This document shows positions 1-64,000 of a stretch of 64,000 bases of DNA, piece after piece. How positions within the stretch are numbered: position 1 is the first letter of the stretch; the number at the start of each line of letters is the position of its first letter. The stretch lies in NCBI RefSeq assembly GCF_000214355.1, contig NC_015577.1:3711389-3775388 (forward strand), written 5' to 3'. The notes beneath the pieces are model-generated. The model ran no database searches, was not told the DNA's origin, and was given only the letters and a program-made list of their open reading frames with translations. Origin of the DNA: Leadbettera azotonutricia ZAS-9. Lineage in GTDB: Bacteria; Spirochaetota; Spirochaetia; Treponematales; Breznakiellaceae. A program made the translations under genes and the position numbers.

Positions 1-339
1 GAAGAGGCTGCAGCTGAGGCGGAAAAAACACGGCCAAGAGAATTGAGCTTGAAAAACGTGTATAAAAATACCAGGGAAATAAAAAACACATGGTATTCCA
101 AAGATGTGATAAAGGATGCACTTAAAGGTGCTATTGATTATCTTGATGGTTACACCCCTGAGGCGCCAAACCTCAACGAAACCTTAAGCCGGTTCTTAAA
201 CAAGGTTGACCAGGAAATCCAACGTCCTACTACCTTTGAAAAAGCAACGGAACGGAGAAGCCAAAAAAATGCGGAGCTTGAGCTCAACGCAAACCCATGG
301 GAAGCGCGAGGGGAAGCAAACCCCTTCGCGAATGTGTAA
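1..339 (+). CDS. Phage protein, C-terminal part (runs off left edge)
   Basis: The frame is open from the first base to a TAA at 337-339, so this is the last 112 codons of a gene that starts outside the window. A TTG at 43 could serve as a start but has no clear ribosome binding site. The product is hydrophilic and charged, with no recognisable motif. It lies directly upstream of a small gene and a tape measure gene on the same strand, so a tail or tail-assembly role is an inference from position only. Confidence 0.55.
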   Translation, partial: EEAAAEAEKTRPRELSLKNVYKNTREIKNTWYSKDVIKDALKGAIDYLDGYTPEAPNLNETLSRFLNKVDQEIQRPTTFEKATERRSQKNAELELNANPWEARGEANPFANV

Positions 340-349
340 GGAGCAAATC

Positions 350-631
350 ATGCAATACTATAACCGCATACGTGACAAAATTGATAATCTTGATAGTGCC
401 GCCGCCGCCCTGCCTAAGCTGCCGGAAACCCTGGCTGCCGCGCATTCAGTCCAGAGGCTTTTGAAGAACGCGCTCGAAAAGATTGATTCAGGGGATCTAA
501 GCCGCCAGATGGAAAATTTACTTTTCAATCTCGATATGGAGATTCGTAATCCATCCCCAACATTTAACGGCAAAGATGAACCTGCATTAATGTCGGAGTA
601 CCGCAACCGCTCCGATGGAGAGGTGTGGTGA
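350..631 (+). CDS. Small phage protein of unknown function upstream of tape measure
   Basis: 93 residues starting MQYYNRIRDK. The ATG at 350 is preceded by AAGGAG about 9 bases upstream; a longer in-frame extension back to 206 overlaps the preceding gene and is not needed. Mostly helical, charged and Ala/Leu-rich. Its stop ends one base before the tape measure ATG, so the two are probably translationally coupled. Small proteins in this position are often tape measure chaperones in tailed phages, but nothing in the sequence proves that here. Confidence 0.6.
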   Translation: MQYYNRIRDKIDNLDSAAAALPKLPETLAAAHSVQRLLKNALEKIDSGDLSRQMENLLFNLDMEIRNPSPTFNGKDEPALMSEYRNRSDGEVW

Positions 632-632
632 A

Positions 633-2903
633 ATGGCTGACGTAACTTTTGACGCCGACTTCAAGGTGAACCTTTCGGATCTTAAGGCAGGCGTGGTGGA
701 TGCGGAAAAATCCTTTGGAGAGGTCGCACGTAAAGCCCAAGAGGCGGACAAAAAAATCAAGACGGCATTTTCAGGCGGAACCAACGAGCTGAAAAAGTTC
801 AGCGTCGCTGGGATCTCTGTAGGCAAGATATTCAGCGCCGGAGGGGCTTTAGGGATAGGGATACAGCTTGTGAATGCGGCGGTGCAAAAGGGCATAAAAG
901 CCTGGCAGGAATACCGCCAATCATTGAAAGATGCGGCGGACGCGTCAGAAAGCTTCGCAAGCATAAACGAGACGCTTGGATTGTCCTTTGAATCAAACGA
1001 AAAGACATTGCGGAATCTTACGGAGGCTGAAAAGCAGAGGATGCAGGCCTTGGGCGGCGCGGCTGAAGCGCAGAAAGACCTGGACCGGGAATTAAAAGAG
1101 GGCTTTATAACTCAAGAAGAATACGACAAATCCAGGTTGCAGAATCTTCAGAAAATAATAATGGAAACCGGAAAGCTTTTTGATGAAGAAGCAAAATTGA
1201 AACCTGATATTGAGTTATTTAATACCAAAGCGGTAGATAGATACAATAATAAGGTAGCGGGTATTGCGACGAGTTTATCTCAAGCACGGGAAGAATATAC
1301 GAAGTTATCCGAGACCATGGGTAAGGCTGACCCTTTAACTAATGTTTCTACAGATAAAGAACGCCTTGCCATCGAGAAGCAGATCACCGACGAGCGCCAG
1401 AAGCAATTGGCTGCCCACAGGGCCATGCTTGGCCAAGCGCAGCAGCTGCGGGACAGTTATAACGGTTTGCTGGTAGAAGAAGCAAAGTTAAACGAACGTT
1501 ATTTTGAAACCGAGGAAAACAAGCAAAAAGCGTTATTGGGCGCGTTGGAATTGGAGAGGGAGCTGTTCGACATAAACAGGGCAAGGAGGGAGGCCGAGCT
1601 AAAAGCGAGCCAGGCTTACAAAGACGCCGATTCCTATTTCAAAAACAGCATGCTTGGCGACTTGAACGCCGCCATGGATATCCAAGACCGCATAATGAAA
1701 ATGGAAATAGATGCGCAAAAACTGCAAGTCGAATTGGGCAAAGCCGATGACGCTTATGACAGGGGCATAGAACGCCTCAAATCCGCCAAGGGCATATATG
1801 AAATAAAAAAGGAGATAAACGAGCTTTACAATATAAACGGAGCCAAGGTAAAAGATATACTTGAAGACGAAAAATACATATACGAATTCTCCAAGAATCA
1901 ATTGACCCTGGAAAGGGAGAAGGAAAAAGAAAGATCCAAATTGCTCGATTTAATGGATGCCGAGCAGGAAGAGTATTATGACATGGAGACCCAGTTTTTG
2001 CAGGGCAAATTAGAGGCAGAGTATTTCCGCAAAATATACGATGCCAAAATAGAAGGGGTAAAGGAATTGGCGTCGGCGATATCCGAAGGGGTCGGTTACT
2101 TCAGCGAATTCGGCCAAAGCATATTGGAGATGACAAATGCCATTGCGCAAGAGCAGATACAGATCATTCAGGATAATTTGGCCAAACTCATGGAATCCCT
2201 TGATGAACAGCGCAACAGGGCCTTGGAAGCTGCCGGGTTTATCGCCACGACAAGCGCGGAGGGGCTTGAGGAATCGATGCAAGCCGCCATGGACAGCGGG
2301 GACGAACGGCTGATTTACCTTGAGAAGCGTCGCCAGGAAGAACTCAAGATAAACAAGGATTTTGACGCAAAGGAAAGGGCCGAGCAGGAGAAGGCCAAAA
2401 GGGAAATCGCCGAGATAGAGTACAAACAGGCCATGGCCCAATGGACGATGCAGGTCGCCATGGTTCCCGCGCAGATAGCGGCCGCGATAATGCAGGGGTT
2501 CGCCCAGGCAGGTCCCTTTGCCGGCGCGGTCGGTGCGGCGGTAATGGCCACGGTAGGCGCCGCGCAGCTCGCCGCGCTCTTGTCATCCATGCCCAGGAAG
2601 CAGTTCGCGAAGGGCGGGGCATTCGTGGACGGCAAGCAGGTGTTCGCCCAGGGAGGAGCATTCAGCCAAGGGGTAGTGAGTACCCCCACCGATTTCAGCA
2701 TCGGGCAGATGGGGGAAGCTGGGCCTGAGGCCATCATGCCATTAGCCCAAACAGCGGATGGATCCTTGGGGATTAGGGCAGCAGGCGGGGGGCCCGATAC
2801 AATAATTGTGCAATCAATATTGGACGGGCAGGTAATCGGTGAAACTGTCGTGGATCTTATGAACCGGGGACAGCTTCCCCCTTTGAATGGCAGTTACCAA
2901 TGA
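633..2903 (+). CDS. Phage tail tape measure protein
   Basis: 756 residues from the ATG at 633, which has GGAGAGG just upstream; the earlier in-frame ATG at 615 overlaps the previous gene. Long charged coiled-coil stretches fill about residues 200-590. A hydrophobic Ala/Gly-rich segment follows (about 605-660), then a Gly-rich tail with GEAGPEAIMPL, a signature common at the C-terminus of tape measure proteins. These proteins set tail length and are ejected during infection. The gene is short for a siphophage tape measure. It is followed with a 4-bp ATGA overlap by the next gene, consistent with one late operon. Confidence 0.8.
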   Translation: MADVTFDADFKVNLSDLKAGVVDAEKSFGEVARKAQEADKKIKTAFSGGTNELKKFSVAGISVGKIFSAGGALGIGIQLVNAAVQKGIKAWQEYRQSLKDAADASESFASINETLGLSFESNEKTLRNLTEAEKQRMQALGGAAEAQKDLDRELKEGFITQEEYDKSRLQNLQKIIMETGKLFDEEAKLKPDIELFNTKAVDRYNNKVAGIATSLSQAREEYTKLSETMGKADPLTNVSTDKERLAIEKQITDERQKQLAAHRAMLGQAQQLRDSYNGLLVEEAKLNERYFETEENKQKALLGALELERELFDINRARREAELKASQAYKDADSYFKNSMLGDLNAAMDIQDRIMKMEIDAQKLQVELGKADDAYDRGIERLKSAKGIYEIKKEINELYNINGAKVKDILEDEKYIYEFSKNQLTLEREKEKERSKLLDLMDAEQEEYYDMETQFLQGKLEAEYFRKIYDAKIEGVKELASAISEGVGYFSEFGQSILEMTNAIAQEQIQIIQDNLAKLMESLDEQRNRALEAAGFIATTSAEGLEESMQAAMDSGDERLIYLEKRRQEELKINKDFDAKERAEQEKAKREIAEIEYKQAMAQWTMQVAMVPAQIAAAIMQGFAQAGPFAGAVGAAVMATVGAAQLAALLSSMPRKQFAKGGAFVDGKQVFAQGGAFSQGVVSTPTDFSIGQMGEAGPEAIMPLAQTADGSLGIRAAGGGPDTIIVQSILDGQVIGETVVDLMNRGQLPPLNGSYQ

Positions 2904-3376
2904 CGCCCGCGCAACAACCCTATTCCATAAAAAGAGAAGCCGAGCTCCTTGTAGGGCAAGCATTGGCCACAGCCAAGGATGAATATGCCGGATATGGAAA
3001 TCCAAACAAACCAGCAACCGAGATTAAAGGAAATGTCCTTTCTATCTCCCCGGGGATTTCCTACAAGCTGATCCATAAGCCCGGGTATTCTTATTTGTTT
3101 GTCCTTCCTGCCAAGGAAGGTACGTACTTGGTTGCCTATTATCTAAAATTGGACGAATTCTACTCCATGCAGGATCCAAATGAAACGGCGCGAATCGCAA
3201 TCGATGCAGACCATCGTATTTATGTATTTTCATACAGGAGAAATACAATAACTGGAAAAATCCGTTATCATGGGAAATTACGGCTAAGCGAAAAGGGCTC
3301 GCTTAAAGCCTGGCGTATGCTTCAAAAACTAAAGGCGGCAAATCCGAACCGGCAAGGCAAGGGAGAACAATCATGA
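2900..3376 (+). CDS. Phage protein of unknown function
   Basis: 158 residues, starting in the ATGA overlap with the tape measure stop and ending in another 4-bp overlap with the MuF-like gene, so it belongs to the structural operon. The centre has alternating hydrophobic beta-like stretches (around residues 40-115) and a basic C-terminus. I do not recognise the family. In shape and position it could be a tail-associated or head-tail protein. Confidence 0.6.
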   Translation: MTPAQQPYSIKREAELLVGQALATAKDEYAGYGNPNKPATEIKGNVLSISPGISYKLIHKPGYSYLFVLPAKEGTYLVAYYLKLDEFYSMQDPNETARIAIDADHRIYVFSYRRNTITGKIRYHGKLRLSEKGSLKAWRMLQKLKAANPNRQGKGEQS

Positions 3377-4533
3377 CAAAAGCAGAGTGGGCAGACTTAC
3401 AAGAAAAGTTGCAGCGGTATTCCGAACAGGTTACCCGAGCCGGAGAAGTAGAGCTTAGAAAGCTTCTCGAAAAACACGCAGAGATGGCAGTCAGATCATA
3501 CAATTTTGACGTAAAAAATTACGCCTTGGAACTGGAGAAAATTATAAACCAGTGCGCGTCCCTGCCGGCGCAAAAAGCCCAGGCGATCGCTGACCGCGCA
3601 ATCGAGGAAGCCATGACCCGCGCAGGAATCCGGGGAGAAGTCGACAAGGAAACGCTTACGCGCAAACTGTACGCTACTGCTGAGAAAGAATATGAGATTC
3701 CAAAAGGCCAGTACAGGAGCCGCCCAGATGGTACCGTGGTTTATGTCCCTGCCGAGAAAACCCTGGAGTTTTTAAGCAAATACCATTTAAGCGGAGACAC
3801 CAGGCCGCAGCACGTTTGGAAAATAGGCGATATTTGCCAGGCAAACGCGTACGAAAAAGAAAAAGAAATTATGGGTATTGTTAGGACCGGTATAGCCGAT
3901 GGGGTAGACGCTGCGGATATTCTGAAAGACCTTGATGCCCATATTAACGGAAAACCCGTCAAAGGACGATGGGGAAAATTACGTCCAGATTCTGAATTTG
4001 ATGCACTGGTAGACAAACTAATTGCAGAGGAAGGGTATTCCCCTCAGGGCGCCCGATCTATGGCCGGAAAGATTTATAAGCAGAACGGATGGGAACGCTT
4101 GCCGGGGTCAAAGGAATATTACGCCCGTTTCGGAGCGGAAGGCCGGGACTGGAGGAGTATTCGCCTGCTCCGTACCGAACAGGCGGTTACCCTTTCAAAC
4201 AGGCAGAAAGAAATAGCCCTGAATAACCCGGCGGTAGATAATAAAAAAGTTGTTCTGAAACTTGAAGGTGGGCGTGACGCCTGGGCTTGTGCGTGCTCGG
4301 CGTTTTGCAGAGCCAGCGGGAAAGGGAAAATACTGGGCGATGACGGTTTCCTGCACAACGAGGACGGAAGCATAGTCACAGTTAGTGCAGATGATGACGA
4401 AGACGGAAAATACGTAGGCGAGTCTGTTTCAATCCCACCCTGGCATCCTAACTGCTCGTGCTCCGTTTCCCCTGTGTTGCTGAGCGAGGAAGAATTCCAG
4501 GACAAGATACTGAAAAAATATGGCCTTCTATAA
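3373..4533 (+). CDS. Phage minor head protein, MuF/SPP1 gp7-like
   Basis: 386 residues. The N-terminal half is helical. The last 130 residues resemble the phage Mu gpF/SPP1 gp7 domain: an RTEQAVTLSNRQ helix, a Cys-containing loop (WACACSAFC), and a C-terminal PPWHPNCSCSVSP element matching the HPxCxC motif typical of this family. Such proteins sit at the portal and may be injected with the DNA. Start ATG overlaps the previous stop by 4 bp. Finding it downstream of the tape measure is unusual, since MuF genes normally follow portal genes at the head end of the operon. Confidence 0.7.
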   Translation: MTKAEWADLQEKLQRYSEQVTRAGEVELRKLLEKHAEMAVRSYNFDVKNYALELEKIINQCASLPAQKAQAIADRAIEEAMTRAGIRGEVDKETLTRKLYATAEKEYEIPKGQYRSRPDGTVVYVPAEKTLEFLSKYHLSGDTRPQHVWKIGDICQANAYEKEKEIMGIVRTGIADGVDAADILKDLDAHINGKPVKGRWGKLRPDSEFDALVDKLIAEEGYSPQGARSMAGKIYKQNGWERLPGSKEYYARFGAEGRDWRSIRLLRTEQAVTLSNRQKEIALNNPAVDNKKVVLKLEGGRDAWACACSAFCRASGKGKILGDDGFLHNEDGSIVTVSADDDEDGKYVGESVSIPPWHPNCSCSVSPVLLSEEEFQDKILKKYGLL

Positions 4534-4553
4534 TTTTTTAAGGAGTTTATGAA

Positions 4554-4931
4554 ATGAAAATAACTGTAAAAGACCAAATGCCCACGGAATGGTACGCCGT
4601 ACGAGAGGAAGCCCTTGCGGATTATCTAAAAGGCGAAGCTGCTAAAATGGAAAAATGGGCAAAAGAAAACGCATCATCACCTCAAGGAACAAAAGAACAT
4701 ATTCAAGAGGGAGGGCGTACAAAGTGGATTGATCAAACACGCATTGCAAGGGATTCTTTAACCGGTGGATTTGAAAAAACCGATAAGGGGTTCTTGATTT
4801 ACATAGGGCAAGGAGTTAAATACGGAAAAGCCCTTGAGGAGGCCAATGACGGGGCATACGCAATTTGCGGCCCCACGCTGAAGCATCACATACCGGAAAT
4901 AAAGGCCATGATAAAAAGGATTTTCCAATGA
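4554..4931 (+). CDS. HK97 gp10-like head-tail or tail component (putative)
   Basis: 125 residues, ATG at 4554 with AAGGAG 13-8 bases upstream. The order of features (TKWIDQTRIARDSL, then GVKYGKALEEA near residue 85, then a C-terminal PTLKHHIPEI helix) resembles HK97 gp10-family tail completion proteins, where a GVxYxxxxE motif is typical. The match is by eye and moderate. The gene is followed by a possible ATGA start for the small terminase frame. Confidence 0.5.
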   Translation: MKITVKDQMPTEWYAVREEALADYLKGEAAKMEKWAKENASSPQGTKEHIQEGGRTKWIDQTRIARDSLTGGFEKTDKGFLIYIGQGVKYGKALEEANDGAYAICGPTLKHHIPEIKAMIKRIFQ

Positions 4932-5002
4932 CAAGACAAGGGTCTGGAAGGCAGGAAATCCGAGCCGGTAAGGCAAGGCATAATAAATTACAGGAGAAAC
5001 TA

Positions 5003-5512
5003 ATGACAAAGGCCAGGAAAAATTTCATCACCGCTTACATTGAGCAGGATTTTACGAACGCTACGGCCGCATATATGAAGGCGTACCCAAGGGCGTCCGA
5101 GGAATCGGCACGATGCAATGCGTCCAGAATGCTAACAAATGATAACATTCAGAGCTACATTTCGGAAATATTGGCTGGAGCTATTAGGCAAAATAAGGTG
5201 CCTCTAGAGAAGCGCATATTCGATTACTGGATGAAGCGGGCCTTTTACCGTATCACCGACATAATAGACCTGGACGGCACTATGCTTATGAACAAGGAGC
5301 AACTTCAGGAAAGCGGGCTTCATGTCTGCATAGATTCGATTAACGAAAAAATCGACGCCCAGGGCCATAGCACGGTAACGTACAAATTTGCCGATAGGGA
5401 CGAGGCGGTCAAGATGCTGCAGCAGTATATCCAGATGATTAAGCCCCAGGAAATAAAGGTCGGTATACAGCTTATGAAAATCGACGCAGATGATGAACTG
5501 GCATTACAATAG
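5003..5512 (+). CDS. Phage terminase small subunit
   Basis: 169 residues from the ATG at 5003, which has AGGAG 6 bases upstream. An alternative start at 4928 overlaps the previous stop but adds a basic segment atypical of the family. The opening (KNFITAYIEQDFTNATAAYMKAYP) and the following helices match the Terminase_2 DNA-binding domain that recognises the packaging site; a central segment FDYWMKRAFYRITDIIDLDG is also typical. No large terminase gene follows, which is odd: the next intact gene is a short phage protein and then transcription reverses. Confidence 0.75.
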   Translation: MTKARKNFITAYIEQDFTNATAAYMKAYPRASEESARCNASRMLTNDNIQSYISEILAGAIRQNKVPLEKRIFDYWMKRAFYRITDIIDLDGTMLMNKEQLQESGLHVCIDSINEKIDAQGHSTVTYKFADRDEAVKMLQQYIQMIKPQEIKVGIQLMKIDADDELALQ

Positions 5513-5652
5513 GGAGGTGGAGAAAAGAAAAACAGGTACAAGGCGGTATCGAACAGGGTTATCAGAAATCTGACAAGGCTGTTGATACCAATAGAGAGAT
5601 TGCGAAAACCGCTGGAGTTTCCCACGACACTATTGCAAGGGAGGAGTTGTAA
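5513..5652 (+). pseudogene. Remnant of a phage/ParB-like HTH protein
   Basis: The frame ending at the TAA 5650-5652 reads TNREIAKTAGVSHDTIAREEL, a helix-turn-helix stretch common in phage and plasmid ParB-like regulators. No ATG, GTG or TTG with a ribosome binding site opens this frame between the terminase stop and here, and the protein stops just after the recognition helix. I read it as a decayed fragment. It might instead be the tail of a terminase-linked HTH gene truncated by deletion of the large terminase. Confidence 0.45.
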
Positions 5653-5654
5653 AC

Positions 5655-6089
5655 ATGGCAGATGAACCAAACCTTCAAGACGCATACCGCCTGCTCATGG
5701 CGGCTATTATTTCCAGGGCAATGGAGGATCTGCAGGGAAACTATGAAGTCAGCAAGAGCCAAAAGGCAAGGGGCCGGATTAAGGATGGGTTCATGTCCTG
5801 GTTTTATTCCCCTGACTTTGAAGCCTATTGTCTGGTTCTGGAAATTGACCCGGAGCCGATACGGGAAAAAGCCGCAGAGTATTACCGATGTGAAATAGCA
5901 AAAGAAGATCCAAAGCCAAGCCGGAAAAGGACAACAGACACAACACGGAAAAAACAAAGCGAAGCAGCACAGGCATATTTTGCCAACCCTGAAAATAGGA
6001 AAAAACAATCTGCAACATTAAAGGCATTCTGGGCAAATAAAAAAAGCCCCCGGAACGTCCAGGGGCAGGTAAACCAGAGACGCGAATAG
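5655..6089 (+). CDS. Conserved phage protein of unknown function
   Basis: 144 residues; ATG at 5655 with GGGAGGAG upstream. Residues 10-75 (LLMAAIISRAMEDL, then a region ending FYSPDFEAYCLVLEIDPEPI) resemble a small phage family in which a helical N-terminus is followed by a W/F-S-xx-F element near the end of late operons. The C-terminal half is strongly basic with a SEAAQAYFANPENRKKQ stretch similar to NUMOD-like DNA-binding segments. The last codons overlap a terminator serving the opposite strand. Confidence 0.5.
   Translation: MADEPNLQDAYRLLMAAIISRAMEDLQGNYEVSKSQKARGRIKDGFMSWFYSPDFEAYCLVLEIDPEPIREKAAEYYRCEIAKEDPKPSRKRTTDTTRKKQSEAAQAYFANPENRKKQSATLKAFWANKKSPRNVQGQVNQRRE
6037..6066 (-). 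terminator. Intrinsic terminator for the leftward early genes
   Basis: On the minus strand a hairpin (GCCCC-T-GGA, loop, TCC-G-GGGGC; 8 pairs with one mismatch, + positions 6046-6066) is followed directly by TTTTTTATTT. It lies where leftward transcription from the early cluster would meet the rightward late genes, inside the end of the 5655 gene. Confidence 0.7.
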
Positions 6090-6175
6090 CGGGCCGCTGA
6101 GGACTGTCTAACCCCGTCTCGTGTCATTTTGCCTTTTTGCACCGAGACCCCTCTCAGTGGTACCGGTAGGTAGGC

Positions 6176-6355
6176 CTATGGGCAAATCCAAGAGGGGTCA
6201 GGGCTGCTGAACTGCACCCTTTCTTCCTGCCCGAAGATAACGTCGTAAACCTGTTTGTCCTCTGGGCGGGGGAGTATGGTAATCACAAGTTTGCCGTGGT
6301 CTACCTCTTTGGCTTTCTCCTTTATCTTTTCAATGCACTCGTCGGTTAGTTCCAT
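6176..6355 (-). CDS. Small DUF2292/YezD-like protein, copy 2
   Basis: 59 residues from an ATG at 6355 with AGGGGGG upstream. The opening MELTDECIEKIKEKAKEVDHGKL parallels the next upstream gene and resembles the short DUF2292 family (helix, then two strands). Its 5' end overlaps that gene by 26 bp, so the pair is a tandem duplication with divergent C-termini. It is the last gene of the leftward early operon, which ends at the terminator near 6040. Confidence 0.5.
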   Translation of the reverse strand: MELTDECIEKIKEKAKEVDHGKLVITILPRPEDKQVYDVIFGQEERVQFSSPDPSWICP

Positions 6356-6512
6356 AAGCCCCCCTGTCCGCATTGTCGTATATCCGTTCCTTGTTGGTAA
6401 CCAGAACATCCACATAGGGACTGTCCGAATTGATTATCACTTCGATGCTGCCGAACCGTATATCCCTGGCGGCCTCTTTAATCTTCTCGATAACTGTTTT
6501 ATCAAGTTCCAT
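6330..6512 (-). CDS. Small DUF2292/YezD-like protein, copy 1
   Basis: 60 residues starting MELDKTVIEKIKEAARDI, then RFGSIEVIINSD. The helix plus xRFGSIxIxI strand pattern is close to DUF2292 (YezD), small proteins of unknown function. Its start overlaps the HU-like gene stop by 11 bp and its end overlaps copy 2, showing tight packing and probable coupling. Confidence 0.55.
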   Translation of the reverse strand: MELDKTVIEKIKEAARDIRFGSIEVIINSDSPYVDVLVTNKERIYDNADRGAYGTNRRVH

Positions 6513-6822
6513 GATCGTCTACCTCCTTGGAGTTCATGGCCGTTTTCAGTTCTCGTCCTGCCTTGAATACTACATACTGCCGTGGCGGGACAATCACCGG
6601 CTCTCCTGTCCGGGGGTTACGCGCCCTGCGTTCCGGGTGGGTCTTTACTTCAAGGCCGCCTAAGCCCCGGAGTTCCACGCTATCGCCTGAGGCCAGGGCG
6701 GCAGCCATGCCGGCCACGATCCGCGCCGCCAGTTCTCGCGCATGGTGGGTGTCCAGAGGCGCAATTCCCGGCAGATCGGACCGCAGAATCGCTATCAGTT
6801 TTTCCCTTGTGAATTTAGCCAT
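6502..6822 (-). CDS. HU/IHF-family DNA-binding protein (phage-encoded)
   Basis: 106 residues from the ATG at 6822 (GGGAG upstream). The order matches bacterial histone-like proteins: dimerising helices, then the strand GDSVELRGLGGLEV, then RRARNPRTGEPVIVPPRQYVVFKAG, the conserved arm with the RNPxTGE motif that inserts into the minor groove. It bends DNA; in a prophage it may help integration, packaging or regulation. It is slightly longer at the N-terminus than the usual 90-residue HU. Confidence 0.85.
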   Translation of the reverse strand: MAKFTREKLIAILRSDLPGIAPLDTHHARELAARIVAGMAAALASGDSVELRGLGGLEVKTHPERRARNPRTGEPVIVPPRQYVVFKAGRELKTAMNSKEVDDHGT

Positions 6823-6997
6823 CGTTTTCAATCTCCCTAAGAATATTGTCCACGTCCTTGATGATGTGGCAGATAATGATTGAAAGGCCGCGGCCTGTCT
6901 GTCTGCCCGGTGGGTCAAGCCCCGCGAGGCAATCGGAAAGGGCGGTCAGCTGGGCCTTTACTTCGCCAAGGTCCGCATGAATGGCGCCGTTAATCAT
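6815..6997 (-). CDS. Small phage early protein
   Basis: 60 residues from the ATG at 6997, preceded by AAGGAAGG. No recognised domain; two helices separated by a Gly/Pro/Arg-rich turn around residue 30. It overlaps the HU-like gene start by 8 bp and the upstream gene end by 8 bp. Confidence 0.5.
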   Translation of the reverse strand: MINGAIHADLGEVKAQLTALSDCLAGLDPPGRQTGRGLSIIICHIIKDVDNILREIENDG

Positions 6998-7220
6998 GGT
7001 CTTCCTTCCTTGCATGTTCCAATGCCTTAATATCCGGTAAACATTCTATGCGGTCGAATAGTTCCAGGATTTTTTCAATGTTATCCCGGATTATTCCAAA
7101 AACGCTTACACATATTTCCGAAGAATCCTCGTCTGACATGAGATTTATGGCATAGTCGGTCATTACTTTTGATAAAGCTCTAATATCATAGGCTGCACCA
7201 TGACAATCATTGAACGTCAT
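6990..7220 (-). CDS. Small helical phage early protein
   Basis: 76 residues, acidic, mostly helical, no recognised family. It shares a composition and a helix pattern (IRALSKVM, IEKILELFDRIECL) with the products at 7489-7779 and 8230-8520, all of which look like short four-helix proteins. Start overlaps the upstream stop by 4 bp (ATGA). Confidence 0.5.
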   Translation of the reverse strand: MTFNDCHGAAYDIRALSKVMTDYAINLMSDEDSSEICVSVFGIIRDNIEKILELFDRIECLPDIKALEHARKEDHD

Positions 7221-7492
7221 ACAATCCGCCTTTCCCGGTTATTCCGGGGGAATTCCCACACTTCATCATCCGCAGGATCGGGGTCGGTTTCTGCTGGCCC
7301 CTCTTGCCGGGAAACGTTCCTTTCTTCCCACACCTGAAAACCCACGCCGATCATCTCCGCGATAAACTCCCGGAGCCGTAGCATTGTATGGCCCCGGTTC
7401 CACCTGTCCCGCCATAGACTTTCCAGATGTTCGTAAAAATCCACCGGCAGAGAAACGTTGACGGGGATACGCTTCTGTTTAGGAACTTTCAT
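7217..7492 (-). CDS. Putative ribbon-helix-helix protein
   Basis: 91 residues. The N-terminus (RIPVNVSLPVDFYEHLE), a central basic helix and LREFIAEMIGVGFQVWEE resemble the strand-helix-helix plan of ribbon-helix-helix DNA-binding proteins; the C-terminal third is acidic and Pro-rich. If correct, it is a candidate regulator of the early operon. Both ends overlap neighbours by 4 bp. Confidence 0.45.
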   Translation of the reverse strand: MKVPKQKRIPVNVSLPVDFYEHLESLWRDRWNRGHTMLRLREFIAEMIGVGFQVWEERNVSRQEGPAETDPDPADDEVWEFPRNNRERRIV

Positions 7493-7779
7493 TCTTTCGC
7501 CTCCGGTATTTTATCCGGCTCTCTTACGGTTTGTCCGCTGAAAAGAAAACTTTCCACGGGTCTAGTTAACGCTTCTATAACGTTACATAAGTTGCTTACG
7601 GTATAGGCAAATTCTTTATCATCATTATTTTTGTACTCGGCATAAAACCAAAGGGCGCGAGCTATAGCCTCAACACCGGCGGCGCAATGGCCCAAGTTTT
7701 CCGCATCTTCGGTTGTATAGTCTGTATATAACAGACTTACTTTATCTCGGGGCAAAACAACTTTTATTACTCCGTTCAT
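7489..7779 (-). CDS. Phage early protein of unknown function
   Basis: 96 residues from the ATG at 7779 (GGGGG upstream); an ATG further upstream at 7815 lacks a good binding site and overlaps the neighbour. Helical, with a pattern (ALWFYAEYKNN, YTVSNLCNVIEALTRPVESFL) similar to the 8230-8520 product, suggesting distant paralogy. Confidence 0.5.
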   Translation of the reverse strand: MNGVIKVVLPRDKVSLLYTDYTTEDAENLGHCAAGVEAIARALWFYAEYKNNDDKEFAYTVSNLCNVIEALTRPVESFLFSGQTVREPDKIPEAKE

Positions 7780-8072
7780 TTCGTACCCCCATAAGGGCAT
7801 CCGGGAACCGGGCATGCACCGCAGCGCAGCTTGGCAATAGCTTGTTCAAGCATAGGCCGTTCATAATGCTCTATCATGCGGAATTCAATATCTGGGTTAT
7901 CTTCTGCGGGTTCGGCTGTTTTAAGATGATGCTTCATCCGCAGGTAAAATACCCGCAGGGCCAAAGCTTCATCCTTAGTTCCCATTGCCTGGTCTGCTTC
8001 ATGGAATGCCGAACGGACATCCACTTCAGGCCAGAAACCAAGGGACGGGATAAATTCATCTTCGTATATCAT
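7776..8072 (-). CDS. Phage early protein with Cys cluster
   Basis: 98 residues from the ATG at 8072 with AAAGGTGG upstream; a GTG at 8081 is the alternative. The C-terminal end carries CGACPVPGCPYGG, three closely spaced cysteines that could bind zinc or iron-sulfur, though no family is recognised. Ends in a 4-bp overlap with the next gene. Confidence 0.5.
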   Translation of the reverse strand: MIYEDEFIPSLGFWPEVDVRSAFHEADQAMGTKDEALALRVFYLRMKHHLKTAEPAEDNPDIEFRMIEHYERPMLEQAIAKLRCGACPVPGCPYGGTK

Positions 8073-8143
8073 ACTTTCCACCTTTGCCGGGCTTCCCCCC
8101 GGCTGGGTTGCTTAATACCTGAAAGCCATACGGCCCCAGGAAA

Positions 8144-8171
8144 CCCTTTAAAATGCTGATATTTTAAGGGG
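8144..8171. other. Hairpin in the gap between early genes
   Basis: CCCTTTAAAAT and ATTTTAAGGGG pair over 11 positions with one mismatch around a 6-base loop. It sits in the only sizeable gap (8073-8229) within the leftward early genes. There is no T-run, so it is more likely an operator, an RNA processing site or an attenuator than an intrinsic terminator. Confidence 0.4.
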
Positions 8172-8229
8172 TGATCACTTTGCCGGGGGTGAATTACATG
8201 GCGGTAAGCCCCCCGGACACATGACAGGT

Positions 8230-8520
8230 TTACTTCATGGGCGCCTCCTTTGCTTCAAGAAGAAACTTGGCTGTCCTTTTGCCTTTGCGGGCTTTTTTAT
8301 GCTCTGCAGCCTTCACAAGGCCTACGGCCTCATTGCAAAGAAAGCGGCCAACCGGTTCCAGTAATACCCTGATAAGTTCGAAGGCAGCCATTACTTCAAA
8401 ATAGGAGTCCGGGTCTTGGGCGTTTCTCTCCGCCATGGTTGTAATATCCCGGGCCCTCAAAACACAGCCCGCAAGATCGGCTATATCGTCCTCGGTTTCT
8501 GTTCTGTATTCCAAATTCAT
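8230..8520 (-). CDS. Phage early protein of unknown function
   Basis: 96 residues from the ATG at 8520, which has AGGGGG 6 bases upstream; an ATG at 8559 would add 13 residues. Helical body (FEVMAAFELIRVLLEPVGRFL) and a Lys-rich tail. Resembles the 7489-7779 product in pattern (helix, Pro-Val, Phe-Leu). No known family. Confidence 0.5.
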   Translation of the reverse strand: MNLEYRTETEDDIADLAGCVLRARDITTMAERNAQDPDSYFEVMAAFELIRVLLEPVGRFLCNEAVGLVKAAEHKKARKGKRTAKFLLEAKEAPMK

Positions 8521-8649
8521 ATGTTCCCCCTGCCGGGTGTTTCCCCGGCATTGTGACATTCCAGCCCCATACAGGGCCGGTTAATTAAAGGCGGAGCGGA
8601 GAAGCCGGGGGCTTCACTGCCTGGATTAGTTCTCCACCCTCCCCCAAAA

Positions 8650-8853
8650 TCACTGATCGCACCGAAGCCCAAGCTTCGCCAAACACTTTTCAGCGTCCTC
8701 GAACTGGCTCCTAACGTTGTTGAACTGCTCTGCCAGCTCCGTTTCTGTAAGGCGTGTTTTCCTCAAGAGGGAAGGATCTGCCGCAGTCTGTAATAGGCCT
8801 TCAAGCAGCTCCTTGGCCTCGATGTAGCGTTCCATGGCTTCCCTTATGGTCAT
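8650..8853 (-). CDS. Small helical phage early protein
   Basis: 67 residues from the ATG at 8853, with a perfect AGGAGG upstream. Predicted as two charged helices (MTIREAMERYIEAKELLEGL and a second near the C-terminus). No known family. Overlaps the upstream gene by 4 bp. Confidence 0.55.
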   Translation of the reverse strand: MTIREAMERYIEAKELLEGLLQTAADPSLLRKTRLTETELAEQFNNVRSQFEDAEKCLAKLGLRCDQ

Positions 8854-9062
8854 ACCTGCCTCCTGAAGCTCTGCTTTCTTGCCTCGATGACGGCCGCCTC
8901 GGCTTCTGCCTTGCTGGCATACCAAGTACCGTACACATCAAGTTTGGGAAGGCCCTTGAAGGTGTCCTTCGGCTTCTCGGCTGCTTCCACTTCCCGGACA
9001 ATGGCGGCCTTGACCACGCCGCTGTCATAAAACTCGCTGAACACCAAATAAAACTTCTGCAT
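8850..9062 (-). CDS. Small phage early protein
   Basis: 70 residues starting MQKFYLVFSEFYDSGVVKAA. Alternating strands and a C-terminal Ala/Glu helix; the segment YGTWYASKAEAEAAVIEA looks like a short alpha/beta fold. No known family. A GGAGG-like site lies inside the end of the preceding 41-residue gene. Confidence 0.5.
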   Translation of the reverse strand: MQKFYLVFSEFYDSGVVKAAIVREVEAAEKPKDTFKGLPKLDVYGTWYASKAEAEAAVIEARKQSFRRQV

Positions 9063-9064
9063 CG

Positions 9065-9190
9065 CTAAGCCTCCGATGGGAGACGGGGCAATAGGGCTAT
9101 ATCCCTACTGGCCTCTGATAATCGTCCTAGGTACAGCCTGTTGCCCAGGGTCATTGCCTTGGAAAGCCTGGTTTTTGGTTCGGCTGTCAT
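9065..9190 (-). CDS. 41-residue first gene of the leftward early operon
   Basis: ATG at 9190 with AAGGAG 10 bases upstream and a stop at 9065-9067, two bases before the next ATG. The product (MTAEPKTRLSKAMTLGNRLY...) is basic and probably one or two helices. It is short, but it has a clear ribosome binding site, sits just after a strong leftward promoter and is tightly spaced to the next gene, which supports it being real. Confidence 0.55.
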   Translation of the reverse strand: MTAEPKTRLSKAMTLGNRLYLGRLSEASRDIALLPRLPSEA

Positions 9191-9214
9191 AGTTTCGGTC
9201 TCCTTTCATATTCA

Positions 9215-9305
9215 ATACATGAATATATTATACTCCTATAATGAATATAATATCAAGTGATTTTGCGATAAAAAGATAAAAAAAATTGATTTTTTATTCA
9301 TGTAT
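9215..9305. promoter_or_regulatory. Mirrored 11-bp sites flanking the divergent promoters
   Basis: ATACATGAATA at 9215-9225 is repeated exactly in inverted orientation as TATTCATGTAT at 9295-9305. The first overlaps the expected start point of the leftward promoter; the second abuts the -35 box of the rightward one. They are candidate operators for the XRE protein encoded next door. Confidence 0.5.
9227..9256 (-). promoter_or_regulatory. Leftward early promoter
   Basis: On the minus strand TTGATA (9256-9251), an 18-base spacer, then a perfect TATAAT (9232-9227). It is 37 bases upstream of the first early gene. The -10 box forms one arm of an inverted repeat, ATTATA-CTCC-TATAAT (9227-9242). 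Confidence 0.7.
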
Positions 9306-9306
9306 G

Positions 9307-9335
9307 TTGACTATTTCACGATATATGAGTATATA
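9307..9335 (+). promoter_or_regulatory. Rightward repressor promoter
   Basis: TTGACT (9307-9312), a 17-base spacer and TATATA (9330-9335) lie just upstream of the XRE gene ATG at 9354. Together with the leftward promoter it makes a divergent switch. Confidence 0.7.
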
Positions 9336-9353
9336 CTTGTAGTGAGGTACAAA

Positions 9354-9575
9354 ATGACTACAGTTGAGAAAATCAGGGTCTTGCTTGCTCGGCGGAATAT
9401 TCCAGAGGCGGAACTTGCCCGGAGGCTTGGAAAAACCCCGCAAAACTTTAATCGCAAAATGAAAGTCGAAAGGTTTACAGAGGAGGATCTTGAAGCGATT
9501 GCAAAGGCTCTGAATTGTACGGTCATTCAGGCGGTCCCTGTTTTTCGCATGAATGAAAGCGGCGAGGAGATATGA
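9354..9575 (+). CDS. XRE-family phage repressor
   Basis: 73 residues from the ATG at 9354 (GAGG upstream); an upstream start at 9300 would overlap the promoter. Residues 5-55 form a helix-turn-helix of the Cro/CI type: IRVLLARRNIPEAELARRLG, then KTPQNFNRKM, then FTEEDLEAIAKALNC. No dimerisation or protease domain follows, so it is a short repressor. Its position in the divergent promoter region suggests that it controls the lysogeny switch. Confidence 0.75.
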   Translation: MTTVEKIRVLLARRNIPEAELARRLGKTPQNFNRKMKVERFTEEDLEAIAKALNCTVIQAVPVFRMNESGEEI

Positions 9576-9631
9576 CTAAGTCCCGGAAAACCTCACCATG
9601 GCCCGTACGCCACTGGAAAGGGTAAGGAAAT

Positions 9632-10000
9632 ATGCGTATATTTAAGACGAAGCGGTTTACCAAGCTTTCAGATAAGGCGGGGATCACCGATACAGACCTG
9701 ATCACCGCCGCAGAGGAAGTGAACCGGGGAGAGTATGAGGCCGACTTAGGCGGGGGAGTATTCAAGAAGCGAGTAGCTCGGGTAGGGGCTGGAAAGTCTG
9801 GGGGCTATCGGGTTATCCTGTTTTTTCGGCAAGATGAACGGCTGATTTTTTCCTATGTTTTTGCCAAGTCAAACCGGGGGAATATAGACGATGCTGAATT
9901 GAGAGCGTTTAGGGCTACCGCAAAAGGGGACCTTGAATATACCGAGGATCAAATGAACGCCTTTGTAAAAAAGGGTTTGTATAAGGAGTTAGGAGCATGA
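9632..10000 (+). CDS. HigB/RelE-like toxin
   Basis: 122 residues, RBS-like GGGTAAGG just upstream of the ATG. The order KTKRFTKLSDKAGITDTDLITAAEEV, then YEADLGGGVFKKRVAR, then GKSGGYRVILFFR and FSYVFAKSNRGNI matches the HigB-type branch of the RelE superfamily, ribosome-dependent mRNA interferases in which the toxin gene comes first. The downstream gene overlaps by 4 bp, as usual for this pair. The toxin appears complete. Confidence 0.75.
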   Translation: MRIFKTKRFTKLSDKAGITDTDLITAAEEVNRGEYEADLGGGVFKKRVARVGAGKSGGYRVILFFRQDERLIFSYVFAKSNRGNIDDAELRAFRATAKGDLEYTEDQMNAFVKKGLYKELGA

Positions 10001-10203
10001 AAAAATATAAAAGTCCGATATTTAAGCACATCCACCAGGAAGCGACAGATAGATTTGAGGCTGGAGCTATTACCGCCGAAGAAATGCACCGGTATGATGC
10101 TTTTTGCCTTGTATCCCCTGCCGACACTCCCACAGTCCACGCCTTGCGTTCTGCCGCCATGACCGCAAGTCCTGGAACCTCCAGGGGACGCAGCGCAAAG
10201 TAA
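9997..10203 (+). pseudogene. HigA-like antitoxin, truncated
   Basis: 68 residues. The first 40 (MKKYKSPIFKHIHQEATDRF, then AGAITAEEMHRYDAFCL) match the N-terminus of antitoxins paired with this toxin family. The usual helix-turn-helix of about 50 residues should follow, but the frame diverges after residue 42 and stops. The junction is near the element end, so the DNA-binding half may have been lost by deletion. Whether the stub still neutralises the toxin is unknown. Confidence 0.55.
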
Positions 10204-10406
10204 AAGACGCCGACCAATCATTCAGGAAAAGTCACACTCAAAGTCACATTCTTGGTACAGACCCTATCATTTTTAGACTTTACACCCTGATACAATATGG
10301 CATATCATAATATAAGGATACGAAGCTATTTCTTTATTCAGAAAAGAATTAGCCGCGAGTTCGTTACATGATTTTACAGCGTGATATTTCTTGATATATG
10401 AATAAG

Positions 10407-10452
10407 CAAGCTTCCCAAGCTTGTGACGCGGGTTCGACTCCCGTCGTCCGCT
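10407..10452 (+). other. 3' fragment of tRNA-Gly(CCC): probable attachment site
   Basis: The sequence folds as the 3' half of a tRNA: anticodon stem CAAGC/GCTTG with loop TTCCCAA (anticodon CCC), variable bases TGAC, T arm GCGGG-TTCGACT-CCCGT, and 3' acceptor strand CGTCCGC plus discriminator T. The 5' half is absent: no GCGGACG acceptor strand or D arm lies in the 60 bases upstream. Such 3' tRNA fragments are the usual footprint of integration into a tRNA gene, so this is probably the right-hand att site of the prophage. The intact gene should lie beyond the left edge. Confidence 0.7.
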
Positions 10453-10498
10453 GAAAATTTACAAACCAAAAATAAGGGGCTCAAATTGACTGGGTCCG

Positions 10499-10702
10499 CT
10501 ATTCCTCCACGAAAATCACCAAATCCCCAGGCTGGCAGTGGAAATAAGCGCAGAGCTTGCCCATGTTCTCGCCCGAGATGGGTTCGCCTTTTCCGAGTTT
10601 GGCCAGGGTGGCTGAGCTGAAGCCTATCTCCTTAATGAGGTCGGTTTTCTTCATACTGCGATCTACCAGAAGCTTGAAAAGCGGTTTGTAGCTGAATGCC
10701 AT
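10499..10702 (-). CDS. XRE-family regulator
   Basis: 67 residues from the ATG at 10702 (GGGAGG upstream). MKKTDLIKEIGFSSATLAKL, followed by GKGEPISGENMGKLCAYFHCQPGDLVIFVEE, is the helix-turn-helix of the short YozG-like group of Cro/CI proteins, with the typical C-terminal QPGDLxxF. Divergently transcribed from the 10849 gene, it may regulate both directions. Confidence 0.75.
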   Translation of the reverse strand: MAFSYKPLFKLLVDRSMKKTDLIKEIGFSSATLAKLGKGEPISGENMGKLCAYFHCQPGDLVIFVEE

Positions 10703-10729
10703 GATGCCCTCCCAATGATGGTATCTCTA

Positions 10730-10758
10730 ATTTATCAAATTAAAATAAAAAATGTCAA
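10730..10758 (-). promoter_or_regulatory. Promoter of the XRE gene
   Basis: On the minus strand TTGACA (10758-10753), 17 bases, then ATAAAT (10735-10730), 28 bases upstream of the XRE start codon. Confidence 0.55.
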
Positions 10759-10795
10759 TATATAAATAAAAAATTCAGAAAAATAAATAATATTC

Positions 10796-10824
10796 TTGAC
10801 TTTTTTGCTCATAATTGCTATATT
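10796..10824 (+). promoter_or_regulatory. Promoter of the 10849 gene
   Basis: TTGACT (10796-10801), a 17-base spacer and TATATT (10819-10824), followed by AAGGAGG (10836-10842) and ATG at 10849. The whole 10703-10848 gap is very AT-rich. Confidence 0.65.
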
Positions 10825-10848
10825 TACCGTATAACAAGGAGGACTACA

Positions 10849-11571
10849 ATGACAATGGAACAGACCCAGACCCTGCCCCAAATCAGGGCGGCCCTCATGG
10901 ACAGGGCTAAAGTGCTGCGGGAACTCTCGGATCAGGCTTTTCGCATCGAAAACCAAATAAAAAGCATCGCCTCGAGCCTTTTGGATCTTGAAAAAGATCG
11001 CATTGAAGGCGGGAAGCCCCGGATCGATGCACCCAAACTGCCTTCCAACATCATCCCTTTCCCGGGGCCTATGACGAAAACCCAGCCGGTCAAGGGAAAA
11101 GGGCAGCAGGCTTTGCCCTTCCTGGTGCCTATACCCGGAGAGCCCGAAAAGCAGCTGCCCGAAACCATTCCTGACTTCCGCCCCCTGCTCCAGCGGGACG
11201 GCCTCATCCTCCTCTCATGGGACAAGAGGGTTGGCGAGCTGGGCGAGCGTTATACCGCCTATTGGGTGACCAGCACCGGCCCTTGCCGTTATTATGCTTC
11301 CAAGGCCATGGATCGCAGAAGCTTTGCTGCGGCCATGCCGGATCATAAATCCTATGCCGCAGAGGACGGCATCGAATTCTACGGCCAGGCCAATCCATGC
11401 TATGTGGTGCATGTAGCCCCGGAGCTGATGATGAGCAACCCTGCCCACCTGGAACAGCGGTCAGAGCATATTAAAAAGCTCCGCGATTTGGGAACAAAGG
11501 CGAATTTTGAGTATGAGTTCTTATTGAAAAACAGAAAGAAGAAAATGACCTCTGCAAAGCGAGGAGCTTAA
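10849..11571 (+). CDS. Hypothetical protein
   Basis: 240 residues with a strong promoter and ribosome binding site. Residues 1-50 are a heptad-like helix (coiled coil), residues 55-110 are Pro-rich and probably disordered, and the C-terminal part is a mixed fold with Trp/Tyr-rich strands (LILLSWDKRVGELGERYTAYW), ending in a Lys-rich tail. I do not recognise it. It converges with luxS, leaving only 3 bp between stops. Confidence 0.65.
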   Translation: MTMEQTQTLPQIRAALMDRAKVLRELSDQAFRIENQIKSIASSLLDLEKDRIEGGKPRIDAPKLPSNIIPFPGPMTKTQPVKGKGQQALPFLVPIPGEPEKQLPETIPDFRPLLQRDGLILLSWDKRVGELGERYTAYWVTSTGPCRYYASKAMDRRSFAAAMPDHKSYAAEDGIEFYGQANPCYVVHVAPELMMSNPAHLEQRSEHIKKLRDLGTKANFEYEFLLKNRKKKMTSAKRGA

Positions 11572-11574
11572 GGA

Positions 11575-12051
11575 TTATCCCGGGTAATTCAAATTCTCCT
11601 TGCCCGGATTTTTCAGCACCCCCGCATACCGCCTGGCTTCCCACTGCGCCATGCCCAGGTTCTGTTCGCTGTAGTTCCCGCATTCTCCGGGGGCGGCCCC
11701 GGGGATAGGCCCGCTAAAAGCGATAATCCAATCGAGCATTTCCTGTATAAGGGGAAGGGCATCTTCAGAGCTCAATTCGCCTTCAAGAATGACATAAAAC
11801 CCTGTGCGGCAGCCCATGGGGCCAAAGTAGACTACCCGCTTGGCCCATTCCTTATGGGAACGAAGGAAAGTCGCCCCCAGATGTTCTATGGTATGCAAGG
11901 CAGGCATATCGATCACCGGCTCCTGGTTAGGCTGCTTGAAGCGCAGATCAAAGGTGGTGAGCACAGTCGTTCCGTATTTATCCCGCCGTGAAACATAAAG
12001 ACCCGGCTTAAGCCGCAAATGGTCTACCTGAAAGCTCGCGATTTTTTCCAT
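11575..12051 (-). CDS. luxS: S-ribosylhomocysteine lyase
   Basis: 158 residues, full length for LuxS. It splits S-ribosylhomocysteine into homocysteine and DPD, the precursor of AI-2. The metal ligands are visible: His53 and His57 in HTIEH and Cys124 in GECGNY. The catalytic cysteine lies in GPMGCRTGFY (Cys81). It follows mtnN with one base between them, so the two steps of S-adenosylhomocysteine detoxification are co-expressed at the end of the rpsP run. Confidence 0.95.
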   Translation of the reverse strand: MEKIASFQVDHLRLKPGLYVSRRDKYGTTVLTTFDLRFKQPNQEPVIDMPALHTIEHLGATFLRSHKEWAKRVVYFGPMGCRTGFYVILEGELSSEDALPLIQEMLDWIIAFSGPIPGAAPGECGNYSEQNLGMAQWEARRYAGVLKNPGKENLNYPG

Positions 12052-12052
12052 A

Positions 12053-12763
12053 TCAATACTTCCTTATGATCCTACGCACCAATTCAGCCGAATTCTTCGC
12101 TGCCATGGGGAGATACTCAGTTGAAGTCACCGGCGACTCAACACCGGCTATATCCGACAAGCCTCGTATAATAAGCGAAGGCACTTTGAACAAGGCGCAG
12201 GCATGGGCAATGGCAGCCCCTTCCATCTCCACAGCCCTCATCTTGGGGAAGAGCTTGAGGACAGATGCAATGCGTTCGGGTTGGTACATAAACACATCGC
12301 CCGAGCCTATGAGGCCCCGGACATGGTTCACTGTTTGGGGCAAAATACCCTCGCGCTTAAGCTCATCCATGGTGGTTTCAGCCATGGCAATCAGATCCTC
12401 GGGGACAATAAAAACCGGAGGCTGTCCGGGCAATTGGCCGGGTTCGTAATTAAAGCCAGTGACATCAACATCGTGGTAAATGAGGCCGTCCGAAATGATC
12501 ACATCCCCAAAGGTAAGGGAAGGATCTATGCCCCCCGCAGAGCCGGTGTTTATCACAAGGCTCGGCTTGCAGCGGTCAATCAGCATGGCGCAGCCGATTG
12601 CGGCGTTCACTTTGCCTATGCCGCAGCGCAGCAATACTACGTCTTTGCCTTCAAGCTTCCCGGTGACAAGCTCAAAAGGCCCGACAGTATTAGTGCCGGT
12701 ATTTTCCATGGCTGAACGGAGAAGGGTTACTTCATCCTCCATAGCGCCTATAATTCCAATCAT
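12053..12763 (-). CDS. mtnN: 5'-methylthioadenosine/S-adenosylhomocysteine nucleosidase
   Basis: 236 residues, usual length. It removes adenine from MTA and SAH, giving the substrate for LuxS. Signatures: MIGIIGAMEDEV at the N-terminus with the catalytic Glu, NTGSAGGIDPSLTFGDVI, the AVEMEGAAIAHAC segment that contacts the ribose, and RGLSDIAG with the catalytic Asp. Cytoplasmic. It follows the GGDEF gene with a 9-base gap. Confidence 0.95.
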   Translation of the reverse strand: MIGIIGAMEDEVTLLRSAMENTGTNTVGPFELVTGKLEGKDVVLLRCGIGKVNAAIGCAMLIDRCKPSLVINTGSAGGIDPSLTFGDVIISDGLIYHDVDVTGFNYEPGQLPGQPPVFIVPEDLIAMAETTMDELKREGILPQTVNHVRGLIGSGDVFMYQPERIASVLKLFPKMRAVEMEGAAIAHACALFKVPSLIIRGLSDIAGVESPVTSTEYLPMAAKNSAELVRRIIRKY

Positions 12764-12772
12764 AGCAGCCCC

Positions 12773-13972
12773 TTAAATCATCGCATCAATTATATTCAGG
12801 CGCTCAATCTTGGCAAGAAGGCCCGAACCCCAAACGGTCGTGCGGTTACGGCCCCGCTCCTTGGAAAGGTACAGGGCTTCGTCGGCCCGCTGTATAAGCT
12901 CCGAAGCAGGAAGATCCAAATCCTTCGAAAAAGTCACCACCCCAAGGCTTATGGTAACCTGGGGCAGGGGCGGGTCCCAGGGAATATGCATGGCCGCGAC
13001 CGAAGTACGGAGGCGTTCGGCTACCACGAGGGCGGCTTCCTTATTGCTGTCCGGGAGGAGAACAGTGAATTCCTCTCCCCCGAACCTTGAAGGCACATCC
13101 TCAAGGCGCACAGCCTGTTTGATGGTTACGGCGAGACTTTCGAGCACCCTGTCGCCTGCGAGATGCCCGTAGGAGTCATTAAAGTTTTTAAACTTGTCCA
13201 CATCCATAATGATAATCGAAGACGAAGAACCGGTACGGTGGGAACGGGCAATCTCTTCGTTAAGGCGGGTCATAAAAAAGCCATTGTTAAAAAGGCCGGT
13301 CTTAACGTCCCGCAGGGTGCGTTCATAATGGACGTGGTTCTGTATCGCCTGGGAAACAAAGGACATGAGATTCTGGAGATATACAAGCTCTGCCGAATTG
13401 TAATCATCTTCGAGGATCTTGCGCCCCACGAGTACCATGCCGTAAAGGCCCGAGGGCCCAAGAATAGGGATAATCAACTCAGGGTGCAGTTCGTCGAAAC
13501 TTTTGGCGGCCTCAAGATCCCCCAGTTCAAAACTGAAAAGGTCATAGCTGATGGGTTTTGGATATTTTCTGAAAAAAGGTTCAAAGAGCGTAATATTCTC
13601 AATCTTAAGATCAAGATCCACAAGCTTATAGTTCTTATATCCCTTGATGGTGATTTCTTCCCTGTTCTGCAGGGGCTTCCAGAGGAATGCAATGAAAGAG
13701 GGGAGGAAGTGATCGGAAATCTGCCATACCGTAGCGTCCATGATCTGATCGATGGAGGTGCGGTTGAAAATTTCGAGGGCGCCGGCGAAAAGGTTTTTGT
13801 AATTGCGGATTTCGCGGTTCAGGGAATCAATATGCTTAAACACCCCAATATCCTGAAGGAGCGAATAATTTTCGACAATACGAGGATTGGAAAGGAAATC
13901 TTTTTCGTCTTCGGACTGTTCTATTTTATCCATCAGGTTACCGAATAATGATCGCAGACTGTGGAACGCCAT
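12773..13972 (-). CDS. Diguanylate cyclase with GAF-like sensor
   Basis: 399 residues if started at 13972; a start at 13933, where TGATG overlaps the upstream stop, would give 386. A GAF-like domain fills roughly residues 60-215. The GGDEF domain follows with MDVDKFKNFNDSYGH, the active site GGEEF (298-302), and an RLED inhibitory site (289-292) exactly five residues before it, so the enzyme should make c-di-GMP and be product-inhibited. No membrane segment. In the same run as an HD-GYP phosphodiesterase gene. Confidence 0.9.
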   Translation of the reverse strand: MAFHSLRSLFGNLMDKIEQSEDEKDFLSNPRIVENYSLLQDIGVFKHIDSLNREIRNYKNLFAGALEIFNRTSIDQIMDATVWQISDHFLPSFIAFLWKPLQNREEITIKGYKNYKLVDLDLKIENITLFEPFFRKYPKPISYDLFSFELGDLEAAKSFDELHPELIIPILGPSGLYGMVLVGRKILEDDYNSAELVYLQNLMSFVSQAIQNHVHYERTLRDVKTGLFNNGFFMTRLNEEIARSHRTGSSSSIIIMDVDKFKNFNDSYGHLAGDRVLESLAVTIKQAVRLEDVPSRFGGEEFTVLLPDSNKEAALVVAERLRTSVAAMHIPWDPPLPQVTISLGVVTFSKDLDLPASELIQRADEALYLSKERGRNRTTVWGSGLLAKIERLNIIDAMI

Positions 13973-14502
13973 TCAGCCCGGTTTTCCTTATTCTCCCATT
14001 CAAAAATTTTCTTGATAGTGAAATTCCTCATATCCTGGGGGTTCAGGTAATGGACTATGCCGAAGCGGCCCCCGCCTATATAGCTTACGGCATCGCCCTT
14101 TTCGAGAATCTCGCCTTCGGAGAGCCTGGCAATAACGCAGTCGAAATGCACCGGCACGCCCGAGTCTTTGTCGGCAATGGCAGAAGCGATATCCTTAATG
14201 GGTTTGCCGCACCAGGGGCAATCGGGCACAGGGAGAGGTTCGGAGGGAGCTTGGGGGGGAGTCCATTTGGGGCGGTCAAACATGACGCCCTTGTTTCGTT
14301 CAAACCGGGAATTGTCATTAGAGGTTCTGGAATTGCCGGAATTGCCATGGGCGGTTCCCTGATTCTGTCTACCCTGATTCTCCTGCCTCGAATCGTTGTC
14401 GCGGCTGCCCCGCCTAAAAGGCCGCCGCCTGTTGCGGTTATCTCCGCCCTTTCCGCCGTTGCTCGTAATTCCATCCTCCCTGGGGTATATCAAGAAGCTC
14501 AT
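13933..14502 (-). CDS. Hypothetical protein with CxxC motif and basic disordered N-terminus
   Basis: 189 residues. Residues 15-85 are rich in Arg, Asn, Gly and Ser and probably disordered. A compact domain then begins with CPWCGKPIKDIASAIADK and includes HFDCVIARL, a likely zinc site built from two CxxC-like pairs. This pattern looks like a conserved spirochaete protein, but I know no function. The start overlaps the upstream gene by 65 bp, so a shorter form starting downstream is possible. Confidence 0.6.
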   Translation of the reverse strand: MSFLIYPREDGITSNGGKGGDNRNRRRPFRRGSRDNDSRQENQGRQNQGTAHGNSGNSRTSNDNSRFERNKGVMFDRPKWTPPQAPSEPLPVPDCPWCGKPIKDIASAIADKDSGVPVHFDCVIARLSEGEILEKGDAVSYIGGGRFGIVHYLNPQDMRNFTIKKIFEWENKENRAEWRSTVCDHYSVT

Positions 14503-14647
14503 TGCTGAGGATTAAAGCTATGCGCTGTATAGCCTCATACAGATATTCCTCATTGTTAATTTTCTCGCGCAAGGCTTCGAGTTCAGCATTTCTCAAACCA
14601 TTCTCGGGTTTCAAGGCGACAGAAGCTTTCTGCGATGCAGTAATCAT
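14438..14647 (-). CDS. Small helical protein
   Basis: 69 residues, overlapping yraN by 4 bp at its start. Mainly helical (LRNAELEALREKINNEEYLYEAIQRIALILSNEL interrupted in the middle), acidic. No family recognised; its place in the rpsP-luxS run suggests a conserved small protein. Confidence 0.55.
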   Translation of the reverse strand: MITASQKASVALKPENGLRNAELEALREKINNEEYLYEAIQRIALILSNELLDIPQGGWNYEQRRKGRR

Positions 14648-14991
14648 ACACGCTCCATGAAGGCTGATGCAAGATGGGTAATACCCTGAGGCGCTATAAA
14701 AACCACATCGAAACGAATTGCCATATACATATATTCTCGATGGATTGAAAGGAAATACTTAGCGGTTTCAATGATGCGGACCTGCTTTTTTTTATCCAGC
14801 CCCTGCTCAAGAGCATCGATCCCCAGGGTTGACCAGGCTTTAACCTCGACAAAGATGAGAGTTTCCCCCTCAAGGGCGATGATATCCACCTCGCCTTTTC
14901 TTGAGCGGAAATTGCGTTCTATGATTCTCATGCCCTTCCCTTCAAGGAAAAGAGCGGCGGCGGCCTCGCCTTCCCCGCCCTTCTTAGGCAT
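14644..14991 (-). CDS. yraN: UPF0102 (YraN) family endonuclease-like protein
   Basis: 115 residues. GEGEAAAALFLEGKG, IIERNFRSRKGEVDIIALEGETLIFVEVK contains the E-VD-EVK restriction-endonuclease-like core that defines YraN, a small cytoplasmic family tied to DNA processing in other bacteria but without a settled role. Overlaps the HD-GYP gene by 8 bp. A yraN gene close to an rplS block is a known arrangement in several phyla. Confidence 0.9.
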   Translation of the reverse strand: MPKKGGEGEAAAALFLEGKGMRIIERNFRSRKGEVDIIALEGETLIFVEVKAWSTLGIDALEQGLDKKKQVRIIETAKYFLSIHREYMYMAIRFDVVFIAPQGITHLASAFMERV

Positions 14992-16162
14992 GCTTCTTTG
15001 CGACTTCCCTGGGGTCCACAGCCCTTGCGATGAAAAGGCTTTTCTCCGCCAGGAGGTCGATTAAATTCCCTTCGTCCTGCTTAAAGACTTTTCCGAACTC
15101 ATCAATAAGGATGCGGATCTTCGGCCTCAGAGGGGCAGTGCCCTGCACTTCCACCACCCTTGCAAGTGCGCCGCTGTTAAGAAGTATGATAGAACCTATA
15201 GGGTATATCCCCATGGTCTGTATAAACGCCTTGAGCACATCGGGATCAAAACGCCGGGAATTGTCCGAGAGGAGATTCTTCATGGCCTGATAGCCCATCA
15301 TGGAATTGCGGTAAGGTTTCTGGCTCACCATGGCTTCGAAAGCATCGGCCACCGACACGATCCGTGCGCCTATATCAATTGCGATACTGCTAATGCGCCG
15401 GGGATACCCATCGCCGTCCCAGCGTTCGTGATGCTGCAGCACGATGAGACCCACATCCTCGGGGTAGAGGAGCTCCTTGTTCACAATTTTATAGGTATAA
15501 AGGGGATGGGCCTGTATGCGCTGCAGCTCCGAAGCCGAAAGCCCTCCCTTCTTGTCCACAATTTCCTTGGGGAGCCGCAGCATGCCCACATCATGGAGCA
15601 GCGCGCCTGTAACCACCTGCATGATCTTGTGGTTGGGGAGCTTCAATTCCATGGCGATAAGGGCAGAAAGTATGGCGGTGTTCACGGAACTCTTGGCCAT
15701 CTCGCGGCCTGCCACTTCGCCGCCCAGAATATAGCCAATAAACGAATTGCGCTGTTCACGCACTGCCTGGAGCAGGCGCCCTGTGATGTCGTCTATGGAA
15801 CGAGGCTCCACAGAAACACCCGAACCTATGCTGGCAAAAACCGCGTCCAGCCTTTCAATGAGATCCACATAGGAGCGGTACGCGCCTCTGTTTTCCTGCA
15901 CTTCGGTAAGGGAGATAACGCTGGGCTTTTTTTTGGGGGCTTCGGGGGCTGGGGCGGCTTTGCCCTTGGGATCGGTCCCGGCCTTGGGCTGCACGACATC
16001 GCCTTCGGTCTCCACTGCATTAATGCCCCAGGAATTAAGGTGTTCAAGATCTTTTTTGCGGATTTCGACCCCTGCAGGAACAAGCAGGCTATCCCCTTCA
16101 ATATAGACCGGCGCAGAGAAGCTCATGCCGGCCTTGAGTTCATTAACTGGAATCTTCTTCAT
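14984..16162 (-). CDS. HD-GYP domain c-di-GMP phosphodiesterase
   Basis: 392 residues. An N-terminal small domain (1-55) is followed by a Pro/Lys-rich linker (58-82). The HD-GYP domain then has HDVG at 190-193 and the HHERWDGDGYP motif at 244-254, with the usual metal ligands. After the domain comes a C-terminal segment (about 315-392), PIGSIILLNSGALARV, which is common in this subgroup. It should hydrolyse c-di-GMP; the GGDEF gene downstream makes it. Confidence 0.9.
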   Translation of the reverse strand: MKKIPVNELKAGMSFSAPVYIEGDSLLVPAGVEIRKKDLEHLNSWGINAVETEGDVVQPKAGTDPKGKAAPAPEAPKKKPSVISLTEVQENRGAYRSYVDLIERLDAVFASIGSGVSVEPRSIDDITGRLLQAVREQRNSFIGYILGGEVAGREMAKSSVNTAILSALIAMELKLPNHKIMQVVTGALLHDVGMLRLPKEIVDKKGGLSASELQRIQAHPLYTYKIVNKELLYPEDVGLIVLQHHERWDGDGYPRRISSIAIDIGARIVSVADAFEAMVSQKPYRNSMMGYQAMKNLLSDNSRRFDPDVLKAFIQTMGIYPIGSIILLNSGALARVVEVQGTAPLRPKIRILIDEFGKVFKQDEGNLIDLLAEKSLFIARAVDPREVAKKHA

Positions 16163-16434
16163 GTTCCTTCCTTCGCGAGAACAAAAGCCAGAATTTTAGC
16201 CGTTGCCTCCCAGCACCATGGGGGTATCCATTCCCCCGGTTTTACCCCGGCGTCCAAAAGAAGCGTCAGGGCAGGATCTTCCACTATCTCAACGCCCGCT
16301 TCGCGGGCCATGGCGACTATCCTCTCGGCATCCCTGCCCCGGCCCTTAGCCAACAGGCGGGGAACACCCTCCTCCCTGTTGTATCCCAGGGCTGCCGCCT
16401 TTTTATCCTGGATATCGAGGCTGCTGTTTTCCAT
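16159..16434 (-). CDS. FlhB C-terminal-like protein (FlhX/YlqH type)
   Basis: 91 residues from the ATG at 16434 (GAGGAGG upstream). It matches only the cytoplasmic domain of FlhB: AAALGYNREEGVPRLLAKGRG, then AREAGVEIVEDPALTLLL. No membrane segment and no NPTH cleavage motif. Stand-alone FlhX proteins occur next to a FliK-like gene in Bacillus (ylqG-ylqH), as here. They can partly replace the FlhB C-domain in flagellar export. Confidence 0.8.
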   Translation of the reverse strand: MENSSLDIQDKKAAALGYNREEGVPRLLAKGRGRDAERIVAMAREAGVEIVEDPALTLLLDAGVKPGEWIPPWCWEATAKILAFVLAKEGT

Positions 16435-16435
16435 G

Positions 16436-17392
16436 CTACACCTCCTCATTTATGGAAGGCAAGGCTTCGCAGCCCATGAAATCGGCAAGCATGACTTCGC
16501 CATTCAAAATCCGCACATCCGCGTCAGCGCCCAAAAAGGAGCCCAGGGCTTTAGCGGCCTCTGTTTCAAGCGTTTTTAGCCCTTCCGGCTCCTGTCCCGG
16601 GACGAGGCCTATCCTGGCCCGGAACTTCCCTTCATGGGATCTTTCAAGGAAAAAACGCCAATGCCGCCTGAGCCCGGTTATATCCGCCATTAAAAGGCCC
16701 GAACCGGAATCAGAAAAAGGCTCCTCTATTAATATTCGTACAAAAACCTTTAATTCTGTACTCCCAATGCTCACTTTGAAGGGCCAAACCACCCAATTCG
16801 ACCCATTTTTCTTATGAACCCGATCCATAAGGCCCAGCAGACTACGGCTTTCCGAAAATTCTGCAAAGGCCTCCCGCAGCTCTCCGGGATTGGGTGGCTG
16901 CCCAAAGGGCTCCCCGGAATGATCTTTTTCGCCGGAGCTTTCCCCGGAATAATCCCCCATGGCCGCCGCCAATTCTGCCAAAGCTCCCTGGCTTAATTTA
17001 AAGCCCTTGGCTGCCGCAGCAGTAGAAGCAAGGGAAAAGGCTTCAGCCTTGGCTTTCTCCCGCCCGGTCTTGGGCGAGGAAGGGGCAAAGGCCAGAACTT
17101 CCTTCCTGATGTCGATTATGCTTTCGAAAGGCAGGGAAAAGGCACGGGCAAAAGTCAGAAGGGTGAAGGTCAGATTGTCCTGGGGAAGCCCCAAACCGGA
17201 AGCCAATTGGGACAAAGGATTGGGAGGGATGAGCTGAGAAACGCCAGAAGCACCGGAATCGCGCGCGGCGCTCAATAAGCTGGAAGGATCAAAAAGAGAA
17301 GCCAGCGCAGGGCCGGCATTATTGGCAGGAACCGCCTTAAAGGCTGCCCCTGGGGCCGTGTCAGAGCCTACAGGGGGCTTTACCGGGCCCAT
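16436..17392 (-). CDS. FliK-like protein (YlqG type)
   Basis: 318 residues, Ala/Pro/Gly-rich in the first 200, with a folded C-terminal part (about 205-315) that contains WPFKVSIGSTELKVFVRILIEE, similar in plan to the FliK C-terminal domain. It sits one base before the FlhX gene and just after rplS, exactly the place of ylqG in Bacillus. Assignment rests mainly on this synteny. Confidence 0.55.
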   Translation of the reverse strand: MGPVKPPVGSDTAPGAAFKAVPANNAGPALASLFDPSSLLSAARDSGASGVSQLIPPNPLSQLASGLGLPQDNLTFTLLTFARAFSLPFESIIDIRKEVLAFAPSSPKTGREKAKAEAFSLASTAAAAKGFKLSQGALAELAAAMGDYSGESSGEKDHSGEPFGQPPNPGELREAFAEFSESRSLLGLMDRVHKKNGSNWVVWPFKVSIGSTELKVFVRILIEEPFSDSGSGLLMADITGLRRHWRFFLERSHEGKFRARIGLVPGQEPEGLKTLETEAAKALGSFLGADADVRILNGEVMLADFMGCEALPSINEEV

Positions 17393-17403
17393 TGAAGCCA
17401 GGG

Positions 17404-17808
17404 TTATTTCTTTTCGGCAGCAGCAGAGGCAGCGTCAGCAGCTTTCCGGGCATCCACCTTGTGAGGGGCGATGAGTTCCTTGATCTTGGCGCTCTTGCCG
17501 ATCTTATCCCGGATATAGTAAAGCTTAGCGCGGCGGACTTTGCCGGGGCGGACAACTTCCACCTTGGCAATGCGGGGCGAATGAATGGGGAATACCCTTT
17601 CAACGCCGACGCCATAGGAATTCTTCCTGACCATGAAGGTTTTGCCCACGCCGGAATTCTTCATGGCAATAACGAGGCCCTCGTAAATCTGGATACGCTC
17701 GGTCTTGCCTTCAATGATCTTGAAGTGGACTTTTACAGTGTCGCCGACTTTGAAATCGTCAATTTCGCTTTTCATCTGGGAAGCTTCGATTGCCTTAATC
17801 TCGTTCAT
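17404..17808 (-). CDS. rplS: 50S ribosomal protein L19
   Basis: 134 residues from the ATG at 17808 (GTGAGGAA upstream). Matches L19: [31 protein letters not shown], then [27 protein letters not shown]19 lies at the 30S-50S interface. A Lys/Ala-rich extension follows the usual C-terminus. Overlaps trmD by 14 bp. Confidence 0.97.
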
Positions 17809-18595
17809 TTTCCTCACTCGCCGCCATTCCGGACCGGCGTTTCTCCTCTATGATTTTACGGATCTCATCGCTAAAGAGGCCCTTTTCTTCGCCCAGGCGG
17901 ATTAAATCCGGCCTGAGGAGAAGGGTTTTTTCAACCTGCCTCTCAAGACGCCAGCGCCGTATGTTTTCATGATGCCCCGAAAGGAGCACTTCTGGAACCC
18001 TCATCATACCATATAATTCGGGCCGTGTATACTGGGGATACTCCAAAAGCCCTGCGGAAAAGCTCTCCTCTTCCAGGGACGCAGGAGTAATCACCTGCTC
18101 CACCAGCCTGTAGGTCGCGTCAATCACCGCAAGGGCAGCCACTTCCCCGGAAGAAAGCACATAATCCCCCACAGACACTTCGTCATCGGCATAGGCGTCG
18201 ATAATGCGCTGATCAATACCTTCATAACGGCCGCAGAGAAGCATCAACTCCTGCTCGGCGGCAAGCTCATGGGCCAGGGCCTGGTCAAAAGGCCTGCCGG
18301 AAGGGCTCAGGTAGATGACACGAGCTTTTCCCGGGCCGCTGCCGGCCTCACGATCGGTCTTCATGGATGCGCCCGCAGCCTCCAAAGCCCTGCCAAGGGG
18401 CTCAGCCAGCATCAGCATGCCCGCACCGCCGCCGTAAGTGGCATCGTCGCAGGTACGGTGCTTGTCCAGGGCGTAGTCCCGGATATTGATAGAACGGTAT
18501 TCCACAATGCCCCGGCTCACGGCCTTTGCCATGATGGAACTGGCAAAATACGCGTCAATTATCTCCGGAAAAAGGGAGAGCACGGTGTATTTCAT
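17795..18595 (-). CDS. trmD: tRNA (guanine-N1)-methyltransferase
   Basis: 266 residues. TrmD methylates G37 of tRNAs with SAM, preventing frameshifts. Conserved segments: [37 protein letters not shown] and the trefoil-knot SAM site [12 protein letters not shown] with [10 protein letters not shown]. Length is slightly above the usual 240-250 owing to a C-terminal Glu/Arg tail. Thirty-four bases separate it from rimM. Confidence 0.97.
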
Positions 18596-18629
18596 CCAAG
18601 ATCCGCTGCGACAACCGTCGCTTTGTATT

Positions 18630-19136
18630 TCACTCTAAAATCCACTTTTCAAGCAGGATTGCCCGCCTGTTTTCGACATCAACCCCACCAAAGAATTCGC
18701 TTCTAAAGGGCACAAGCTTTGTTTCCCCGGCCTTGAGCTTCAATTCCGCAAGCTCCCCGGCCCCGCCTTCGATAATGTCGGTGATAACCCCCAGGGTTTC
18801 CCCTGTTTTATCCATCACCTCAAGCCCCTTGAGGTCCTCGATATAGAATTCCCCAGGCTTGAGGGGCGCCGCATGGGCCCTGTCGGCAACGATTTCAGCG
18901 CCGCCCAAGGGCTTCGCGGCCTCCGGGCTGTCTATCCCCTTGAATTTCATCAGCAGGGAAGCGCCCTGGGGGACGGTTTCTTCTACTATATATGATTTTT
19001 CCTTATCATTCTGCCTTAGGATGGCCTCGGTAAGACCCAAAAGGTGCTCAGTTTCCCCTGAAAAAGCCCGGATTTTTACAAAACCCTTGACGCCAAAGGG
19101 GGCGCTGACCGTGGCTACCGTAAATTTCTCTGTCAC
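18630..19136 (-). CDS. rimM: 16S rRNA maturation protein RimM
   Basis: 168 residues starting from a GTG at 19136, just after the khpA stop; a longer frame upstream only overlaps khpA in another register. FTVATVSAPFGVKGFVKI is the RimM N-terminal signature, and the PRC-barrel half contains PGEFYIEDLKGLEV. Assists 30S head maturation and binds S19. The weak upstream TTTAGG suggests translation coupled to khpA. Confidence 0.92.
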   Translation of the reverse strand: MTEKFTVATVSAPFGVKGFVKIRAFSGETEHLLGLTEAILRQNDKEKSYIVEETVPQGASLLMKFKGIDSPEAAKPLGGAEIVADRAHAAPLKPGEFYIEDLKGLEVMDKTGETLGVITDIIEGGAGELAELKLKAGETKLVPFRSEFFGGVDVENRRAILLEKWILE

Positions 19137-19152
19137 AAACCTAAAAACCCGC

Positions 19153-19386
19153 TTAGTCCAGGATTTCCAGCACCGTATGCTTGCCGGTTTTGGCGGTTGC
19201 AGCCTGCAAAACCGTCCTGATAGCCTTGGCAATGCGGCCGTGCTTGCCAATTACCTTGCCAATGTCCTCGGAAGCTACCCTCAGCTCAAGGATGGTGGAT
19301 TTTTCGCCCTCCACCACGTTCACATTCACCTGGGAAGGGTCATCCACCAGGGATTTAACTATATATTCAACCAGATCTTTCTCCAT
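19153..19386 (-). CDS. khpA: KH-domain RNA-binding protein KhpA
   Basis: 77 residues, the size of KhpA (YlqC). A single KH domain with the GKHG loop (IGKVIGKHGRIAKAIRTVL) that grips single-stranded RNA. Between rpsP and rimM, as in many Gram-positive bacteria and spirochaetes. Confidence 0.93.
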   Translation of the reverse strand: MEKDLVEYIVKSLVDDPSQVNVNVVEGEKSTILELRVASEDIGKVIGKHGRIAKAIRTVLQAATAKTGKHTVLEILD

Positions 19387-19453
19387 AAATAATGCTCCTT
19401 TTTTATAGATAATTGAGGAAAAACAGATTTTCGGAAGAATGAGAAGTTCCGCT

Positions 19454-19705
19454 TTAGTTTAAGGAGAAACCTTTTTTATTGAGCAAACCGCGCACTGTGT
19501 CGCTGACCATGGCGCCTTTGTCCACCCAGATCCTGACCTTGTCGGCGTCAAAAGAAATCTGCTTTTCTTCGGCCTCTATAGGATGGTAAAACCCCACTTC
19601 CTCAATGGTTTTGCCGTCCCTGGGAGCCCGGCTGTCAATAACCACAATCCGGTAATAGGGGCGTTTCTTGGTTCCAAACCTCTTGAGCCTGATGCTTGCG
19701 CTCAT
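19454..19705 (-). CDS. rpsP: 30S ribosomal protein S16
   Basis: 83 residues. MSASIRLKRFGTKKRPYYRIVV and the DSRAPRDGKTIEEVGFYHP motif are diagnostic. GAGGAGG lies just upstream of the ATG. It is the first gene of the leftward run. The stretch just upstream (19706-19810) contains a short open frame ending GIKNRVDRALAAAKRRAGYI with no start I can support. Confidence 0.97.
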   Translation of the reverse strand: MSASIRLKRFGTKKRPYYRIVVIDSRAPRDGKTIEEVGFYHPIEAEEKQISFDADKVRIWVDKGAMVSDTVRGLLNKKGFSLN

Positions 19706-19872
19706 AAATCCTCCTCAGATGTACCCGGCCCGCCTTTTGGCAGCGGCCAGAGCCCGATCAACACGATTTTTGATTCCCTCCACGGGAATTTCCGGCTCGG
19801 GCGAACCGTTTCAAGGGTCCAGCGCATGAAGACAGCGCGGAACTCTATTCATATCAAGTTTGGGAAATTTGG

Positions 19873-20134
19873 TCAACCCCGGCCCAGGAAGCGCAGCACG
19901 TTTCTGGAATAATACTTTTCCCTGTTTTCCGCAGATACTGAGACCGCATCCAATGCATCCTTGTCCATTGCGAGAATTTCCCTGGTATAGGATGAACGGT
20001 ACTTCGATGAACAATCAGTCCCAAAGATCACATTGTCTTCGATGTCATATCCTATCGTAAAAATCTTCGAAGTGGTGCTGCCCTCCTCCTTGCGATACTG
20101 CCAATTACCGTATACTGCCAGGATGGCGTTTTTG
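19873..20134 (-). pseudogene. C-terminal fragment of an amidohydrolase-like protein
   Basis: About 85 residues remain, ending DNVIFGTDCSSKYRSSYT...NREKYYSRNVLRFLG. FGTD followed by a helix and a final YxxNxxRxLG is the typical end of TIM-barrel amidohydrolases (amidohydro_2 type), with the Asp being a metal ligand. The rest of the enzyme and a start codon are missing; the frame upstream runs into the patatin gene in another register. Probably a relic left by deletion. Confidence 0.5.
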
Positions 20135-20959
20135 TCATAGCTTCTCAAGCGCCGCCTTTCCGTCGGCAACTCCCAGCTCGTAAAGGGCGATGAGCTTTTC
20201 CAGGTTCCTCTCGGTCCTGGTAACGCCAAGATCCCGGGACGGCCTTATAACCAGGGCGCGCCCTGCTTCCTCTTCGGCTTCCACCTGAACCATGGAACGG
20301 TTATACGAAACAATCCGTTCTTTTAAGGCATTCAAAAGTTTGGGGTACTTGCGGTAAAAAAAGAAATCGGGAGGATGGGCCTCGTCCTTGCGGCGGAACT
20401 TGCCGGGCCTTGTGAGGACCACCACGGTTTTGTGGAAACCTTCGGCAATGGTTTTCTGTATGGGTATGGCATCCACAACAGCGCCATCCAGGAATTTCCT
20501 GCCCTTGTATTTCACCATGGTCGAGACATAAGGCATGGCAGCAGAAGCCTTGAGGACCATCATCACGTCATCCTCATCCTTTTCAAAATAGACCGCCTTG
20601 CCCGCCTCGCAGTCAGTGCAAACCGTGATAAAACGGCCCGGGTACTTGTTAAAAGCCTCGAAGTCGAAAGGCACCAGTTTTAGGGGAATGTCATGGTAAA
20701 TAAAGTCCAGGCCAAAGAGGTTGCCCGTGCGTATGAGGCTGCCAACGGAAATATACCGTTTATCCAGGCGGAAGTTCTTAAGGATGGCAAGGTTCCTGCC
20801 CGGCTGGGAAGACGCAAAAGAAGCCCCCATACCGGCCCCTGCCGAGACTCCGATTATGTAGGGGAACTGAACGCCCCTTTCGAGGAAAGCGTCCAGAACC
20901 CCGGCAGTATAATTGCCCCTGAGCCCCCCGCCTTCAAGCACCAAACCGCGATTTATCAT
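20135..20959 (-). CDS. Patatin-like phospholipase
   Basis: 274 residues. GLVLEGGGLRGNYTAGVLDAF holds the oxyanion-hole GGGxRG; GVSAG carries the nucleophile Ser39 and FLDGAVVDAIP the partner Asp158. These form the Ser-Asp dyad of patatin lipases; the order resembles the bacterial YjjU group. No signal peptide, so a cytoplasmic or membrane-surface lipid hydrolase. Its ATG overlaps the LptC-like stop (TAATG). Confidence 0.88.
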   Translation of the reverse strand: MINRGLVLEGGGLRGNYTAGVLDAFLERGVQFPYIIGVSAGAGMGASFASSQPGRNLAILKNFRLDKRYISVGSLIRTGNLFGLDFIYHDIPLKLVPFDFEAFNKYPGRFITVCTDCEAGKAVYFEKDEDDVMMVLKASAAMPYVSTMVKYKGRKFLDGAVVDAIPIQKTIAEGFHKTVVVLTRPGKFRRKDEAHPPDFFFYRKYPKLLNALKERIVSYNRSMVQVEAEEEAGRALVIRPSRDLGVTRTERNLEKLIALYELGVADGKAALEKL

Positions 20960-21561
20960 TATGGGTAATTGTCTCCCTCTTCTTCTGCCTCTTTTTCCTC
21001 TTTCTCAACATAAGATCCGCTTACACCCGATGTAAAAGTCCAGGTGCGTGAACGTGCGTCAGCCGAAAAGCCGCGGCCGGAAAATTCGGTCCCGTCAGAA
21101 CGGCTGATATTCACATCCCCGGAGGGGGTTCCCAATAGACGGCGTTCTTTGTCCTGCCAGTCAAGGCCGGAAGTTTCGATGGTAATGTCCTCGGACTCTA
21201 CGGAGATTATTACTCCGCCCCCCAGGTTGATATTCCCCGAATCCAGGGCAACCGAGGCCTGCCCTGCCCTGCCCATGGCATCTATATCGTCGCCATGATT
21301 TTCAAACTGCTCAAAAGAAAAATTGCGAAGGTTCATGATTTGCCGTTCTTCGAACCGCTCGGCGTCCTCGGCATGAAAACGCACCACAGGGTCGCCGCCC
21401 CTGACTCTGACATATTCCACATTCTGCATCACTATATCAGGCTGATCCTTTGAGGCCAGCTGATTATTCCCATAATCGAAGGAACAAGACACCAGGAGCA
21501 GCGTTAGGATTTGGAGGGGGAAAATGAAAAATTTAAGAAGCGATTTTGGTTTGAGGGACAT
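20959..21561 (-). CDS. LptC-like lipoprotein
   Basis: 200 residues. A lipoprotein-type signal (hydrophobic stretch then LVSCS) is followed by a beta-rich domain of repeated strands (VRVRGGDPVVRFHAEDAERF, SVALDSGNINLGGGVIISVES), the beta-jellyroll plan of LptC/LptA/OstA proteins that carry lipid molecules to the outer membrane. C-terminus is Glu-rich. The spirochaete outer membrane lipid that it might carry is unknown. Confidence 0.65.
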   Translation of the reverse strand: MSLKPKSLLKFFIFPLQILTLLLVSCSFDYGNNQLASKDQPDIVMQNVEYVRVRGGDPVVRFHAEDAERFEERQIMNLRNFSFEQFENHGDDIDAMGRAGQASVALDSGNINLGGGVIISVESEDITIETSGLDWQDKERRLLGTPSGDVNISRSDGTEFSGRGFSADARSRTWTFTSGVSGSYVEKEEKEAEEEGDNYP

Positions 21562-21670
21562 TATATTGGATACCTTATCCTCTTGTGTTTACTATACAAA
21601 ACGGAATAGAAAATTTCAAGTACACAAGCCGTTCCGGCAATTCTCGGTTTACCCTCGCTACGAATCAGGC

Positions 21671-21699
21671 TTTCAAAATCCACATATTGGTATTATAAT
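21671..21699 (+). promoter_or_regulatory. Possible malQ promoter
   Basis: A perfect TATAAT at 21694-21699, 37 bases before the malQ ATG, with a weak TTTCAA 17 bases upstream. GAGAGGG precedes the start codon. Confidence 0.4.
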
Positions 21700-21735
21700 G
21701 AAATAAAGTTTATTTCAAATGAAAGAGAGGGTTCT

Positions 21736-23763
21736 ATGGCTGAAAAACAAGACACAAACCGCCGCTTAATTGGGACTGTTATCCCCGTGGGCGCCCTGAG
21801 AGGCGAGAAGAGCATAGGGGTAGGAGAATTCCCGGATCTTGTTGAATTCGGCAGCCTCTGCGCCCGCATGGGCATAGGGCTTATCCAGCTCCTTCCGGTA
21901 AACGACACAGGCTACCAGAGCTCGCCCTATAGCGCCCTGACAGCTTTTGCCCTGCATCCCATCTATTTAAGGCTGGGGGATCTTCCCGAGGCGACAAGCT
22001 TTGCAGCCAAGATCAAAGCCCTGGGCGAAAAGTACAACAATGAAACCCGCTACCCCTATGAGGCAATACTGAGGGACAAGATGGCCCTGCTCCGCGAAGT
22101 CTACGCTGCCAGCGAGAAGGATATAGCCGCAAAGGCAAAGACAGGCTCTCCCTTGTCAAACTGGATCGAGGCTAATTCCTGGGTAAAGGCGTATGCCGTG
22201 TTCAGGCGGCTTAAGGAAGCCAATGGCGAAAAAAGCTGGAAAGAATGGAAGACCCATCAGAAGATTAGCGCCCCGGAAATCGAGGCCCTCTGGAAAGATG
22301 CCAAGCTAAAGGGCGAGCATCTTTTTTGGGCATGGATCCAGGAAGGGTTGGACAAGCAGTTCCGCCTTGCGGCGGCGGCCCTTTCGAAGCTCGGCATCAT
22401 ACTTGAAGGGGATCTTCCTATATTGATGAACGAAGATTCCTGCGATGTGTGGGCTCATCCTGAAATATTTTACCAAAACCTTTCGGCTGGTGCCCCTCCG
22501 GACATGTACAGCCCCGACGGCCAGAACTGGGGCTTCCCAACGTATGACTGGCAGGCCCAGGCAAAGGATGGCTACACCTGGTGGAAGAAGCGCCTCCAAG
22601 CGGCTGAAAAATACTATCAGGCCTACCGCATCGATCATGTTCTGGGCTTTTTCAGGATTTGGGCGTCTTCGAGGGACGACAACTCCGCTGCATTGGGCCG
22701 CTATGTCCCTTATAAGCCCATCACCGCAAAAGAGCTTTCGGATCTCGGTTTTGACGAAAGCCGCATACGCTGGATCTCCCAGCCCCATATCCCCACAGGG
22801 GAAGTGTGGAATGCCCTTAAGGCAGGCTGGGGCCAGGAATTCCGGGACGCCGACATAGCCGCTGCAGCAGAGCATGCCTTTTCGGCAGCCCTGGATCGCA
22901 TAGGCAGCGAGGAACTCTGGCTCTTCAAAAAAGACATAAAAGGCGAAAAGGATATTTGGGCCCTGGACATACATCAGGCTGCCAAAGCCTACCTTGCCAA
23001 AGCCTGGGGCAACAGGCTCTTTTTGGAATACGAAAAAGGCAAATTCTTCCCCGTCTGGTTCATGCGCCAAAACCGCGCGTACCCTACCCTCAATGGGGAC
23101 GAAAAGGGCAGGCTCGAAGCCTTCCTCGAAAAGAAACGGGTAGAGTCTGAAAAGGTATGGGAAGCAGAAGGCCAAAAGCTCCTTTCAACCTTGACCGAGT
23201 CATCGTCCATGCTGCCCTGCGCCGAGGATCTCGGGGCTGTCCCCGACTGCGTCCCCCGGACGCTTGCCAAGCTCAAGATACTTGGGCTTAGGGTGGTCCG
23301 CTGGCACCGTCAATGGGACAGGGAGGGCCAGCCTTATGTCCCCTTCGAGGATTACCCGGAGCTGAGCGTCTGCACCCCTGCGGTGCATGACAGTTCCACC
23401 CTGCGGGAATGGTGGGACAAGGAAGCCGACCAGAACCAGTTTGCGGGGTTCATCGGCTTTCCATCCCTGCCCAAGGTATACAACCCTGGCACGGCCAAGA
23501 TCATGCTCCACAAAATAGCAGCTTCAGCCTCGCGCTTCAGGGTTTTCCAGATCCAGGATCTGCTCCACCTTTCCAACAAGTGGTATGCCCAGGATGCCGG
23601 CTCAGAACGCATAAACGTGCCTGGCACCACCAACGAGTTCAACTGGACCTATAGGCTCCCCGCTTCCATCAAGGCGATCTCCATGGACGAGGATCTGATT
23701 AAGGCCGTCTCCGAGCTGGCGGATGCAAAACCTGTGGTGAAAAAAGGCGCCAGGAAGGCCTAA
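21736..23763 (+). CDS. malQ: 4-alpha-glucanotransferase (amylomaltase)
   Basis: 675 residues, GH77. It transfers glucan chains between maltodextrins. The opening RLIGTVIPVGALRGEKSIGVGEFPDLVEF and LLPVNDTGYQSSPYSALTAFALHPIYL are typical. Putative catalytic residues: Asp300 in YRIDHVLGFFRIW, Glu497 in CAEDLGAVP and Asp552 in VHDSSTLREWW (usual form THDTxTLxGWW, so slightly unusual here). Longer than Thermus MalQ (about 500) owing to inserts. Rightward, alone, with an upstream promoter. Confidence 0.92.
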   Translation: MAEKQDTNRRLIGTVIPVGALRGEKSIGVGEFPDLVEFGSLCARMGIGLIQLLPVNDTGYQSSPYSALTAFALHPIYLRLGDLPEATSFAAKIKALGEKYNNETRYPYEAILRDKMALLREVYAASEKDIAAKAKTGSPLSNWIEANSWVKAYAVFRRLKEANGEKSWKEWKTHQKISAPEIEALWKDAKLKGEHLFWAWIQEGLDKQFRLAAAALSKLGIILEGDLPILMNEDSCDVWAHPEIFYQNLSAGAPPDMYSPDGQNWGFPTYDWQAQAKDGYTWWKKRLQAAEKYYQAYRIDHVLGFFRIWASSRDDNSAALGRYVPYKPITAKELSDLGFDESRIRWISQPHIPTGEVWNALKAGWGQEFRDADIAAAAEHAFSAALDRIGSEELWLFKKDIKGEKDIWALDIHQAAKAYLAKAWGNRLFLEYEKGKFFPVWFMRQNRAYPTLNGDEKGRLEAFLEKKRVESEKVWEAEGQKLLSTLTESSSMLPCAEDLGAVPDCVPRTLAKLKILGLRVVRWHRQWDREGQPYVPFEDYPELSVCTPAVHDSSTLREWWDKEADQNQFAGFIGFPSLPKVYNPGTAKIMLHKIAASASRFRVFQIQDLLHLSNKWYAQDAGSERINVPGTTNEFNWTYRLPASIKAISMDEDLIKAVSELADAKPVVKKGARKA

Positions 23764-23782
23764 AACAAAGGCGTTTTTTTTT
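23747..23782 (+). terminator. Possible weak terminator after malQ
   Basis: A short stem GCGCC/GGCGT spans the malQ stop, with an 18-base loop, and is followed by nine T residues (23774-23782). The stem is weak, so this is tentative. Confidence 0.35.
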
Positions 23783-23791
23783 GAATAATAG

Positions 23792-24160
23792 CAATCTCAC
23801 TTGTTTTTCCGCCATATCGGGCCCGATTCGGATGTTCCCGCCGGGGACATCGGGGTCGGAGGCAGGGAAATCGGTTTCCTCTATGGTCAGTACAAGAAGC
23901 TCACCAATACCTTTGTCGGGGTTCTTACCGGGAAGGGGCTGAACTACGGAGGTTCGCTGGCCCGTACCGAGGCCACTGGATACGGCCTCGTGTACTTTAC
24001 CACCCGCATGCTCCAGGACAGGAAAACCGACTGGAAGGGCAAGCGGGTAGTGATATCCGGATCGGGCAATGTAGCCATCCATGCCACGCAGAAAGCCCAA
24101 TCCCTGGGGGCAAAGGTCATCGCCGTGGCCGACACCATGATCGCCCAGGGGGTAGTATAG
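23792..24160 (+). pseudogene. Internal fragment of NADP-type glutamate dehydrogenase
   Basis: The frame encodes about 120 residues matching the middle of hexameric Gdh[59 protein letters not shown] and the Rossmann [13 protein letters not shown]. The first 115 residues (substrate site) and the last 220 are missing. There is a stop just upstream and no start codon with a ribosome binding site, so this is a dead fragment. A functional gdhA may exist elsewhere. Confidence 0.8.
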
Positions 24161-24169
24161 TTGCACGGA

Positions 24170-26257
24170 TTAGTCCGCCGTGCTTCGCTCCGCGACTGCC
24201 GAGAGTTCCTCCAGGGCCTGCCTTAAGGTAAGGGTCATGTTCAGCATTTCGTTGTAACTGATTTTGACTTCCGAGGAAAGGGCCTTGAGGTTTTCCAGGG
24301 CGGAGGTAATTTCAGTGCTTCCGGACGAAAGCTCGCCGAAGGTGCTGATCAACTCCGCCATGGTTTCGGCAAAACTGTGGATCTCGCTGGACATTTGGGC
24401 GATGTGGTTTTCGGTTTCGCCTGAGCGGGTGGATGTTACTTTTATCCCCTTGATGATATTGGAAAGGGTCACGGATATGTTTTGGGAATTGGCCCGGGTG
24501 TCTTCCGAGAGGCGGCGGATTTCCCCTGCCACTACCGAGAAGCCCCGCCCCGCATCCCCTGCATGGGCGGCCTCAATCGCCGCATTCATAGAAAGCAGGT
24601 TCGTGTTGGACGCGATGCCGCTGATAAGCTTGATGGTCGAAGAGACACCGTCCACGGATTTGGCGATATCCTCTACTGCCTGAATCGTTTCCCGCATGGA
24701 GCCTTGCCCCCTGGCGGCGACATCGACCAGGCCCTGGAGGTCGTCACGTTTCTTCTGGGAAACCTCGGAGGTCTTATGGATGGACGAAACCATTTCCCCA
24801 ACAGCCGCAGAGGAATGATCCACTGATTCCGACTGCTTTGCCATCTTCGAGCTCACTACATCCACCAGGGAGTTGATGCTGTCGATGACCGACAGGGACT
24901 TGCCAATTTGCTTTTTCATCTCCACATTCAGTTCGGCGAGCTTGTCCTGTTTGTTCAGCAGGAAGAGATTATAGTGGAGGCAGTTTTTGGGCACATTGAG
25001 TTTGTTGAAGATCGCCTTGGCCATGCGCTTGCAGGAACCGTAACCGCAGGCATTGCAGTCATAAATGTCGTCCTCAGAGTATTTCCCGATTTTTTTGTAG
25101 ACCTCGGTAAGTTCCGCAGGGCTTGGCTCCCGGATGGTATAATTGCCGGATAAATCCACATAGTTCCTGCCGTATAAGCCAGGTTTCCAGTATTTGTTCA
25201 GTACCTTGGCAAGCTCCTTACGGGATTTTTTTTGGGATTTAAGGGTATATTTTTTCTCCGCTTCCACTGCCCGTTGTTGTATGGGGTATTCCAGCTCGTT
25301 CTGCGGCTCTTCCCAGAACCCGGTTCCCGGCCCGCCGTTGCATCCCTTTTCGCAGTTGAGGCAGTCCACAAAGGACACCGACTGATGCCCGCCTTTTTTA
25401 AGGGAATCCGCAAGATGATCCAGGTAGGGATAAATCGCTTCGGGCCCTTCAATTTTTCGGGTCTGCTCCCAAATGCCCGGCACTTCCCGGTCGGCTGTGC
25501 GGAGCAGGCCCCCGGGCATGGGGAAAGTGACCGCCCGCTCAGCCTCGGGGTTGTCGTATTCCATTGCTTTGCAGGAGGCGAGATCTTTTTTCTCTTTTTC
25601 CAGCTGCCCTTTTATGGTAATAAAGGTAACATTGTAATCCCCCAGGCCCGTTTCATCGAATTCACGCCGTTTGGCAATGCAGGGGGAAATCACCGCGACC
25701 TTATGGTTCCGGTATTGGGGATAGTATTCCTTGATCATCCTGATGGTATGCAGCATAGGGCTGTCGGCAGGGGCCAGCATAGGCAGGAGGGAAGGTACAA
25801 ATAATTCGATATAGGTGACAATGGCAGGGCAGGGCTGCGAAATAACCAGTGAAGGCTTTTTCTCCTTCATGTAATTCACATAGGAAAGGACCGTAAGCTC
25901 CGCCCCGAAACTGACATCAAAAACCGCCTGAACCCCCAGGGACTTGAGGTAACCATTAAGGTTGAGATACCGGCCCTCAAAGTTGGAGGCTGCCGCCGGA
26001 GCCACGATGGCCACGATCTTTTCGCCCCTTCCCAGATCCCGGAAAAAAGCATCCCCGTTGTCAAAAAAAGAACGGGCCCCCCTCTTGCAGGAAGTAATGC
26101 AGTTCCCGCAGCCTATGCAGAGATCATGGTTGATCTTGGGAGCATCGCCGGTTCCGTCCATACAGTATTTTACCGGACAGGCCGCCACGCAGGCGTAGCA
26201 ATTTACGCACTTTTCATCATCAACTTTAATAACCGGGGTAAGCTTTGTTCCACTCAT
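24170..26257 (-). CDS. [FeFe]-hydrogenase-like sensor fused to a chemoreceptor signalling domain
   Basis: 695 residues from the ATG at 26257 (AGGAG upstream). Two ferredoxin clusters (CVNCYACVAACP and CIGCGNCITSCK) are followed by a hydrogenase H-domain with altered motifs: L1 reads SQPCPAIV (catalytic enzymes have TSCCPxW), L2 SPCIAKRREF, and L3 DCLNCEKGCNGGPG. A further Fe-S motif DCNACGYGSC...C lies near residues 400-426. From about 455 on is an MCP signalling hairpin with NLLSMNAAIEAAHAGDAGRGFSVVAGEIRRLSEDT. There are no membrane segments, so it is a soluble chemoreceptor. Likely role: sensing H2 or redox state and passing it to CheA/CheW. Related sensory hydrogenases are known in clostridia and termite-gut treponemes. 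Confidence 0.85.
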   Translation of the reverse strand: MSGTKLTPVIKVDDEKCVNCYACVAACPVKYCMDGTGDAPKINHDLCIGCGNCITSCKRGARSFFDNGDAFFRDLGRGEKIVAIVAPAAASNFEGRYLNLNGYLKSLGVQAVFDVSFGAELTVLSYVNYMKEKKPSLVISQPCPAIVTYIELFVPSLLPMLAPADSPMLHTIRMIKEYYPQYRNHKVAVISPCIAKRREFDETGLGDYNVTFITIKGQLEKEKKDLASCKAMEYDNPEAERAVTFPMPGGLLRTADREVPGIWEQTRKIEGPEAIYPYLDHLADSLKKGGHQSVSFVDCLNCEKGCNGGPGTGFWEEPQNELEYPIQQRAVEAEKKYTLKSQKKSRKELAKVLNKYWKPGLYGRNYVDLSGNYTIREPSPAELTEVYKKIGKYSEDDIYDCNACGYGSCKRMAKAIFNKLNVPKNCLHYNLFLLNKQDKLAELNVEMKKQIGKSLSVIDSINSLVDVVSSKMAKQSESVDHSSAAVGEMVSSIHKTSEVSQKKRDDLQGLVDVAARGQGSMRETIQAVEDIAKSVDGVSSTIKLISGIASNTNLLSMNAAIEAAHAGDAGRGFSVVAGEIRRLSEDTRANSQNISVTLSNIIKGIKVTSTRSGETENHIAQMSSEIHSFAETMAELISTFGELSSGSTEITSALENLKALSSEVKISYNEMLNMTLTLRQALEELSAVAERSTAD

Positions 26258-26380
26258 GGTTAACTCCTGCATCAATCATAACAACTACCAAGATTCCATA
26301 TACTACACCAAAATAAAGATAGTGTCTATTTCCGAATTCACCACGTATCAGGCTGCACCCCTATGCATATAGAGACAAAA

Positions 26381-26518
26381 ATCAATAACCCCGCCGCAAG
26401 CCACGAGGTAAGCTGTTCTCTTAAGGAATTGGACTCGGGGGTTAATGCCTTTTTAACCGCCCCAAGGCTCCCCTGCGAAGCAGGCTCTTGGGTATTAACC
26501 CCCTCGCCACGAATAAAA
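26381..26518. repeat. 138-bp palindromic repeat, copy A (intergenic)
   Basis: This stretch is about 90% identical to 28922-29059. Its core pairs as GGGGGTTAAT/ATTAACCCCC, then CCCAAG/CTTGGG, then CCTGC-TTC-GCAGG, giving a long cruciform. Read on the minus strand it is open and would encode NTQEPASQGSLGAVKKAL, as in copy B. The rest of the 26,258-26,629 gap has no gene I can support. Confidence 0.85.
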
Positions 26519-26629
26519 TTATTACAGATGTGAAAGAACTGGTATGTCGCCTAATGGATGTTAAACGAAAGTTTGCTCTTGACTTTTTTGTAGAAATTAA
26601 TATAAAACATCGTTAAAGGAAATAATTAA

Positions 26630-27229
26630 ATGACTATTAGAAACATGGAACCAGAAGACATTGATGAAGTGCTTTCTGTAGCGGATTCTGCATTTTTTAA
26701 TGAAGAACTATATAAGTGGACAACACCAAATGATAATGACCGGACTGATTTTATAAAAACCTTTTTTCAATACAGATTAAAAAATGCTTTTGAGGAAAAA
26801 ATAATGCAAGTTGCTATTGATGATATAGGAAAAATTGCAGGTGCCGCAGTATGGGTCCCTCCAATTAAAGAAAAAAATAATGGAGAAAAATCATTTGATT
26901 TTGAAGAGATGATTTCAAGATTTAGTAATGATATACGTGAACGTTGTTATAAATTTGTTTCTACTGTTATAAAAGCAGAAAACTATTTTACTCAGCCATA
27001 TTGGGATTTAGGCCCTGTCTTTGTTAATAAAAGGATGCAGGGAAAAGGGATCGCTTCCCTTTTAATCCGCAGCCAATTAAAAAAGATAGATGAAACACAT
27101 TCGCCTTGTATACTTGTAACACAGGAAAAAAATAATATTCAAATTTATGAAAAATATGGTTTTAAAGTTGCTATAAAAATACCCATAGAAGAATCAAGGC
27201 TCATAAGTTATGGAATGATACGTAAATAG
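26630..27229 (+). CDS. GNAT-family N-acetyltransferase
   Basis: 199 residues. The N-terminus MTIRNMEPEDIDEVLSVADSAF and the acetyl-CoA loop RMQGKGIASLLI (Q/RxxGxG/A) at about residues 132-143 define a GNAT fold, with the closing strand IQIYEKYGFKVA. Substrate unknown. The gene is AT-rich compared with neighbours, in keeping with acquisition. The gap before it has a palindromic repeat but no clear promoter. Confidence 0.8.
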   Translation: MTIRNMEPEDIDEVLSVADSAFFNEELYKWTTPNDNDRTDFIKTFFQYRLKNAFEEKIMQVAIDDIGKIAGAAVWVPPIKEKNNGEKSFDFEEMISRFSNDIRERCYKFVSTVIKAENYFTQPYWDLGPVFVNKRMQGKGIASLLIRSQLKKIDETHSPCILVTQEKNNIQIYEKYGFKVAIKIPIEESRLISYGMIRK

Positions 27230-27274
27230 AAATATTATAAATATAAGGAAAAATACCATATAGAGCTTAATCTG

Positions 27275-28615
27275 GGCCTGTCCTGAAGTTTGTGTAAATG
27301 GCCAAAATATGGTAGAAATACCAAGGAGACAAAATGGCCAGTACACGAAAACTGAAAGAGAAGGATCTGATCGACCAAATACTCGATCAGATAGACCTTA
27401 AAGGAATGACCCAGGAAGAAATCCTTGGACAGGAAGGATTATTAAAGCATCTGACAGGGAAGCTGCTAAGCCGTGTCATGAATGCTGAAATGGACGAGCA
27501 TTTGGGGTATGAAAAGAATTCCAACGCCGGGGACAATTCGGGGGACAGCCGAAACGGGTACAGTGAAAAGACAGTCCTGACAGAGAATCAGAGTGCAGTG
27601 ATACAGGTACCACGGGACCGCAATGGAACGTTCGAACCCAAGATACTGGCGAAACACCAAAGACGGCTCCCTATATTTAACGACCAGGTTATTTCGATGT
27701 ATTCCTTTGGGATGACCGACCGGGATATTAAATCACACCTGGAAAAAATATATAACGTGGAAGTCTCCCCTGAATTGATAAGCCGTGTCACTGCAGCGGT
27801 GATGGAAGAAGTGAAGGAGTGGCAGAATCGGCAGCTGGAAAAATCTTATGCCATCGTGTATTTGGACGCCCTGAGGGTCAAGACCAAACAGGACGGGAAA
27901 AGCTGTACCAAGAGCGTCTATGTGGCTCTGGGAGTGAATTTCGAGGGTCAGAAGGAGGTATTGGGCCTTTGGATAGCGGAGAACGAAGGGGCTAAGTTCT
28001 GGATGGGCGTCCTGAACGAAATAAAGAACCGGGGAGTGGAAGACATACTCATCGCTTGCATGGACGGCCTTACCGGTTTCCCCGAAGCGGTTCGGGCAGT
28101 ATTTCCCAAGACCCGTATCCAATTGTGCATTGTCCACATGGTGCGTAATTCCACCAAGTTTGTTTCCTGGAAAGACCTGAAAAAAATCTGTGCCGATCTT
28201 AAGGCCATATATTCGGCAGCCACCGAGGAAGCCGGCCGTGACGCACTGGAAGAATTCGGCAAGATATGGGATGCCAAGTACCCGATGATATACCAGTCCT
28301 GGGATACCCACTGGGATGACTTAAGCGAGTTCTTTAAATACCCGCCTGAAATCCGCAAGGCAATTTACACGACAAATGCAATTGAGTCATTAAATTACCA
28401 GCTGCGAAAAGTCACAAAAAACCGCTCGACATTTCCGAACGATGATGCTATATTTAAGATATTGTATTTGGCAATTAGGAATGCGTCAGAGAAATGGACA
28501 ATGCCGGTACGGGATTGGGGGATGGCGCTCAACCAATTCGCTATTATTTTTGGCAATGAACGGGTTCCGTTCTAAATAATTCATTGCCATTTACACAAAA
28601 ATTCGGACACGTCCC
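27275..28615. mobile_element. IS256-family insertion sequence
   Basis: 1341 bp. Imperfect terminal inverted repeats of about 29 bp (both ends share TTTGTGTAAATGGC on the inner side and end GGG...GTCC). The 8-bp sequence TTAATCTG occurs on both sides (27267-27274 and 28616-28623), the target duplication size typical of IS256. One intact transposase gene inside, so the element may be active and recently inserted. Confidence 0.9.
27334..28575 (+). CDS. IS256-family transposase
   Basis: 413 residues, full length for the Mutator/IS256 family. AGGAGA upstream of the ATG at 27334. Conserved segments of the DDE core: IVYLDALRVK, LIACMDGLTGFPEAV, VFPKTRIQLCIVHMVRNS (the C-x2-H signature) and YTTNAIESLNYQLRK with the final Glu. 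No frameshift. Confidence 0.95.
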   Translation: MASTRKLKEKDLIDQILDQIDLKGMTQEEILGQEGLLKHLTGKLLSRVMNAEMDEHLGYEKNSNAGDNSGDSRNGYSEKTVLTENQSAVIQVPRDRNGTFEPKILAKHQRRLPIFNDQVISMYSFGMTDRDIKSHLEKIYNVEVSPELISRVTAAVMEEVKEWQNRQLEKSYAIVYLDALRVKTKQDGKSCTKSVYVALGVNFEGQKEVLGLWIAENEGAKFWMGVLNEIKNRGVEDILIACMDGLTGFPEAVRAVFPKTRIQLCIVHMVRNSTKFVSWKDLKKICADLKAIYSAATEEAGRDALEEFGKIWDAKYPMIYQSWDTHWDDLSEFFKYPPEIRKAIYTTNAIESLNYQLRKVTKNRSTFPNDDAIFKILYLAIRNASEKWTMPVRDWGMALNQFAIIFGNERVPF

Positions 28616-28692
28616 TTAATCTGAAAAAGATGAATAAATAAAACAGAATTTATTTCGGTGCTTTTGACGCAGATTTTTGCTTATATTTTTTA

Positions 28693-29403
28693 TCAAGAAT
28701 ACGGAAAATCGTGTTCCATATATACTAAATATTTTGAATGTTTTAATATACTTTTATTTACCAATTTATAGTCTAATTCCTCGGATAAATCAAAATCAGG
28801 TGTATCTGTTTCCGCAATTTTCGTCAAATATGCTTCGTGCATATTCATGCTATAATAATATGCACTTTTTGATATAGCTATAGGCATTTCTTTATATTTC
28901 AAATTTGTTTCTACAAATTCAATCAACAACCCTGCGGCAAGCCGCGAGGTATGTTGTTCTCTTAAGGAATTGGACTCGGGGCTTAATACCTTTTTAACCG
29001 CCCCAAGGCTCCCCTGCGAAGCAGGCTCTTGGGTATTAACCCCCTCGCCATGAATAAAACCTGTTTTCACATCAATTTCTATCAAATATTTTGGATATTT
29101 ATTAAAAAATTTTTTTAAAATAGTGTTCGCCAATGTTCCTTTTTCTTGTCCTAAATTATTCATTAATATTTCTCTATTAGGTTTTATACAATAATGTTCT
29201 TTATATGAATAAACGCACAAACCCAAATGATTCATTTCACAAACATAAAATTCTTCAAGTTTAAATAAATTTGAGCACATTGTTTTTAATATATTTTTAT
29301 CTTCTGAAATATTTTTTAATATATTTCCAAATATGTCAATGAATGCTTCGGCAATATTTTCCTCTTTGTTTTCATTTAAATCTTTTGTAAGTTTAATTTC
29401 CAT
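28693..29403 (-). CDS. Hypothetical protein with an in-frame repeat insertion
   Basis: 236 residues. The two flanks (residues 1-114 and about 160-236) are AT-rich, Lys/Asn/Ile-rich and look like one normal protein. The middle 46 codons, from about GEGVNTQEPASQG to AAGLLI, come exactly from repeat copy B and have quite different base composition. No known domain. The insertion keeps the frame open, so the protein could still be made. It ends just beyond the IS256 element. Confidence 0.55.
   Translation of the reverse strand: MEIKLTKDLNENKEENIAEAFIDIFGNILKNISEDKNILKTMCSNLFKLEEFYVCEMNHLGLCVYSYKEHYCIKPNREILMNNLGQEKGTLANTILKKFFNKYPKYLIEIDVKTGFIHGEGVNTQEPASQGSLGAVKKVLSPESNSLREQHTSRLAAGLLIEFVETNLKYKEMPIAISKSAYYYSMNMHEAYLTKIAETDTPDFDLSEELDYKLVNKSILKHSKYLVYMEHDFPYS
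28922..29059. repeat. 138-bp palindromic repeat, copy B (inside a coding sequence)
   Basis: Nearly identical to 26381-26518 and equal to 46 codons, it lies in frame within the 28693-29403 gene. The same nested palindromes are present. This resembles Rickettsia palindromic elements, which insert in frame into genes, though no sequence relation is claimed. Confidence 0.85.
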
Positions 29404-29533
29404 AATTTATTATGCACCCCAATATTTTCATCATACTATTGGTCTTAAAATATTGTCAACCAATTTCAAAACCAATTGCGCATAGACGTTCCGGTTGCAT
29501 ACGAAGGTTTTTATCGCGCCATAAAAACTTTGG

Positions 29534-29715
29534 GTGGAGTGGAGCGTAGGAGCCGAAGAAACGGTTCATGAAATGGGTGTTCCCCGAAGTACATTATATG
29601 CGAATGCACTAGTGGAATATTTACAAAAAAATTAAATGAAGTGTATACGGATGATTATTATACAGAAATACCCATGGACAGGAACAACATCCTTGAGAGC
29701 GTATTTCATTTATAA
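29534..29715 (+). pseudogene. Decayed CopG/RHH-type antitoxin
   Basis: The frame 29534-29635 reads AEETVHEMGVPRSTLYANALVEYLQKN and stops. Adding one A to the A7 run at 29625-29631 would join it to LNEVYTDDYYTEIPMDRNN, which runs to a stop at 29713-29715. The helix-(G/S)-helix pattern MGVPRSTLYANALVEYL is typical of antitoxins paired with MazF-like toxins. No start codon remains and no toxin follows. It fills most of the 29,404-29,784 gap; nothing else is visible there. Confidence 0.5.
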
Positions 29716-29784
29716 TACATCAAGCCATTATGAATGGGGTTTGAAGACAATAAAGCCATTGAGAAAATTAGCTAAATAAATTCT

Positions 29785-30591
29785 TCATGGTTCCAGATTG
29801 ATCCTCTTTACTGAAATCGCCTTCCTGGTTTCCAAATCAATTTCTGCAGCAATGCCCTGAACCGCTGCTCCCTGTCCTCCTGTTGCTGTTTCCATGCGGT
29901 AGAGCACCTGGTTCCTTGCGCGGTCTATGCAGATTTTGGCATCCATGCCGATAACGCCGCTTGTGACTCCGGTCATGCCCAGGTCGGTGATATACGCCGT
30001 TCCCTTGGGAAGTATGCGCTCGTCGGCAGTTTGTATGTGGGTATGGGTGCCGGCCACCACCGAGGCCCGCCCGTCAAGGTAAAACCCCAGGGCTTCTTTT
30101 TCTTTGGTGGATTCAGCGTGAAAGTCCACCAGGACTATGGCGTTTTCCGTGTCGATGGCATCGAAGGCTTTGAAGGGGCAGTCTATGGGGGTCATGAATT
30201 CCCTGCCCTGGAGGTTGACGGCAACAAGGGAAACCGCCGTGCCCCGGACATCTTTGTCCATACGCACCCAGCCCCGCCCGGGGGCGCTGGAATTCCCGGC
30301 CGCCCCGGGATAGTTTGCAGGCCGCAAAATTCTTGTGTCGCTCTCGAGGACAGGCCAGAAATCCCGTTTTTCCCAGACATGGTTTCCGCTGGTCACCACG
30401 TCGGCCCCGGCTTTGAGTATGCGGTCAAAGGTTTCCTGGGTAAACCCGAACCCCCCGGCGGAGTTCTCCCCGTTAACAGCGACAAAGGAGGCGGAATATT
30501 CCTTGATAAGATCGGGCAGCCGTTTTTCGAGGATCTCCAAACCGGGATCGCCTATCACATCGCCGATCATAAGTACCCATACACTCGCCAT
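29785..30591 (-). CDS. ymdB: YmdB-family metallophosphoesterase
   Basis: 268 residues, usual length. The metal-binding motifs are in order: GDVIGDPG, VNGENSAGGFG, SGNHVWEKRD, VDFHAESTKEK, AGTHTHIQTAD and TDLGMTG. YmdB hydrolyses cyclic nucleotides in Bacillus and affects cell fate. It follows rny by 11 bases, the standard pairing. Insert regions around residues 90-105 are Gly/Ala/Pro-rich. Confidence 0.93.
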   Translation of the reverse strand: MASVWVLMIGDVIGDPGLEILEKRLPDLIKEYSASFVAVNGENSAGGFGFTQETFDRILKAGADVVTSGNHVWEKRDFWPVLESDTRILRPANYPGAAGNSSAPGRGWVRMDKDVRGTAVSLVAVNLQGREFMTPIDCPFKAFDAIDTENAIVLVDFHAESTKEKEALGFYLDGRASVVAGTHTHIQTADERILPKGTAYITDLGMTGVTSGVIGMDAKICIDRARNQVLYRMETATGGQGAAVQGIAAEIDLETRKAISVKRINLEP

Positions 30592-30602
30592 GGGCTTATT
30601 GC

Positions 30603-32132
30603 CTACCTCGCGTATTCAGTGATCCTCGTTTCCCTGATGATGGTCACTTTGATGCGGCCAGGGTAGCGAAGGTCGGTTTCTATCTTCTTGGCAATGTCCT
30701 TGGCGAGGTCTTTGGACTGATCGTCGTTGACCGTATCGCTGTTGACAATGATGCGGAGTTCGCGGCCGGCCTGTATGGCGAATGCCTTGTCCACGCCGGT
30801 AAAGCCCACGGCTATGCCTTCGAGGTTTTCGAGACGCTTGACGTAGTTGTCCAGGGTTTCGCGGCGGGCGCCGGGCCGGGCTGCCGAAATTGCGTCGGCA
30901 ATCTGGACAAGCACGGACTCTATGCAGGAAGGCTCTATGTCGTTGTGGTGGCTTCCTATGCCGTTGATGACCCGGGGGTCTTCGCCCATCTTCCTCGCCA
31001 TGTCCATGCCGATTTCCGCATGGTTGAGGTCCGAGTCGGATTCCACGCCTTTGCCTATGTCGTGGAGCAGGGCCGAACGCTTTGCCAGCTCCCGGTTGCA
31101 GCCGATTTCGGCGGCCAGCATGCCGGCAATGACCGCCACTTCCTTCGAGTGGTAGAGCACGTTCTGCCCGTAGCTGGTGCGGAAATAGAGGCGGCCCAGG
31201 GCGCGTATGGCGTCCTGCTTGATGTTGTGTATCCCCAGGTCAAAGAGGACTTTTTCGCCTTCTTCGAAGATCTTCTGGGAAATGTCCTTGGTGACCTTGG
31301 TAACGATTTCCTCGATCCGGGCAGGGTGAATGCGGCCGTCGGTGATGAGCCGCTCAAGGCTGACCTTGGCGATTTCCCGGCGCACCGGGTCGAAGCAGGA
31401 AATGACCACCGCCTCGGGGGTGTCGTCGATGATGATGTCCACGCCCGTGAGGGTCTCGAGGGTGCGTATGTTGCGGCCTTCCCGGCCTATGATACGGCCC
31501 TTCATCTCGTCATTGGGAAGGGTAACAGTGGCGACAGTCACCTCGCCGGTGACTTCCGTCGCAAGGCGCTGAATGGTCGCGACAAGGATGTCCCGGGCCT
31601 TCTTTTCGCCCGCCAGGGTGGCTTCCTGCTCGATCTTGTTGATCAGGCCCTGGGCGTCGTGCTTGGCCTCGTTTTCGAGATCCTGGATGATGAGGGCCTT
31701 TGCCTGCTCGGCGCTGAGCCCGGAGATGCGCTCAAGCTCGGCCCGGTAACGCTCTTCCTCTTTATCGAGGGCGCCTTCCCGCTCCTGGCAAGCCTTTTCC
31801 TTTTCAGCCAGCAACTCCTCAGTTTTTTCGATCTGGGCAGTCTTCTTGTCTATGCTTTCTTCTTTCTGCGTTACCCGGCGTTCATACCGCTGTAATTCAG
31901 CCCTTCGTTCCCGGGTTTCCCTCTCCTGCTGGTTCTTGTCTCGGATAACTTGTTCTTTTGCCTCGAGAAGGATTTCCTTCTTTTTGGCTTCAGCTTCTTT
32001 TATCGCATCCTGTTTTATACGCTCGGCGCGTTGCTCCGATGCCGTAAGTTGAAATCTGGCATACAGCCATCTAATGATCCAGCCTAAAGAGAACCCGGCA
32101 AAAGGGAGGATAATCCAAAATATCCATGCCAT
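30603..32132 (-). CDS. rny: Ribonuclease Y
   Basis: 509 residues from the ATG at 32132 (AAGGGG upstream); a longer frame upstream overlaps the promoter and is rejected. Parts in order: an N-terminal membrane anchor (about 2-22), a long coiled coil (30-200), a KH domain with GREGRNIRTLE (about 210-275), and an HD domain with LLHDIGKG (His-Asp near 356-357). It starts mRNA decay at the inner membrane. Confidence 0.95.
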   Translation of the reverse strand: MAWIFWIILPFAGFSLGWIIRWLYARFQLTASEQRAERIKQDAIKEAEAKKKEILLEAKEQVIRDKNQQERETRERRAELQRYERRVTQKEESIDKKTAQIEKTEELLAEKEKACQEREGALDKEEERYRAELERISGLSAEQAKALIIQDLENEAKHDAQGLINKIEQEATLAGEKKARDILVATIQRLATEVTGEVTVATVTLPNDEMKGRIIGREGRNIRTLETLTGVDIIIDDTPEAVVISCFDPVRREIAKVSLERLITDGRIHPARIEEIVTKVTKDISQKIFEEGEKVLFDLGIHNIKQDAIRALGRLYFRTSYGQNVLYHSKEVAVIAGMLAAEIGCNRELAKRSALLHDIGKGVESDSDLNHAEIGMDMARKMGEDPRVINGIGSHHNDIEPSCIESVLVQIADAISAARPGARRETLDNYVKRLENLEGIAVGFTGVDKAFAIQAGRELRIIVNSDTVNDDQSKDLAKDIAKKIETDLRYPGRIKVTIIRETRITEYAR

Positions 32133-32171
32133 ATATATCCCCTTACCGTAAATATAGTAAATATCTTCCCC

Positions 32172-32201
32172 AGAATAGTACAAAAATGCCGGATATGTCA
32201 A
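32172..32201 (-). promoter_or_regulatory. rny-ymdB promoter
   Basis: On the minus strand TTGACA (32201-32196), 18 bases, TATTCT (32177-32172), 40 bases upstream of the rny start codon. Confidence 0.65.
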
Positions 32202-32340
32202 GGCAGGCAGAGAAAGCCAAAGGGGGCGCCCGGGTTGGCATATCCCCCTCTGCCGGCCATAGCGCAAACCGCATCTTCGCTCCGTATTGGAGGGAATAGA
32301 GGCTTTTTTTGCTCATTAAGGGGCTTTTGCGTTTTTTTTT

Positions 32341-32500
32341 GGGGGGGGAGATTTGCAGGACGTCGGCCAGCTTCCCGATAAATGCGAAAGAAGGGTAGCG
32401 GCTGCCGCATTCAATCTGCCGGATGTAGGAATGCGAAGCGTAGCATAGCGCGGCAAGCTTTTCCTGGACGCCCTCCGGGTGAATATCCGCGATGGGGCAG
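32341..32500 (-). pseudogene. XRE-type HTH fragment
   Basis: The minus strand encodes EKLAALCYASHSYIRQIE, then CGSRYPSFAFIGKLADVLQIS, a clear Cro/CI helix-turn-helix core. The 5' part of the gene is cut off by the broken IS256 transposase. After the domain comes a run of eight C and nine A bases (minus strand), a likely slippage site. No start codon remains. Confidence 0.6.
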
Positions 32501-32502
32501 CG

Positions 32503-33177
32503 GTGGTTAAAAAATCCGTTTATTTGGCCTTGGCGATACGTTTGGATGGGCAGAAAGAGCTTTTAGGGCTCTGGATTGAGCAAAACGAAGGGGCCAAGTT
32601 CTAGATGGGCATTATGACTGAACTAAAAAGCCGGGGAATACAGGACATCCTCCTTGCCGCCGTCGATGGGCTGACCGGCTTTCCTGACGCTATCGCCGCG
32701 GTATTCCCCAAAACCGAGGTTCAGCTGTGTATCGTCCACATGCTTCGGAACTCAGTTCGATTTGTCCCGTACAAAGACCGGAAGGCGGTAATCGCCGGGC
32801 TTAAAACTATTTACCTGGCTCCTTCGGCAGAACTTGCCACCTGCGCGCTGGAAGAATTCTCAAAAGTCTGGGATAAAAAATACCCGATGATTTCAAAATC
32901 TTGGCGCACCCGATGGAACGAGGTCATACCGTTTTTTAAATTCTCGCCTGAAATCAGGAAGGCTGTTTATACTACCAATGCCATTGAATCAGTCAATTAC
33001 ACGATTCAAAAAATCATCAAACACCGTCAGTCTTTTCCGAATGACGAAGCTGCGGTGAAATTAATTTTTATGGGCTTGAAAAACATTTCCAGAAAATGGA
33101 CAATGCCTATACGAGATTGGGGGGCGGCCCTCAATCAATTCGCAATCATTTACGGGGAAGACAGAGTCCCCCTATGA
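32503..33177 (+). pseudogene. Truncated IS256 transposase
   Basis: About 224 codons match the C-terminal half of the transposase at 27334, including GFPDAIAAVFPKTEVQLCIVHML and YTTNAIESVNYTIQK. The first half is gone. The codon for the Trp of GAKFWMG is TAG here (32602-32604), so even the remaining part is interrupted. It differs from the intact copy at many positions, so it is a different, older element. Confidence 0.85.
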
Positions 33178-33285
33178 TTACCGTTTACACTAAAAAAATT
33201 ACAAGTTCGGTGGCCGATCTCAAGGCGATGGGTTACAATACTGTCCTGCCGGCACAAACGTCCTAAAGGCGCCACCCACTGAATT

Positions 33286-33332
33286 GTACGCTCAACTGCG
33301 CATATTTTGAAAAAGTGCGCAGTTGAGCGTAC
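33286..33332. repeat. 17-bp perfect inverted repeat
   Basis: GTACGCTCAACTGCGCA (33286-33302) and its exact reverse complement (33316-33332) surround a 13-base loop. It lies in the gap 33,178-33,462 between the broken transposase and the end of the TIR/LRR gene. No T-run follows on either strand, so a terminator role is doubtful; a mobile-element end or regulatory RNA structure is possible. Confidence 0.6.
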
Positions 33333-33462
33333 TTCAAATTCCCACACCTCCTATTCAGTCATTTGAGCCATATCTTCTCTTATAAATCAAATTTTGCTTC
33401 CCCTGCCAGCTTATAGAAAAGTAAAAACTTCCAAAAAGGATCAAAGCGACATTACCAGATCC

Positions 33463-36400
33463 TTATTCCACCAATGGAGTCAACATTTTTGAAATAAGGT
33501 CATGAATTAAAGCCACGTTCAATTGTTCTAATGAATTTGTTCTTTGGCCAACTTCTAAAACACTTTTCAATGCTTTCAACGATTCAGTATAGTTACCTAT
33601 CTTGTTATATACAATTCCCACATTTATTAATGATTTAATAACCTCAATATGCTCTTCGCCAAAGATTGTTTTGCGAATTTCAAATGCACGTATAGCGTAC
33701 TGTAAGGATTTATTGTATTCCTTTAATCCAAAATATAAACTGCCAATGCCGTCATAATTTTCAGCAATATCAGCATTTTCTTCTGTAGATATTTGTTTTT
33801 GCAGTTCCACCATTTTATTTGTCACTTTCAAGAGTACATTGAAATCCCTTGGCTTATTTGCCCTATATTTTTGTTGGGCTTTCTTATAATATTCTATTGC
33901 CTCATTTATTTTTTGTAGGCAACAATATATTTCCCCAGCACCTGAATACGTTGCCCCTAACAAATTATAATTATCCGGGAAAATACTTAACCGAATTTCC
34001 AATGCTTTTAATTGGACCTCTAATGCCATATTGTAATCTTTTATACTTTTATATACCTCGGCCATATTGGAATATGACATTGCAGTATCTGCGTGCTCAT
34101 CACCAAGAACCTTCTTTCGCATCATTAACGATTTTTGCGCATACTCTAACGCCATATTTATATCGCCTATTCTGAAGTATGCTAAACCGATAGTGTTATA
34201 TGTAGTAGCAACTGCCTCGTTTTCTTCGCCATATACCTTGACTTGCAGCTTCCTCAATACATCAAGCAATTCCAGCAGCTTTTTCGAATCCTTTGGAGAT
34301 ACTTGCCGATGATTTTTTATTACTTTATCAAAATATTCAATGGCTTCTTTATAATCACCGTGTTTTATATTATTTTTTTTCGCGTATTTCCAGGCCTTGC
34401 TGCCTAGTGGCGTGTATATGGTCAGAAATCTGCAATGTTCAAACACCTCATCATAGTCAACCATGGTTGTGGTTGTTGCATCAAAGAAGGCGATAGTGTT
34501 TCTTAAAAATATCAAGAACCCAGGAGCAATTTTGCCAAATTTTTTGACCTTTTCCGGAATGATAACAGTCTTTAGTGACATACAATAATTAAAAGCACCG
34601 CTACCAATTTCTTCGACTTCATCCGGGATGGTGACGTGCACTAATGACCCACAACTGGAAAAAGCATTTTCCCCAATAGTTGTGACGCTATTCGGTATAT
34701 TAACGTTCCTTAGTGATTTACATCCTGAAAAAGCAGAATCACCAATACTTTTGATGCCATCAGGGATATCTATGCTTGTTAATGATTTGCAGAATGTAAA
34801 GACGCTGTCGGCAATTTTGCTAATGCCGCCCGGGATGACAATATTCTTTAGCGAGCTACAGCAACTAAAAGCATAGTCTCCAATACTGGTGACACTTTCC
34901 GGTATGTTGATGTTTATCAGCGTTTCACATCCCGAAAAAGCGTTTGCACCAATACTCAAGACACTATCTGGGATGTTGACATTTTCTAATGATTTACATC
35001 CTGAAAAGGCACCGCTGAAAATATTAATGCCGCCAATGTTCGTAACGCCATTTGGGATAGTAACATCTATCAAAGATTCACAATTCCTAAATGCGGTTGC
35101 GCCAATACTTGTAAGCGTCAAGGGAGGGTTAAAAAATGTTTCCGGTATTATTAGCCGTGGAAAATCAGTTGGGTAAAATTTCACTATTTCAACAGTGTTA
35201 TCATTTTTTTGCACATCAAACCCTCTGGGATGTCCAATATTGCATCCAAACTTCCGCAGACTGTCGCGTATTCTTCCGGAAAATTCTTGTTGCGAGCAAA
35301 GGCTTTGGATTATTGCCTGCCGATCATGCAATTTACCCCTGATTTCATCAGGCCAATCGGTACAACCTCCCAAAAAAACTTGAATGATATGCGAAGGATC
35401 ATGTTGTACCGCATATTTTATTTTTTTCATTGCTTGTCCGGATCCTGCGGTTTTATCTGAAAAAAATGCCAAAACACATTGACTGTCATCAATTTCCTGT
35501 TCAACCGTAGTTTTAGAATAATAAAAATTAAATCCCTCCCAGTAGAGTTCCGCCAGTAAGGTACTAATATGCTCTATATCCCATTTTGCACAACATATAT
35601 ATGCTCGCGGTGTTTCATTGCTTTTTGGAATTAATTGTCCGGGTTTTATCTTTTTAACCTCTTGTATTTCCATTTCCTGTTCTTGAACTTCATCAACAGG
35701 AATTCTTTCGAGGACGGACAATTCCACCGGGGTTCCACGAAAAGCCTTATAACCAATACTCGTTACACTATCCGGTATGGCGGCATTTTTTAATGATGTA
35801 CAACCCCAAAAAGATTTTTCACCAATACTCACGACATTCTCTGGTATTGTTACGCTTTTTAGTGCCTTACAACCCTCAAAAGCACTTTCTCCAATGCTTG
35901 TGATACTTTTCGGTATAACGATGTTTTCTAAAGATTTACATCCCTGAAAAACCCTATTATCAATACCTGTAATTCCTTCAGGTAAGATAACGCTCGAAAG
36001 TGATATACAATACGCAAAGGCATTGTCAAGAACGCTTTCAACACTGTTTGGGATAGTGATATTTTTCAACGAACTGCATTTCGAAAAAGTTTCTGCACAA
36101 ATCTCCTTAACACTTTCTGGGATGATAACATTTGATAGGGATTTACATTCTTTGAATGCACTCTGTCCAATATTTATGACATTGCCCGAAATAGTGATAC
36201 TCTTCATTGATTTGCATTTACTAAAGGCATCGTCACCAATTTTAATAACGCTATCTGGGATAAAAACTCTTTTTAAGGATTTACAGCCTGAAAAAGCTTT
36301 ATCGCCAATGTTTGTAACACTATTGGGGATGATAATGCTCTTTAAATTGACACTGCCTGCGAAGGCTTCGGCACCAATTTCTGTAACACTGTCTGGGATG

Positions 36401-38355
36401 ATTATGCTATCGGGTAATCGACACTTAATCACTTGGCACTTGGTTAATATTTGAATGATTATTCTTGAAAAAAATGACAAACTTGAAAAAGCACCTGGGT
36501 TGATTATTATTACACCATCAGGGATGGCATACGGTTTTGCAGAGTTCCAGTTTTGAGGTCCGCAGAAAATGGTTGTTTTGTCGGTATTAAAAACCGCATC
36601 CAGTTGATGACAGTATGAAAATGTTTCTTTGCCAATCTCAATGTCCTTGGGGAGAATTATGTTTTTTAAAGAATTGCACCCACAAAAAGCTTTATAACCG
36701 ATATTGGTAACACTATCTGGGATGATAAGGTTTGTAAGCGATTTACAAAATGAAAAAGTTTCATCGGCGATGCTTTCAACGCTATCGGGAATGTCAATTT
36801 CGGTTAATGATGTACAATTAAAAAAAGCAGAACCGCCTATACTTGTCACACTATCCGGCAAAACAACAGAAATAAGTGATTTGCAACCACTAAAAGCATG
36901 GTCTCCAATGCTGACGATACCTTTCGGAATAGTTATATTTTTTAGTGATTTGCAACCACTAAAAGCATAGTCTCCAATGCAGATGATGTTTTTTGGAATA
37001 GTTATACTTTTTAGCGACCTGCAGCCAAAAAAAATAAAGCCGCCAATACTTGTGATGTTGTCTGGAATAGTTAAACTTTCCAGCGATTCACAGCCCGAAA
37101 AAGCGCCTTGTCCAATACTGGTAATACTGTCGGGAATGGTAATACTTGTCAACAATCTACACTTCTTAAGTAAATCCTTGTCTGTTTTCGTTTTGTCATT
37201 GAGCATACCTGAACTGATCATGCCAATATTTAACATAATTTTGGAAATACCCCTGCTGCCTCCTGTAAAGGCATAGTCGCCAATAGCAGTAACCTGAAAT
37301 GTTATATTCCCTTCGGCGGATGTAGCTGTACTGGGAATAATAACATCTCTGTCATTTCCGACATACCTTGTAATGGTTATCTTATCCCCCTGTACCAGAA
37401 TATTGAATCCGGGCATATCCAGCGGTAAATTAACGTCATATACTACATTTTGCTTGATGGCAGGCGGAACAGCCGTACGTTTCCCGCAGTTTTTCAGGTC
37501 AACACTGCTTATGCTCATCTGTAATGCATCCGGTGCTATTGCTGTCTTTACAAGCTGCGCAGCATTTTCCATAGACCAAGGCTGCGGGGTTAACTCTTCT
37601 AATAAAACCGGAACAATGGGAATCCCTCGTTGCCGGGCATACTCCAGTTCATAATTCATAACAAACGGCCTATCCAAGCAACGGTTTGTCAGCATTAATA
37701 CAAATACCGAACAATGCCTGACATGATCGGCGATAACGGGTAAATAACGTTCCGTTACTTTAATGCCCTCATCGTACCACAAATCCCAGCCGGATTCATA
37801 TAATTCCTTTATTTTGGGATAAACCTGTATTGCATCATCATGGGCGTAGCTAATGAATATATACGGCTCATCCCCCTCATAAGCCTCACAAGGCTTATCG
37901 CATATTTGTGGGGTTGATGGTGTATAAGGTGTGTCATCAGGAGTAAATCGTTCCAACTCGGCAATGAGCTTCCCGATGGAGGTACATGAATATCTTGCTG
38001 TGAGCATTTCCAACGCGCTGAGAAGTTGCGGATCACATTCTCTATTTTGGTAATCCTGCTGTATATCCGCAAGGCTATCCAGCCAGACGGGGATAAATGG
38101 TTTTCGCGCAACGGTGGCTGCATAAGCGAATTCTTCAAGCATCAAACGCTGATCCCGTACATACGCCTTGGTCAGGAATATCAAAACCATGCCGCTTTGC
38201 CGGATAGACTCCAATATTGCCGTTTGCTCGGCTTGTAATCCCGGAATGTCGATATTGTACCATCCTGCCGCCCGGACTTGTTCCAATGTAGGCAACACAA
38301 GTCTTTCGTCATCCGGATGGAAACCTACAAAAATATTTGTACCTTTTTCCAACAT
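33463..38355 (-). CDS. Giant TIR-TIR-LRR-TIR-like-LRR-TPR protein
   Basis: 1630 residues, ATG at 38355 with AAGGGG upstream. Domains by eye: a divergent TIR (about 5-137, with EEFAYA supplying the expected Glu75); a canonical TIR (163-275: PYIFISYAHDD, WDLWYDEGI, MNYELEYA with Glu236); Treponema/BspA-type leucine-rich repeats of 23 residues (about 355-875, consensus SLxxIxIPDSVTSIGxxAFxxC); a third TIR-like fold (917-1035) where Lys replaces the catalytic Glu; more LRRs (about 1080-1290); and kinesin-light-chain-like TPRs (about 1380-1625). No signal peptide, membrane segment or P-loop. TIR domains can cleave NAD; LRR and TPR parts could bind a trigger. It is AT-rich, flanked by IS and toxin-antitoxin debris. 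An inverted repeat CACAGT/ACTGTG (38375-38392) sits upstream. Confidence 0.85.
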   Translation of the reverse strand: MLEKGTNIFVGFHPDDERLVLPTLEQVRAAGWYNIDIPGLQAEQTAILESIRQSGMVLIFLTKAYVRDQRLMLEEFAYAATVARKPFIPVWLDSLADIQQDYQNRECDPQLLSALEMLTARYSCTSIGKLIAELERFTPDDTPYTPSTPQICDKPCEAYEGDEPYIFISYAHDDAIQVYPKIKELYESGWDLWYDEGIKVTERYLPVIADHVRHCSVFVLMLTNRCLDRPFVMNYELEYARQRGIPIVPVLLEELTPQPWSMENAAQLVKTAIAPDALQMSISSVDLKNCGKRTAVPPAIKQNVVYDVNLPLDMPGFNILVQGDKITITRYVGNDRDVIIPSTATSAEGNITFQVTAIGDYAFTGGSRGISKIMLNIGMISSGMLNDKTKTDKDLLKKCRLLTSITIPDSITSIGQGAFSGCESLESLTIPDNITSIGGFIFFGCRSLKSITIPKNIICIGDYAFSGCKSLKNITIPKGIVSIGDHAFSGCKSLISVVLPDSVTSIGGSAFFNCTSLTEIDIPDSVESIADETFSFCKSLTNLIIPDSVTNIGYKAFCGCNSLKNIILPKDIEIGKETFSYCHQLDAVFNTDKTTIFCGPQNWNSAKPYAIPDGVIIINPGAFSSLSFFSRIIIQILTKCQVIKCRLPDSIIIPDSVTEIGAEAFAGSVNLKSIIIPNSVTNIGDKAFSGCKSLKRVFIPDSVIKIGDDAFSKCKSMKSITISGNVINIGQSAFKECKSLSNVIIPESVKEICAETFSKCSSLKNITIPNSVESVLDNAFAYCISLSSVILPEGITGIDNRVFQGCKSLENIVIPKSITSIGESAFEGCKALKSVTIPENVVSIGEKSFWGCTSLKNAAIPDSVTSIGYKAFRGTPVELSVLERIPVDEVQEQEMEIQEVKKIKPGQLIPKSNETPRAYICCAKWDIEHISTLLAELYWEGFNFYYSKTTVEQEIDDSQCVLAFFSDKTAGSGQAMKKIKYAVQHDPSHIIQVFLGGCTDWPDEIRGKLHDRQAIIQSLCSQQEFSGRIRDSLRKFGCNIGHPRGFDVQKNDNTVEIVKFYPTDFPRLIIPETFFNPPLTLTSIGATAFRNCESLIDVTIPNGVTNIGGINIFSGAFSGCKSLENVNIPDSVLSIGANAFSGCETLININIPESVTSIGDYAFSCCSSLKNIVIPGGISKIADSVFTFCKSLTSIDIPDGIKSIGDSAFSGCKSLRNVNIPNSVTTIGENAFSSCGSLVHVTIPDEVEEIGSGAFNYCMSLKTVIIPEKVKKFGKIAPGFLIFLRNTIAFFDATTTTMVDYDEVFEHCRFLTIYTPLGSKAWKYAKKNNIKHGDYKEAIEYFDKVIKNHRQVSPKDSKKLLELLDVLRKLQVKVYGEENEAVATTYNTIGLAYFRIGDINMALEYAQKSLMMRKKVLGDEHADTAMSYSNMAEVYKSIKDYNMALEVQLKALEIRLSIFPDNYNLLGATYSGAGEIYCCLQKINEAIEYYKKAQQKYRANKPRDFNVLLKVTNKMVELQKQISTEENADIAENYDGIGSLYFGLKEYNKSLQYAIRAFEIRKTIFGEEHIEVIKSLINVGIVYNKIGNYTESLKALKSVLEVGQRTNSLEQLNVALIHDLISKMLTPLVE

Positions 38356-38449
38356 TTATAATCCCCTTGAAAACCACAGTAGATTCACTGTGTTTACTAC
38401 TATATCCCTGCTTCCATCTGCACCCTTAACACTTCAGGCGCTGTCTGCT

Positions 38450-38581
38450 TTAAGATGGAATTCTTCTGCCTTTTTTGTTGCCGAGCTTTGAATAATCACA
38501 GCTGATTTTGTTATAGCTAATGGCAGTCTTAGGATGATTTTTCCCGAGAACTTTCTCACAGATAGCCAGAGCTTTTTGATG
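38450..38581 (-). pseudogene. TPR-repeat remnant
   Basis: HQKALAICEKVLGKNHPKTAISYNKISCDYSKLGN is one kinesin-light-chain-type TPR unit, similar to those at the end of the giant protein downstream. The frame upstream is unrelated and the frame after it stops within eight residues. Probably the relic of a related gene or a partial duplication. Confidence 0.55.
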
Positions 38582-38849
38582 AGGGTTGAATCTAAAAGGC
38601 TGGTTTCCATGAGGGTATTTTAGGTTTTTTTGGGTTAATTTACAATATACACTTTTGTACGTATGCAAGGCTTATTTATTTCTATTTTTATCAGCTTTCG
38701 GCAAATTCGGGTTTTTTGACTAATCAAGAAGGTCATCCAGTGTGGTAGATGGAACTTTCATGCCCATTCTCTAACATCCGGTAGAATAACAGACTGTAAG
38801 GCTGTACACTTGCGGAATATTCATCGGTATCGGCGACAATAACCATAAG

Positions 38850-39057
38850 CTACCTCGCCGGAACAGCGATGCCTTTCATTTTTTCGAGGTCGGCTATTAC
38901 ATCATCGTATTCAAGAAGAGAGCAGGGGACATTGTATTGGGCAAGATACTGTTCAAACTCACAGCGGTTCATCCCGGCATACCGGGCAGCTACACCAATA
39001 GTGATTTTCTTGGACTCCTGCTCTATCTGCGCAGTGGCAACATGGCCTGCCAGGACT
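38850..39057 (-). pseudogene. UPF0175-type antitoxin fragment
   Basis: The frame reads ESKKITIGVAARYAGMNRCEFEQYLAQYNVPCSLLEY, then DDVIADLEKM and a stop, the C-terminal two-thirds of UPF0175 proteins, predicted HTH antitoxins paired with PIN toxins. The N-terminal third is missing and no start codon opens the frame. A 37-residue frame (38733-38846) overlaps downstream, where the toxin would begin (MVIVADTDEYSA), but is too short to be a working PIN domain. Confidence 0.5.
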
Positions 39058-39119
39058 GTTTATCTATGTAATATATTCATTATTTTGGTATTTTGAACAA
39101 CTCTTGTTTTGCCGTTTCA

Positions 39120-39148
39120 TTGACAATTATTTTGAATTTACTTAAATT
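39120..39148 (+). promoter_or_regulatory. Promoter of the CheY-CheX-FIST-kinase operon
   Basis: Perfect TTGACA (39120-39125), 17 bases, TAAATT (39143-39148), 50 bases before the first ATG at 39199. Confidence 0.6.
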
Positions 39149-39198
39149 CTGTAATGTGATGCGATTTCAAAATAATTAAAAGATGGAGCTGCTTAGTT

Positions 39199-39564
39199 AT
39201 GAATGTGTTGGTTGTTGATGATTCCAAATTTATGAGAAACATAGTTAAAAGCTATTTCTCCGAGATCGGTATGCCCTGTCATTATTTTGAAGCCGTGAAC
39301 GGTCTGGAAGCCCTGAAAATATTGCAGTCAACACGTATGGATCTGGTTCTGCTTGACTGGAATATGCCCGCCATGACGGGAATTAGTTTTTTAAAAAAAG
39401 TGCGGGCCATAGAATCGTTAAAAAATCTGCCTATTATCATGGTTACCAGCGAAGGGGCCAAGGCCAATGTAATAGAAGCCTTTAAAAGCGGAGTCAGTGA
39501 TTATATATTGAAGCCCATTGACGGACGCATATTCAAGGAAAAAATCAAGGAGATATTCGGTTGA
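39199..39564 (+). CDS. CheY-like single-domain response regulator
   Basis: 121 residues, only a receiver domain. VVDDSK (Asp pair), the phospho-acceptor Asp53 in LLDWNMP, Thr83 in VTSEG and Lys105 in YILKP are all present. As there is no output domain, it acts through protein contacts. First gene of a four-gene operon in which a CheX-like phosphatase and a CheA-like kinase follow, so it is probably their dedicated receiver. Confidence 0.9.
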   Translation: MNVLVVDDSKFMRNIVKSYFSEIGMPCHYFEAVNGLEALKILQSTRMDLVLLDWNMPAMTGISFLKKVRAIESLKNLPIIMVTSEGAKANVIEAFKSGVSDYILKPIDGRIFKEKIKEIFG

Positions 39565-39586
39565 CAAATTCACGGGAGATCCGGCA

Positions 39587-40066
39587 ATGGAATTAAACAT
39601 AGAATCGTATTTAAATCCTTTTATCAGTGTTTGCGTTGAGGTGTTCGACAAGCAATGCGGTATTGCCATAAGTTCCGGGCGGCCGTATATCGTAAAAAAG
39701 GATTTTGTCGGGGAATGGGACATTTCCGGGCTTATTGGGTTTACCGGCGAAGCCAGGGGTGCGGTTGTTATTTCCATGAAAAAGGAATGCGCCCTTCACA
39801 TGGTAGACAAGCTTACCGGCGCGCGCCACGGCGATTTTGATGAAGAAGTCGTGGATGTGATAGGCGAAATTATCAATATTATCGCCGGAAGGGCCAAGCA
39901 CCGCCTGGAGGAGGAATTTTCCCTGGTTATTTCCCTTCCTTCGATTATCGAAGGAAGCAAACATATCATCCATTGGCCGGGCGAAAGTCCCCGCATTATT
40001 TGCATTCCTTTTAAATTGTCATCCGATGAAAACTTTGTTTTATCCGTGACACTGGAAAAGACATAA
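39587..40066 (+). CDS. CheX-like phosphatase
   Basis: 159 residues from the ATG at 39587 (GGGAG upstream). GLIGFTGEARGAVVISMKKE and DVIGEIINIIAGRAKHRLEEE follow the CheC/CheX/FliY pattern, with the E-x2-N active-site motif (EIIN) on the long helix. CheX removes the phosphate from CheY. Placed between the receiver and FIST genes, it should set how long the signal lasts. Confidence 0.8.
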   Translation: MELNIESYLNPFISVCVEVFDKQCGIAISSGRPYIVKKDFVGEWDISGLIGFTGEARGAVVISMKKECALHMVDKLTGARHGDFDEEVVDVIGEIINIIAGRAKHRLEEEFSLVISLPSIIEGSKHIIHWPGESPRIICIPFKLSSDENFVLSVTLEKT

Positions 40067-40084
40067 AACCAAAAGGAGATCGCC

Positions 40085-41224
40085 ATGATAAAAATGTTGA
40101 CCGCTTATTGCACGGAAATCGACGATGTAGATGGGGCAATCACGGACATACTCTCCCAGATTGACACAACAAAACTCCTGGCTAATTCAGTCGGGCTTTT
40201 ATCCTGCCATTATGAATTTATCGACAGCGGGGTTGTAGCTGCGCTTCAAGAGAGGCTGCCTTTCGACATATTGGGTTATACCACTATGGCCAGCGCCGCC
40301 AGGGGTCAGTACAGCGTATACAGTCTGGCCTTTACGGTTTTAACCAGCGATGATGTTTCTTTTTCAACGGCCGTGTCCCGCCCCCTGTCCGAATTTGACT
40401 ATAAAAATCCTATACGCGACGCCTATGGGGAAGCATTAAGCAAATTAAAAATGAAACCTGCCTTTATTATCAGCTATTTGCCTTTTGTTTCAACACTAAG
40501 CGGCGCTGTCACGCTTGAGTGTTTTGACAAGGTCGCCAAAGGTATTCCCATTTGGGGGACTGTCGCCTGCAATTATACCGGGGCCCCCGAAAAATGCCAG
40601 ATACTGTACAAAGGAAAGGGCGAGCAGCACGCCCTTGCGATGCTGCTCTTGAGCGGCCATATTAAACCGAATTTTTTCACCGCATCCCTTCCGGCCCGCA
40701 GCGTGCGGACCTATAAGGCCCTTATCACCGAATCAGAGGGCTGTATTTTAAAAAAAGTTAACGGCATCCGCTTGCGGGACTATTTTGCCGCGTCGGGTTT
40801 TTCCGAGGGAGCGGAAATCGGGACTATTCCCCTGATGGTGGATTACGGCGACGGCAATGCCGTTGCCCTGGCTATTTACCGGTTTAACGAAGACGGCAGT
40901 GCGATCATGGGCGGAAAGGTACCCGAGGGGGCTTCTGTCTCAATCGGCCTCATCAACCGGGAGGGCATCATGGAGACTACCCAAAAAACCCTTGAGCAGA
41001 TTCTCTCCGGCGTTTCATCCCAGGGGCTTTTAATGTGCCCCTGCGAAGGCCGTTATCAGCTTATGGCTGGGGACGACGAAATCAAGCTGATCATTGAAAA
41101 AATGGGAGACAAGCTGCCCTATGCCCTGGGTTATTCAGGCGGAGAACTATGTCCTTCATTGGACAGGGAAGGAATATACCATAACCGTCTGCACAACTAT
41201 TCGTTGATAATTTGCTCTTTTTGA
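40085..41224 (+). CDS. FIST-domain sensor protein, copy 1
   Basis: 379 residues; AAGGAGA upstream. It matches the FIST_N plus FIST_C layout: LSCHYEFIDSGVVAALQERLPFDILGYTTM, then FTVLTSDDVSF, IPIWGTVACN in the middle and ALGYSGGELCP near the end. FIST proteins are predicted small-ligand sensors, possibly for amino acids. No membrane segment. The neighbour kinase is the likely partner. It is clearly paralogous to the gene at 61511 along its whole length. Confidence 0.88.
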   Translation: MIKMLTAYCTEIDDVDGAITDILSQIDTTKLLANSVGLLSCHYEFIDSGVVAALQERLPFDILGYTTMASAARGQYSVYSLAFTVLTSDDVSFSTAVSRPLSEFDYKNPIRDAYGEALSKLKMKPAFIISYLPFVSTLSGAVTLECFDKVAKGIPIWGTVACNYTGAPEKCQILYKGKGEQHALAMLLLSGHIKPNFFTASLPARSVRTYKALITESEGCILKKVNGIRLRDYFAASGFSEGAEIGTIPLMVDYGDGNAVALAIYRFNEDGSAIMGGKVPEGASVSIGLINREGIMETTQKTLEQILSGVSSQGLLMCPCEGRYQLMAGDDEIKLIIEKMGDKLPYALGYSGGELCPSLDREGIYHNRLHNYSLIICSF

Positions 41225-41236
41225 TGGAGCCTTTTT

Positions 41237-43165
41237 ATGAGTGATACCGTAGAAACCCTGCAGCAGCGGATCAAAGAACTGGAGCTTGGGTACCGCAAAA
41301 AAGAGCGCGAACTTGTCCATTTGCAGGAAGCTCAAAAACGGGAAAAAAACATTGCCCTCATGAAGGCGGATCAGCAGGCCGCCCAAACTACGGAAGAACG
41401 GGAAGGGGACAAATTCTTAAGGCTGCTCATGGAAAACAGCTATGACCTCCTGCTGCTTTTGGATCAAGAGGGAAGGCTTTCTTATTGCACCAAAACCTTT
41501 CTTGAATTCCTGCACGTAAGCGACAGTAATACAGTTATTGGAAAAAACTTTGCGGAATTGTCAGGTGTTTTTACCGGCAGCACTCTTGCTATAGAACTCA
41601 AAGAAGCATTGGAAAAGGCGGTACAAAAGAAAACCCTTGTCGAACTTACGGGCACCCGTTTTCTTAATTCTGACAATCCCCATGAATATACAGTCGCGGT
41701 GCTGCCCATGATTAATCCCCGGAGAGAGTACGAAGGCGCCATGCTTCTTTTCCACGATGTCACGGAAATAGAAGAAGCCAATCGTAATCTTAAAGCCCAA
41801 CGGGATGCCATAACCATTATGCAGGACAATCTCAAAGCGGGGATTTTCCTTATGGACAAGGATTTTGTCATTCAGGGCAATTATTCTGCGGCCCTGGAAG
41901 AAATATTGGTAGAGAAAGATCTGGCGGGGAAGTATTTTACGGACCTTCTCTCCTTTTCGTTCAGTGCCAAGGAAATGGAAAGCGTACGGGATTATTTTAC
42001 CATGGTGGTGAACCGTTTGGTGAGCGCAAGCAAACTCGACAGCATGAATCCCATGGATGAGCTGAATTATGTCAGCGTTACATCGCGCCAGGAAAAAACC
42101 CTGCGCTGTGAATTTGCTTCTATCGACCAGGGCAGTGGGCAGCTGTTTATTCTTGCAACCATTACCGATATTTCCCGGGAAACGCTGCTGCAGAAACAGC
42201 TTCAGCAGGAGCAGCAGAAAAGGGAATCGGAAATGCGGTCCCTCTTTGAGGTTATCCAGCTGGACCCCGCTATTTTCAGCGAATTCATGTCCGATGTGGT
42301 ATACAATTCCGACCGCATCACTGCCATCCTCAAGAACAAGGATGTTGAATCAAGCGAAGCGCTGATAGAGATATACCAGCTGGTGCATGCGATAAAATCC
42401 GATGCGTATATCCTGGGCCTGGAAGATTTCGGCGGCAAACTGCATGACCTGGAATCGGAAATAAAAAAATTGCAGCAGGATGAAGACACCAGCTTTTCGA
42501 AAATGCTTCATCTGGTAGTCGGCGTGGAAAATATACTTGCGGAACAGGACAAGCTTGAGGAAATCATTGGGCGCATACGGAACTTTGACAAGGAAAAAAC
42601 CCTCGACAATGTTGATAATATGATGCTTGAATCCTTCAGGCAGGCCTGCGCCCGTATTTCCCAGGATCTGAACAAGCAGGTACGCTTCAGCATGGAAGCA
42701 GTGGACCCGGAGCTTCTGCAAAGGATACCCCGGAGGGAAGTCAAAGAAATAATCATACAGCTTATCCGCAACGCCATATATCACGGTATAGAGCTGCCGG
42801 ATGAACGGGCGGCCAAGGGGAAGGACCCCACAGGCGTGATAGACCTTTCCATGCAGACTAAAAAAAGCACGCTTAAAATCGTTCTCAAAGACGACGGCCG
42901 GGGCCTTGATTTTAACCGCATCAGCGAAAAAGCAGAACGGCAGGGCCTCATCCAGAAAAACAAAGAAAATAAAACCCTCCTGGCCCAGGTAATTTTTATG
43001 CCCGGATTCAGCACCTCCAAAGATGAAGGCGCCCATGCAGGCCGGGGCATGGGATTGAGCCTCGTCCGGGCCCGGGTCAAGGATCTTCACGGAGAAATAA
43101 AACTGCAAAGCCGTTTGGATCAGGGCACGACATTCACACTTTTAATTCCATTCTCGGACCAGTAG
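41237..43165 (+). CDS. PAS-PAS-Hpt-HATPase kinase, CheA-like
   Basis: 642 residues. A coiled coil (1-55) leads into two PAS domains (about 58-180 and 190-315), then an Hpt-like helical domain with the putative phospho-His384 (LVHAIKSDAYILGL), and a CheA/HK-type ATPase domain with the N box LIRNAIYHGIELPDERAAKGK (Asn512), DDGRG (552-556) and HAGRGMGL. There is no HisKA dimerisation box, so phosphotransfer probably goes from Hpt to the CheY-like protein of the operon. Soluble. Confidence 0.85.
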   Translation: MSDTVETLQQRIKELELGYRKKERELVHLQEAQKREKNIALMKADQQAAQTTEEREGDKFLRLLMENSYDLLLLLDQEGRLSYCTKTFLEFLHVSDSNTVIGKNFAELSGVFTGSTLAIELKEALEKAVQKKTLVELTGTRFLNSDNPHEYTVAVLPMINPRREYEGAMLLFHDVTEIEEANRNLKAQRDAITIMQDNLKAGIFLMDKDFVIQGNYSAALEEILVEKDLAGKYFTDLLSFSFSAKEMESVRDYFTMVVNRLVSASKLDSMNPMDELNYVSVTSRQEKTLRCEFASIDQGSGQLFILATITDISRETLLQKQLQQEQQKRESEMRSLFEVIQLDPAIFSEFMSDVVYNSDRITAILKNKDVESSEALIEIYQLVHAIKSDAYILGLEDFGGKLHDLESEIKKLQQDEDTSFSKMLHLVVGVENILAEQDKLEEIIGRIRNFDKEKTLDNVDNMMLESFRQACARISQDLNKQVRFSMEAVDPELLQRIPRREVKEIIIQLIRNAIYHGIELPDERAAKGKDPTGVIDLSMQTKKSTLKIVLKDDGRGLDFNRISEKAERQGLIQKNKENKTLLAQVIFMPGFSTSKDEGAHAGRGMGLSLVRARVKDLHGEIKLQSRLDQGTTFTLLIPFSDQ

Positions 43166-43211
43166 GTAAAAAGGCTGAACGATAACACAAATTTCCCATC
43201 TGTGTCAGGTC

Positions 43212-43240
43212 TTTTCAGCCACTATCACAGGTGTTATACT
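43212..43240 (+). promoter_or_regulatory. Possible promoter of the SPFH/NAD-kinase-like pair
   Basis: TTTTCA (43212-43217), 17 bases, TATACT (43235-43240), 38 bases before the ATG at 43278. Confidence 0.45.
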
Positions 43241-43277
43241 TTCCTCGTGAATAACTTGCACAATTCAGGGGGTGAGT

Positions 43278-44321
43278 ATGTTTGGTTTTCGGTTTGTTAA
43301 ATTTGAGCCGGGCCTTTATGTTTTCAGGTATAAGAAAGGCCGGATCGCTGCCCAGGGGGAGGGGCTTTCATTTTGGTATTACGCGCCTACTACCTCCCTG
43401 GTGGCGGTTCCTGTCGGCAGCGCCGACGCCCCCTTTATGTTCGCCGAAAATTCCTCGGACTTTCAGGCACTTTCCATTCAGGGGCAGCTTACCTTCAGGA
43501 TAGCCGACCCTGCCAAGACAGCGAAGATGCTGAATTACACTGTGGACGATCATGATAATTATGTTTCCGACGATCCCCAGAAACTCCCGGACCGGCTTAT
43601 CAGCCTGGTGCAGATTACGGTAAAAGGGGCGGTGAAGAAACTTCTCCTTAAAGAGGCCATTACCGCCTCTGACGAGGTAGCCCAGCAGGCTTATAAGGCG
43701 CTGGCGGAGCATGTAATGGTTACCAGCCTGGGGGTTGAAATACTTTCGGTGACTATCGCGGCCATCAAACCGAATCCCGAAACTGCCAAGGCCCTGGAAG
43801 CGGAGACCCGCGAAGCCATTCTCAAGGAATCGGATCAGGCGATTTTTCAGCGCAGGAATTACGCGGTGGAGCAGGAACGGATCATCCGCGAAAGCGAGCT
43901 TAACACGGAAATTGCGGTGGAAAACAAAAACCGGGAAATTCAGGAGACACGGCTCGAAACCGAGGCCCAGGCCCAGCGGAAAAGGCTCTCTATGGAAGAG
44001 GCGCAGCTTGCCTTTATGGTTCAGCAGGAAGAGCGGAACAAGGAGCTGGTGGACCTCAAGGCCCGGAACGAAAAAATAGAGGCCGATACCAAAGCCTATG
44101 CCCTGCGGGAACTCATGAAGGTCTATCAGGAAATGGATGTGGAAACCCTGAAAGCCCTGTCTAACGGCGGGCTGGATTCGGGCCGCCTCATGGCCCTCGC
44201 CTTCCAGGGTATTGCCGACAAAGCGGAAAAAATCGGGAACCTCAATATCACTCCGGATCTGCTTTCTACTATTATACAGCAAAATCCCCAGCCCCGGCCC
44301 CGTTCGGATCGGGAACGCTAA
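43278..44321 (+). CDS. SPFH/band-7 domain protein
   Basis: 347 residues from the ATG at 43278 (GGGGG upstream); a GTG at 43272 is the alternative. An SPFH domain fills about residues 10-190, and a long charged coiled coil (about 190-270, EQERIIRESELNTEIAVENKNREIQ) follows, then a helical tail. There is no N-terminal membrane anchor, unlike most flotillin-like proteins, so it may form a soluble ring or bind membranes peripherally. Paired with the NAD-kinase-like gene 38 bases downstream. Confidence 0.85.
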   Translation: MFGFRFVKFEPGLYVFRYKKGRIAAQGEGLSFWYYAPTTSLVAVPVGSADAPFMFAENSSDFQALSIQGQLTFRIADPAKTAKMLNYTVDDHDNYVSDDPQKLPDRLISLVQITVKGAVKKLLLKEAITASDEVAQQAYKALAEHVMVTSLGVEILSVTIAAIKPNPETAKALEAETREAILKESDQAIFQRRNYAVEQERIIRESELNTEIAVENKNREIQETRLETEAQAQRKRLSMEEAQLAFMVQQEERNKELVDLKARNEKIEADTKAYALRELMKVYQEMDVETLKALSNGGLDSGRLMALAFQGIADKAEKIGNLNITPDLLSTIIQQNPQPRPRSDRER

Positions 44322-44359
44322 ATGGCGGCAGAATTGCTGCGCCGTATATCTTTGCAGGC

Positions 44360-45469
44360 ATGAAAAAATTTGAGAACCGTCTTGTCATTGTAACCCGGGC
44401 AACCCGCCTGGAAAAAGTGCTGGAAAGCCAGAACACGATTTCCCAGGCGCGGTTTTATGTGAATCAGCTGGGAAGCGATTTTGACGAGTACGAGACAGAA
44501 CACCAACAGTACGGCGATTCCCTGCGCCTTGTCCGGCGCAGCCTGGAGGAGCTGGGGAACATCCAGCTCCTGGATCGCAAGTTCCTTCCCAATTTTATTT
44601 TTTCCCCTGATGATATGGTGGTCGTGGTGGGCCAGGACGGGCTGGTGGCGAATACCCTCAAATACCTTGCAGGGCAGCCGGTGATCGGCGTCAATCCCGA
44701 TCCTGAGCGCTGGGACGGAGTGCTCCTCCCCTTTAAGCCTGCCGAGGTCTCCAGGATCGTGGAAGAAACAATTTTGGGCAAACGCAAATACGAAGAAGTA
44801 ACCATGGCCAAGGCCAGGGTTCAGAATGGCCAGGAACTTCTCGCGGTGAACGATTTTTTCATCGGGCAGAAAACCCACACCAGCGCCCGGTACGTGATCA
44901 AGTACGGGGGCCTCAAGGAAAACCAGTCCTCCAGCGGGATCATTGTTTCCACCGGCCTCGGTTCCACCGGCTGGATGAAGAGCGTCATTGCCGGAGCCTC
45001 CCGGATCTCCGCCTCGGTCATAGGCCGGCCCTACGGCTCAGGCCAGGAACGTGATGATGTAACCGAGGTCGATGAAGAGGTATATGTCAACGAGAATGCC
45101 AGAATTAATTCGGTCTCCAGTAATATGATGGCGGAGATAGCGGCAGCGCCTGTCTTTGCCGAGGCTAAGGCTGCCCGGCTGAGCAAAAAAAAGAAAACCT
45201 ATGGCCCTTCGGAACTTTCAAAGGTGGTGGGGAAGTGGTCCAGCGCCGAACTCATCTTCGCAGTGCGGGAACCCTTCCCCAGCAAAACCACGGGAACCAA
45301 TCTGGTGTTCGGAACTGTTTCCGCCAAGGCGCCCCTGCGCATCGAATCCCTCATGGGGGAAAGCGGCGTCATCTTCAGCGACGGCATCGAAAGCGACTTT
45401 ATCAGTTTTAATTCAGGAACCGAAGCGGTCATCACCCTGGCGGACAAGCGGGGAAGGATCGTGGTATGA
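44360..45469 (+). CDS. NAD kinase-like protein (mitochondrial NADK2-type features)
   Basis: 369 residues. Equivalents of the NAD kinase motifs are present: VVVVGQDGLVANTLKYL in place of GGDGT, QPVIGVNPDPERWDGVLLPF, LLAVNDFFIG in place of the NE motif, and SSGIIVSTGLGSTGW in place of GSTAY. The NPDPERWDG segment resembles the NTDPERSEG of human NADK2. Gly-Gln-Asp instead of Gly-Gly-Asp and Asn-Asp instead of Asn-Glu are unusual. It may phosphorylate NAD or another substrate. Co-oriented with the SPFH gene. Confidence 0.7.
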   Translation: MKKFENRLVIVTRATRLEKVLESQNTISQARFYVNQLGSDFDEYETEHQQYGDSLRLVRRSLEELGNIQLLDRKFLPNFIFSPDDMVVVVGQDGLVANTLKYLAGQPVIGVNPDPERWDGVLLPFKPAEVSRIVEETILGKRKYEEVTMAKARVQNGQELLAVNDFFIGQKTHTSARYVIKYGGLKENQSSSGIIVSTGLGSTGWMKSVIAGASRISASVIGRPYGSGQERDDVTEVDEEVYVNENARINSVSSNMMAEIAAAPVFAEAKAARLSKKKKTYGPSELSKVVGKWSSAELIFAVREPFPSKTTGTNLVFGTVSAKAPLRIESLMGESGVIFSDGIESDFISFNSGTEAVITLADKRGRIVV

Positions 45470-45678
45470 ATATTCCGATAACGGCCCAAGGGACATGGCG
45501 AGCTGTGTCGGACTTATTGCTTTGACCAGGTTCCGTTGAAACGGGTAAAATAGTACCGTCAACAGTGTATTTTGCGCTAGATAAACTATCGGTATAGAAC
45601 CATGGTGCGAATAGAGATCCCGTTAGGCTAAAAATGTTGATACGGCCTGTCTTGTCAGGCGAGTGAGTTTTCTCACGC

Positions 45679-46218
45679 TTATACAAACCGAACAATATCT
45701 TCAAATGCTTTCCGTTTTTTAGGACGGATGATGTCATTGGGAGGATACCCCAGGGCAATTACCGAACCGAATTGCTTATCCCTTTGAATATGCAACAATT
45801 CACAAATCTTTTTGCGATCATAAAGCCCAATGATACAGCTTCCAAGTCCCTGTGAGGCAGCTTCAAGGCAAACATAGGCGGCAGCCGCTCCTAAATCGCC
45901 TTTCGCATAATATTGACTATCGAGAAAACAACTGATAACAGGACTTAAAACCGCATGCTCTTCAAAAATGATGATAAAGGCTTTTGTTGTTTCCAGCCAA
46001 ACATTTTGCTTTAACTGTTGTCCGCATTGCGCTATTTGAGTCACCATATCAGGATTTTCTACTACCGCAAAACTCCAGGGCTGGGCATTGCAGCCGGAAT
46101 GGGCTAAGCGGCCCGCTTCTACACATAGAACCAGTTTATCATGCTCCACGGGTTGATCTGAAAAACCGCGGCAGCTCTGCCGTTGTTTACAAAGGTCTAA
46201 AAAATCATCATAGTGCAT
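45679..46218 (-). CDS. Nitroreductase-family FMN protein
   Basis: 179 residues from the ATG at 46218 (AAGGAG upstream). FLDLCKQRQSCRGFSDQPVEHDKL is the R-R-S-x-R-x-F type N-terminal motif that contacts FMN; GRLAHSGCNAQPWSFAVV and GLGSCIIGLYD follow in order. Probably an NAD(P)H-dependent flavin reductase; substrate unknown. The 45,470-45,678 gap before it holds nothing I can name. Confidence 0.88.
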   Translation of the reverse strand: MHYDDFLDLCKQRQSCRGFSDQPVEHDKLVLCVEAGRLAHSGCNAQPWSFAVVENPDMVTQIAQCGQQLKQNVWLETTKAFIIIFEEHAVLSPVISCFLDSQYYAKGDLGAAAAYVCLEAASQGLGSCIIGLYDRKKICELLHIQRDKQFGSVIALGYPPNDIIRPKKRKAFEDIVRFV

Positions 46219-46281
46219 ATCAGGATGCTCCTTTTTAATAGCATATACCAAACTGGCGGCACTTGTCCTTACGGCTCATAT

Positions 46282-47720
46282 TCAGCACATTTCGTCAAAG
46301 ATCGTCAGCTGAACATTTCCGGCTTCTTTCGCGGCTTTGACGCATGATGCAGCAAATCCGCTTTTTGAAAAAATCCGGTAGTATTTTTTCGCATAATTGA
46401 ATTGCGCGGATTTAGCGATGAGCGCATTGAGTACATCGGTTCCGGTTTTTTCATTTTTCCATTTGCACTCACAAAAAAGCGCCGACTCCTTTCCCTGAAA
46501 GGCGACAAGGTCAATTTCAGCTTCTTCTTTTCGGAGCGGATCATTGCCCCACCAGCGGCCGATGGATTGAAACACAAAGGGCCTGGGGTCTGCGGCATTT
46601 TCCCGCCAGAGGAACTGTTTACAGATTTCTTCAAAGATCCTGCCCATGTAGGTTGATAAACCTGATTCAATGATTTTCCAGGCCTCTTCGCCCCTGTTCC
46701 GTTGGACGAGCTCAATAAGCGGCGGTATAAAGCAATACCAGAATTGATATAATCCGTCTCCGATGCGGTAGATCGCTTTTCTGCCGGTTTTTAAAGAAAT
46801 TTCTGCAGGGGATTCTTTTATGACAATGCCCAGATCCATAAGCGTCTTTAGCATATGGCTTACTCGTGCAGTATCAAAACCGGTCTTCGACGCAAGCTCG
46901 CCAAGCCGAGTAGTTCCCGAAGCAATTTCCCTGATGAGGGCATTGCAGCTTGCCGGTTCCCGCAGTTCCTGCTTGAGGAGGTTTTCCGGTTCTTCAAACA
47001 GAAAGCCCGAGGGAGACAAAAAGTGGGCTATTACATTTTCCTTTAAGGATCTGCGGCCGCTGAAAAGGACCGCATACAGGGGTATTCCGCCTGACATGGC
47101 GTATGCACAGGCCTTGTCAAAACGGCTCATGGACGGGATAAATTCGGCAGTTTCAAAAAAATCCATTGGCTGTATTTTATATTGCGTAGTACGGCGTCCA
47201 TAGAGGGGGCTTTGATAACCCAATACATGATTTTCCATAAAGGAAAGAGAAGATCCGCAGAGAATAAGAAAGAGCTTGCAGCCGGGAGGCCGGTGATCTA
47301 TCTTTGCCTGCAGCGCCGAAGAAATACCCGGCCAGGCCTTGGCCAGATAGGGGAATTCGTCTATCACCAGGATAAGACGGGATGTGCGTGCTTCCTGAAA
47401 CAAAAAATCAAGGGCATCATCAAAATTTTTATAAACCGGGCCGCTGCTATTCCGGGTGCCTTCGGGTTTTTTATACACAGTATGAATACTCCGGCTGAAA
47501 AGCTCGAGATTTTCCTGGGCGTTTGTCTCCCGGGCAGTAAAAAAACGGCTCTTTTGTCCTTTATAAATTCGCCTATCAGCGCTGTCTTTCCCACCCTTCT
47601 CCGGCCGTAAATAACGGCAAATTCAAAGTCCTTTCCATCAAAACGGCGGTGGAGGCTTTCCAGTTCATTTTTCCTGCCTACAAACACGATCTTTCTCCTG
47701 ATATCAATTTGCTGTATCAC
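46282..47720 (-). pseudogene. AAA ATPase with DUF234-type C-terminus, frameshifted
   Basis: Two overlapping frames make one protein of about 479 residues. The N-terminal part (from 47720) has FVGRKNELESLHRRF and the P-loop YGRRRVGKTALI. The rest has the Walker B LILVIDEFPYL, the winged-helix region and a C-terminal nuclease-like domain ending EEAEIDLVAFQGKESALFCECKW. The frame breaks at a run of seven A (47539-47545); eight would give FFTARETNAQENLELFSRS and restore it. Either a pseudogene, a phase-variable gene or a sequencing error. Such ATPases are common in archaea and spirochaetes, often in mobile regions. Confidence 0.75.
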
Positions 47721-47767
47721 GATTCAGTGTCTTATAAAACACTTAATCGTGATACACTAATTTTACT

Positions 47768-50700
47768 TCAGGAGTTTGATACCGTCAAGGCCAGCAGCCG
47801 GTCAATGCATTTAACCGCCTTGTCATATTCGAACATCAGGATAAATTGTTCTATCTCCGTTATGCGGTTCCTTGTTTTTTTATCCAGGGGCATAAGCGTA
47901 TAATTCAGGAGCAGCTTGTTCACTTCTTCAATGTTCATTCCGGCGAGGGCGTTTTTGAGTTCCTCAAGCCCTGGGACAGCTGTTTCCGTCTGGGCCGCTT
48001 CGTTAAGGAGGGCATCGTGTATGCTGTTTAGCAGGGACTTGAGCTTTTCCAGCAGGGGGGCTGTTTTTTCCCTCACGGCCTCTGGGTCTTTTCGCCGGGC
48101 CGCTTCTTCCATGAGCGCCGCAGCGTCTCCGAACTCGAGGGCGCCTACGCTGCGGGCTGCGCCTTTGAGGGCATGGACAAGAATGGCATAGAGGCGGAGG
48201 TCCCCTTTTTCCGCGGCCTCTGCCAATTCCGCCGCCTTGTCCTCCCCGTCCTGTATAAAGGAGGAAAGTATATCCAGGTAGATCGCCGGATCGTCCCCGG
48301 AATTATGCATGCCCCGGATCTGATCAAGTCCCGGTATGCTGGGGAGGGGCGGGCTTTTTTCACCGGGATGGCGGGCTTCTTCGGCGATGGAGTTTATCCG
48401 TTTTTCCCGGGGTATCCATTTTTCCAGTATGGCGTTGAGTTTCTTTGTCTCAATAGGCTTTGCGAGAAAATCATCGGCCCCGCTTTTCAGAAAGAGTTCC
48501 CGCTGTCCTGCAAGGGCGTTTGCGGTGAGCATGACAAGGGGCAGCTTCCGGTAGTATTCGTCGGTTTTTCCCATGGCCCTGATTTCAGCGGCAACTTCAA
48601 GGCCGTCCATGCCGGGCATCATATGATCCAGAAAAACAAGATCGTAGTGGCTGTTTTTTATCATTTCCACTGCCTGGGAACCGGAAAGGCAGGTGTCGAT
48701 GTCCATGCCGTAAGCGGCCATAAGTTCCTTGGCGACCCACAGGTTGGTGGAAATATCATCAACAATCAGCACCCGTATGGAGGGGGCGGTAAATTCCACC
48801 CCGTGATGATCCTGGGGCAAAAATCCTCCGGCGGAAGTGCCGTTGAGCACATTGGCCATGGTGATGGAATAAACCGGCATGAGTATGCAGTTGATATCCC
48901 GGTAGGCTGTTCCTTCTCCCTTTTCCACCATGATCACCAAATGGGGAGGAGAAGGATTTTCCCCCATTGCGGCTACAGAATCGGCGGCATGTTTTGAGGA
49001 TACAAAGGCAAAATCGTAGGCCCCCTTTTCAAGTTCCTCTGTAAATATGTCCAGGTTTTCGGCGCGCCGGGGGGATACACCGAGGCCTTCCAGGGCCGCG
49101 TTTAAAAACCGGTAAAAGCGGGGACGCTCCTCCAGAATCAGCACTCCCTTCGCAATGGGTCGTTCAAGGGCGGCTGTCTTCTTCGGGTCTGTAAAGCCCT
49201 GCACAATCCTGGCGATAAAAGTGGAGCCTCCGCCGTAGCTGCTTTCCACGGTGATGTCCCCCTCCATGGCCTTGCAGAGATTCAGGGCAATGGGAAGACC
49301 GAGGCCGGTACCCTCGATCCCCTGGTTTTGGGAAAGGTTCATCCTGGCAAATTCGTTAAACAGATTTTTTTGGTCCTCTTCCTTTATGCCGATCCCGCTG
49401 TCGCTCACCGCAAATTCCAGTTCCAGTTTTTCTTTGCCGGTTATTGTTGATTTGACGCTCAGAGCCACAAATCCCTCTTTGGTGTATTTAGCCGCATTGT
49501 TAAGCAGGTTGAACAGAATCTGCCGTATCCTGGCCTCGTCCCCAAAAAGCTGGGCCGGAATGGCGCTGTCGATATCAACAAAAAAATCAACCGGCCTGTC
49601 GGTAAAGCGGATGCCGATCATGTTGACTACATCGTTTATCAGGGATGAAAAATAATAAGCCTTCGACTCCGGCTTCATCTGGCCGGATTCAATTTTTGAA
49701 AGATCAAGAATATCGTTGATAATTGCCAGCAGGGAATTCCCCGCCTGATTGATGATCGAAATGTATTCGTAAATATTGCCGGGGATATCCTTGCGCATGA
49801 TGAGTTCGGACATACCCAGAATGGAATTCATGGGGGTTCTTATCTCGTGGCTCATTTTCGCCAAAAAAGCCGATTTGCTCCTGTTTTCCATTTCCGATTT
49901 GATCTTTTCCCTGTTGAGGCGGACCAGAAGGTAACTTAAAAAGGACACCAGGATGATCCCCTGAGCGGAGAGCACGATGGACATGTGCCGCAGACCCTCG
50001 TAGTAGCTTTTCAGGGGAGTTGCCAAACCTACATACCAGCCGTTAAAAAGCTGTTTGTAATAGGTCGCCATGATTTTGTTTTCCCGGTCCAGTATCTGCA
50101 TTGCGGCGGTTTTTATTTCCCCCGAGCGCAGTATATCTGCGACTTTTTCATGGTCCTGGCTGAACCGTCCCAGATATTCGCCTATCCGCGCCGGATCGGG
50201 GTGGATGACAAAGGCAAGGTCCTGGTTCAGCATCATGCCGTAGCCCCCTTCGGCGATGCTCATGTTCTCCACATATTCGGCGATGCCGCTTATGGATAGA
50301 TCCATGGCGATAACGCCGTAGAATTCCTCTTCGCTGCCGTAGAGGCTTTTTGATACGGAAATAACCTTTTCCCCGGTGGCGAGATTGGTGTAGAGGGCGG
50401 TGACGGCTATCTCGCGGGGGTTGTCCCGGGCCGCAGTATACCAGGGCCTTTCCTGGGGTACATAAGAATCCGGGAATTCCCAGCCGGAACCGCTTGCAAA
50501 TTGGTCCCGGAAGCAGCCGTAGAGATCGACAAATTCAAAAGTGCAGTTTTCGCAATCCTCCGATTCGCCTATCCACTCGACATACTCCCTGAGAAAAGAC
50601 TGAATGTCTTCCTTCTGCCCAGAGAAAAGCCGCTTCCGGATCAAGTAGGATGCTTCTGTCAGGATCAGTTCAGATTTCTGCAGGGTGGAGTACAGCCTGA

Positions 50701-50863
50701 GTTCCGCCGTTTTCAGGGTGCCCGCCGCTGCTACATCGATCTGTTTTTCCAGAATGTTGCGGACAAAGAAATAGCTCACCAGTATCATCAGAAAAAAAGC
50801 GGAAAAAACAAAGACAAGCTGCACCGCGATCCGGTTGGTCTTCGTGGCCTTAAGCGGGTACAT
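47768..50863 (-). CDS. Hybrid sensor histidine kinase with Cache, receivers and Hpt
   Basis: 1031 residues from the ATG at 50863; a longer frame upstream overlaps the preceding gene. Order: membrane helix (about 12-34), periplasmic double-Cache sensor (about 40-285), second membrane helix (295-315), HisKA with His339 in MSHEIRTPMN, HATPase with NLLNNAAKYTKEG and GTGLGL, a first receiver lacking a clear acceptor Asp (about 572-672), a second receiver with Asp746 in VFLDHMMPG, and an Hpt with His897 in LVHALKGAARS. The ligand is probably a small periplasmic molecule. Overlaps the HD-GYP regulator gene by 14 bp. Confidence 0.9.
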   Translation of the reverse strand: MYPLKATKTNRIAVQLVFVFSAFFLMILVSYFFVRNILEKQIDVAAAGTLKTAELRLYSTLQKSELILTEASYLIRKRLFSGQKEDIQSFLREYVEWIGESEDCENCTFEFVDLYGCFRDQFASGSGWEFPDSYVPQERPWYTAARDNPREIAVTALYTNLATGEKVISVSKSLYGSEEEFYGVIAMDLSISGIAEYVENMSIAEGGYGMMLNQDLAFVIHPDPARIGEYLGRFSQDHEKVADILRSGEIKTAAMQILDRENKIMATYYKQLFNGWYVGLATPLKSYYEGLRHMSIVLSAQGIILVSFLSYLLVRLNREKIKSEMENRSKSAFLAKMSHEIRTPMNSILGMSELIMRKDIPGNIYEYISIINQAGNSLLAIINDILDLSKIESGQMKPESKAYYFSSLINDVVNMIGIRFTDRPVDFFVDIDSAIPAQLFGDEARIRQILFNLLNNAAKYTKEGFVALSVKSTITGKEKLELEFAVSDSGIGIKEEDQKNLFNEFARMNLSQNQGIEGTGLGLPIALNLCKAMEGDITVESSYGGGSTFIARIVQGFTDPKKTAALERPIAKGVLILEERPRFYRFLNAALEGLGVSPRRAENLDIFTEELEKGAYDFAFVSSKHAADSVAAMGENPSPPHLVIMVEKGEGTAYRDINCILMPVYSITMANVLNGTSAGGFLPQDHHGVEFTAPSIRVLIVDDISTNLWVAKELMAAYGMDIDTCLSGSQAVEMIKNSHYDLVFLDHMMPGMDGLEVAAEIRAMGKTDEYYRKLPLVMLTANALAGQRELFLKSGADDFLAKPIETKKLNAILEKWIPREKRINSIAEEARHPGEKSPPLPSIPGLDQIRGMHNSGDDPAIYLDILSSFIQDGEDKAAELAEAAEKGDLRLYAILVHALKGAARSVGALEFGDAAALMEEAARRKDPEAVREKTAPLLEKLKSLLNSIHDALLNEAAQTETAVPGLEELKNALAGMNIEEVNKLLLNYTLMPLDKKTRNRITEIEQFILMFEYDKAVKCIDRLLALTVSNS

Positions 50864-51989
50864 CTTTTTCTTCCCCTGCAGGTTCTTCAAAATGCAGGAC
50901 TTGGACAGGCAGCCTGAATTGCGGATAAACCTCCAGAAAAATATCCGTGATACGGGGATCAAAGTGGCGCCCCTTCTCGCTTCCGATTATCCCGGCCGCC
51001 TCGTCAGGCGAAAATGCCTTTTTATAGGGCCGCTGCGAAACCAGGGCGTCGTAAACATCCACGACGGCCATGATCCTTCCCTGAAGGGGAATGTCCTCCC
51101 CCGCAAGACCCCGGGGATACCCGGACCCGTCCCATTTTTCGTGATGGGAACCGGCCATAATCCGGGCATGGGTCAGAAAGACAGTTTCCTTTGCGCCTTC
51201 CTGTATTTTTTTAATGATCCTTTCGCCGAAGGTGGTGTGTTTCTTCATCTCCTCAAATTCTTCCGGAGTCAGCCTGGAAGTCTTCAGCAGGATCTGATCC
51301 CTGATGGCGATTTTCCCCACATCGTGCAGCTGGGCCGACTGGAAAAACAGCTCCAGGTTCCAGTTTTCAAGCTCATCAATGTAGACCTGCTTTTTCCGCA
51401 TTGCTTCCGTCAGGATGCGCAAAGAATATTCGGTCCGTTCCACGTGTTCCCCTGTAACATCATCCCTCCATTCCACCAGATTGCTTATGGTTTTGAGGAT
51501 GCCGTTCTGCAGGCTTAAGACCGCGCCGGTTTTTTCATCTACCAGATGCTGAAGGTTGTCGTTCAAATACTGGAGTTCCCGCTTTTGGGATTCCACCAGC
51601 ATGTGCGCATCAACCCGTTTGATAAGCAGGGGCGGCGAAAAAGGTTTGGCGATATAATCCACCGCCCCCAGATTAAAGCCTTCGAGCTCGCTTCCCGGAT
51701 CGGACTTGGAGGTTAAAAATATAACCGGTATATCCCTGGTTTTTTCGTTTTTCTTTAAAACGCTGATAGCTTTGTAGCCGCTGACATTCGGCATCAGTAT
51801 ATCCAGCAGGATAAGATCCGCAGGATTCGATTCCAGGAAAAGAAACATCTTTTCCGCGCTGGGAACAGTAAACACATCGTACTTGTTCATCAGGGTGTTG
51901 CGCGCCATTTTCAGGTTGACCTGGCTATCATCAACCAGGAGGATTCTCTTGCGGCCATTTTCCACGGAATACGGGGACTGACAATTCAT
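50850..51989 (-). CDS. Response regulator with HD-GYP output
   Basis: 379 residues. The receiver has LLVDDS, acceptor Asp63 in LLDILMP and Lys115 in IAKPF. A linker helix leads to an HD-GYP domain with HDVGK (222-226) and HHEKWDGSGYP (282-292). It should hydrolyse c-di-GMP when phosphorylated by the Hpt of the kinase that overlaps its 3' end. First gene of the pair. Confidence 0.92.
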   Translation of the reverse strand: MNCQSPYSVENGRKRILLVDDSQVNLKMARNTLMNKYDVFTVPSAEKMFLFLESNPADLILLDILMPNVSGYKAISVLKKNEKTRDIPVIFLTSKSDPGSELEGFNLGAVDYIAKPFSPPLLIKRVDAHMLVESQKRELQYLNDNLQHLVDEKTGAVLSLQNGILKTISNLVEWRDDVTGEHVERTEYSLRILTEAMRKKQVYIDELENWNLELFFQSAQLHDVGKIAIRDQILLKTSRLTPEEFEEMKKHTTFGERIIKKIQEGAKETVFLTHARIMAGSHHEKWDGSGYPRGLAGEDIPLQGRIMAVVDVYDALVSQRPYKKAFSPDEAAGIIGSEKGRHFDPRITDIFLEVYPQFRLPVQVLHFEEPAGEEKDVPA

Positions 51990-52083
51990 ATATACTGCTT
52001 AAAATAGGCATTTTGTCGTCATTGGTATAGAATTATTTTTTATTTTTGGGTATATTTAACTGTAAATCAATGACCGGAGTATC

Positions 52084-53688
52084 ATGGCAAAACAAAAGAA
52101 TATCTCCGCGAAGCCCCCCGCCTCCGCAGAACCGATAGAAAAACAACTCTGGAAAGCCGCAGACAAACTGCGGAAAAACATCGACGCCGCAGAATACAAG
52201 CACATCGTCCTGGGCCTCATCTTCCTCAAGTACATCTCCGACGCCTTCGAGGAACTCCACGAAAAATTGACCTCCGGAAAAGGCGAATACAAAGGCGCCG
52301 ACCCCGAAGACCGGGACGAGTACCTGGCGGAAAATATTTTCTTTGTCCCCGAAAACGCCCGCTGGACCCGTATCCGTTCACGGGCAAAACAGGTTTCCAT
52401 AGGCAAAGATATCGACGCCGCCATGGACGCCATCGAAAAAGACAACCCCTCGTTAAAGGACGTACTCCCCAAAGTCTACGCCCGGGGCAACCTCGACCCC
52501 GTGAACCTCGGCGCCCTGGTAGACCTTGTCAGCAACACCGCCCTGGGAACAGCCGAGGCCCGGAGCGCCGACCTTCTGGGCCACGTGTTTGAATATTTTC
52601 TCGGAGAGTTCGCCCTCGCAGAAGGCAAGAAAGGCGGCCAGTTCTACACCCCCCGAAGCGTAGTAGAACTGTTAGTCTCCATGCTGGAACCCTACAAAGG
52701 CCGGGTCTTTGACCCCTGCTGCGGTTCCGGCGGCATGTTTGTCCAGTCCGAAAAATTTGTAGCCAACCACCGGGGCCGCCTCAAGGACATTTCGATATAC
52801 GGCCAGGAAAGCAACCACACCACCTGGCGCCTTGCCAAAATGAACCTCGCCATCCGGGGAATCGAAAGCTCCCAGGTATCGTGGAACAACGAAGGCTCCT
52901 TTCTCAAAGACGCCCACCGTGACCTCAAGGCCGATTTCGTCATCGCCAATCCCCCTTTTAACGACAGCGACTGGTCCGGGGAACTCCTCCGCACCGACGC
53001 CCGCTGGCAGTACGGAACCCCGCCCGCAGGAAACGCCAACTACGCCTGGATACAACACTTCCTCTACCACCTGGCCCCCAAAGGAACTGCCGGCTTCGTC
53101 CTTGCCAAAGGCTCCCTCACCTCAAAGAGCTCAGGCGAAGGCGACATCCGCAAAGCCCTCATCGAAGCGCAGCTCGTAGACTGCATCGTCAACCTCCCGG
53201 CCAAACTCTTTCTCAACACCCAAATCCCCGCCTGCCTCTGGTTCCTCTCCCGCAGCAAAGCCCGAGGCCCCCGCTCCGCCGAAATCCTCTTTATCGACGC
53301 CCGCAGCCTCGGCCGCCTCATCAACCGCCGCACCCGCGAACTCGCCCCCGAAGACATCGCGCAAATTGCCGAAACCTATCACCACTGGCGCAGCGCGAAC
53401 CCCTCCTACCAAGACATCAAAGGCTTTTGCTCCTCCGCCCTCATAGACCGCGTCAGAGACCTTGATCACGTCCTTACCCCCGGCCGCTACGTCGGCCTCC
53501 CCGACGAAGAAGACGACTTTGACTTTGCCACCCGCTTCACCAGCCTTAAAGCCGAGTTCGAAGCCCAGCTCAAAGAAGAAGCGCGTCTTAACAAGCAGAT
53601 ACTGGAAAACCTCAAGAAAATAAATCCCGAACCCAAAAAAGGAACCGCCAACGCGGCCCCTAAAAATAGAAGTTTAAAGGAAAACTAA
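52084..53688 (+). CDS. hsdM: Type I restriction-modification DNA methyltransferase subunit
   Basis: 534 residues. HsdM_N helical domain first (KQLWKAADKLRKNIDAAEYKH), then the methyltransferase with the SAM motif DPCCGSGGMF (210-219) and catalytic NPPF (289-292). It methylates adenine in the site set by HsdS and makes part of the restriction complex. Codons end in C far more often than in nearby genes, a bias shared only by the next gene, pointing to joint transfer. Confidence 0.95.
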   Translation: MAKQKNISAKPPASAEPIEKQLWKAADKLRKNIDAAEYKHIVLGLIFLKYISDAFEELHEKLTSGKGEYKGADPEDRDEYLAENIFFVPENARWTRIRSRAKQVSIGKDIDAAMDAIEKDNPSLKDVLPKVYARGNLDPVNLGALVDLVSNTALGTAEARSADLLGHVFEYFLGEFALAEGKKGGQFYTPRSVVELLVSMLEPYKGRVFDPCCGSGGMFVQSEKFVANHRGRLKDISIYGQESNHTTWRLAKMNLAIRGIESSQVSWNNEGSFLKDAHRDLKADFVIANPPFNDSDWSGELLRTDARWQYGTPPAGNANYAWIQHFLYHLAPKGTAGFVLAKGSLTSKSSGEGDIRKALIEAQLVDCIVNLPAKLFLNTQIPACLWFLSRSKARGPRSAEILFIDARSLGRLINRRTRELAPEDIAQIAETYHHWRSANPSYQDIKGFCSSALIDRVRDLDHVLTPGRYVGLPDEEDDFDFATRFTSLKAEFEAQLKEEARLNKQILENLKKINPEPKKGTANAAPKNRSLKEN

Positions 53689-53689
53689 A

Positions 53690-54031
53690 ATGCCATTTAT
53701 TTCAGTAACCATCGGACAAAAACTAAACAGCGCAGAAAAAGAAAAACTCAAAGCCGAACTCGGCCGCCTCATCACCATCATCCCCGGCAAAACCGAACCC
53801 GACCTCATCGTCCACATCCAGGACTCAGGCGCCGTCTACATGGGCGGAACAGAAACCCCCTCCGTCTACATCGACCTCCGCGTCTACACCAAAACCAAAG
53901 AAGACGCCAAAAAAACCTTCACCAAAAAACTCTTCGATTTTATCACCGCCGAATACGGCATAAAACCAGACCGCCAATACCTCACCATCAGCGAATACGA
54001 AAACTGGGGCTACGACGGCGAGTTCCACTAA
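53690..54031 (+). CDS. MIF/tautomerase-like protein
   Basis: 113 residues beginning MPFISVTIGQKL; the Pro after the initiator Met is the catalytic base in the tautomerase superfamily. SVYIDLRVYTKTKEDAKKTFTKKLFDFI and PDRQYLTISEYENWGYDG fit the MIF-like fold. The ATG lies one base after the hsdM stop, with AAAGGAAAAC inside hsdM, and the codon bias matches hsdM. A metabolic enzyme inside a restriction operon is unexpected; its role there is unknown. Confidence 0.7.
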   Translation: MPFISVTIGQKLNSAEKEKLKAELGRLITIIPGKTEPDLIVHIQDSGAVYMGGTETPSVYIDLRVYTKTKEDAKKTFTKKLFDFITAEYGIKPDRQYLTISEYENWGYDGEFH

Positions 54032-54056
54032 GGAAGAATCATGAAGAGCATAAAAA

Positions 54057-54166
54057 GGGGGAGCACTGTAAAAACCGTGTATGTAATACAGAACCGGCTA
54101 AACCTTTTACCCTTATTCGCCGCGGCTCCCCCTCGCTCCGAAGGTTTTTGGCCAGAGGCCAAAAAC
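54057..54166. repeat. Structured intergenic element with two inverted repeats
   Basis: GGGGGAGC (54057-54064) pairs with GCTCCCCC (54125-54132). Just after, GTTTTTGGCC-AGA-GGCCAAAAAC (54144-54166) is a 10-bp perfect hairpin. It lies between the tautomerase and hsdS genes where codon usage changes, so it may mark a recombination joint or an inserted REP-like element. Confidence 0.55.
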
Positions 54167-54219
54167 TCTTCTCCGCTACCCCCACTCGGTTTGTCGGGTG
54201 GTGAGACATGGAGGCGGGC

Positions 54220-55320
54220 ATGAGCAGGGACGGGTGGCGGGAGTGCAAGCTGGGGGATGTAGCTAAATTTAAAACTGGAAAATTAAATTCAAATGCCGCA
54301 GCAGCTGATGGGATTTATCCTTTCTTCACTTGTTCACCGGAAACATTAAAAATAGATAACTATGCATTTGATGAAGAAGCCTTATTATTAGCTGGAAATA
54401 ATGCAAATGGGGTTTTTTCATTAAAATATTTCCATGGGAAATTTAACGCTTATCAACGAACCTATATTATTAATCTAAATAATTCTTGTGATTATAAATA
54501 TATATTTTATGCTTTACAAAAAGAAATAAAAAATTTGGAATTTACTTCTCATGGAACAGCAACAAAATTTCTTACATTGTCAATACTCAATACTATACCT
54601 ATTTTACTTCCTTCTATCAGTAAACAAAAAGCTATCGTTTCAATCCTGTCAAGCCTTGATGATAAAATTGATTTACTGAATAGGCAGAATAAGACCTTAA
54701 AGGCAATGGCGGAAACGTTGTTTCGACAATGGTTTGTGGAGGAGGCAGACGAGAGGTGGGAGGAGAAACCGTTAAGTGACATAGCTGAATTTCTTAATGG
54801 ATTAGCATGTCAAAATTATCCTCCCGTTAATGATAACGAAAAATTACCTGTATTAAAAATAAGAGAGTTAAGTAGTGGAATATCCGAACAATGTGATTGG
54901 GCCACAACTGACGTAAGTAAAAATTATATCATTCATAATGGAGATGTTATCTTTTCTTGGTCAGCGTCATTAATGGTCAAAATATGGGATGGCGGAGACT
55001 GTATTCTGAATCAGCATTTATTCAAAGTTAGTTCCAAGGAATACCCCAAGTGGTTCTATTTTGGGTGGTGTAAATATCATTTAGAAGAATTTATAGCTAT
55101 TGCTCAGACCCATGCCACAACTATGGGACATATCAAGAGAGGTGATTTGGATGCGGCCATGGTAGTAGTTCCACTAAAAAAGGAGCTTGAAACTATGACA
55201 AAACAGATGTATCCTTTACTGGAAAAGCAAATTGGTAATTCGAAGCAAATTAATGCTCTCATGCAGATGCGGGATATGGTGTTACCAAAATTAATGAGTG
55301 GAGAAGTGAGTGTGGATTAA
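54220..55320 (+). CDS. hsdS: Type I restriction-modification specificity subunit
   Basis: 366 residues from the ATG at 54220, which has GGAGG 5 bases upstream; an ATG at 54208 lacks one. Two target recognition domains (about 5-150 and 190-330) are each followed by a coiled coil (ILSSLDDKIDLLNRQNKTLKAMAETLFRQW and the C-terminal QINALMQMRDMVLPKLMSGE). It is strongly AT-rich compared with hsdM, in keeping with separate exchange of specificity genes. Sets the DNA site for both methylation and cutting. Confidence 0.92.
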   Translation: MSRDGWRECKLGDVAKFKTGKLNSNAAAADGIYPFFTCSPETLKIDNYAFDEEALLLAGNNANGVFSLKYFHGKFNAYQRTYIINLNNSCDYKYIFYALQKEIKNLEFTSHGTATKFLTLSILNTIPILLPSISKQKAIVSILSSLDDKIDLLNRQNKTLKAMAETLFRQWFVEEADERWEEKPLSDIAEFLNGLACQNYPPVNDNEKLPVLKIRELSSGISEQCDWATTDVSKNYIIHNGDVIFSWSASLMVKIWDGGDCILNQHLFKVSSKEYPKWFYFGWCKYHLEEFIAIAQTHATTMGHIKRGDLDAAMVVVPLKKELETMTKQMYPLLEKQIGNSKQINALMQMRDMVLPKLMSGEVSVD

Positions 55321-55332
55321 GGAGGAAATATT

Positions 55333-56190
55333 ATGCAAAAGCTGAAAACCAATAAGTTTATTATATTTCGATACCAAATACTTCCTATTGATAGAAAATT
55401 CCAAGGATTTCTTTTTGAGAATATTAATAGTATAGATGAACTCATTGCAAAGAAAAATGATATTTTTCAAGAATATCTCAAAACATTTGGAAATCTAACA
55501 AAAGAAAAATCACAAATCATTGTTCAGCATATGAATGAAGAGAAAGATTCTTTATTATTTAAATTTGCAGTTAACCGTTCAATGATCAGAGAAACAAAAA
55601 TTTTTACAGAAGAAGAATTGGAGAATTGGCCATCATTTTTGGTATATTTCTGGAATGACCCTAAAAAACAGTATTTAATTATTCAAGAGCGTAAGAAAGC
55701 TTTTCAGCATATCGACACTATAACTTCCTATATTGAAAATTATTTATCGGATAAATTAAAAGAGTATGGCTTGACGATTCATTTCGAACCATTATTCAAC
55801 ATAGAAGACTTTTGGCATATTATTTCAGAGCATTATAACAACATCAAAGAAATTCAATTTGAATTAATTACTCCAAATATGGCCAATATTTCACATAATT
55901 TAAGTACCGATTTAAAAAATTTAGCATATTCAACTAATACTACAAGATCGCAATTAACGATTGCATCTGATGTTGGCTCATCATTAAAAATTGAAAATGA
56001 CAATAGTCAGATTAATAACTTGGTTAAATATTCTAGTGAAGGGGGAGGTAATATTACGATTAGAGTTAAGGGGCTAAAATCAAAAATTCAAACTTCTAAA
56101 ACAAAAAAAACCATTGAGATAAACGAGATGGAAATTATTGGTAAAGACCCTGGAGAAATAATACAAATACTAAAAAGGAATCTACAATGA
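55333..56190 (+). CDS. Unknown protein in the restriction locus
   Basis: 285 residues, AT-rich. AGGAGG just before the ATG. The N-terminal half is mixed alpha/beta; around residues 175-205 it reads FELITPNMANISHNL and the C-terminal third is beta-rich with SSEGGGNITIRVKG. I believe this is a recognisable but uncharacterised family seen in mobile regions; I cannot name it. It overlaps the membrane protein gene by 4 bp, so the two form a pair. Possible role in defence or immunity regulation is only from context. Confidence 0.55.
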   Translation: MQKLKTNKFIIFRYQILPIDRKFQGFLFENINSIDELIAKKNDIFQEYLKTFGNLTKEKSQIIVQHMNEEKDSLLFKFAVNRSMIRETKIFTEEELENWPSFLVYFWNDPKKQYLIIQERKKAFQHIDTITSYIENYLSDKLKEYGLTIHFEPLFNIEDFWHIISEHYNNIKEIQFELITPNMANISHNLSTDLKNLAYSTNTTRSQLTIASDVGSSLKIENDNSQINNLVKYSSEGGGNITIRVKGLKSKIQTSKTKKTIEINEMEIIGKDPGEIIQILKRNLQ

Positions 56191-56642
56191 AAAATATAGT
56201 GATACATATACTTATTTCAATAGGATTCTCCTTTTTAATTGTTCAATTTCAAAAGATAATGGATTCTCAATACTTAACAGAATACCTAAAAGGAAATTTA
56301 ATTACCATTATCATTGCTCTTTTAGCAATTAACACCGCCACCCTTGGTATTATTTTAAGCAGAATACGAGAAATAATTAATAATTTAAAGCAGGATTATT
56401 TCATCAATACAAAAAAACAAATGCTAAGTTCAATAACAGAGCAAATAATATTAGTCATTATTTCTATCATTTTTTTTATAATAAATGATTCAAATTGGTT
56501 AATAAAAAATTCTGAATATAGGGAACTTATCGATACATTTTGTATTTCCCTATTTATATATGACTTAATTATTTTATATGATACTTCAAAAAGTATTTTT
56601 ATAATTGTCAATTTTAAAAATAATAATAAAGCTGATAATTAA
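56187..56642 (+). CDS. Small membrane protein paired with the 55333 gene
   Basis: 151 residues with four likely membrane segments: about 4-22, 37-57, 88-104 and 117-135, with short polar loops (the second loop is basic, NLKQDYFINTKKQ). Starts in an ATGA overlap with the upstream stop. No known family. A soluble protein coupled to a small membrane protein is a layout seen in several phage-defence systems, but no direct homology is claimed. Confidence 0.55.
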   Translation: MKNIVIHILISIGFSFLIVQFQKIMDSQYLTEYLKGNLITIIIALLAINTATLGIILSRIREIINNLKQDYFINTKKQMLSSITEQIILVIISIIFFIINDSNWLIKNSEYRELIDTFCISLFIYDLIILYDTSKSIFIIVNFKNNNKADN

Positions 56643-56680
56643 AATTATTGTGGGGGTTAAATATCTGTATGTCTTGATAG

Positions 56681-56935
56681 TACCAGGCAACTTTTTTAAA
56701 AACCTTTGTCTGCGCCTGCCGCAGTAATATACAGTATAACCATGGATACGATATGGTTACCGGCAAAATTGCCAATGACGATGTGGGCGAAACAGTGTCC
56801 TTTGTGGTACAGGGAATTATGCGGCCAGAAGATGCCCTTGAAAAATTGAAATTTGAAACGATCAATAATCAGATATGTTTTGCCACCGAAAAGGCCCTGT
56901 CCTTTTTAATGTATATCGGATTTGAGGAGTTATAA
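56681..56935 (+). pseudogene. C-terminal fragment of a DUF3990-like protein
   Basis: The open frame begins after a TAG and reads NHGYDMVTGKIANDDVGETV, then MRPEDALEKLKFETINNQICFATEKALSFLMYIG. The YDxVxGxxADDxV and QxxFxTEKALxFL motifs fit the C-terminal end of DUF3990 proteins, thought to be ADP-ribosyltransferase-like toxins. The N-terminal half is missing. An ATG at 56753 exists but has no ribosome binding site. Confidence 0.45.
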
Positions 56936-56936
56936 C

Positions 56937-57131
56937 ATGGCCCACAGTTTGATAAAAGCGGCAATCATCCCCGAAATTGTAAAATTGATAGCCGAAAAAC
57001 ACGCGGTCTCCGAACAAAAGGCCCTGGACATGTTTTATACTTCCGCAACGGCAGCTTCCCTTTCGGACGATGAAACCGGCCTTTATGGGCAGAGCGCCCT
57101 GTATATTTTCTCACTCTTTAAGGAGGAATAA
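56937..57131 (+). CDS. Small DUF3791-like protein
   Basis: 64 residues from the ATG at 56937 with GAGGAG upstream, two bases after the preceding fragment. IPEIVKLIAEKHAVSEQKALDMFYTS, then ETGLYGQSALYIFSLFKEE, resembles short DUF3791-type proteins usually found beside DUF3990 genes, and possibly their antitoxins. If so it has outlived its toxin. Assignment is tentative. Confidence 0.5.
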   Translation: MAHSLIKAAIIPEIVKLIAEKHAVSEQKALDMFYTSATAASLSDDETGLYGQSALYIFSLFKEE

Positions 57132-57253
57132 AAAAGGCCTGCTTATCTTCAAGAAAATAGTCGTTATCTATTTATCCAAAATTCTTCACTAAAATCGTCA
57201 TTTTTTCTTCGCTTTTTTCTCCAAATTCAGTATATTGATACCAGGGAATAAAT

Positions 57254-57303
57254 GGATCTTCTGGGATCCATTTCTTAATAAGAAGGATCTCCTGAGATCC
57301 ATT
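57254..57303. promoter_or_regulatory. Two palindromic operator-like repeats before an XRE gene
   Basis: GGATCTTCTGGGATCCATT (57254-57272) and GGATCTCCTGAGATCCATT (57285-57303) differ at two of 19 positions and are each palindromic at their ends (GGATC...GATCC). They lie 31 bp apart start to start, directly upstream of the XRE gene ATG at 57322, and probably bind its product. Confidence 0.6.
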
Positions 57304-57321
57304 CTAAATTCGGAGGGAAAT

Positions 57322-57624
57322 ATGAGTGCTCAGGATTTTTGGAACCGTGTAAGGTTCATGGTAACGAAAAACAAGACAACTCAGGTGGAAATCGCAAAGG
57401 CTTGTAATATATCCTATAATACCCTTCACGGATGGATATTAAAAAATATATACCCGCCGGTTATCGACGCTTACAATATCGCTAAAACGCTGGGTGTTAC
57501 TGTTGATTATCTTATGGCGGGCAAGAGTACAGAGGAACAAAAAATAGAAGTCCAAATTAAAGGGGTCAAAGATTTGCTACAGCATGCTGAAACAAAGCTT
57601 GATAAAATGATGCCTACTACTTGA
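57322..57624 (+). CDS. XRE-family regulator in the restriction locus
   Basis: 100 residues from the ATG at 57322 (GGAGGG upstream); an upstream in-frame start would run through the operator repeats. FWNRVRFMVTKNKTTQVEIA, then KACNISYNTLHGWILKNIYPPVIDAYNIAKTLGVTVDYLMAG, is a Cro/CI helix-turn-helix with the usual VDYLLxG end. The tail may dimerise. Probably autoregulated and perhaps a controller of hsdR, like C proteins of type II systems. Confidence 0.8.
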   Translation: MSAQDFWNRVRFMVTKNKTTQVEIAKACNISYNTLHGWILKNIYPPVIDAYNIAKTLGVTVDYLMAGKSTEEQKIEVQIKGVKDLLQHAETKLDKMMPTT

Positions 57625-57693
57625 TAATACTACAAAAATAGACTACATTAAGAATATGAAGTTACCCGGCAGAAAGGGGTGAAAGGAAAAGCT

Positions 57694-58023
57694 ATGAAGG
57701 ATACTATAGAATCGATGGTAAGGGCTGGGAAGAAAGCACCCCCTGAAATTATCAAAGAAGCCAGACGAGTGGCAAGAGAAGCCCGGAAACACCCGGAATC
57801 ATACGATCCCGAATGCCCTCCCAGCTCTCCGCAAGCCTTGGCGGAGTTCGCAGCTCAGGCCCGGGAACTTCGAAAGCGAAAAGCTTCCCCCGTGGTTTCT
57901 ATTCGCGTAAAGCCGGAGGCCCTGGAAAAATACAGGGCCTTGGGGAAAGGTTATACCGGTACCATGGGGGATGTATTGAACTACGTGGCCGATAACCCGG
58001 AGATCCTTGCAAAGGTTTTATGA
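57694..58023 (+). CDS. BrnA-like antitoxin
   Basis: 109 residues from the ATG at 57694; a GTG at 57679 is also possible. The first half is charged; the end VVSIRVKPEALEKYRALGKGYTGTMGDVLNYV has the ribbon-helix-helix pattern of BrnA (VxIRxxxxxLxxxKxxGKGYxTxINxxL). No BrnT toxin gene precedes it; the neighbour is the XRE gene, so it is an orphan or a repressor of hsdR. Confidence 0.65.
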   Translation: MKDTIESMVRAGKKAPPEIIKEARRVAREARKHPESYDPECPPSSPQALAEFAAQARELRKRKASPVVSIRVKPEALEKYRALGKGYTGTMGDVLNYVADNPEILAKVL

Positions 58024-58091
58024 CAGGCGTGGGTTCATTTGCTTCATAATACCTGATGCCTACTGGTTACATTTACTCCCATCCCCCATCC

Positions 58092-61000
58092 ATGTTAAAC
58101 TTTTCTATGCCCTTCCTCACCGAGTCTGATATTGAACAATACGCCCTCGAACTTCTCGAAGCCCAGGGCTATGACTGTCTGTACGGCCCGGACATTGCGC
58201 CGGGCGGGCATAATCCGCTCCGTAAATCTTTTGATGAGGTTCTCCTCTTTGATATGCTGGAAGCCGCTGTTGCCCGGATTAACCCGAACCTTTCACGGGA
58301 GCTTCGGGAGGATGCGGTCAGGCAGTTGGCCCGGCTCCGCAGTGCGGATCTTATGGTCAACAACGAAACCTTTCACCGCTTCTTCACCGAGGGGGTTCCT
58401 GTAACCAGTGTTTCAGGCGGTTATGAGCGGGGAGACAGGGTGATGCTGGTTGACTTTGAACATCCTGAGACTAACGATTTTACAGCGGTCAACCAGTTTA
58501 CGATTATCGAGAATCATATCAATAAACGGCCCGACATCATCCTCTTTATAAACGGGATTCCCCTGGTGGTAATCGAATTAAAAAACGCCGCCGATGAAAA
58601 CGCGGATATTGCATCAGCCTGGAAGCAGATACAAACGTACAAAGAGGCGATTCCCTCCCTTTTTACCTTTAACAGTTTTGCAATTATCTCTGACGGCCTT
58701 GAGGCGCGGGCGGGAACCATTTCTTCGGGGCAGAGCCGCTTTATGGCCTGGAAAAGCGCCGATGGCAGGAAAGATGCGTCCGGGCATACGGGGCAGATCG
58801 AGACCCTTATTAAGGGGATGCTGAATACGCAAACCCTGCCGGATCTTATCCGCCACTTTATTGTGTTTGAAAAAACCAGACGGGAAGACAGTAAAGGAAT
58901 TACCGCCGTCGAGACGGTTAAAAAACTTGCGGCCTATCATCAATACTACGCGGTGAACAAGGCGGTGGAATCTACCCTGCGGGCATCGGGGTATGTAAAA
59001 AAGTCAAAGGGGATACACAAGGGGATTGGCGCAGAATCGGAGAATGCCGCTGCCGAAGATCCTGAATCCTACGGACTGCCCGGTGTAAAAACCCAGCCCC
59101 TGCGGGACCGGAAGGGCGGCGTTATCTGGCATACCCAGGGCTCGGGGAAGTCCCTGTCCATGGTGTTCTTTACGGGCAAGATCATCCTTGCCATGGATAA
59201 CCCTACCGTGGTGGTGATCACCGACCGGAATGATCTGGACGATCAGCTTTTTGACACTTTTAGTGCTTCAAAACAACTGCTCCGTCAGGAACCGGTTCAG
59301 GCGGAGAGCCGAGGCCAGCTCAAGGAACTTCTCAAGGTTGTTTCAGGTGGCGTGGTGTTTACTACCATTCAGAAATTTCAGCCCGAGGACGGCAGTAATC
59401 TGTACGAAGAACTGTCGAAGCGGGAAAATATCATCGTTATTGCCGACGAAGCCCACCGGAGTCAGTACGGGTTTACTGCAAAAACGCTGGACGAAAAAAA
59501 CGAAGCCGGGGAAGTGATCGGCAAAAAGACGGTGTACGGTTTTGCCAAATATCTGCGGGACGCCCTGCCCAACGCGACGTATCTGGGCTTTACCGGCACC
59601 CCCATCGAAAGCGCCGATGTGAACACCCCTGCGGTCTTTGGCAATTATGTGGATATCTACGATATTGCCCAGGCGGTGGAAGACGGCGCCACAGTCCGCA
59701 TCTATTACGAAACCCGTCTGGCGAAAATTTCATTGAGCGATGAAGGCAAAAGGCTCATTCAGGAATTTGACGATGACCTTGAAATGACTGAACTCGCGGA
59801 GACCCAAAAGGCTCAGGCGAAATGGGCCCAGCTTGAAGCCCTTGTCGGAAGCTCCGGCAGGATAAAAAAAATAGCCCTGGATATTGTTACCCATTTTGAA
59901 CAGCGCCAAACGGTATTAAACGGCAAGGCCATGATTGTCGCCATGTCACGCCGTATTGCCGCCGCCCTGTATGAGGAAATTACCGTCCTGAGGCCCGAAT
60001 GGCACAACAGCGATTTGGATAAGGGAAGTATCAAAGTGGTGATGACATCTTCTTCTTCCGATGGGCCTGAAATATCCAAACATCATACTACCAAGGATCA
60101 ACGCCGCAAACTTTCTGACCGGATGAAAAATCCCCATGACGAACTCCGTCTGGTGATCGTTCGGGATATGTGGCTCACCGGGTTTGATGTGCCCGCTCTC
60201 CATACCCTCTATATTGATAAGCCCATGCGGGGCCATAACCTGATGCAGGCCATAGCCCGAGTCAACCGGGTATATCTGGATAAAAAGGGCGGCCTCATCG
60301 TGGATTATCTGGGGATCGCTTCGGATCTAAAAGATGCCCTTTCCTTTTATTCCGCCTCAGGGGGCAGGGGCGATCCGGCGGAAACCCAGGAGCAGGCGGT
60401 TTCCCTCATGCTGGAAAAACTGGAAGTGGTGTCTCAGCTGTTCCACGGTTTCGATTATTCCCCCTACTTTAGTGCCGGTACGGGGCAGAAGCTTTCCCTC
60501 ATTCTTGCTGCGGAGGAACATATCTTGCAGCAGGAAGACGGACGACGGCGTTTTCTCGATCAGGTAACTGCCCTGTCCCAGGCCTTCGCTATTGCGGTTC
60601 CCCATGACAAGGCCATGGATGTAAAGGATGAAGTCGCCTTCTTCCAGGCGGTAAAGGCCCGGCTTGCAAAATTTGACGGGCCCGCTTCCGACGAAACCGT
60701 TTCCGGTAAATCCTCAGGCGCCTCCGCGCAGACAGCCTCCTCCCTGGAAACCGCCATCCGCCAGATCGTTGACCAGGCCCTGGTAACAAGCCGGGTGATC
60801 GATGTGTATGAAGCGGCGGGAATCAAGAAGCCCGATATTTCGATCCTTTCGGAAGAATTCCTTATGGACGTAAAAAACATGGAGCACAAGCACCTCGCCA
60901 TGGAAGTGCTGCGAAAACTCCTTGCCGATGAAATCAGGGCCCGGCTTAAAACAAACCTGGTGGAAGGGAAGACCCTGATGGAAATGCTGGAAAATTCCAT

Positions 61001-61388
61001 CAAAAATTATCAGAATAAAATCGTCACCGCTGCGGAAGTCATCGACGAGCTTATATCCCTTGCCAGGGATATTCATAAACGGGATACGGCTTTTGAGGAA
61101 CTTAAGCTTACCGAATACGAATATGCTTTTTATACCGCAGTGGCGAATAACGAAAGCGCCCGCGAATTAATGGGCAAGGAACAGCTCCGGGAATTGGCAG
61201 TGGTACTCTACCGGAAAGTAAAAGAGAACGCCTCCATCGACTGGACTATACGCGAAGATGTGCGGGCCAAGCTCAAGGTGACGGTGAAACGCCTTCTCCG
61301 CGAATACGGCTATCCCCCGGACATGGAAGCCCTGGCAACCGAAACGGTTTTGCAGCAGGCGGAAAAAATCGCCGATGAGCTGGCGTAA
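58092..61388 (+). CDS. hsdR: Type I restriction endonuclease subunit
   Basis: 1098 residues from 58092 (1110 from 58056; 58107 is also possible; none has a strong ribosome binding site). An N-terminal nuclease domain begins FLTESDIEQYALELLEAQGYD and has FINGIPLVVIELKN with the E-x-K pair. The helicase has GSGKS near codon 363 of the longest frame, DEAHRSQ near 463 and TGTPIE. A C-terminal helical domain binds the HsdM-HsdS core. The complex translocates and cuts unmethylated DNA. The start region is repeated after the gene. Confidence 0.92.
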   Translation: MLNFSMPFLTESDIEQYALELLEAQGYDCLYGPDIAPGGHNPLRKSFDEVLLFDMLEAAVARINPNLSRELREDAVRQLARLRSADLMVNNETFHRFFTEGVPVTSVSGGYERGDRVMLVDFEHPETNDFTAVNQFTIIENHINKRPDIILFINGIPLVVIELKNAADENADIASAWKQIQTYKEAIPSLFTFNSFAIISDGLEARAGTISSGQSRFMAWKSADGRKDASGHTGQIETLIKGMLNTQTLPDLIRHFIVFEKTRREDSKGITAVETVKKLAAYHQYYAVNKAVESTLRASGYVKKSKGIHKGIGAESENAAAEDPESYGLPGVKTQPLRDRKGGVIWHTQGSGKSLSMVFFTGKIILAMDNPTVVVITDRNDLDDQLFDTFSASKQLLRQEPVQAESRGQLKELLKVVSGGVVFTTIQKFQPEDGSNLYEELSKRENIIVIADEAHRSQYGFTAKTLDEKNEAGEVIGKKTVYGFAKYLRDALPNATYLGFTGTPIESADVNTPAVFGNYVDIYDIAQAVEDGATVRIYYETRLAKISLSDEGKRLIQEFDDDLEMTELAETQKAQAKWAQLEALVGSSGRIKKIALDIVTHFEQRQTVLNGKAMIVAMSRRIAAALYEEITVLRPEWHNSDLDKGSIKVVMTSSSSDGPEISKHHTTKDQRRKLSDRMKNPHDELRLVIVRDMWLTGFDVPALHTLYIDKPMRGHNLMQAIARVNRVYLDKKGGLIVDYLGIASDLKDALSFYSASGGRGDPAETQEQAVSLMLEKLEVVSQLFHGFDYSPYFSAGTGQKLSLILAAEEHILQQEDGRRRFLDQVTALSQAFAIAVPHDKAMDVKDEVAFFQAVKARLAKFDGPASDETVSGKSSGASAQTASSLETAIRQIVDQALVTSRVIDVYEAAGIKKPDISILSEEFLMDVKNMEHKHLAMEVLRKLLADEIRARLKTNLVEGKTLMEMLENSIKNYQNKIVTAAEVIDELISLARDIHKRDTAFEELKLTEYEYAFYTAVANNESARELMGKEQLRELAVVLYRKVKENASIDWTIREDVRAKLKVTVKRLLREYGYPPDMEALATETVLQQAEKIADELA

Positions 61389-61434
61389 TCCCCATCCATG
61401 CTAAACTTCTGCATGCCCTTCCTCACCGAGTCTG
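61388..61434 (+). repeat. Partial duplicate of the hsdR start region
   Basis: 47 bases match 58081-58128, at the start of hsdR, with a one-base gap and four substitutions. Read in frame this gives MLNFCMPFLTES, which diverges afterwards and ends within 26 codons, so it is the stub of a second hsdR. The two copies flank the hsdR gene as direct repeats. Confidence 0.8.
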
Positions 61435-61510
61435 TAATCGCATTGTACTATTCACCGCCTTGTGGTAACATTTTATAGAAAAAAATTTAAAGTCCTTTAG
61501 GGGGTGCCGT

Positions 61511-62665
61511 ATGATTCGTATGTTGAACGCTCACACGTTGGAGATTGATGATCCTGAGCTGGCGTTTAAAGAAATTCAGGAACAGCTGGATGTTCAGAGC
61601 CTTTCCAAAAATTCTGTCGGTATCCTAAGCTGCCATCATGAATTTATCGACACTGGGATTGTTAAAAAAATATGCGAGGCCATGCCCTTTGACGTAATTG
61701 GACTTACCACCATGGTTACCCTTGTAAACGGCACATACGATATGTATATGCTGGGGCTTACCGTACTGACAAGCGATGATGTCTCCTTCAAGGCCATAAA
61801 ATCGTCTGCGCTCACCCTTGAAAATTGCGAGGAGGAGCTGACCAAAACATATCAAGCCGGGCTTGCGGGGTTTCACGATGCTCCATCGCTTATTTTTACG
61901 ATACTCCCCTCAAACTTAAATATAAGCGGCTCAATGATGGTAAAGCATCTGGATAAAGCCTGCGGAGGTATTCCCGTGTGGGGAACCGCCGCAAGCGATG
62001 ACTCAATGGCCTTTACACATGTAAAAACCATCTTTAACGGTATCGACTACGACGGCACTCTTGTAATGATTCTCATGTATGGCCCGATCAAGCCTAAATT
62101 TATTGTAACCGCCCTGCCCGACAGGAATATATCGCCGCGCAAGGTGATTATTACCGAATCTGACGGGTACGTTGTGAAAACCGTAAACGATATGCCCCTG
62201 AGAGCGTATTTTGAGAGCATGGGAATCGCGGTAAAAGAAGGCCCCGACGCAACGGCAGTTCCGATTATGCTCAATTACGGAGACGGCGGTAAAGCGGTCG
62301 CCAGCGCATTTTTCAAATTTTACCCCGATGGCAGCGGTTTGGCCGGGGTTGAAGTTCCCAATAACGCCTCGTTTTCGCTTGGCGAAATAAATTACGCAGG
62401 CATTATCGAGACAGCGGAAGAATCCATCCTTCAGGCGCTGAAAGAAGAACAGGTAAACGGCATGATGATGTTTCCCTGCGTTACACGCTATGTGATGACC
62501 AGCCCCCATAGCGAGGACGAAATGCGCCTTGTCATAGACAAGATAGGCGGTAAATTCCCTTATTTGCTTGCGTACTCAGGCGGGGAAGTATGCCCCGTGC
62601 CGGGGAGCGACGGCAAGCTGCATAATCGTTTTCACAATTATACTTTCGTGGCCTGCACTTTCTAG
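61511..62665 (+). CDS. FIST-domain sensor protein, copy 2
   Basis: 384 residues; AGGGGG upstream. Aligns along its length with the 40085 gene: SVGILSCHHEFIDTGIVKK, GLTTMVTL, TVLTSDDVSFK, IPVWGTAASDD, and the ending FPYLLAYSGGEVCPVPGSDGKLHNRFHNYTF. Also FIST_N plus FIST_C. Followed 31 bases on by a PAS kinase, so sensor-kinase pairing is conserved although the CheY and CheX genes are not repeated here. Confidence 0.88.
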   Translation: MIRMLNAHTLEIDDPELAFKEIQEQLDVQSLSKNSVGILSCHHEFIDTGIVKKICEAMPFDVIGLTTMVTLVNGTYDMYMLGLTVLTSDDVSFKAIKSSALTLENCEEELTKTYQAGLAGFHDAPSLIFTILPSNLNISGSMMVKHLDKACGGIPVWGTAASDDSMAFTHVKTIFNGIDYDGTLVMILMYGPIKPKFIVTALPDRNISPRKVIITESDGYVVKTVNDMPLRAYFESMGIAVKEGPDATAVPIMLNYGDGGKAVASAFFKFYPDGSGLAGVEVPNNASFSLGEINYAGIIETAEESILQALKEEQVNGMMMFPCVTRYVMTSPHSEDEMRLVIDKIGGKFPYLLAYSGGEVCPVPGSDGKLHNRFHNYTFVACTF

Positions 62666-62696
62666 CTGTATATTTTCCACGAGGGAGGTGAGCTTT

Positions 62697-64000
62697 ATGT
62701 CTACAGACGCGGATCCATTGGTTTTGATAGAGCAGCTGCGGCAGCAAAATGCGGATCTGGAAAAAAGTCTAAAGAGAGTCTCCCGCGATGTTTCGCGCCT
62801 AAAAGGCGAATTGGACCGAGAACGCGCCCTTTCCCTGATAAAGTCAAACCACAATGCCGTCCGCACCCTGGAACAGCGGGAACATGAAAAATATATGAGG
62901 CTGCTGCTTGCCAACACGCCCAATGCTCTTTTGCTGATGGATAAAAACTGCAGATTGGTTTACTGCACAGACGCGTTTCTGCAAATGTCCCGGATTAACC
63001 ACATCGAAAAAATCAACGGCCGTACGCTGAGAGAAATATTTAAGCAATTCTCGGAACACAAGTGGCCTGATGAGTATTTTGAAATAATTGAAGAAGCGGA
63101 GCGTGCAAACAAACCCGCTTCCTTTAAAGATCCTGACGCAATCATGCCGAACGGCGACATACACAAATTCGAAGTCCATTATGCTCCTATGCTTGACGTG
63201 AACGGTTCCATCGAGGGCAGCCTTATCATTTGCCACGATGTTACCGAAATTGAGCGGATGCGCCAAAAGGCAGAGCAGGCCAGCATCGCAAAATCCGATT
63301 TCCTTTCCAATATGTCCCACGAAATGCGCACACCCTTGAATGCGGTCATAGGCATGACCAACATCGCCAAAGCATCGAAGGAGCTTAACAGAAAGGATTA
63401 TTGCCTTGGCAAAATCAATGAGGCTTCGGTTCATTTGCTCGGTGTTATTAACGACATTCTTGATATGTCAAAAATCGAGGCGAATAAATTAGACCTTTCC
63501 AATACGGAATTCAATTTTGAACAAATGATCATCAAAATGGTCAATGTAATAAATTTCCGTGTGGATGAGAAACATCAAAACCTGATGGTCAAAATCGCTG
63601 AAAATGTTCCCCGCAGAATTATCAGCGATGACCAGCATTTAGCCCAGGTAATAGCCAATTTGCTGTCCAATGCAGTCAAATTTACCCCTGAGGGCGGCAA
63701 AATTACGCTGGAAGCCAGTTTGGTTGAAGAAGAATCCGCTTCCTGCGTATTGCAAATCCGGGTGATAGACACGGGGATAGGGGTTACCAAAGAACAGGCG
63801 GGCAGGCTGTTCCAATCATTTCAGCAGGCTGACAGCAGTACCTCCCGTCAATTCGGCGGAACCGGGCTTGGACTTGCCATATCGAAAGCTATTGTCGAAA
63901 AGATGGAAGGCACTATATGGGTTGAATCCGAATACGGGCAAGGTTCCACCTTCGCATTTACCTTCCGTACAGAAAAAGGCGCAAATGAAGAAAATGACAG
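62697..64000 (+). CDS. PAS histidine kinase (runs off right edge)
   Basis: 434 codons in the window from the ATG at 62697 (GGGAGG upstream); no stop before the edge. A coiled coil (about 5-60) leads to a PAS domain (about 72-185). HisKA follows with the phospho-His in [12 protein letters not shown], then the ATPase domain with [18 protein letters not shown] and FGGTGLGL. The coiled coil and PAS resemble the kinase at 41237, but here a classical HisKA replaces the Hpt. Receiver domains may follow beyond the edge. Confidence 0.9.

What the first reader, a model, noticed from the sequence alone, without database searches (positions are those of the whole stretch)
28922..29059. A 138-bp palindromic repeat lies in frame inside a gene and keeps it open
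Seen: copy B (28922-29059) and copy A (26381-26518) are about 90% identical, 138 bp each (46 codons), with nested palindromes. Copy B lies within the 236-residue gene on the minus strand, in frame, adding about 46 residues of different composition. Copy A is also open on the same strand with preceding in-frame codons. Known: Rickettsia palindromic elements behave this way. Inference: a coding-compatible selfish element in a spirochaete.
Basis: partly seen in the sequence, partly recalled or inferred. Interest (0 to 1): 0.85.

Follow-up and report, generated by a model that had tools for sequence, protein, structure and literature searches.

The report
Mobile hairpin element that enters genes
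A 114-132 base, hairpin-forming piece of mobile DNA, found throughout Treponema-type spirochaetes and apparently not described before, inserts itself precisely at a six-base signal and sometimes lands inside a gene without breaking the reading frame, so the protein simply gains about 40 extra amino acids.

Summary
Copies A (26380-26517) and B (28921-29058) are 94% identical, and about 17 full copies plus fragments are dispersed in this 3.86-Mb genome. The family occurs in 74 of 197 genomes of the order. In a 296-genome sample of the phylum, all but one of the carriers belong to that order. It is not in Rfam, and I found no description in the open-access papers searched.

Copy B is an exact 132-nt (44-codon) in-frame insertion in a GNAT-acetyltransferase-family gene. 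Five orthologues lack it. The same happened in a phosphofructokinase, a DegT aminotransferase, PurL and an IS256 transposase; other copies break genes. Two DNA-level empty sites show the rule: insertion 3' of a TTNATT hexamer, no target duplication, element ending TTGATT. Fifteen of 25 base pairs covary, the sense strand is the folded one, and copies favour one orientation to replication (56/78).

This behaves like single-strand (IS200/IS605-like) transposition. However, this genome has no detectable Y1 transposase, so the mobiliser is unknown. It works like Rickettsia palindromic elements but is not shown to be one. One correction: the interrupted GNAT has lost its acetyl-CoA motif, so 'open' does not mean 'functional'.

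The parts
28921..29052 (-). Copy B, inserted body: 132 nt = 44 codons, CATGGCGAG...GTTGTTGATT, in frame inside the GNAT-family gene
   Evidence: 44-residue gap in five orthologues; covariance-model match 153 bits over 28921-29058
29053..29058 (-). Target hexamer TTTATT 5' of copy B (codons F-I)
   Evidence: 5' hexamer is degenerate NTNATT across copies while the 3' end TTGATT is fixed; present once in empty sites
28921..28926 (-). 3' terminal hexamer TTGATT of copy B
   Evidence: 129 of 133 full copies end TTGATT
28971..29050 (-). 5' structured domain of copy B: outer helix TGGC/G.CCA, tandem G.A, long stem, variable inner hairpin
   Evidence: covarying helices 1-2 of A1 and 1-3 of A3
28924..28956 (-). 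3' hairpin of copy B (CAACATACC...GGTTGTTG)
   Evidence: covarying helix 3 of A1, helices 4-5 of A3
26380..26517 (-). Copy A with its 5' target hexamer (26512-26517); intergenic
   Evidence: 94% identical to copy B; 143 bits
28693..29403 (-). Interrupted GNAT-family gene, 236 aa open frame; lacks the R-x-x-G-x-A acetyl-CoA motif of its orthologues

Best explanation
The segment is one copy of a non-autonomous mobile element family of the order that holds the treponemes. The element is 114 nt (short form) or about 132 nt (long form, extra inner hairpin). Its sense strand folds into a compound 5' stem and a 3' hairpin joined by a conserved unpaired linker. It inserts immediately 3' of a TTNATT hexamer, adds no target duplication, and always ends in TTGATT, so its own 3' end is a new target and tandem copies can form. 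[quoted passage not shown] When it lands in a gene, the common forms (114 or 132 nt) keep the frame, and they usually have at least one stop-free frame on each strand, so a fraction of insertions only add 38-50 residues; selection removes many of the others. Shown: dispersal, precise insertion rule, in-frame gene insertions, conserved structure, orientation bias. Inferred: single-strand intermediate, trans-acting enzyme, selfish rather than useful role.
For: Dispersal; eight copies with identical or near-identical bodies in this genome. Empty sites: GNAT orthologues, exactly 44 residues missing; PFK, ten orthologues missing exactly 38 residues; DNA-level empty sites with the hexamer present once, L363 of G076 against the copy of L116 and G072 against G087. 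5' hexamer varies (TTTATT 73, TTGATT 26, TTCATT 8) even among copies with near-identical bodies, 3' hexamer fixed 129/133: the 5' hexamer is target, not element. Tandem junctions TTGATT|CGTG. Structure: 97.9% of cells paired, 15 of 25 pairs with compensatory changes, slid controls 24-51% paired. G.T wobbles 95 against A.C 24, so the sense strand is the one that folds. Orientation: 56 of 78 copies in four complete genomes agree with the lagging-template orientation, p=1.5e-4, without matching co-orientation to flanking genes. In-frame insertions in PurL, DegT, PFK, IS256 transposase and GNAT. IS608 and ISDra2 insert into the lagging-strand template and recognise subterminal hairpins (PMC6006769).
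Against: No Y1_Tnp in this genome, and Y1 presence is not associated with the element across 197 genomes (odds ratio 0.56, p=0.057). No autonomous version found within the fetched loci. The orientation bias is strong in this genome (23/28) and weak in others (19/27, 8/12, 6/11). No guide sequence for the 5' end was identified. No presence/absence polymorphism between strains of one species could be tested.
Confidence: 0.7

Rival explanations
1. It is a remnant of an IS200/IS605 or REP/RAYT system whose Y1 transposase was present when the copies spread and has since been lost from this genome, or is supplied now and then by visiting DNA.
For: Target next to one end, no duplication, two subterminal hairpins, sense-strand folding and replication orientation are the IS200/IS605 pattern (PMC6006769). 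92 of 197 genomes of the order carry Y1_Tnp.
Against: Carriers without Y1 include this genome with near-identical recent copies. No positive association. The Y1 loci examined carry no significant element ends next to them. No GTAG tag.
Confidence: 0.4
2. It is an integron recombination site (attC) that was scattered by an integron integrase.
For: Treponemes carry chromosomal integrons; 115- and 132-bp 'long attC' sites were predicted in T. brennaborense and T. succinifaciens (PMC3607928); attC sites also recombine as folded single strands.
Against: PMC3607928 reports no integron in T. azotonutricium or T. primitia, the species that G000 and G060 most resemble by size, and those genomes carry 28 copies each. 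The two ends do not pair with each other as R''/R' do, copies are dispersed rather than arrayed, and no GTTRRRY core lies at the insertion point.
Confidence: 0.05
3. It is a functional regulatory RNA or terminator kept by selection, dispersed only as a by-product.
For: Strong covariation; copies are scarce between divergent genes, 6 of 117 non-genic copies.
Against: Near-identical copies next to unrelated genes, gene-internal copies in either orientation, empty orthologous sites, species with no copy at all. No Rfam match.
Confidence: 0.08
4. The segment is a normal domain of the protein.
For: It is in frame and open.
Against: All five aligned orthologues lack it; the same DNA lies in unrelated genes and between genes.
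Confidence: 0.01

Closest known systems
Rickettsia palindromic elements (RPE; protein-coding palindromes)
   Same: 100-150 bp palindromic interspersed repeats that occur in frame inside unrelated protein genes and also between genes, with no known dedicated transposase (PMC10969869; PMC3733652).
   Different: Different bacterial phylum and different sequence. RPEs end in a CGTC tag (PMC3733652), which this element lacks. Here the insertion rule (TTNATT, no duplication, TTGATT end) and the covarying fold are resolved, and in-frame and disruptive gene copies are about equally frequent in my sample.
IS200/IS605-derived non-autonomous elements, REP/REPIN with RAYT (TnpA-REP)
   Same: Subterminal hairpins, target at one end, no target duplication, orientation tied to replication; REP sequences can also sit in frame inside tnpA-REP genes (PMC6006769).
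   Different: No Y1 transposase in this genome, no association with Y1 across the order, no GT[AG]G tag, and a far larger 5' structure with a conserved linker.
Classical bacterial MITEs (Correia, RUP, ISs with TIRs)
   Same: Short, non-autonomous, many copies.
   Different: No terminal inverted repeats and no target-site duplication.
Integron attC sites
   Same: Folded single-strand recombination sites of similar length exist in treponemes (PMC3607928).
   Different: Two separate stems rather than one R/L stem, dispersed not arrayed, and abundant in species reported to lack integrons.

Membership tests
Rickettsia palindromic elements | Short interspersed palindromic repeat, about 100-150 bp, multiple copies | tested here: met
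Rickettsia palindromic elements | In-frame insertion in unrelated protein-coding genes | tested here: met
   GNAT, PurL, DegT, PFK, IS256 transposase
Rickettsia palindromic elements | Terminal CGTC tag reported for R. conorii RPEs | tested here: not met
   ends are TTNATT|CGTG... and ...TTGATT; tag described in PMC3733652
Rickettsia palindromic elements | Sequence homology to an RPE family in Rickettsiales | not tested
IS200/IS605 or REP/RAYT elements | Insertion 3' of a short target without duplication | tested here: met
IS200/IS605 or REP/RAYT elements | Subterminal hairpins on one strand | tested here: met
IS200/IS605 or REP/RAYT elements | Orientation bias to the lagging-strand template | tested here: met
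   56/78, p=1.5e-4 pooled; individually significant only in this genome
IS200/IS605 or REP/RAYT elements | Y1 (HUH) transposase in the host or in an autonomous relative | tested here: not met
   none in this genome, no association in 197 genomes, no autonomous copy seen
TIR-type MITE | Terminal inverted repeats and target-site duplication | tested here: not met
Integron attC site | Arrays next to intI with R''/R' core GTTRRRY | tested here: not met
   dispersed copies, no such core at the junction; integron reported absent from T. azotonutricium and T. primitia (PMC3607928)

The most novel reading that the evidence does not exclude
An order-wide class of structured single-strand mobile elements that is moved by an enzyme other than the known Y1, DDE or integron recombinases, and whose reading frames have been shaped to be tolerated inside genes (mean stop-free frames per copy 1.30 against 0.76 in shuffles, net length a multiple of three in 74 of 128 distinct copies; copies are related, so this is suggestive only).
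Probability: 0.3. Interest if true: 0.82.

Novelty: new variant of a known kind. Interest (0 to 1): 0.68.

Why it matters
Protein-coding palindromes have been treated as a peculiarity of Rickettsia and its relatives. An independent, unrelated family in another phylum, in cultivable species, shows that frame-compatible insertion is a repeatable way for mobile DNA to add segments to proteins, including core enzymes such as PurL and phosphofructokinase. The insertion rule found here turns the open question of how such elements spread into one that can be tested. It also gives annotators a model for about 30 repeats per genome, some of which may now be annotated as hypothetical protein segments or, possibly, as 'long attC' sites.

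Tried and rejected
Rfam search of seven element loci found nothing. Y1_Tnp as the mobiliser: none in this genome, no association in 197 genomes. Autonomous copy: 5' and 3' ends separated by up to 6 kb were sought in all fetched loci; the only two pairs were an N-filled assembly gap and a diverged copy with an internal insertion. Viral contigs: no match. A first loose regular expression gave false element boundaries and was replaced by a profile search. The G090 and G037 sites orthologous to one G087 copy hold a different 0.7-kb segment and were not counted as empty sites; G072 was. Literature: searches for Treponema palindromic or interspersed repeats and for the core sequence string found no description; the original RPE paper (PMC186582) is not held.

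Full report
Observation. The window holds two 138/139-nt copies, 94% identical, at 26380-26518 and 28921-29059. Copy B lies in frame inside the 236-aa minus-strand ORF 28693-29403. The genome is a single contig of 3,855,671 bases. That length matches what I remember for Treponema azotonutricium ZAS-9, and likewise G060 (4,059,867) for T. primitia ZAS-2 and G087 (2,843,201) for T. denticola ATCC 35405; these three names are from memory, not from a tool.

Family. Blastn finds 38 places in the own genome, and a covariance model built from 20 copies (A1, R1) finds 28 at E<=0.1, 17 of them above 100 bits. The common short form is 114 nt after the target hexamer; the window's copies and one more have an extra inner hairpin (132-133 nt). 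Eight copies in this genome have identical or near-identical bodies. The model hits 74 of 197 genomes of the order and 24 of 296 genomes sampled from the phylum, all but one of them (a 73% complete assembly with one hit) in the same order. No viral contig matched and no Rfam family matched.

Insertion in the window gene. Orthologues of the N-terminal 114 residues exist in the same family. Five were aligned. Each is about 190-200 aa and reads ...KTGS-IEFVATN... where the window reads ...KTG[FIHGEG...GLL]IEFVETN...: a gap of exactly 44 residues = 132 nt. One orthologue matches Pfam GNAT families. The interrupted protein has lost the R-x-x-G-x-A acetyl-CoA loop of its orthologues (KYRRMGMA became KYKEMPIA). 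Its C-terminal half has diverged more than its N-terminal half (35-39% against 46-50% identity to the three closest orthologues), whereas among uninterrupted orthologues the C-terminal half is at least about as conserved as the N-terminal half. So the frame is open, but the enzyme is probably no longer a normal acetyltransferase. An uninformed reader should not infer retained function from openness here.

Other gene insertions. Among 164 distinct copies, 135 full length, four more sit in frame in recognisable genes: PurL between synthetase and glutaminase parts (L055), a DegT/DnrJ/EryC1 aminotransferase (L142), a PfkB-family sugar kinase (L205) and an IS256/Mutator transposase (L200). For L205 ten orthologues lack exactly the 38 extra residues. 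For L142 solved homologues align on both sides of the segment and not within it. Three of these use the antisense frame, two the sense frame. Other copies interrupt genes out of frame or with stops: a VOC-fold gene in L134, an IS transposase in L230, and long unassigned ORFs in L128, L214 and L252. Five of ten is more than the 15% expected if each full copy fell into a gene in random phase and orientation (p about 0.011), which is what selection against broken genes would give. Copies also have more stop-free frames than dinucleotide shuffles (1.30 against 0.76) and net lengths divisible by three in 74 of 128. The copies are related by descent, so I treat these last two as suggestive.

Insertion rule. 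The 5' hexamer before CGTG is TTTATT in 73 copies, TTGATT in 26, TTCATT in 8 and other NTNATT variants in most of the rest; it differs even among copies with near-identical bodies. The 3' end is TTGATT in 129 of 133. Bases beyond are not conserved. Two DNA-level empty sites settle the boundary. L363 reads ...AAAAATC-TTTATT-TTTAAAATC..., and the occupied L116 reads ...aaaaatc-TTTATT-CGTG...GTTG-TTGATT-tttaaaatc. G072 reads ...TATATAATC-TTCATT-TCTCGG..., and the occupied G087 reads ...tatataatc-TTTATT-CGTG...GTTGATT-tcttgg. Thus one hexamer is the old target, the terminal TTGATT comes with the element, and there is no duplication. Because the element's end is itself TTNATT, head-to-tail junctions TTGATT|CGTG occur, and two hits in G060 overlap by exactly six bases.

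Structure. RNAalifold gives three helices with 10 compensated pairs. On 96 distinct aligned copies, 97.9% of cells pair, 15 of 25 pairs have changes on both sides, and the covariation score is 0.283 against 0.097 in shuffles and 0.03-0.05 in slid controls. This alignment was fitted to the model; on the unfitted A1 the figures are 95.3% and 0.296 against 0.127. Wobble G.T cells (95) exceed A.C cells (24), so it is the sense strand that folds.

Replication. Origins and termini were placed by GC skew from 12-kb samples. In this genome 23 of 28 copies, and in four complete genomes 56 of 78, have the sense strand on the lagging-strand template (p=0.0009 and 1.5e-4). Flanking genes show no matching co-orientation (upstream 51 same, 46 opposite; downstream 29 same, 48 opposite). 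The other three genomes are not individually significant.

Mechanism. Target at one end without duplication, hairpins read on one strand and lagging-template orientation are together the pattern of IS200/IS605 single-strand transposition (PMC6006769). That is what it works like. Membership fails on the enzyme: no Y1_Tnp in this genome and no association across 197 genomes (28 of 74 carriers against 64 of 123 non-carriers). No autonomous copy was seen. I therefore commit to single-strand transposition by an enzyme supplied in trans, identity unknown, at about 0.7, and leave lost or visiting Y1 transposases as a version of that.

Comparison. The nearest analogue in behaviour is the Rickettsia palindromic element (PMC10969869, PMC3733652). 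This family lacks the CGTC tag of RPEs and lives in another phylum; homology was not testable. An integron origin is unlikely, since T. azotonutricium and T. primitia are reported to lack integrons (PMC3607928), but the 115- and 132-bp 'long attC' sites that paper predicts in two other treponemes are of the length of this element and deserve comparison.

Limits. Collection scans were truncated, many relatives are draft assemblies, copies are not independent, and the literature search covers only open-access papers.

Noticed in passing
window 27266-28622: Complete IS256/Mutator-family insertion sequence (transposase 27334-28575, terminal inverted repeats 27274-27302 and 28586-28614) between copies A and B, apparently flanked by an 8-bp direct repeat CTTAATCT at 27266-27273 and 28615-28622.
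   Followed up: partly
window 26630-27229: A second, intact GNAT acetyltransferase gene beside copy A, unrelated in position to the interrupted one.
   Followed up: no
G087, G037, G090, G072: In the T. denticola group the first about 41 or 86 nt of the element recur many times on their own or joined to a different 3' part, suggesting solo 5' hairpins and mosaic subfamilies.
   Followed up: no
L038, L159, L137, L179, L020: Compact 70-90-nt forms that lack the inner hairpin of the 5' domain but keep both ends.
   Followed up: no
L041, L060, L144 (181 nt): Longer forms with an extra block of hairpins inserted in the 5' domain.
   Followed up: no
several MAG contigs, e.g. L171, L176, L185, L193, L203: Contigs end within about 120 nt of the element's 3' hairpin, i.e. 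at the element itself, as expected of a high-copy repeat that breaks short-read assemblies.
   Followed up: no
PMC3607928: Predicted 'long attC' sites of 115 and 132 bp in T. brennaborense and T. succinifaciens may be this element rather than integron sites.
   Followed up: no

Follow-up and report, generated by a model that had tools for sequence, protein, structure and literature searches.

A motorless TIR-LRR-TPR protein of Leadbettera azotonutricia and the RyR-domain membrane protein encoded beside its relatives

How a very large repeat protein with three TIR regions and no nucleotide-binding motor might act in a bacterium is the question raised by one gene of Leadbettera azotonutricia, a spirochaete of the termite gut, lying in the 64-kb stretch of DNA analysed here (the window; Table 1). 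The earlier note, made from the letters alone, had read a TIR-TIR-LRR-TIR-LRR-TPR architecture on one real gene, and this was borne out: the open reading frame was intact over 1630 codons, with an ATG start and no internal stop, and the Pfam scan matched LRR_5 (E 1e-184), TPR_12 (E 5e-39) and, over three stretches, TIR_2 (E 2e-22). When the gene was compared with its own paralogue, dN/dS values of 0.23 (TIR1), 0.13 (TIR2), 0.13 (TIR3), 0.19 (LRR2) and 0.37 (TPR) were obtained; some of the dS values are above 1 and rough, and the ratios reflect past selection. Low as they are, they indicate that the frame is not a chance one, and by this comparison the gene is under purifying selection. Identity to the paralogue was 81% in TIR1, 86% in TIR2, 81% in TIR3, 65% in LRR2 and 49% in the TPRs. 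Conserved TIRs with diverged TPRs are the pattern expected of a sensor, and the alignment presents the receptor as constant signalling domains joined to diverging repeats. Scans for a promoter and for a terminator at the gene gave results at chance level and at or below chance, respectively.

Table 1. Coordinates in the window of the receptor gene, its domains and flanking features
Feature	Position	Strand	Basis
Receptor gene, TIR-TIR-LRR-TIR-LRR-TPR, 1630 aa	33463..38355	-	ORF, Pfam, dN/dS
Shine-Dalgarno-like AAGGGG, 7 nt upstream of receptor ATG	38363..38368	-	read from upstream sequence
TIR1, residues 8-94; Glu75 codon 38131-38133	38074..38334	-	TIR_2 29.2 bits; Glu75 opposite Glu236
TIR2, residues 166-259; Glu236 codon 37648-37650	37579..37860	-	TIR_2 45.2 bits
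LRR block 1, BspA type, about residues 393-880	35716..37179	-	LRR_5; 14 strict motifs; model
TIR3, residues 915-1037; Lys978 codon 35422-35424	35245..35613	-	sub-threshold TIR_2; model, fold matches, alignment
LRR block 2, about residues 1080-1278	34522..35118	-	LRR_5/LRR_8/LRR_4; 8 strict motifs
TPR array, about residues 1359-1617	33505..34281	-	TPR_12 + TPR_10, best 1382-1455
IS256-type transposase fragment, in the flank that holds the partner gene in relatives	32458..33174	+	identity to full copy

To judge the TIR regions singly, residues 1-155, 156-300 and 900-1060 were scanned apart against TIR_2, whose cut-off is 28 bits. TIR1 and TIR2 both scored above it, as the earlier claim of two N-terminal TIRs with candidate catalytic Glu75 and Glu236 had implied, and in a profile alignment of TIR2 with TIR1 by hhalign (E 2e-7, probability 93.7) the two glutamates fell in the same column. 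Both were kept in 4/4 rows covering the region, at about 50-65% identity to the orthologue in genome G028. In a PDB profile search with TIR1-TIR2, eight of the 11 matches were TIR structures (E 0.02-0.76). The candidate catalytic Glu in helix C that marks TIR NADases was thus present in TIR1 and TIR2 and absent from TIR3. By sequence, the TIR1-TIR2 protein would work like a TIR signalling receptor.

The third region had been described as a TIR-like fold with Lys in place of Glu. Its piece scored 21.2 bits with TIR_2, which is sub-threshold, and also gave a weak ThsB_TIR match; its hhalign comparisons with TIR1 (E 0.0023, probability 12.6) and TIR2 (E 0.0027, probability 11.3) were likewise weak. 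It was nevertheless collinear with TIR2 over 93 columns. In this alignment Lys978 took the place of the Glu, and TIR3 was shorter by about 9 residues, the shortening lying between strand B and helix B. Its predicted model was well formed (pLDDT 85.5, pTM 0.80), and the comparison of residues 910-1040 with TIR folds that had been proposed came out in favour: in Foldseek, ranks 1-38 were all TIR structures (best E 9e-5), the best structural match reaching Z 15.2 over 113 residues and the BtpA TIR being among the matches. The model is partly dependent on its relatives, its alignment having only 6 rows, among them TIR1 and TIR2 from both the window receptor and the Bacteroidia orthologue; the Pfam match is independent of that alignment. 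When the TIR3 alignment was used by itself as a profile against the PDB, the RPS4 TIR came at ranks 6-7 of 16 (E 0.38 and 0.40), which is not significant. As modelled, TIR3 is a degenerate TIR fold in which Lys978 replaces the catalytic Glu. An AlphaFold model of residues 1-1150, made from a 2-row alignment, was uninformative in the TIR regions (pLDDT <40), and a strand-rich solenoid was obtained in parts of LRR block 1 (pLDDT 60-80).

A count of about 22 LRRs had been assigned to the first block. The number was recovered as 22 matches to a strict LRR motif, but these were spread over both blocks (residues 441-848 with 14, residues 1088-1254 with 8); spacing was mostly 23 residues, and block 1 is long enough for about 21 LRRs. 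The predicted lack of a P-loop, membrane segment and export signal held throughout: GxxxxGK[ST] was absent, no NACHT, NB-ARC or AAA match appeared in the Pfam scan, no 19-residue stretch reached a mean hydropathy of 1.6, and the same hydropathy scan, which is not a signal-peptide predictor, found no hydrophobic segment or export signal at the N-terminus. The receptor is accordingly predicted to be cytoplasmic. These results bear on the possibility that it is a BspA-type protein, displayed on the surface or secreted, with a eukaryotic host as its target. Its LRRs are of the type found in BspA surface proteins, and Brucella BtpA, whose TIR matched the TIR3 model, is a bacterial TIR protein that acts on hosts; yet TIR sequence begins at residue 8, no hydrophobic N-terminus or transmembrane segment precedes or follows it, and in relatives the gene is coupled to that of a bacterial membrane protein used by NACHT receptors as well. 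We consider such a role scarcely credible.

Orthologues of the TIR-LRR-TPR receptor were found in two other organisms, a Bacteroidia bacterium (PG1894_199, locus L016; 1467 aa) and a spirochaete relative of the same family (G028; 2045 aa). In the organism's own genome, G000, a single contig of 3,855,671 bases, there is one paralogue at C1:867837-873313. It is interrupted by a transposase gene, which leaves 438 codons on the 5′ side and 962 codons on the 3′ side. Among the 197 relatives searched, TIR1-TIR2 was matched in three, namely G000 itself, G028 and G099, and the last carries, as read from its translation, a TIR2-like domain only, ahead of Sel1-like repeats. TIR1-TIR2 was not found in the plasmids or viral contigs searched, and a search against phages gave a single weak match, to TIR2 only. 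By these searches, the architecture is real and shared, yet rare.

The neighbours of these relatives revealed a feature that the earlier note had missed. A gene of about 700 codons, here called the partner, adjoins the G000 paralogue, the L016 receptor and the G028 receptor, overlapping the receptor gene by 4 nt in L016 and lying 2 nt from it in G028, so that 3/4 of the TIR1-TIR2 copies followed lie next to it and the fourth is the window copy. The partner has about three transmembrane segments, a TrkA_N/RCK-like middle and a C-terminal ryanodine receptor (RyR) domain. The transmembrane segments fell in the first 130-160 residues in 5/5 copies scanned; TrkA_N was above its cut-off in one partner, that of L016 (26.9 vs 23.8 bits), Slo-like_RCK was sub-threshold in one other, and no channel structure was among the PDB profile matches.

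The RyR domain became visible by profile only; a single-sequence PDB search with the partner gave nothing meaningful. With a profile of nine partner C-termini, 14 PDB sequences were matched at E<=10, and ranks 1-9 were all ryanodine receptor chains (best E 1e-5, then 0.08-0.27). In G000, the matches of the Pfam family PF02026 were exactly the three partner genes (E 0.11-0.25), at 13-14.5 bits, below the curated cut-off of 27.4. The family was also listed for 3/4 partner C-terminal pieces scanned and for the distant copies of G269 (E 0.009) and G303 (E 0.001), and the G274 copy had no listed match; a scan of 147 relatives at E<=0.001 gave no match but is uninformative, as the controls were likewise silent. 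In the full-length partner profile, the His and Trp of an EHxRW motif fell opposite those of RyR1, and a later H-A-C fell opposite its KHPC. The His of this K/E-H-A-C motif was kept in 8/9 aligned copies, the distant L040 being without the second His. According to a 2026 preprint (PMC13232231), H75, W78, H100 and D117 hold the ligand in the phage protein RyDEP, and in our reading, made from motif and spacing without superposition, the EHxRW and H-A-C residues would correspond to these. From the profile match and the ligand residues, Pfam itself being sub-threshold, we assign the partner C-terminus as an RyR domain.

Thirteen partner copies were gathered: three in G000, one each in G006, G023, G028, G095, G181, G269, G303 and L016, and two in G274, one of which is cut by a contig end. 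Ten of the 13 adjoin a gene for a TIR protein (6), a DUF4062-NACHT-TPR protein (3) or a TPR-S/cyclase protein (1), as a raw count. The TIR neighbours are those of the organism's own C1:873844, L016, G028, G181 (TIR_2, E 6e-8), G274 (CAP12-PCTIR TIR, E 2e-9) and G269 (TIR_2, E 1e-12, with WD-like repeats), and the NACHT neighbours those of its own C1:601626 and C1:682653 and of G095, where a 120-aa HTH-like gene intervenes. In G303 (L055:5065-6987) the RyR-type membrane protein lies 27 nt from a TPR-S and guanylate-cyclase-like gene; placed so, it suggests that RyR ligands may vary and that RyR readers may serve several nucleotide signals. No such neighbour was seen at three copies, those of G006 and G023, near contig ends, and the second of G274. 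At the G274 locus (L053:1-4015), two divergent RyR-type partner genes stand side by side, one of them followed by the CAP12/PCTIR-type TIR gene. The partner was absent from the plasmids and phages searched, and in viral contigs 17 pattern matches yielded no relatives.

In a tree of 12 partners, the Bacteroidota copy fell inside the spirochaete copies, nearer those of G000, G006 and G095 than G028 is (support 98/99), and branches were long elsewhere. Among the three G000 partners, the one beside the TIR receptor was close kin to those beside NACHT receptors. Tree and neighbours together make receptors and partner look like exchangeable modules. Transfer of partner genes seems to have taken place between spirochaetes and Bacteroidia, and the receptor-partner set probably moved between phyla. 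By gene context, the receptor is linked to true NLR-like proteins, the DUF4062-NACHT-TPR proteins of G000 that have a like membrane partner. DUF4062 was also tried as a hidden relative of the TIRs and found no support (hhalign E 0.16 or worse). One of the G000 proteins, of 2097 aa and beside an RyR partner (L023:8801-15094; G000:C1, about 684801-691094), has its TPR blocks separated by SecA DEAD, P-loop and wing domains (residues 1019-1666, E 4e-100), which look like an integrated decoy.

Further genes were noted around the relatives. Upstream of the Bacteroidia pair and on the same strand (L016:1087-9012) are genes for a protein resembling tubulin/FtsZ (a match below cut-off, E 2e-5), for a large protein judged HSP70-like by eye and from weak DnaK matches, and for a MORN/SH3/LRR protein; no such HSP70-like gene was found in G000 by a search without positive control. 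The G028 pair (L036:1-4552) is preceded by genes recognised by eye as phage portal- and capsid-like and followed by a further TIR-NPHP3_N-type gene, and is perhaps part of a prophage-borne defence cluster. By the G000 paralogue (L011:660-5444) is a ribonucleotide-reductase-like ORF of 1594 codons, seemingly with an in-frame intein (by eye).

The partner changes what the receptor is likely to do. Of the original NLR-like reading, the motorless architecture, the degenerate TIR3 and the lack of export all stood; with an RyR membrane partner in the relatives, a signal passed on to a membrane effector becomes a likelier output than plain NAD depletion. The reading we favour, with somewhat more confidence than doubt for the whole chain, is that the receptor senses an invader, its TIRs make an ADP-ribose signal and the RyR domain of the partner reads this signal at the membrane. 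LRR and TPR repeats would detect the invader, and detection would cluster the N-terminal TIRs with no need of an NTPase motor; TIR1 and TIR2 would then convert NAD+ into an ADP-ribose-type signal, TIR3 could offer a structural or regulatory TIR surface, and the separate RyR partner would read the signal, disturb the membrane and stop the infected cell. This reading draws on the architecture with its conserved Glu75 and Glu236 and on the adjacency of receptor and partner seen from both sides. It draws also on the phage RyR-domain proteins, which bind 2′/3′cADPR, 6/8 homologues tested having formed complexes (PMC13232231). In the same preprint, Thoeris effectors are activated by ADPR isomers of TIR origin, phage RyR proteins bind or cleave 2′/3′cADPR, and the response of the animal RyR R12 to such signals is left open (PMC13232231).

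Two other accounts turn on the same evidence. In one, sensing clusters the receptor and NAD+ is simply depleted, the RyR protein having another job such as removal of a signal, which would make it an immunity factor or off-switch. Depletion of NAD+ is common among bacterial TIR defence proteins, as reported for SpbK and Cat1, and one phage RyR protein is described as cleaving cADPR (PMC13232231). A membrane-anchored, TrkA_N/RCK-like protein is an odd shape for a hydrolase, however, and the partner also pairs with NACHT receptors, which have no TIR among the Pfam matches listed and whose DUF4062 is unmatched to the receptor TIRs; we regard direct depletion as unlikely. In the other account, the TIRs assemble without chemistry and recruit the partner by contact, its RyR domain binding an ordinary adenine nucleotide. 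The degenerate TIR3, a TIR1 score barely above cut-off, the pairing with NACHT receptors and the adenine ligands reported for human RyR3 R12 (PMC13232231) would all suit it, while the retention of both glutamates in every copy at such identity speaks against it, and we hold it to be quite unlikely.

Against the signalling reading stands the window copy itself, which has no partner in the 64 kb and may be an orphan: neither partner nor remnant was found there (best tblastn E 0.22). The sub-threshold PF02026 scores of the G000 partners, the absence of the second His from L040, the cyclase-like neighbour in G303 and the lack of a matching PADLOC system also weigh on that side. The IS and toxin-antitoxin debris noted nearby was located, as a UPF0175 remnant upstream of the receptor and the transposase fragment downstream, which we take to be of the IS256 family and which is 59% identical over 239 aa to a full copy at 27334-28572. 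With such fragments on both sides, no partner nearby and an IS-broken paralogue, the receptor could be a relic left by IS activity outside any working system. The 1630 codons without a stop, the Shine-Dalgarno-like site and a dN/dS of 0.13-0.37 to the paralogue oppose this, although dN/dS, reflecting the past, is compatible with recent loss; a relic is in our view very unlikely. G000 thus has an intact receptor without partner in the window and a broken receptor with partner elsewhere, and an attractive inference from this arrangement, and the simplest under the signalling reading, is that the partner at G000:C1:873844-876006 would serve the window receptor in trans. The window also contains a type I restriction-modification locus of HsdM, HsdS and HsdR (52084-61388), 14-23 kb from the receptor and A+T-rich between the Hsd genes (54000-58000), and two ORFs, 28693-29403 (236 aa) and 55333-56190 (285 aa), with no Pfam match at E 0.001.

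PADLOC returned no matching system. As in Thoeris (ThsB TIR with ThsA), the gene of a TIR protein is paired with that of a second protein, which has a domain able to bind ADPR signals, and ThsB_TIR matches occur in the receptor; in contrast to Thoeris, the receptor is very large, with repeats and three TIRs, and the partner is of TM-TrkA_N-RyR type. No SIR2-SLOG or macro-TM ThsA was found in the neighbours scanned with Pfam and PADLOC, so that the system does not appear to be Thoeris. Plant TIR-NLRs and bacterial NACHT/STAND receptors likewise have the signalling domain N-terminal and sensor repeats C-terminal, and NACHT-TPR proteins share the RyR partner type, but the receptor lacks the NTPase that defines them. 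Like RyDEP and other PF02026 domains of phages, the partner ends in an RyR domain that has the His and Trp of EHxRW; unlike RyDEP, a phage enzyme or sponge against such signals (PMC13232231), it is bacterial, membrane-anchored and encoded beside a TIR gene. The LRR_5 repeats of 23 residues resemble those of BspA-type surface proteins, from which the receptor differs in having TIRs and TPRs and no export signal. Burroughs et al. reportedly predicted TM-TrkA_N-RyR proteins in nucleotide-centred conflict systems in 2015, which the partner and its TIR and TPR-S neighbours fit; to our knowledge, a TIR-TIR-LRR-TIR-LRR-TPR companion was not part of that prediction. Our literature search, with Burroughs 2015 and Yirmiya 2025 outside its scope, returned no publication on a bacterial TIR-LRR-TPR protein with an RyR partner. 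The RyR effector class may already have been described in those two works, and we provisionally regard the pair as a new form of TIR-based nucleotide signalling.

A bolder proposal, which we put forward tentatively and consider doubtful, is that cyclic ADP-ribose from the motorless TIR-LRR-TPR receptor gates a membrane channel through the RyR-type domain, and that TIR-LRR-TPR and DUF4062-NACHT-TPR receptors are interchangeable on one type of effector. Such a receptor-to-channel axis would be a bacterial counterpart of animal cADPR-RyR signalling. The motorless receptor makes NLR-like function without an NTPase motor a testable question. If the signalling reading is true, the RyR domain would be a bacterial reader of TIR-made ADP-ribose signals, and receptors of unrelated design, TIR-LRR-TPR and DUF4062-NACHT-TPR, would share one membrane effector.
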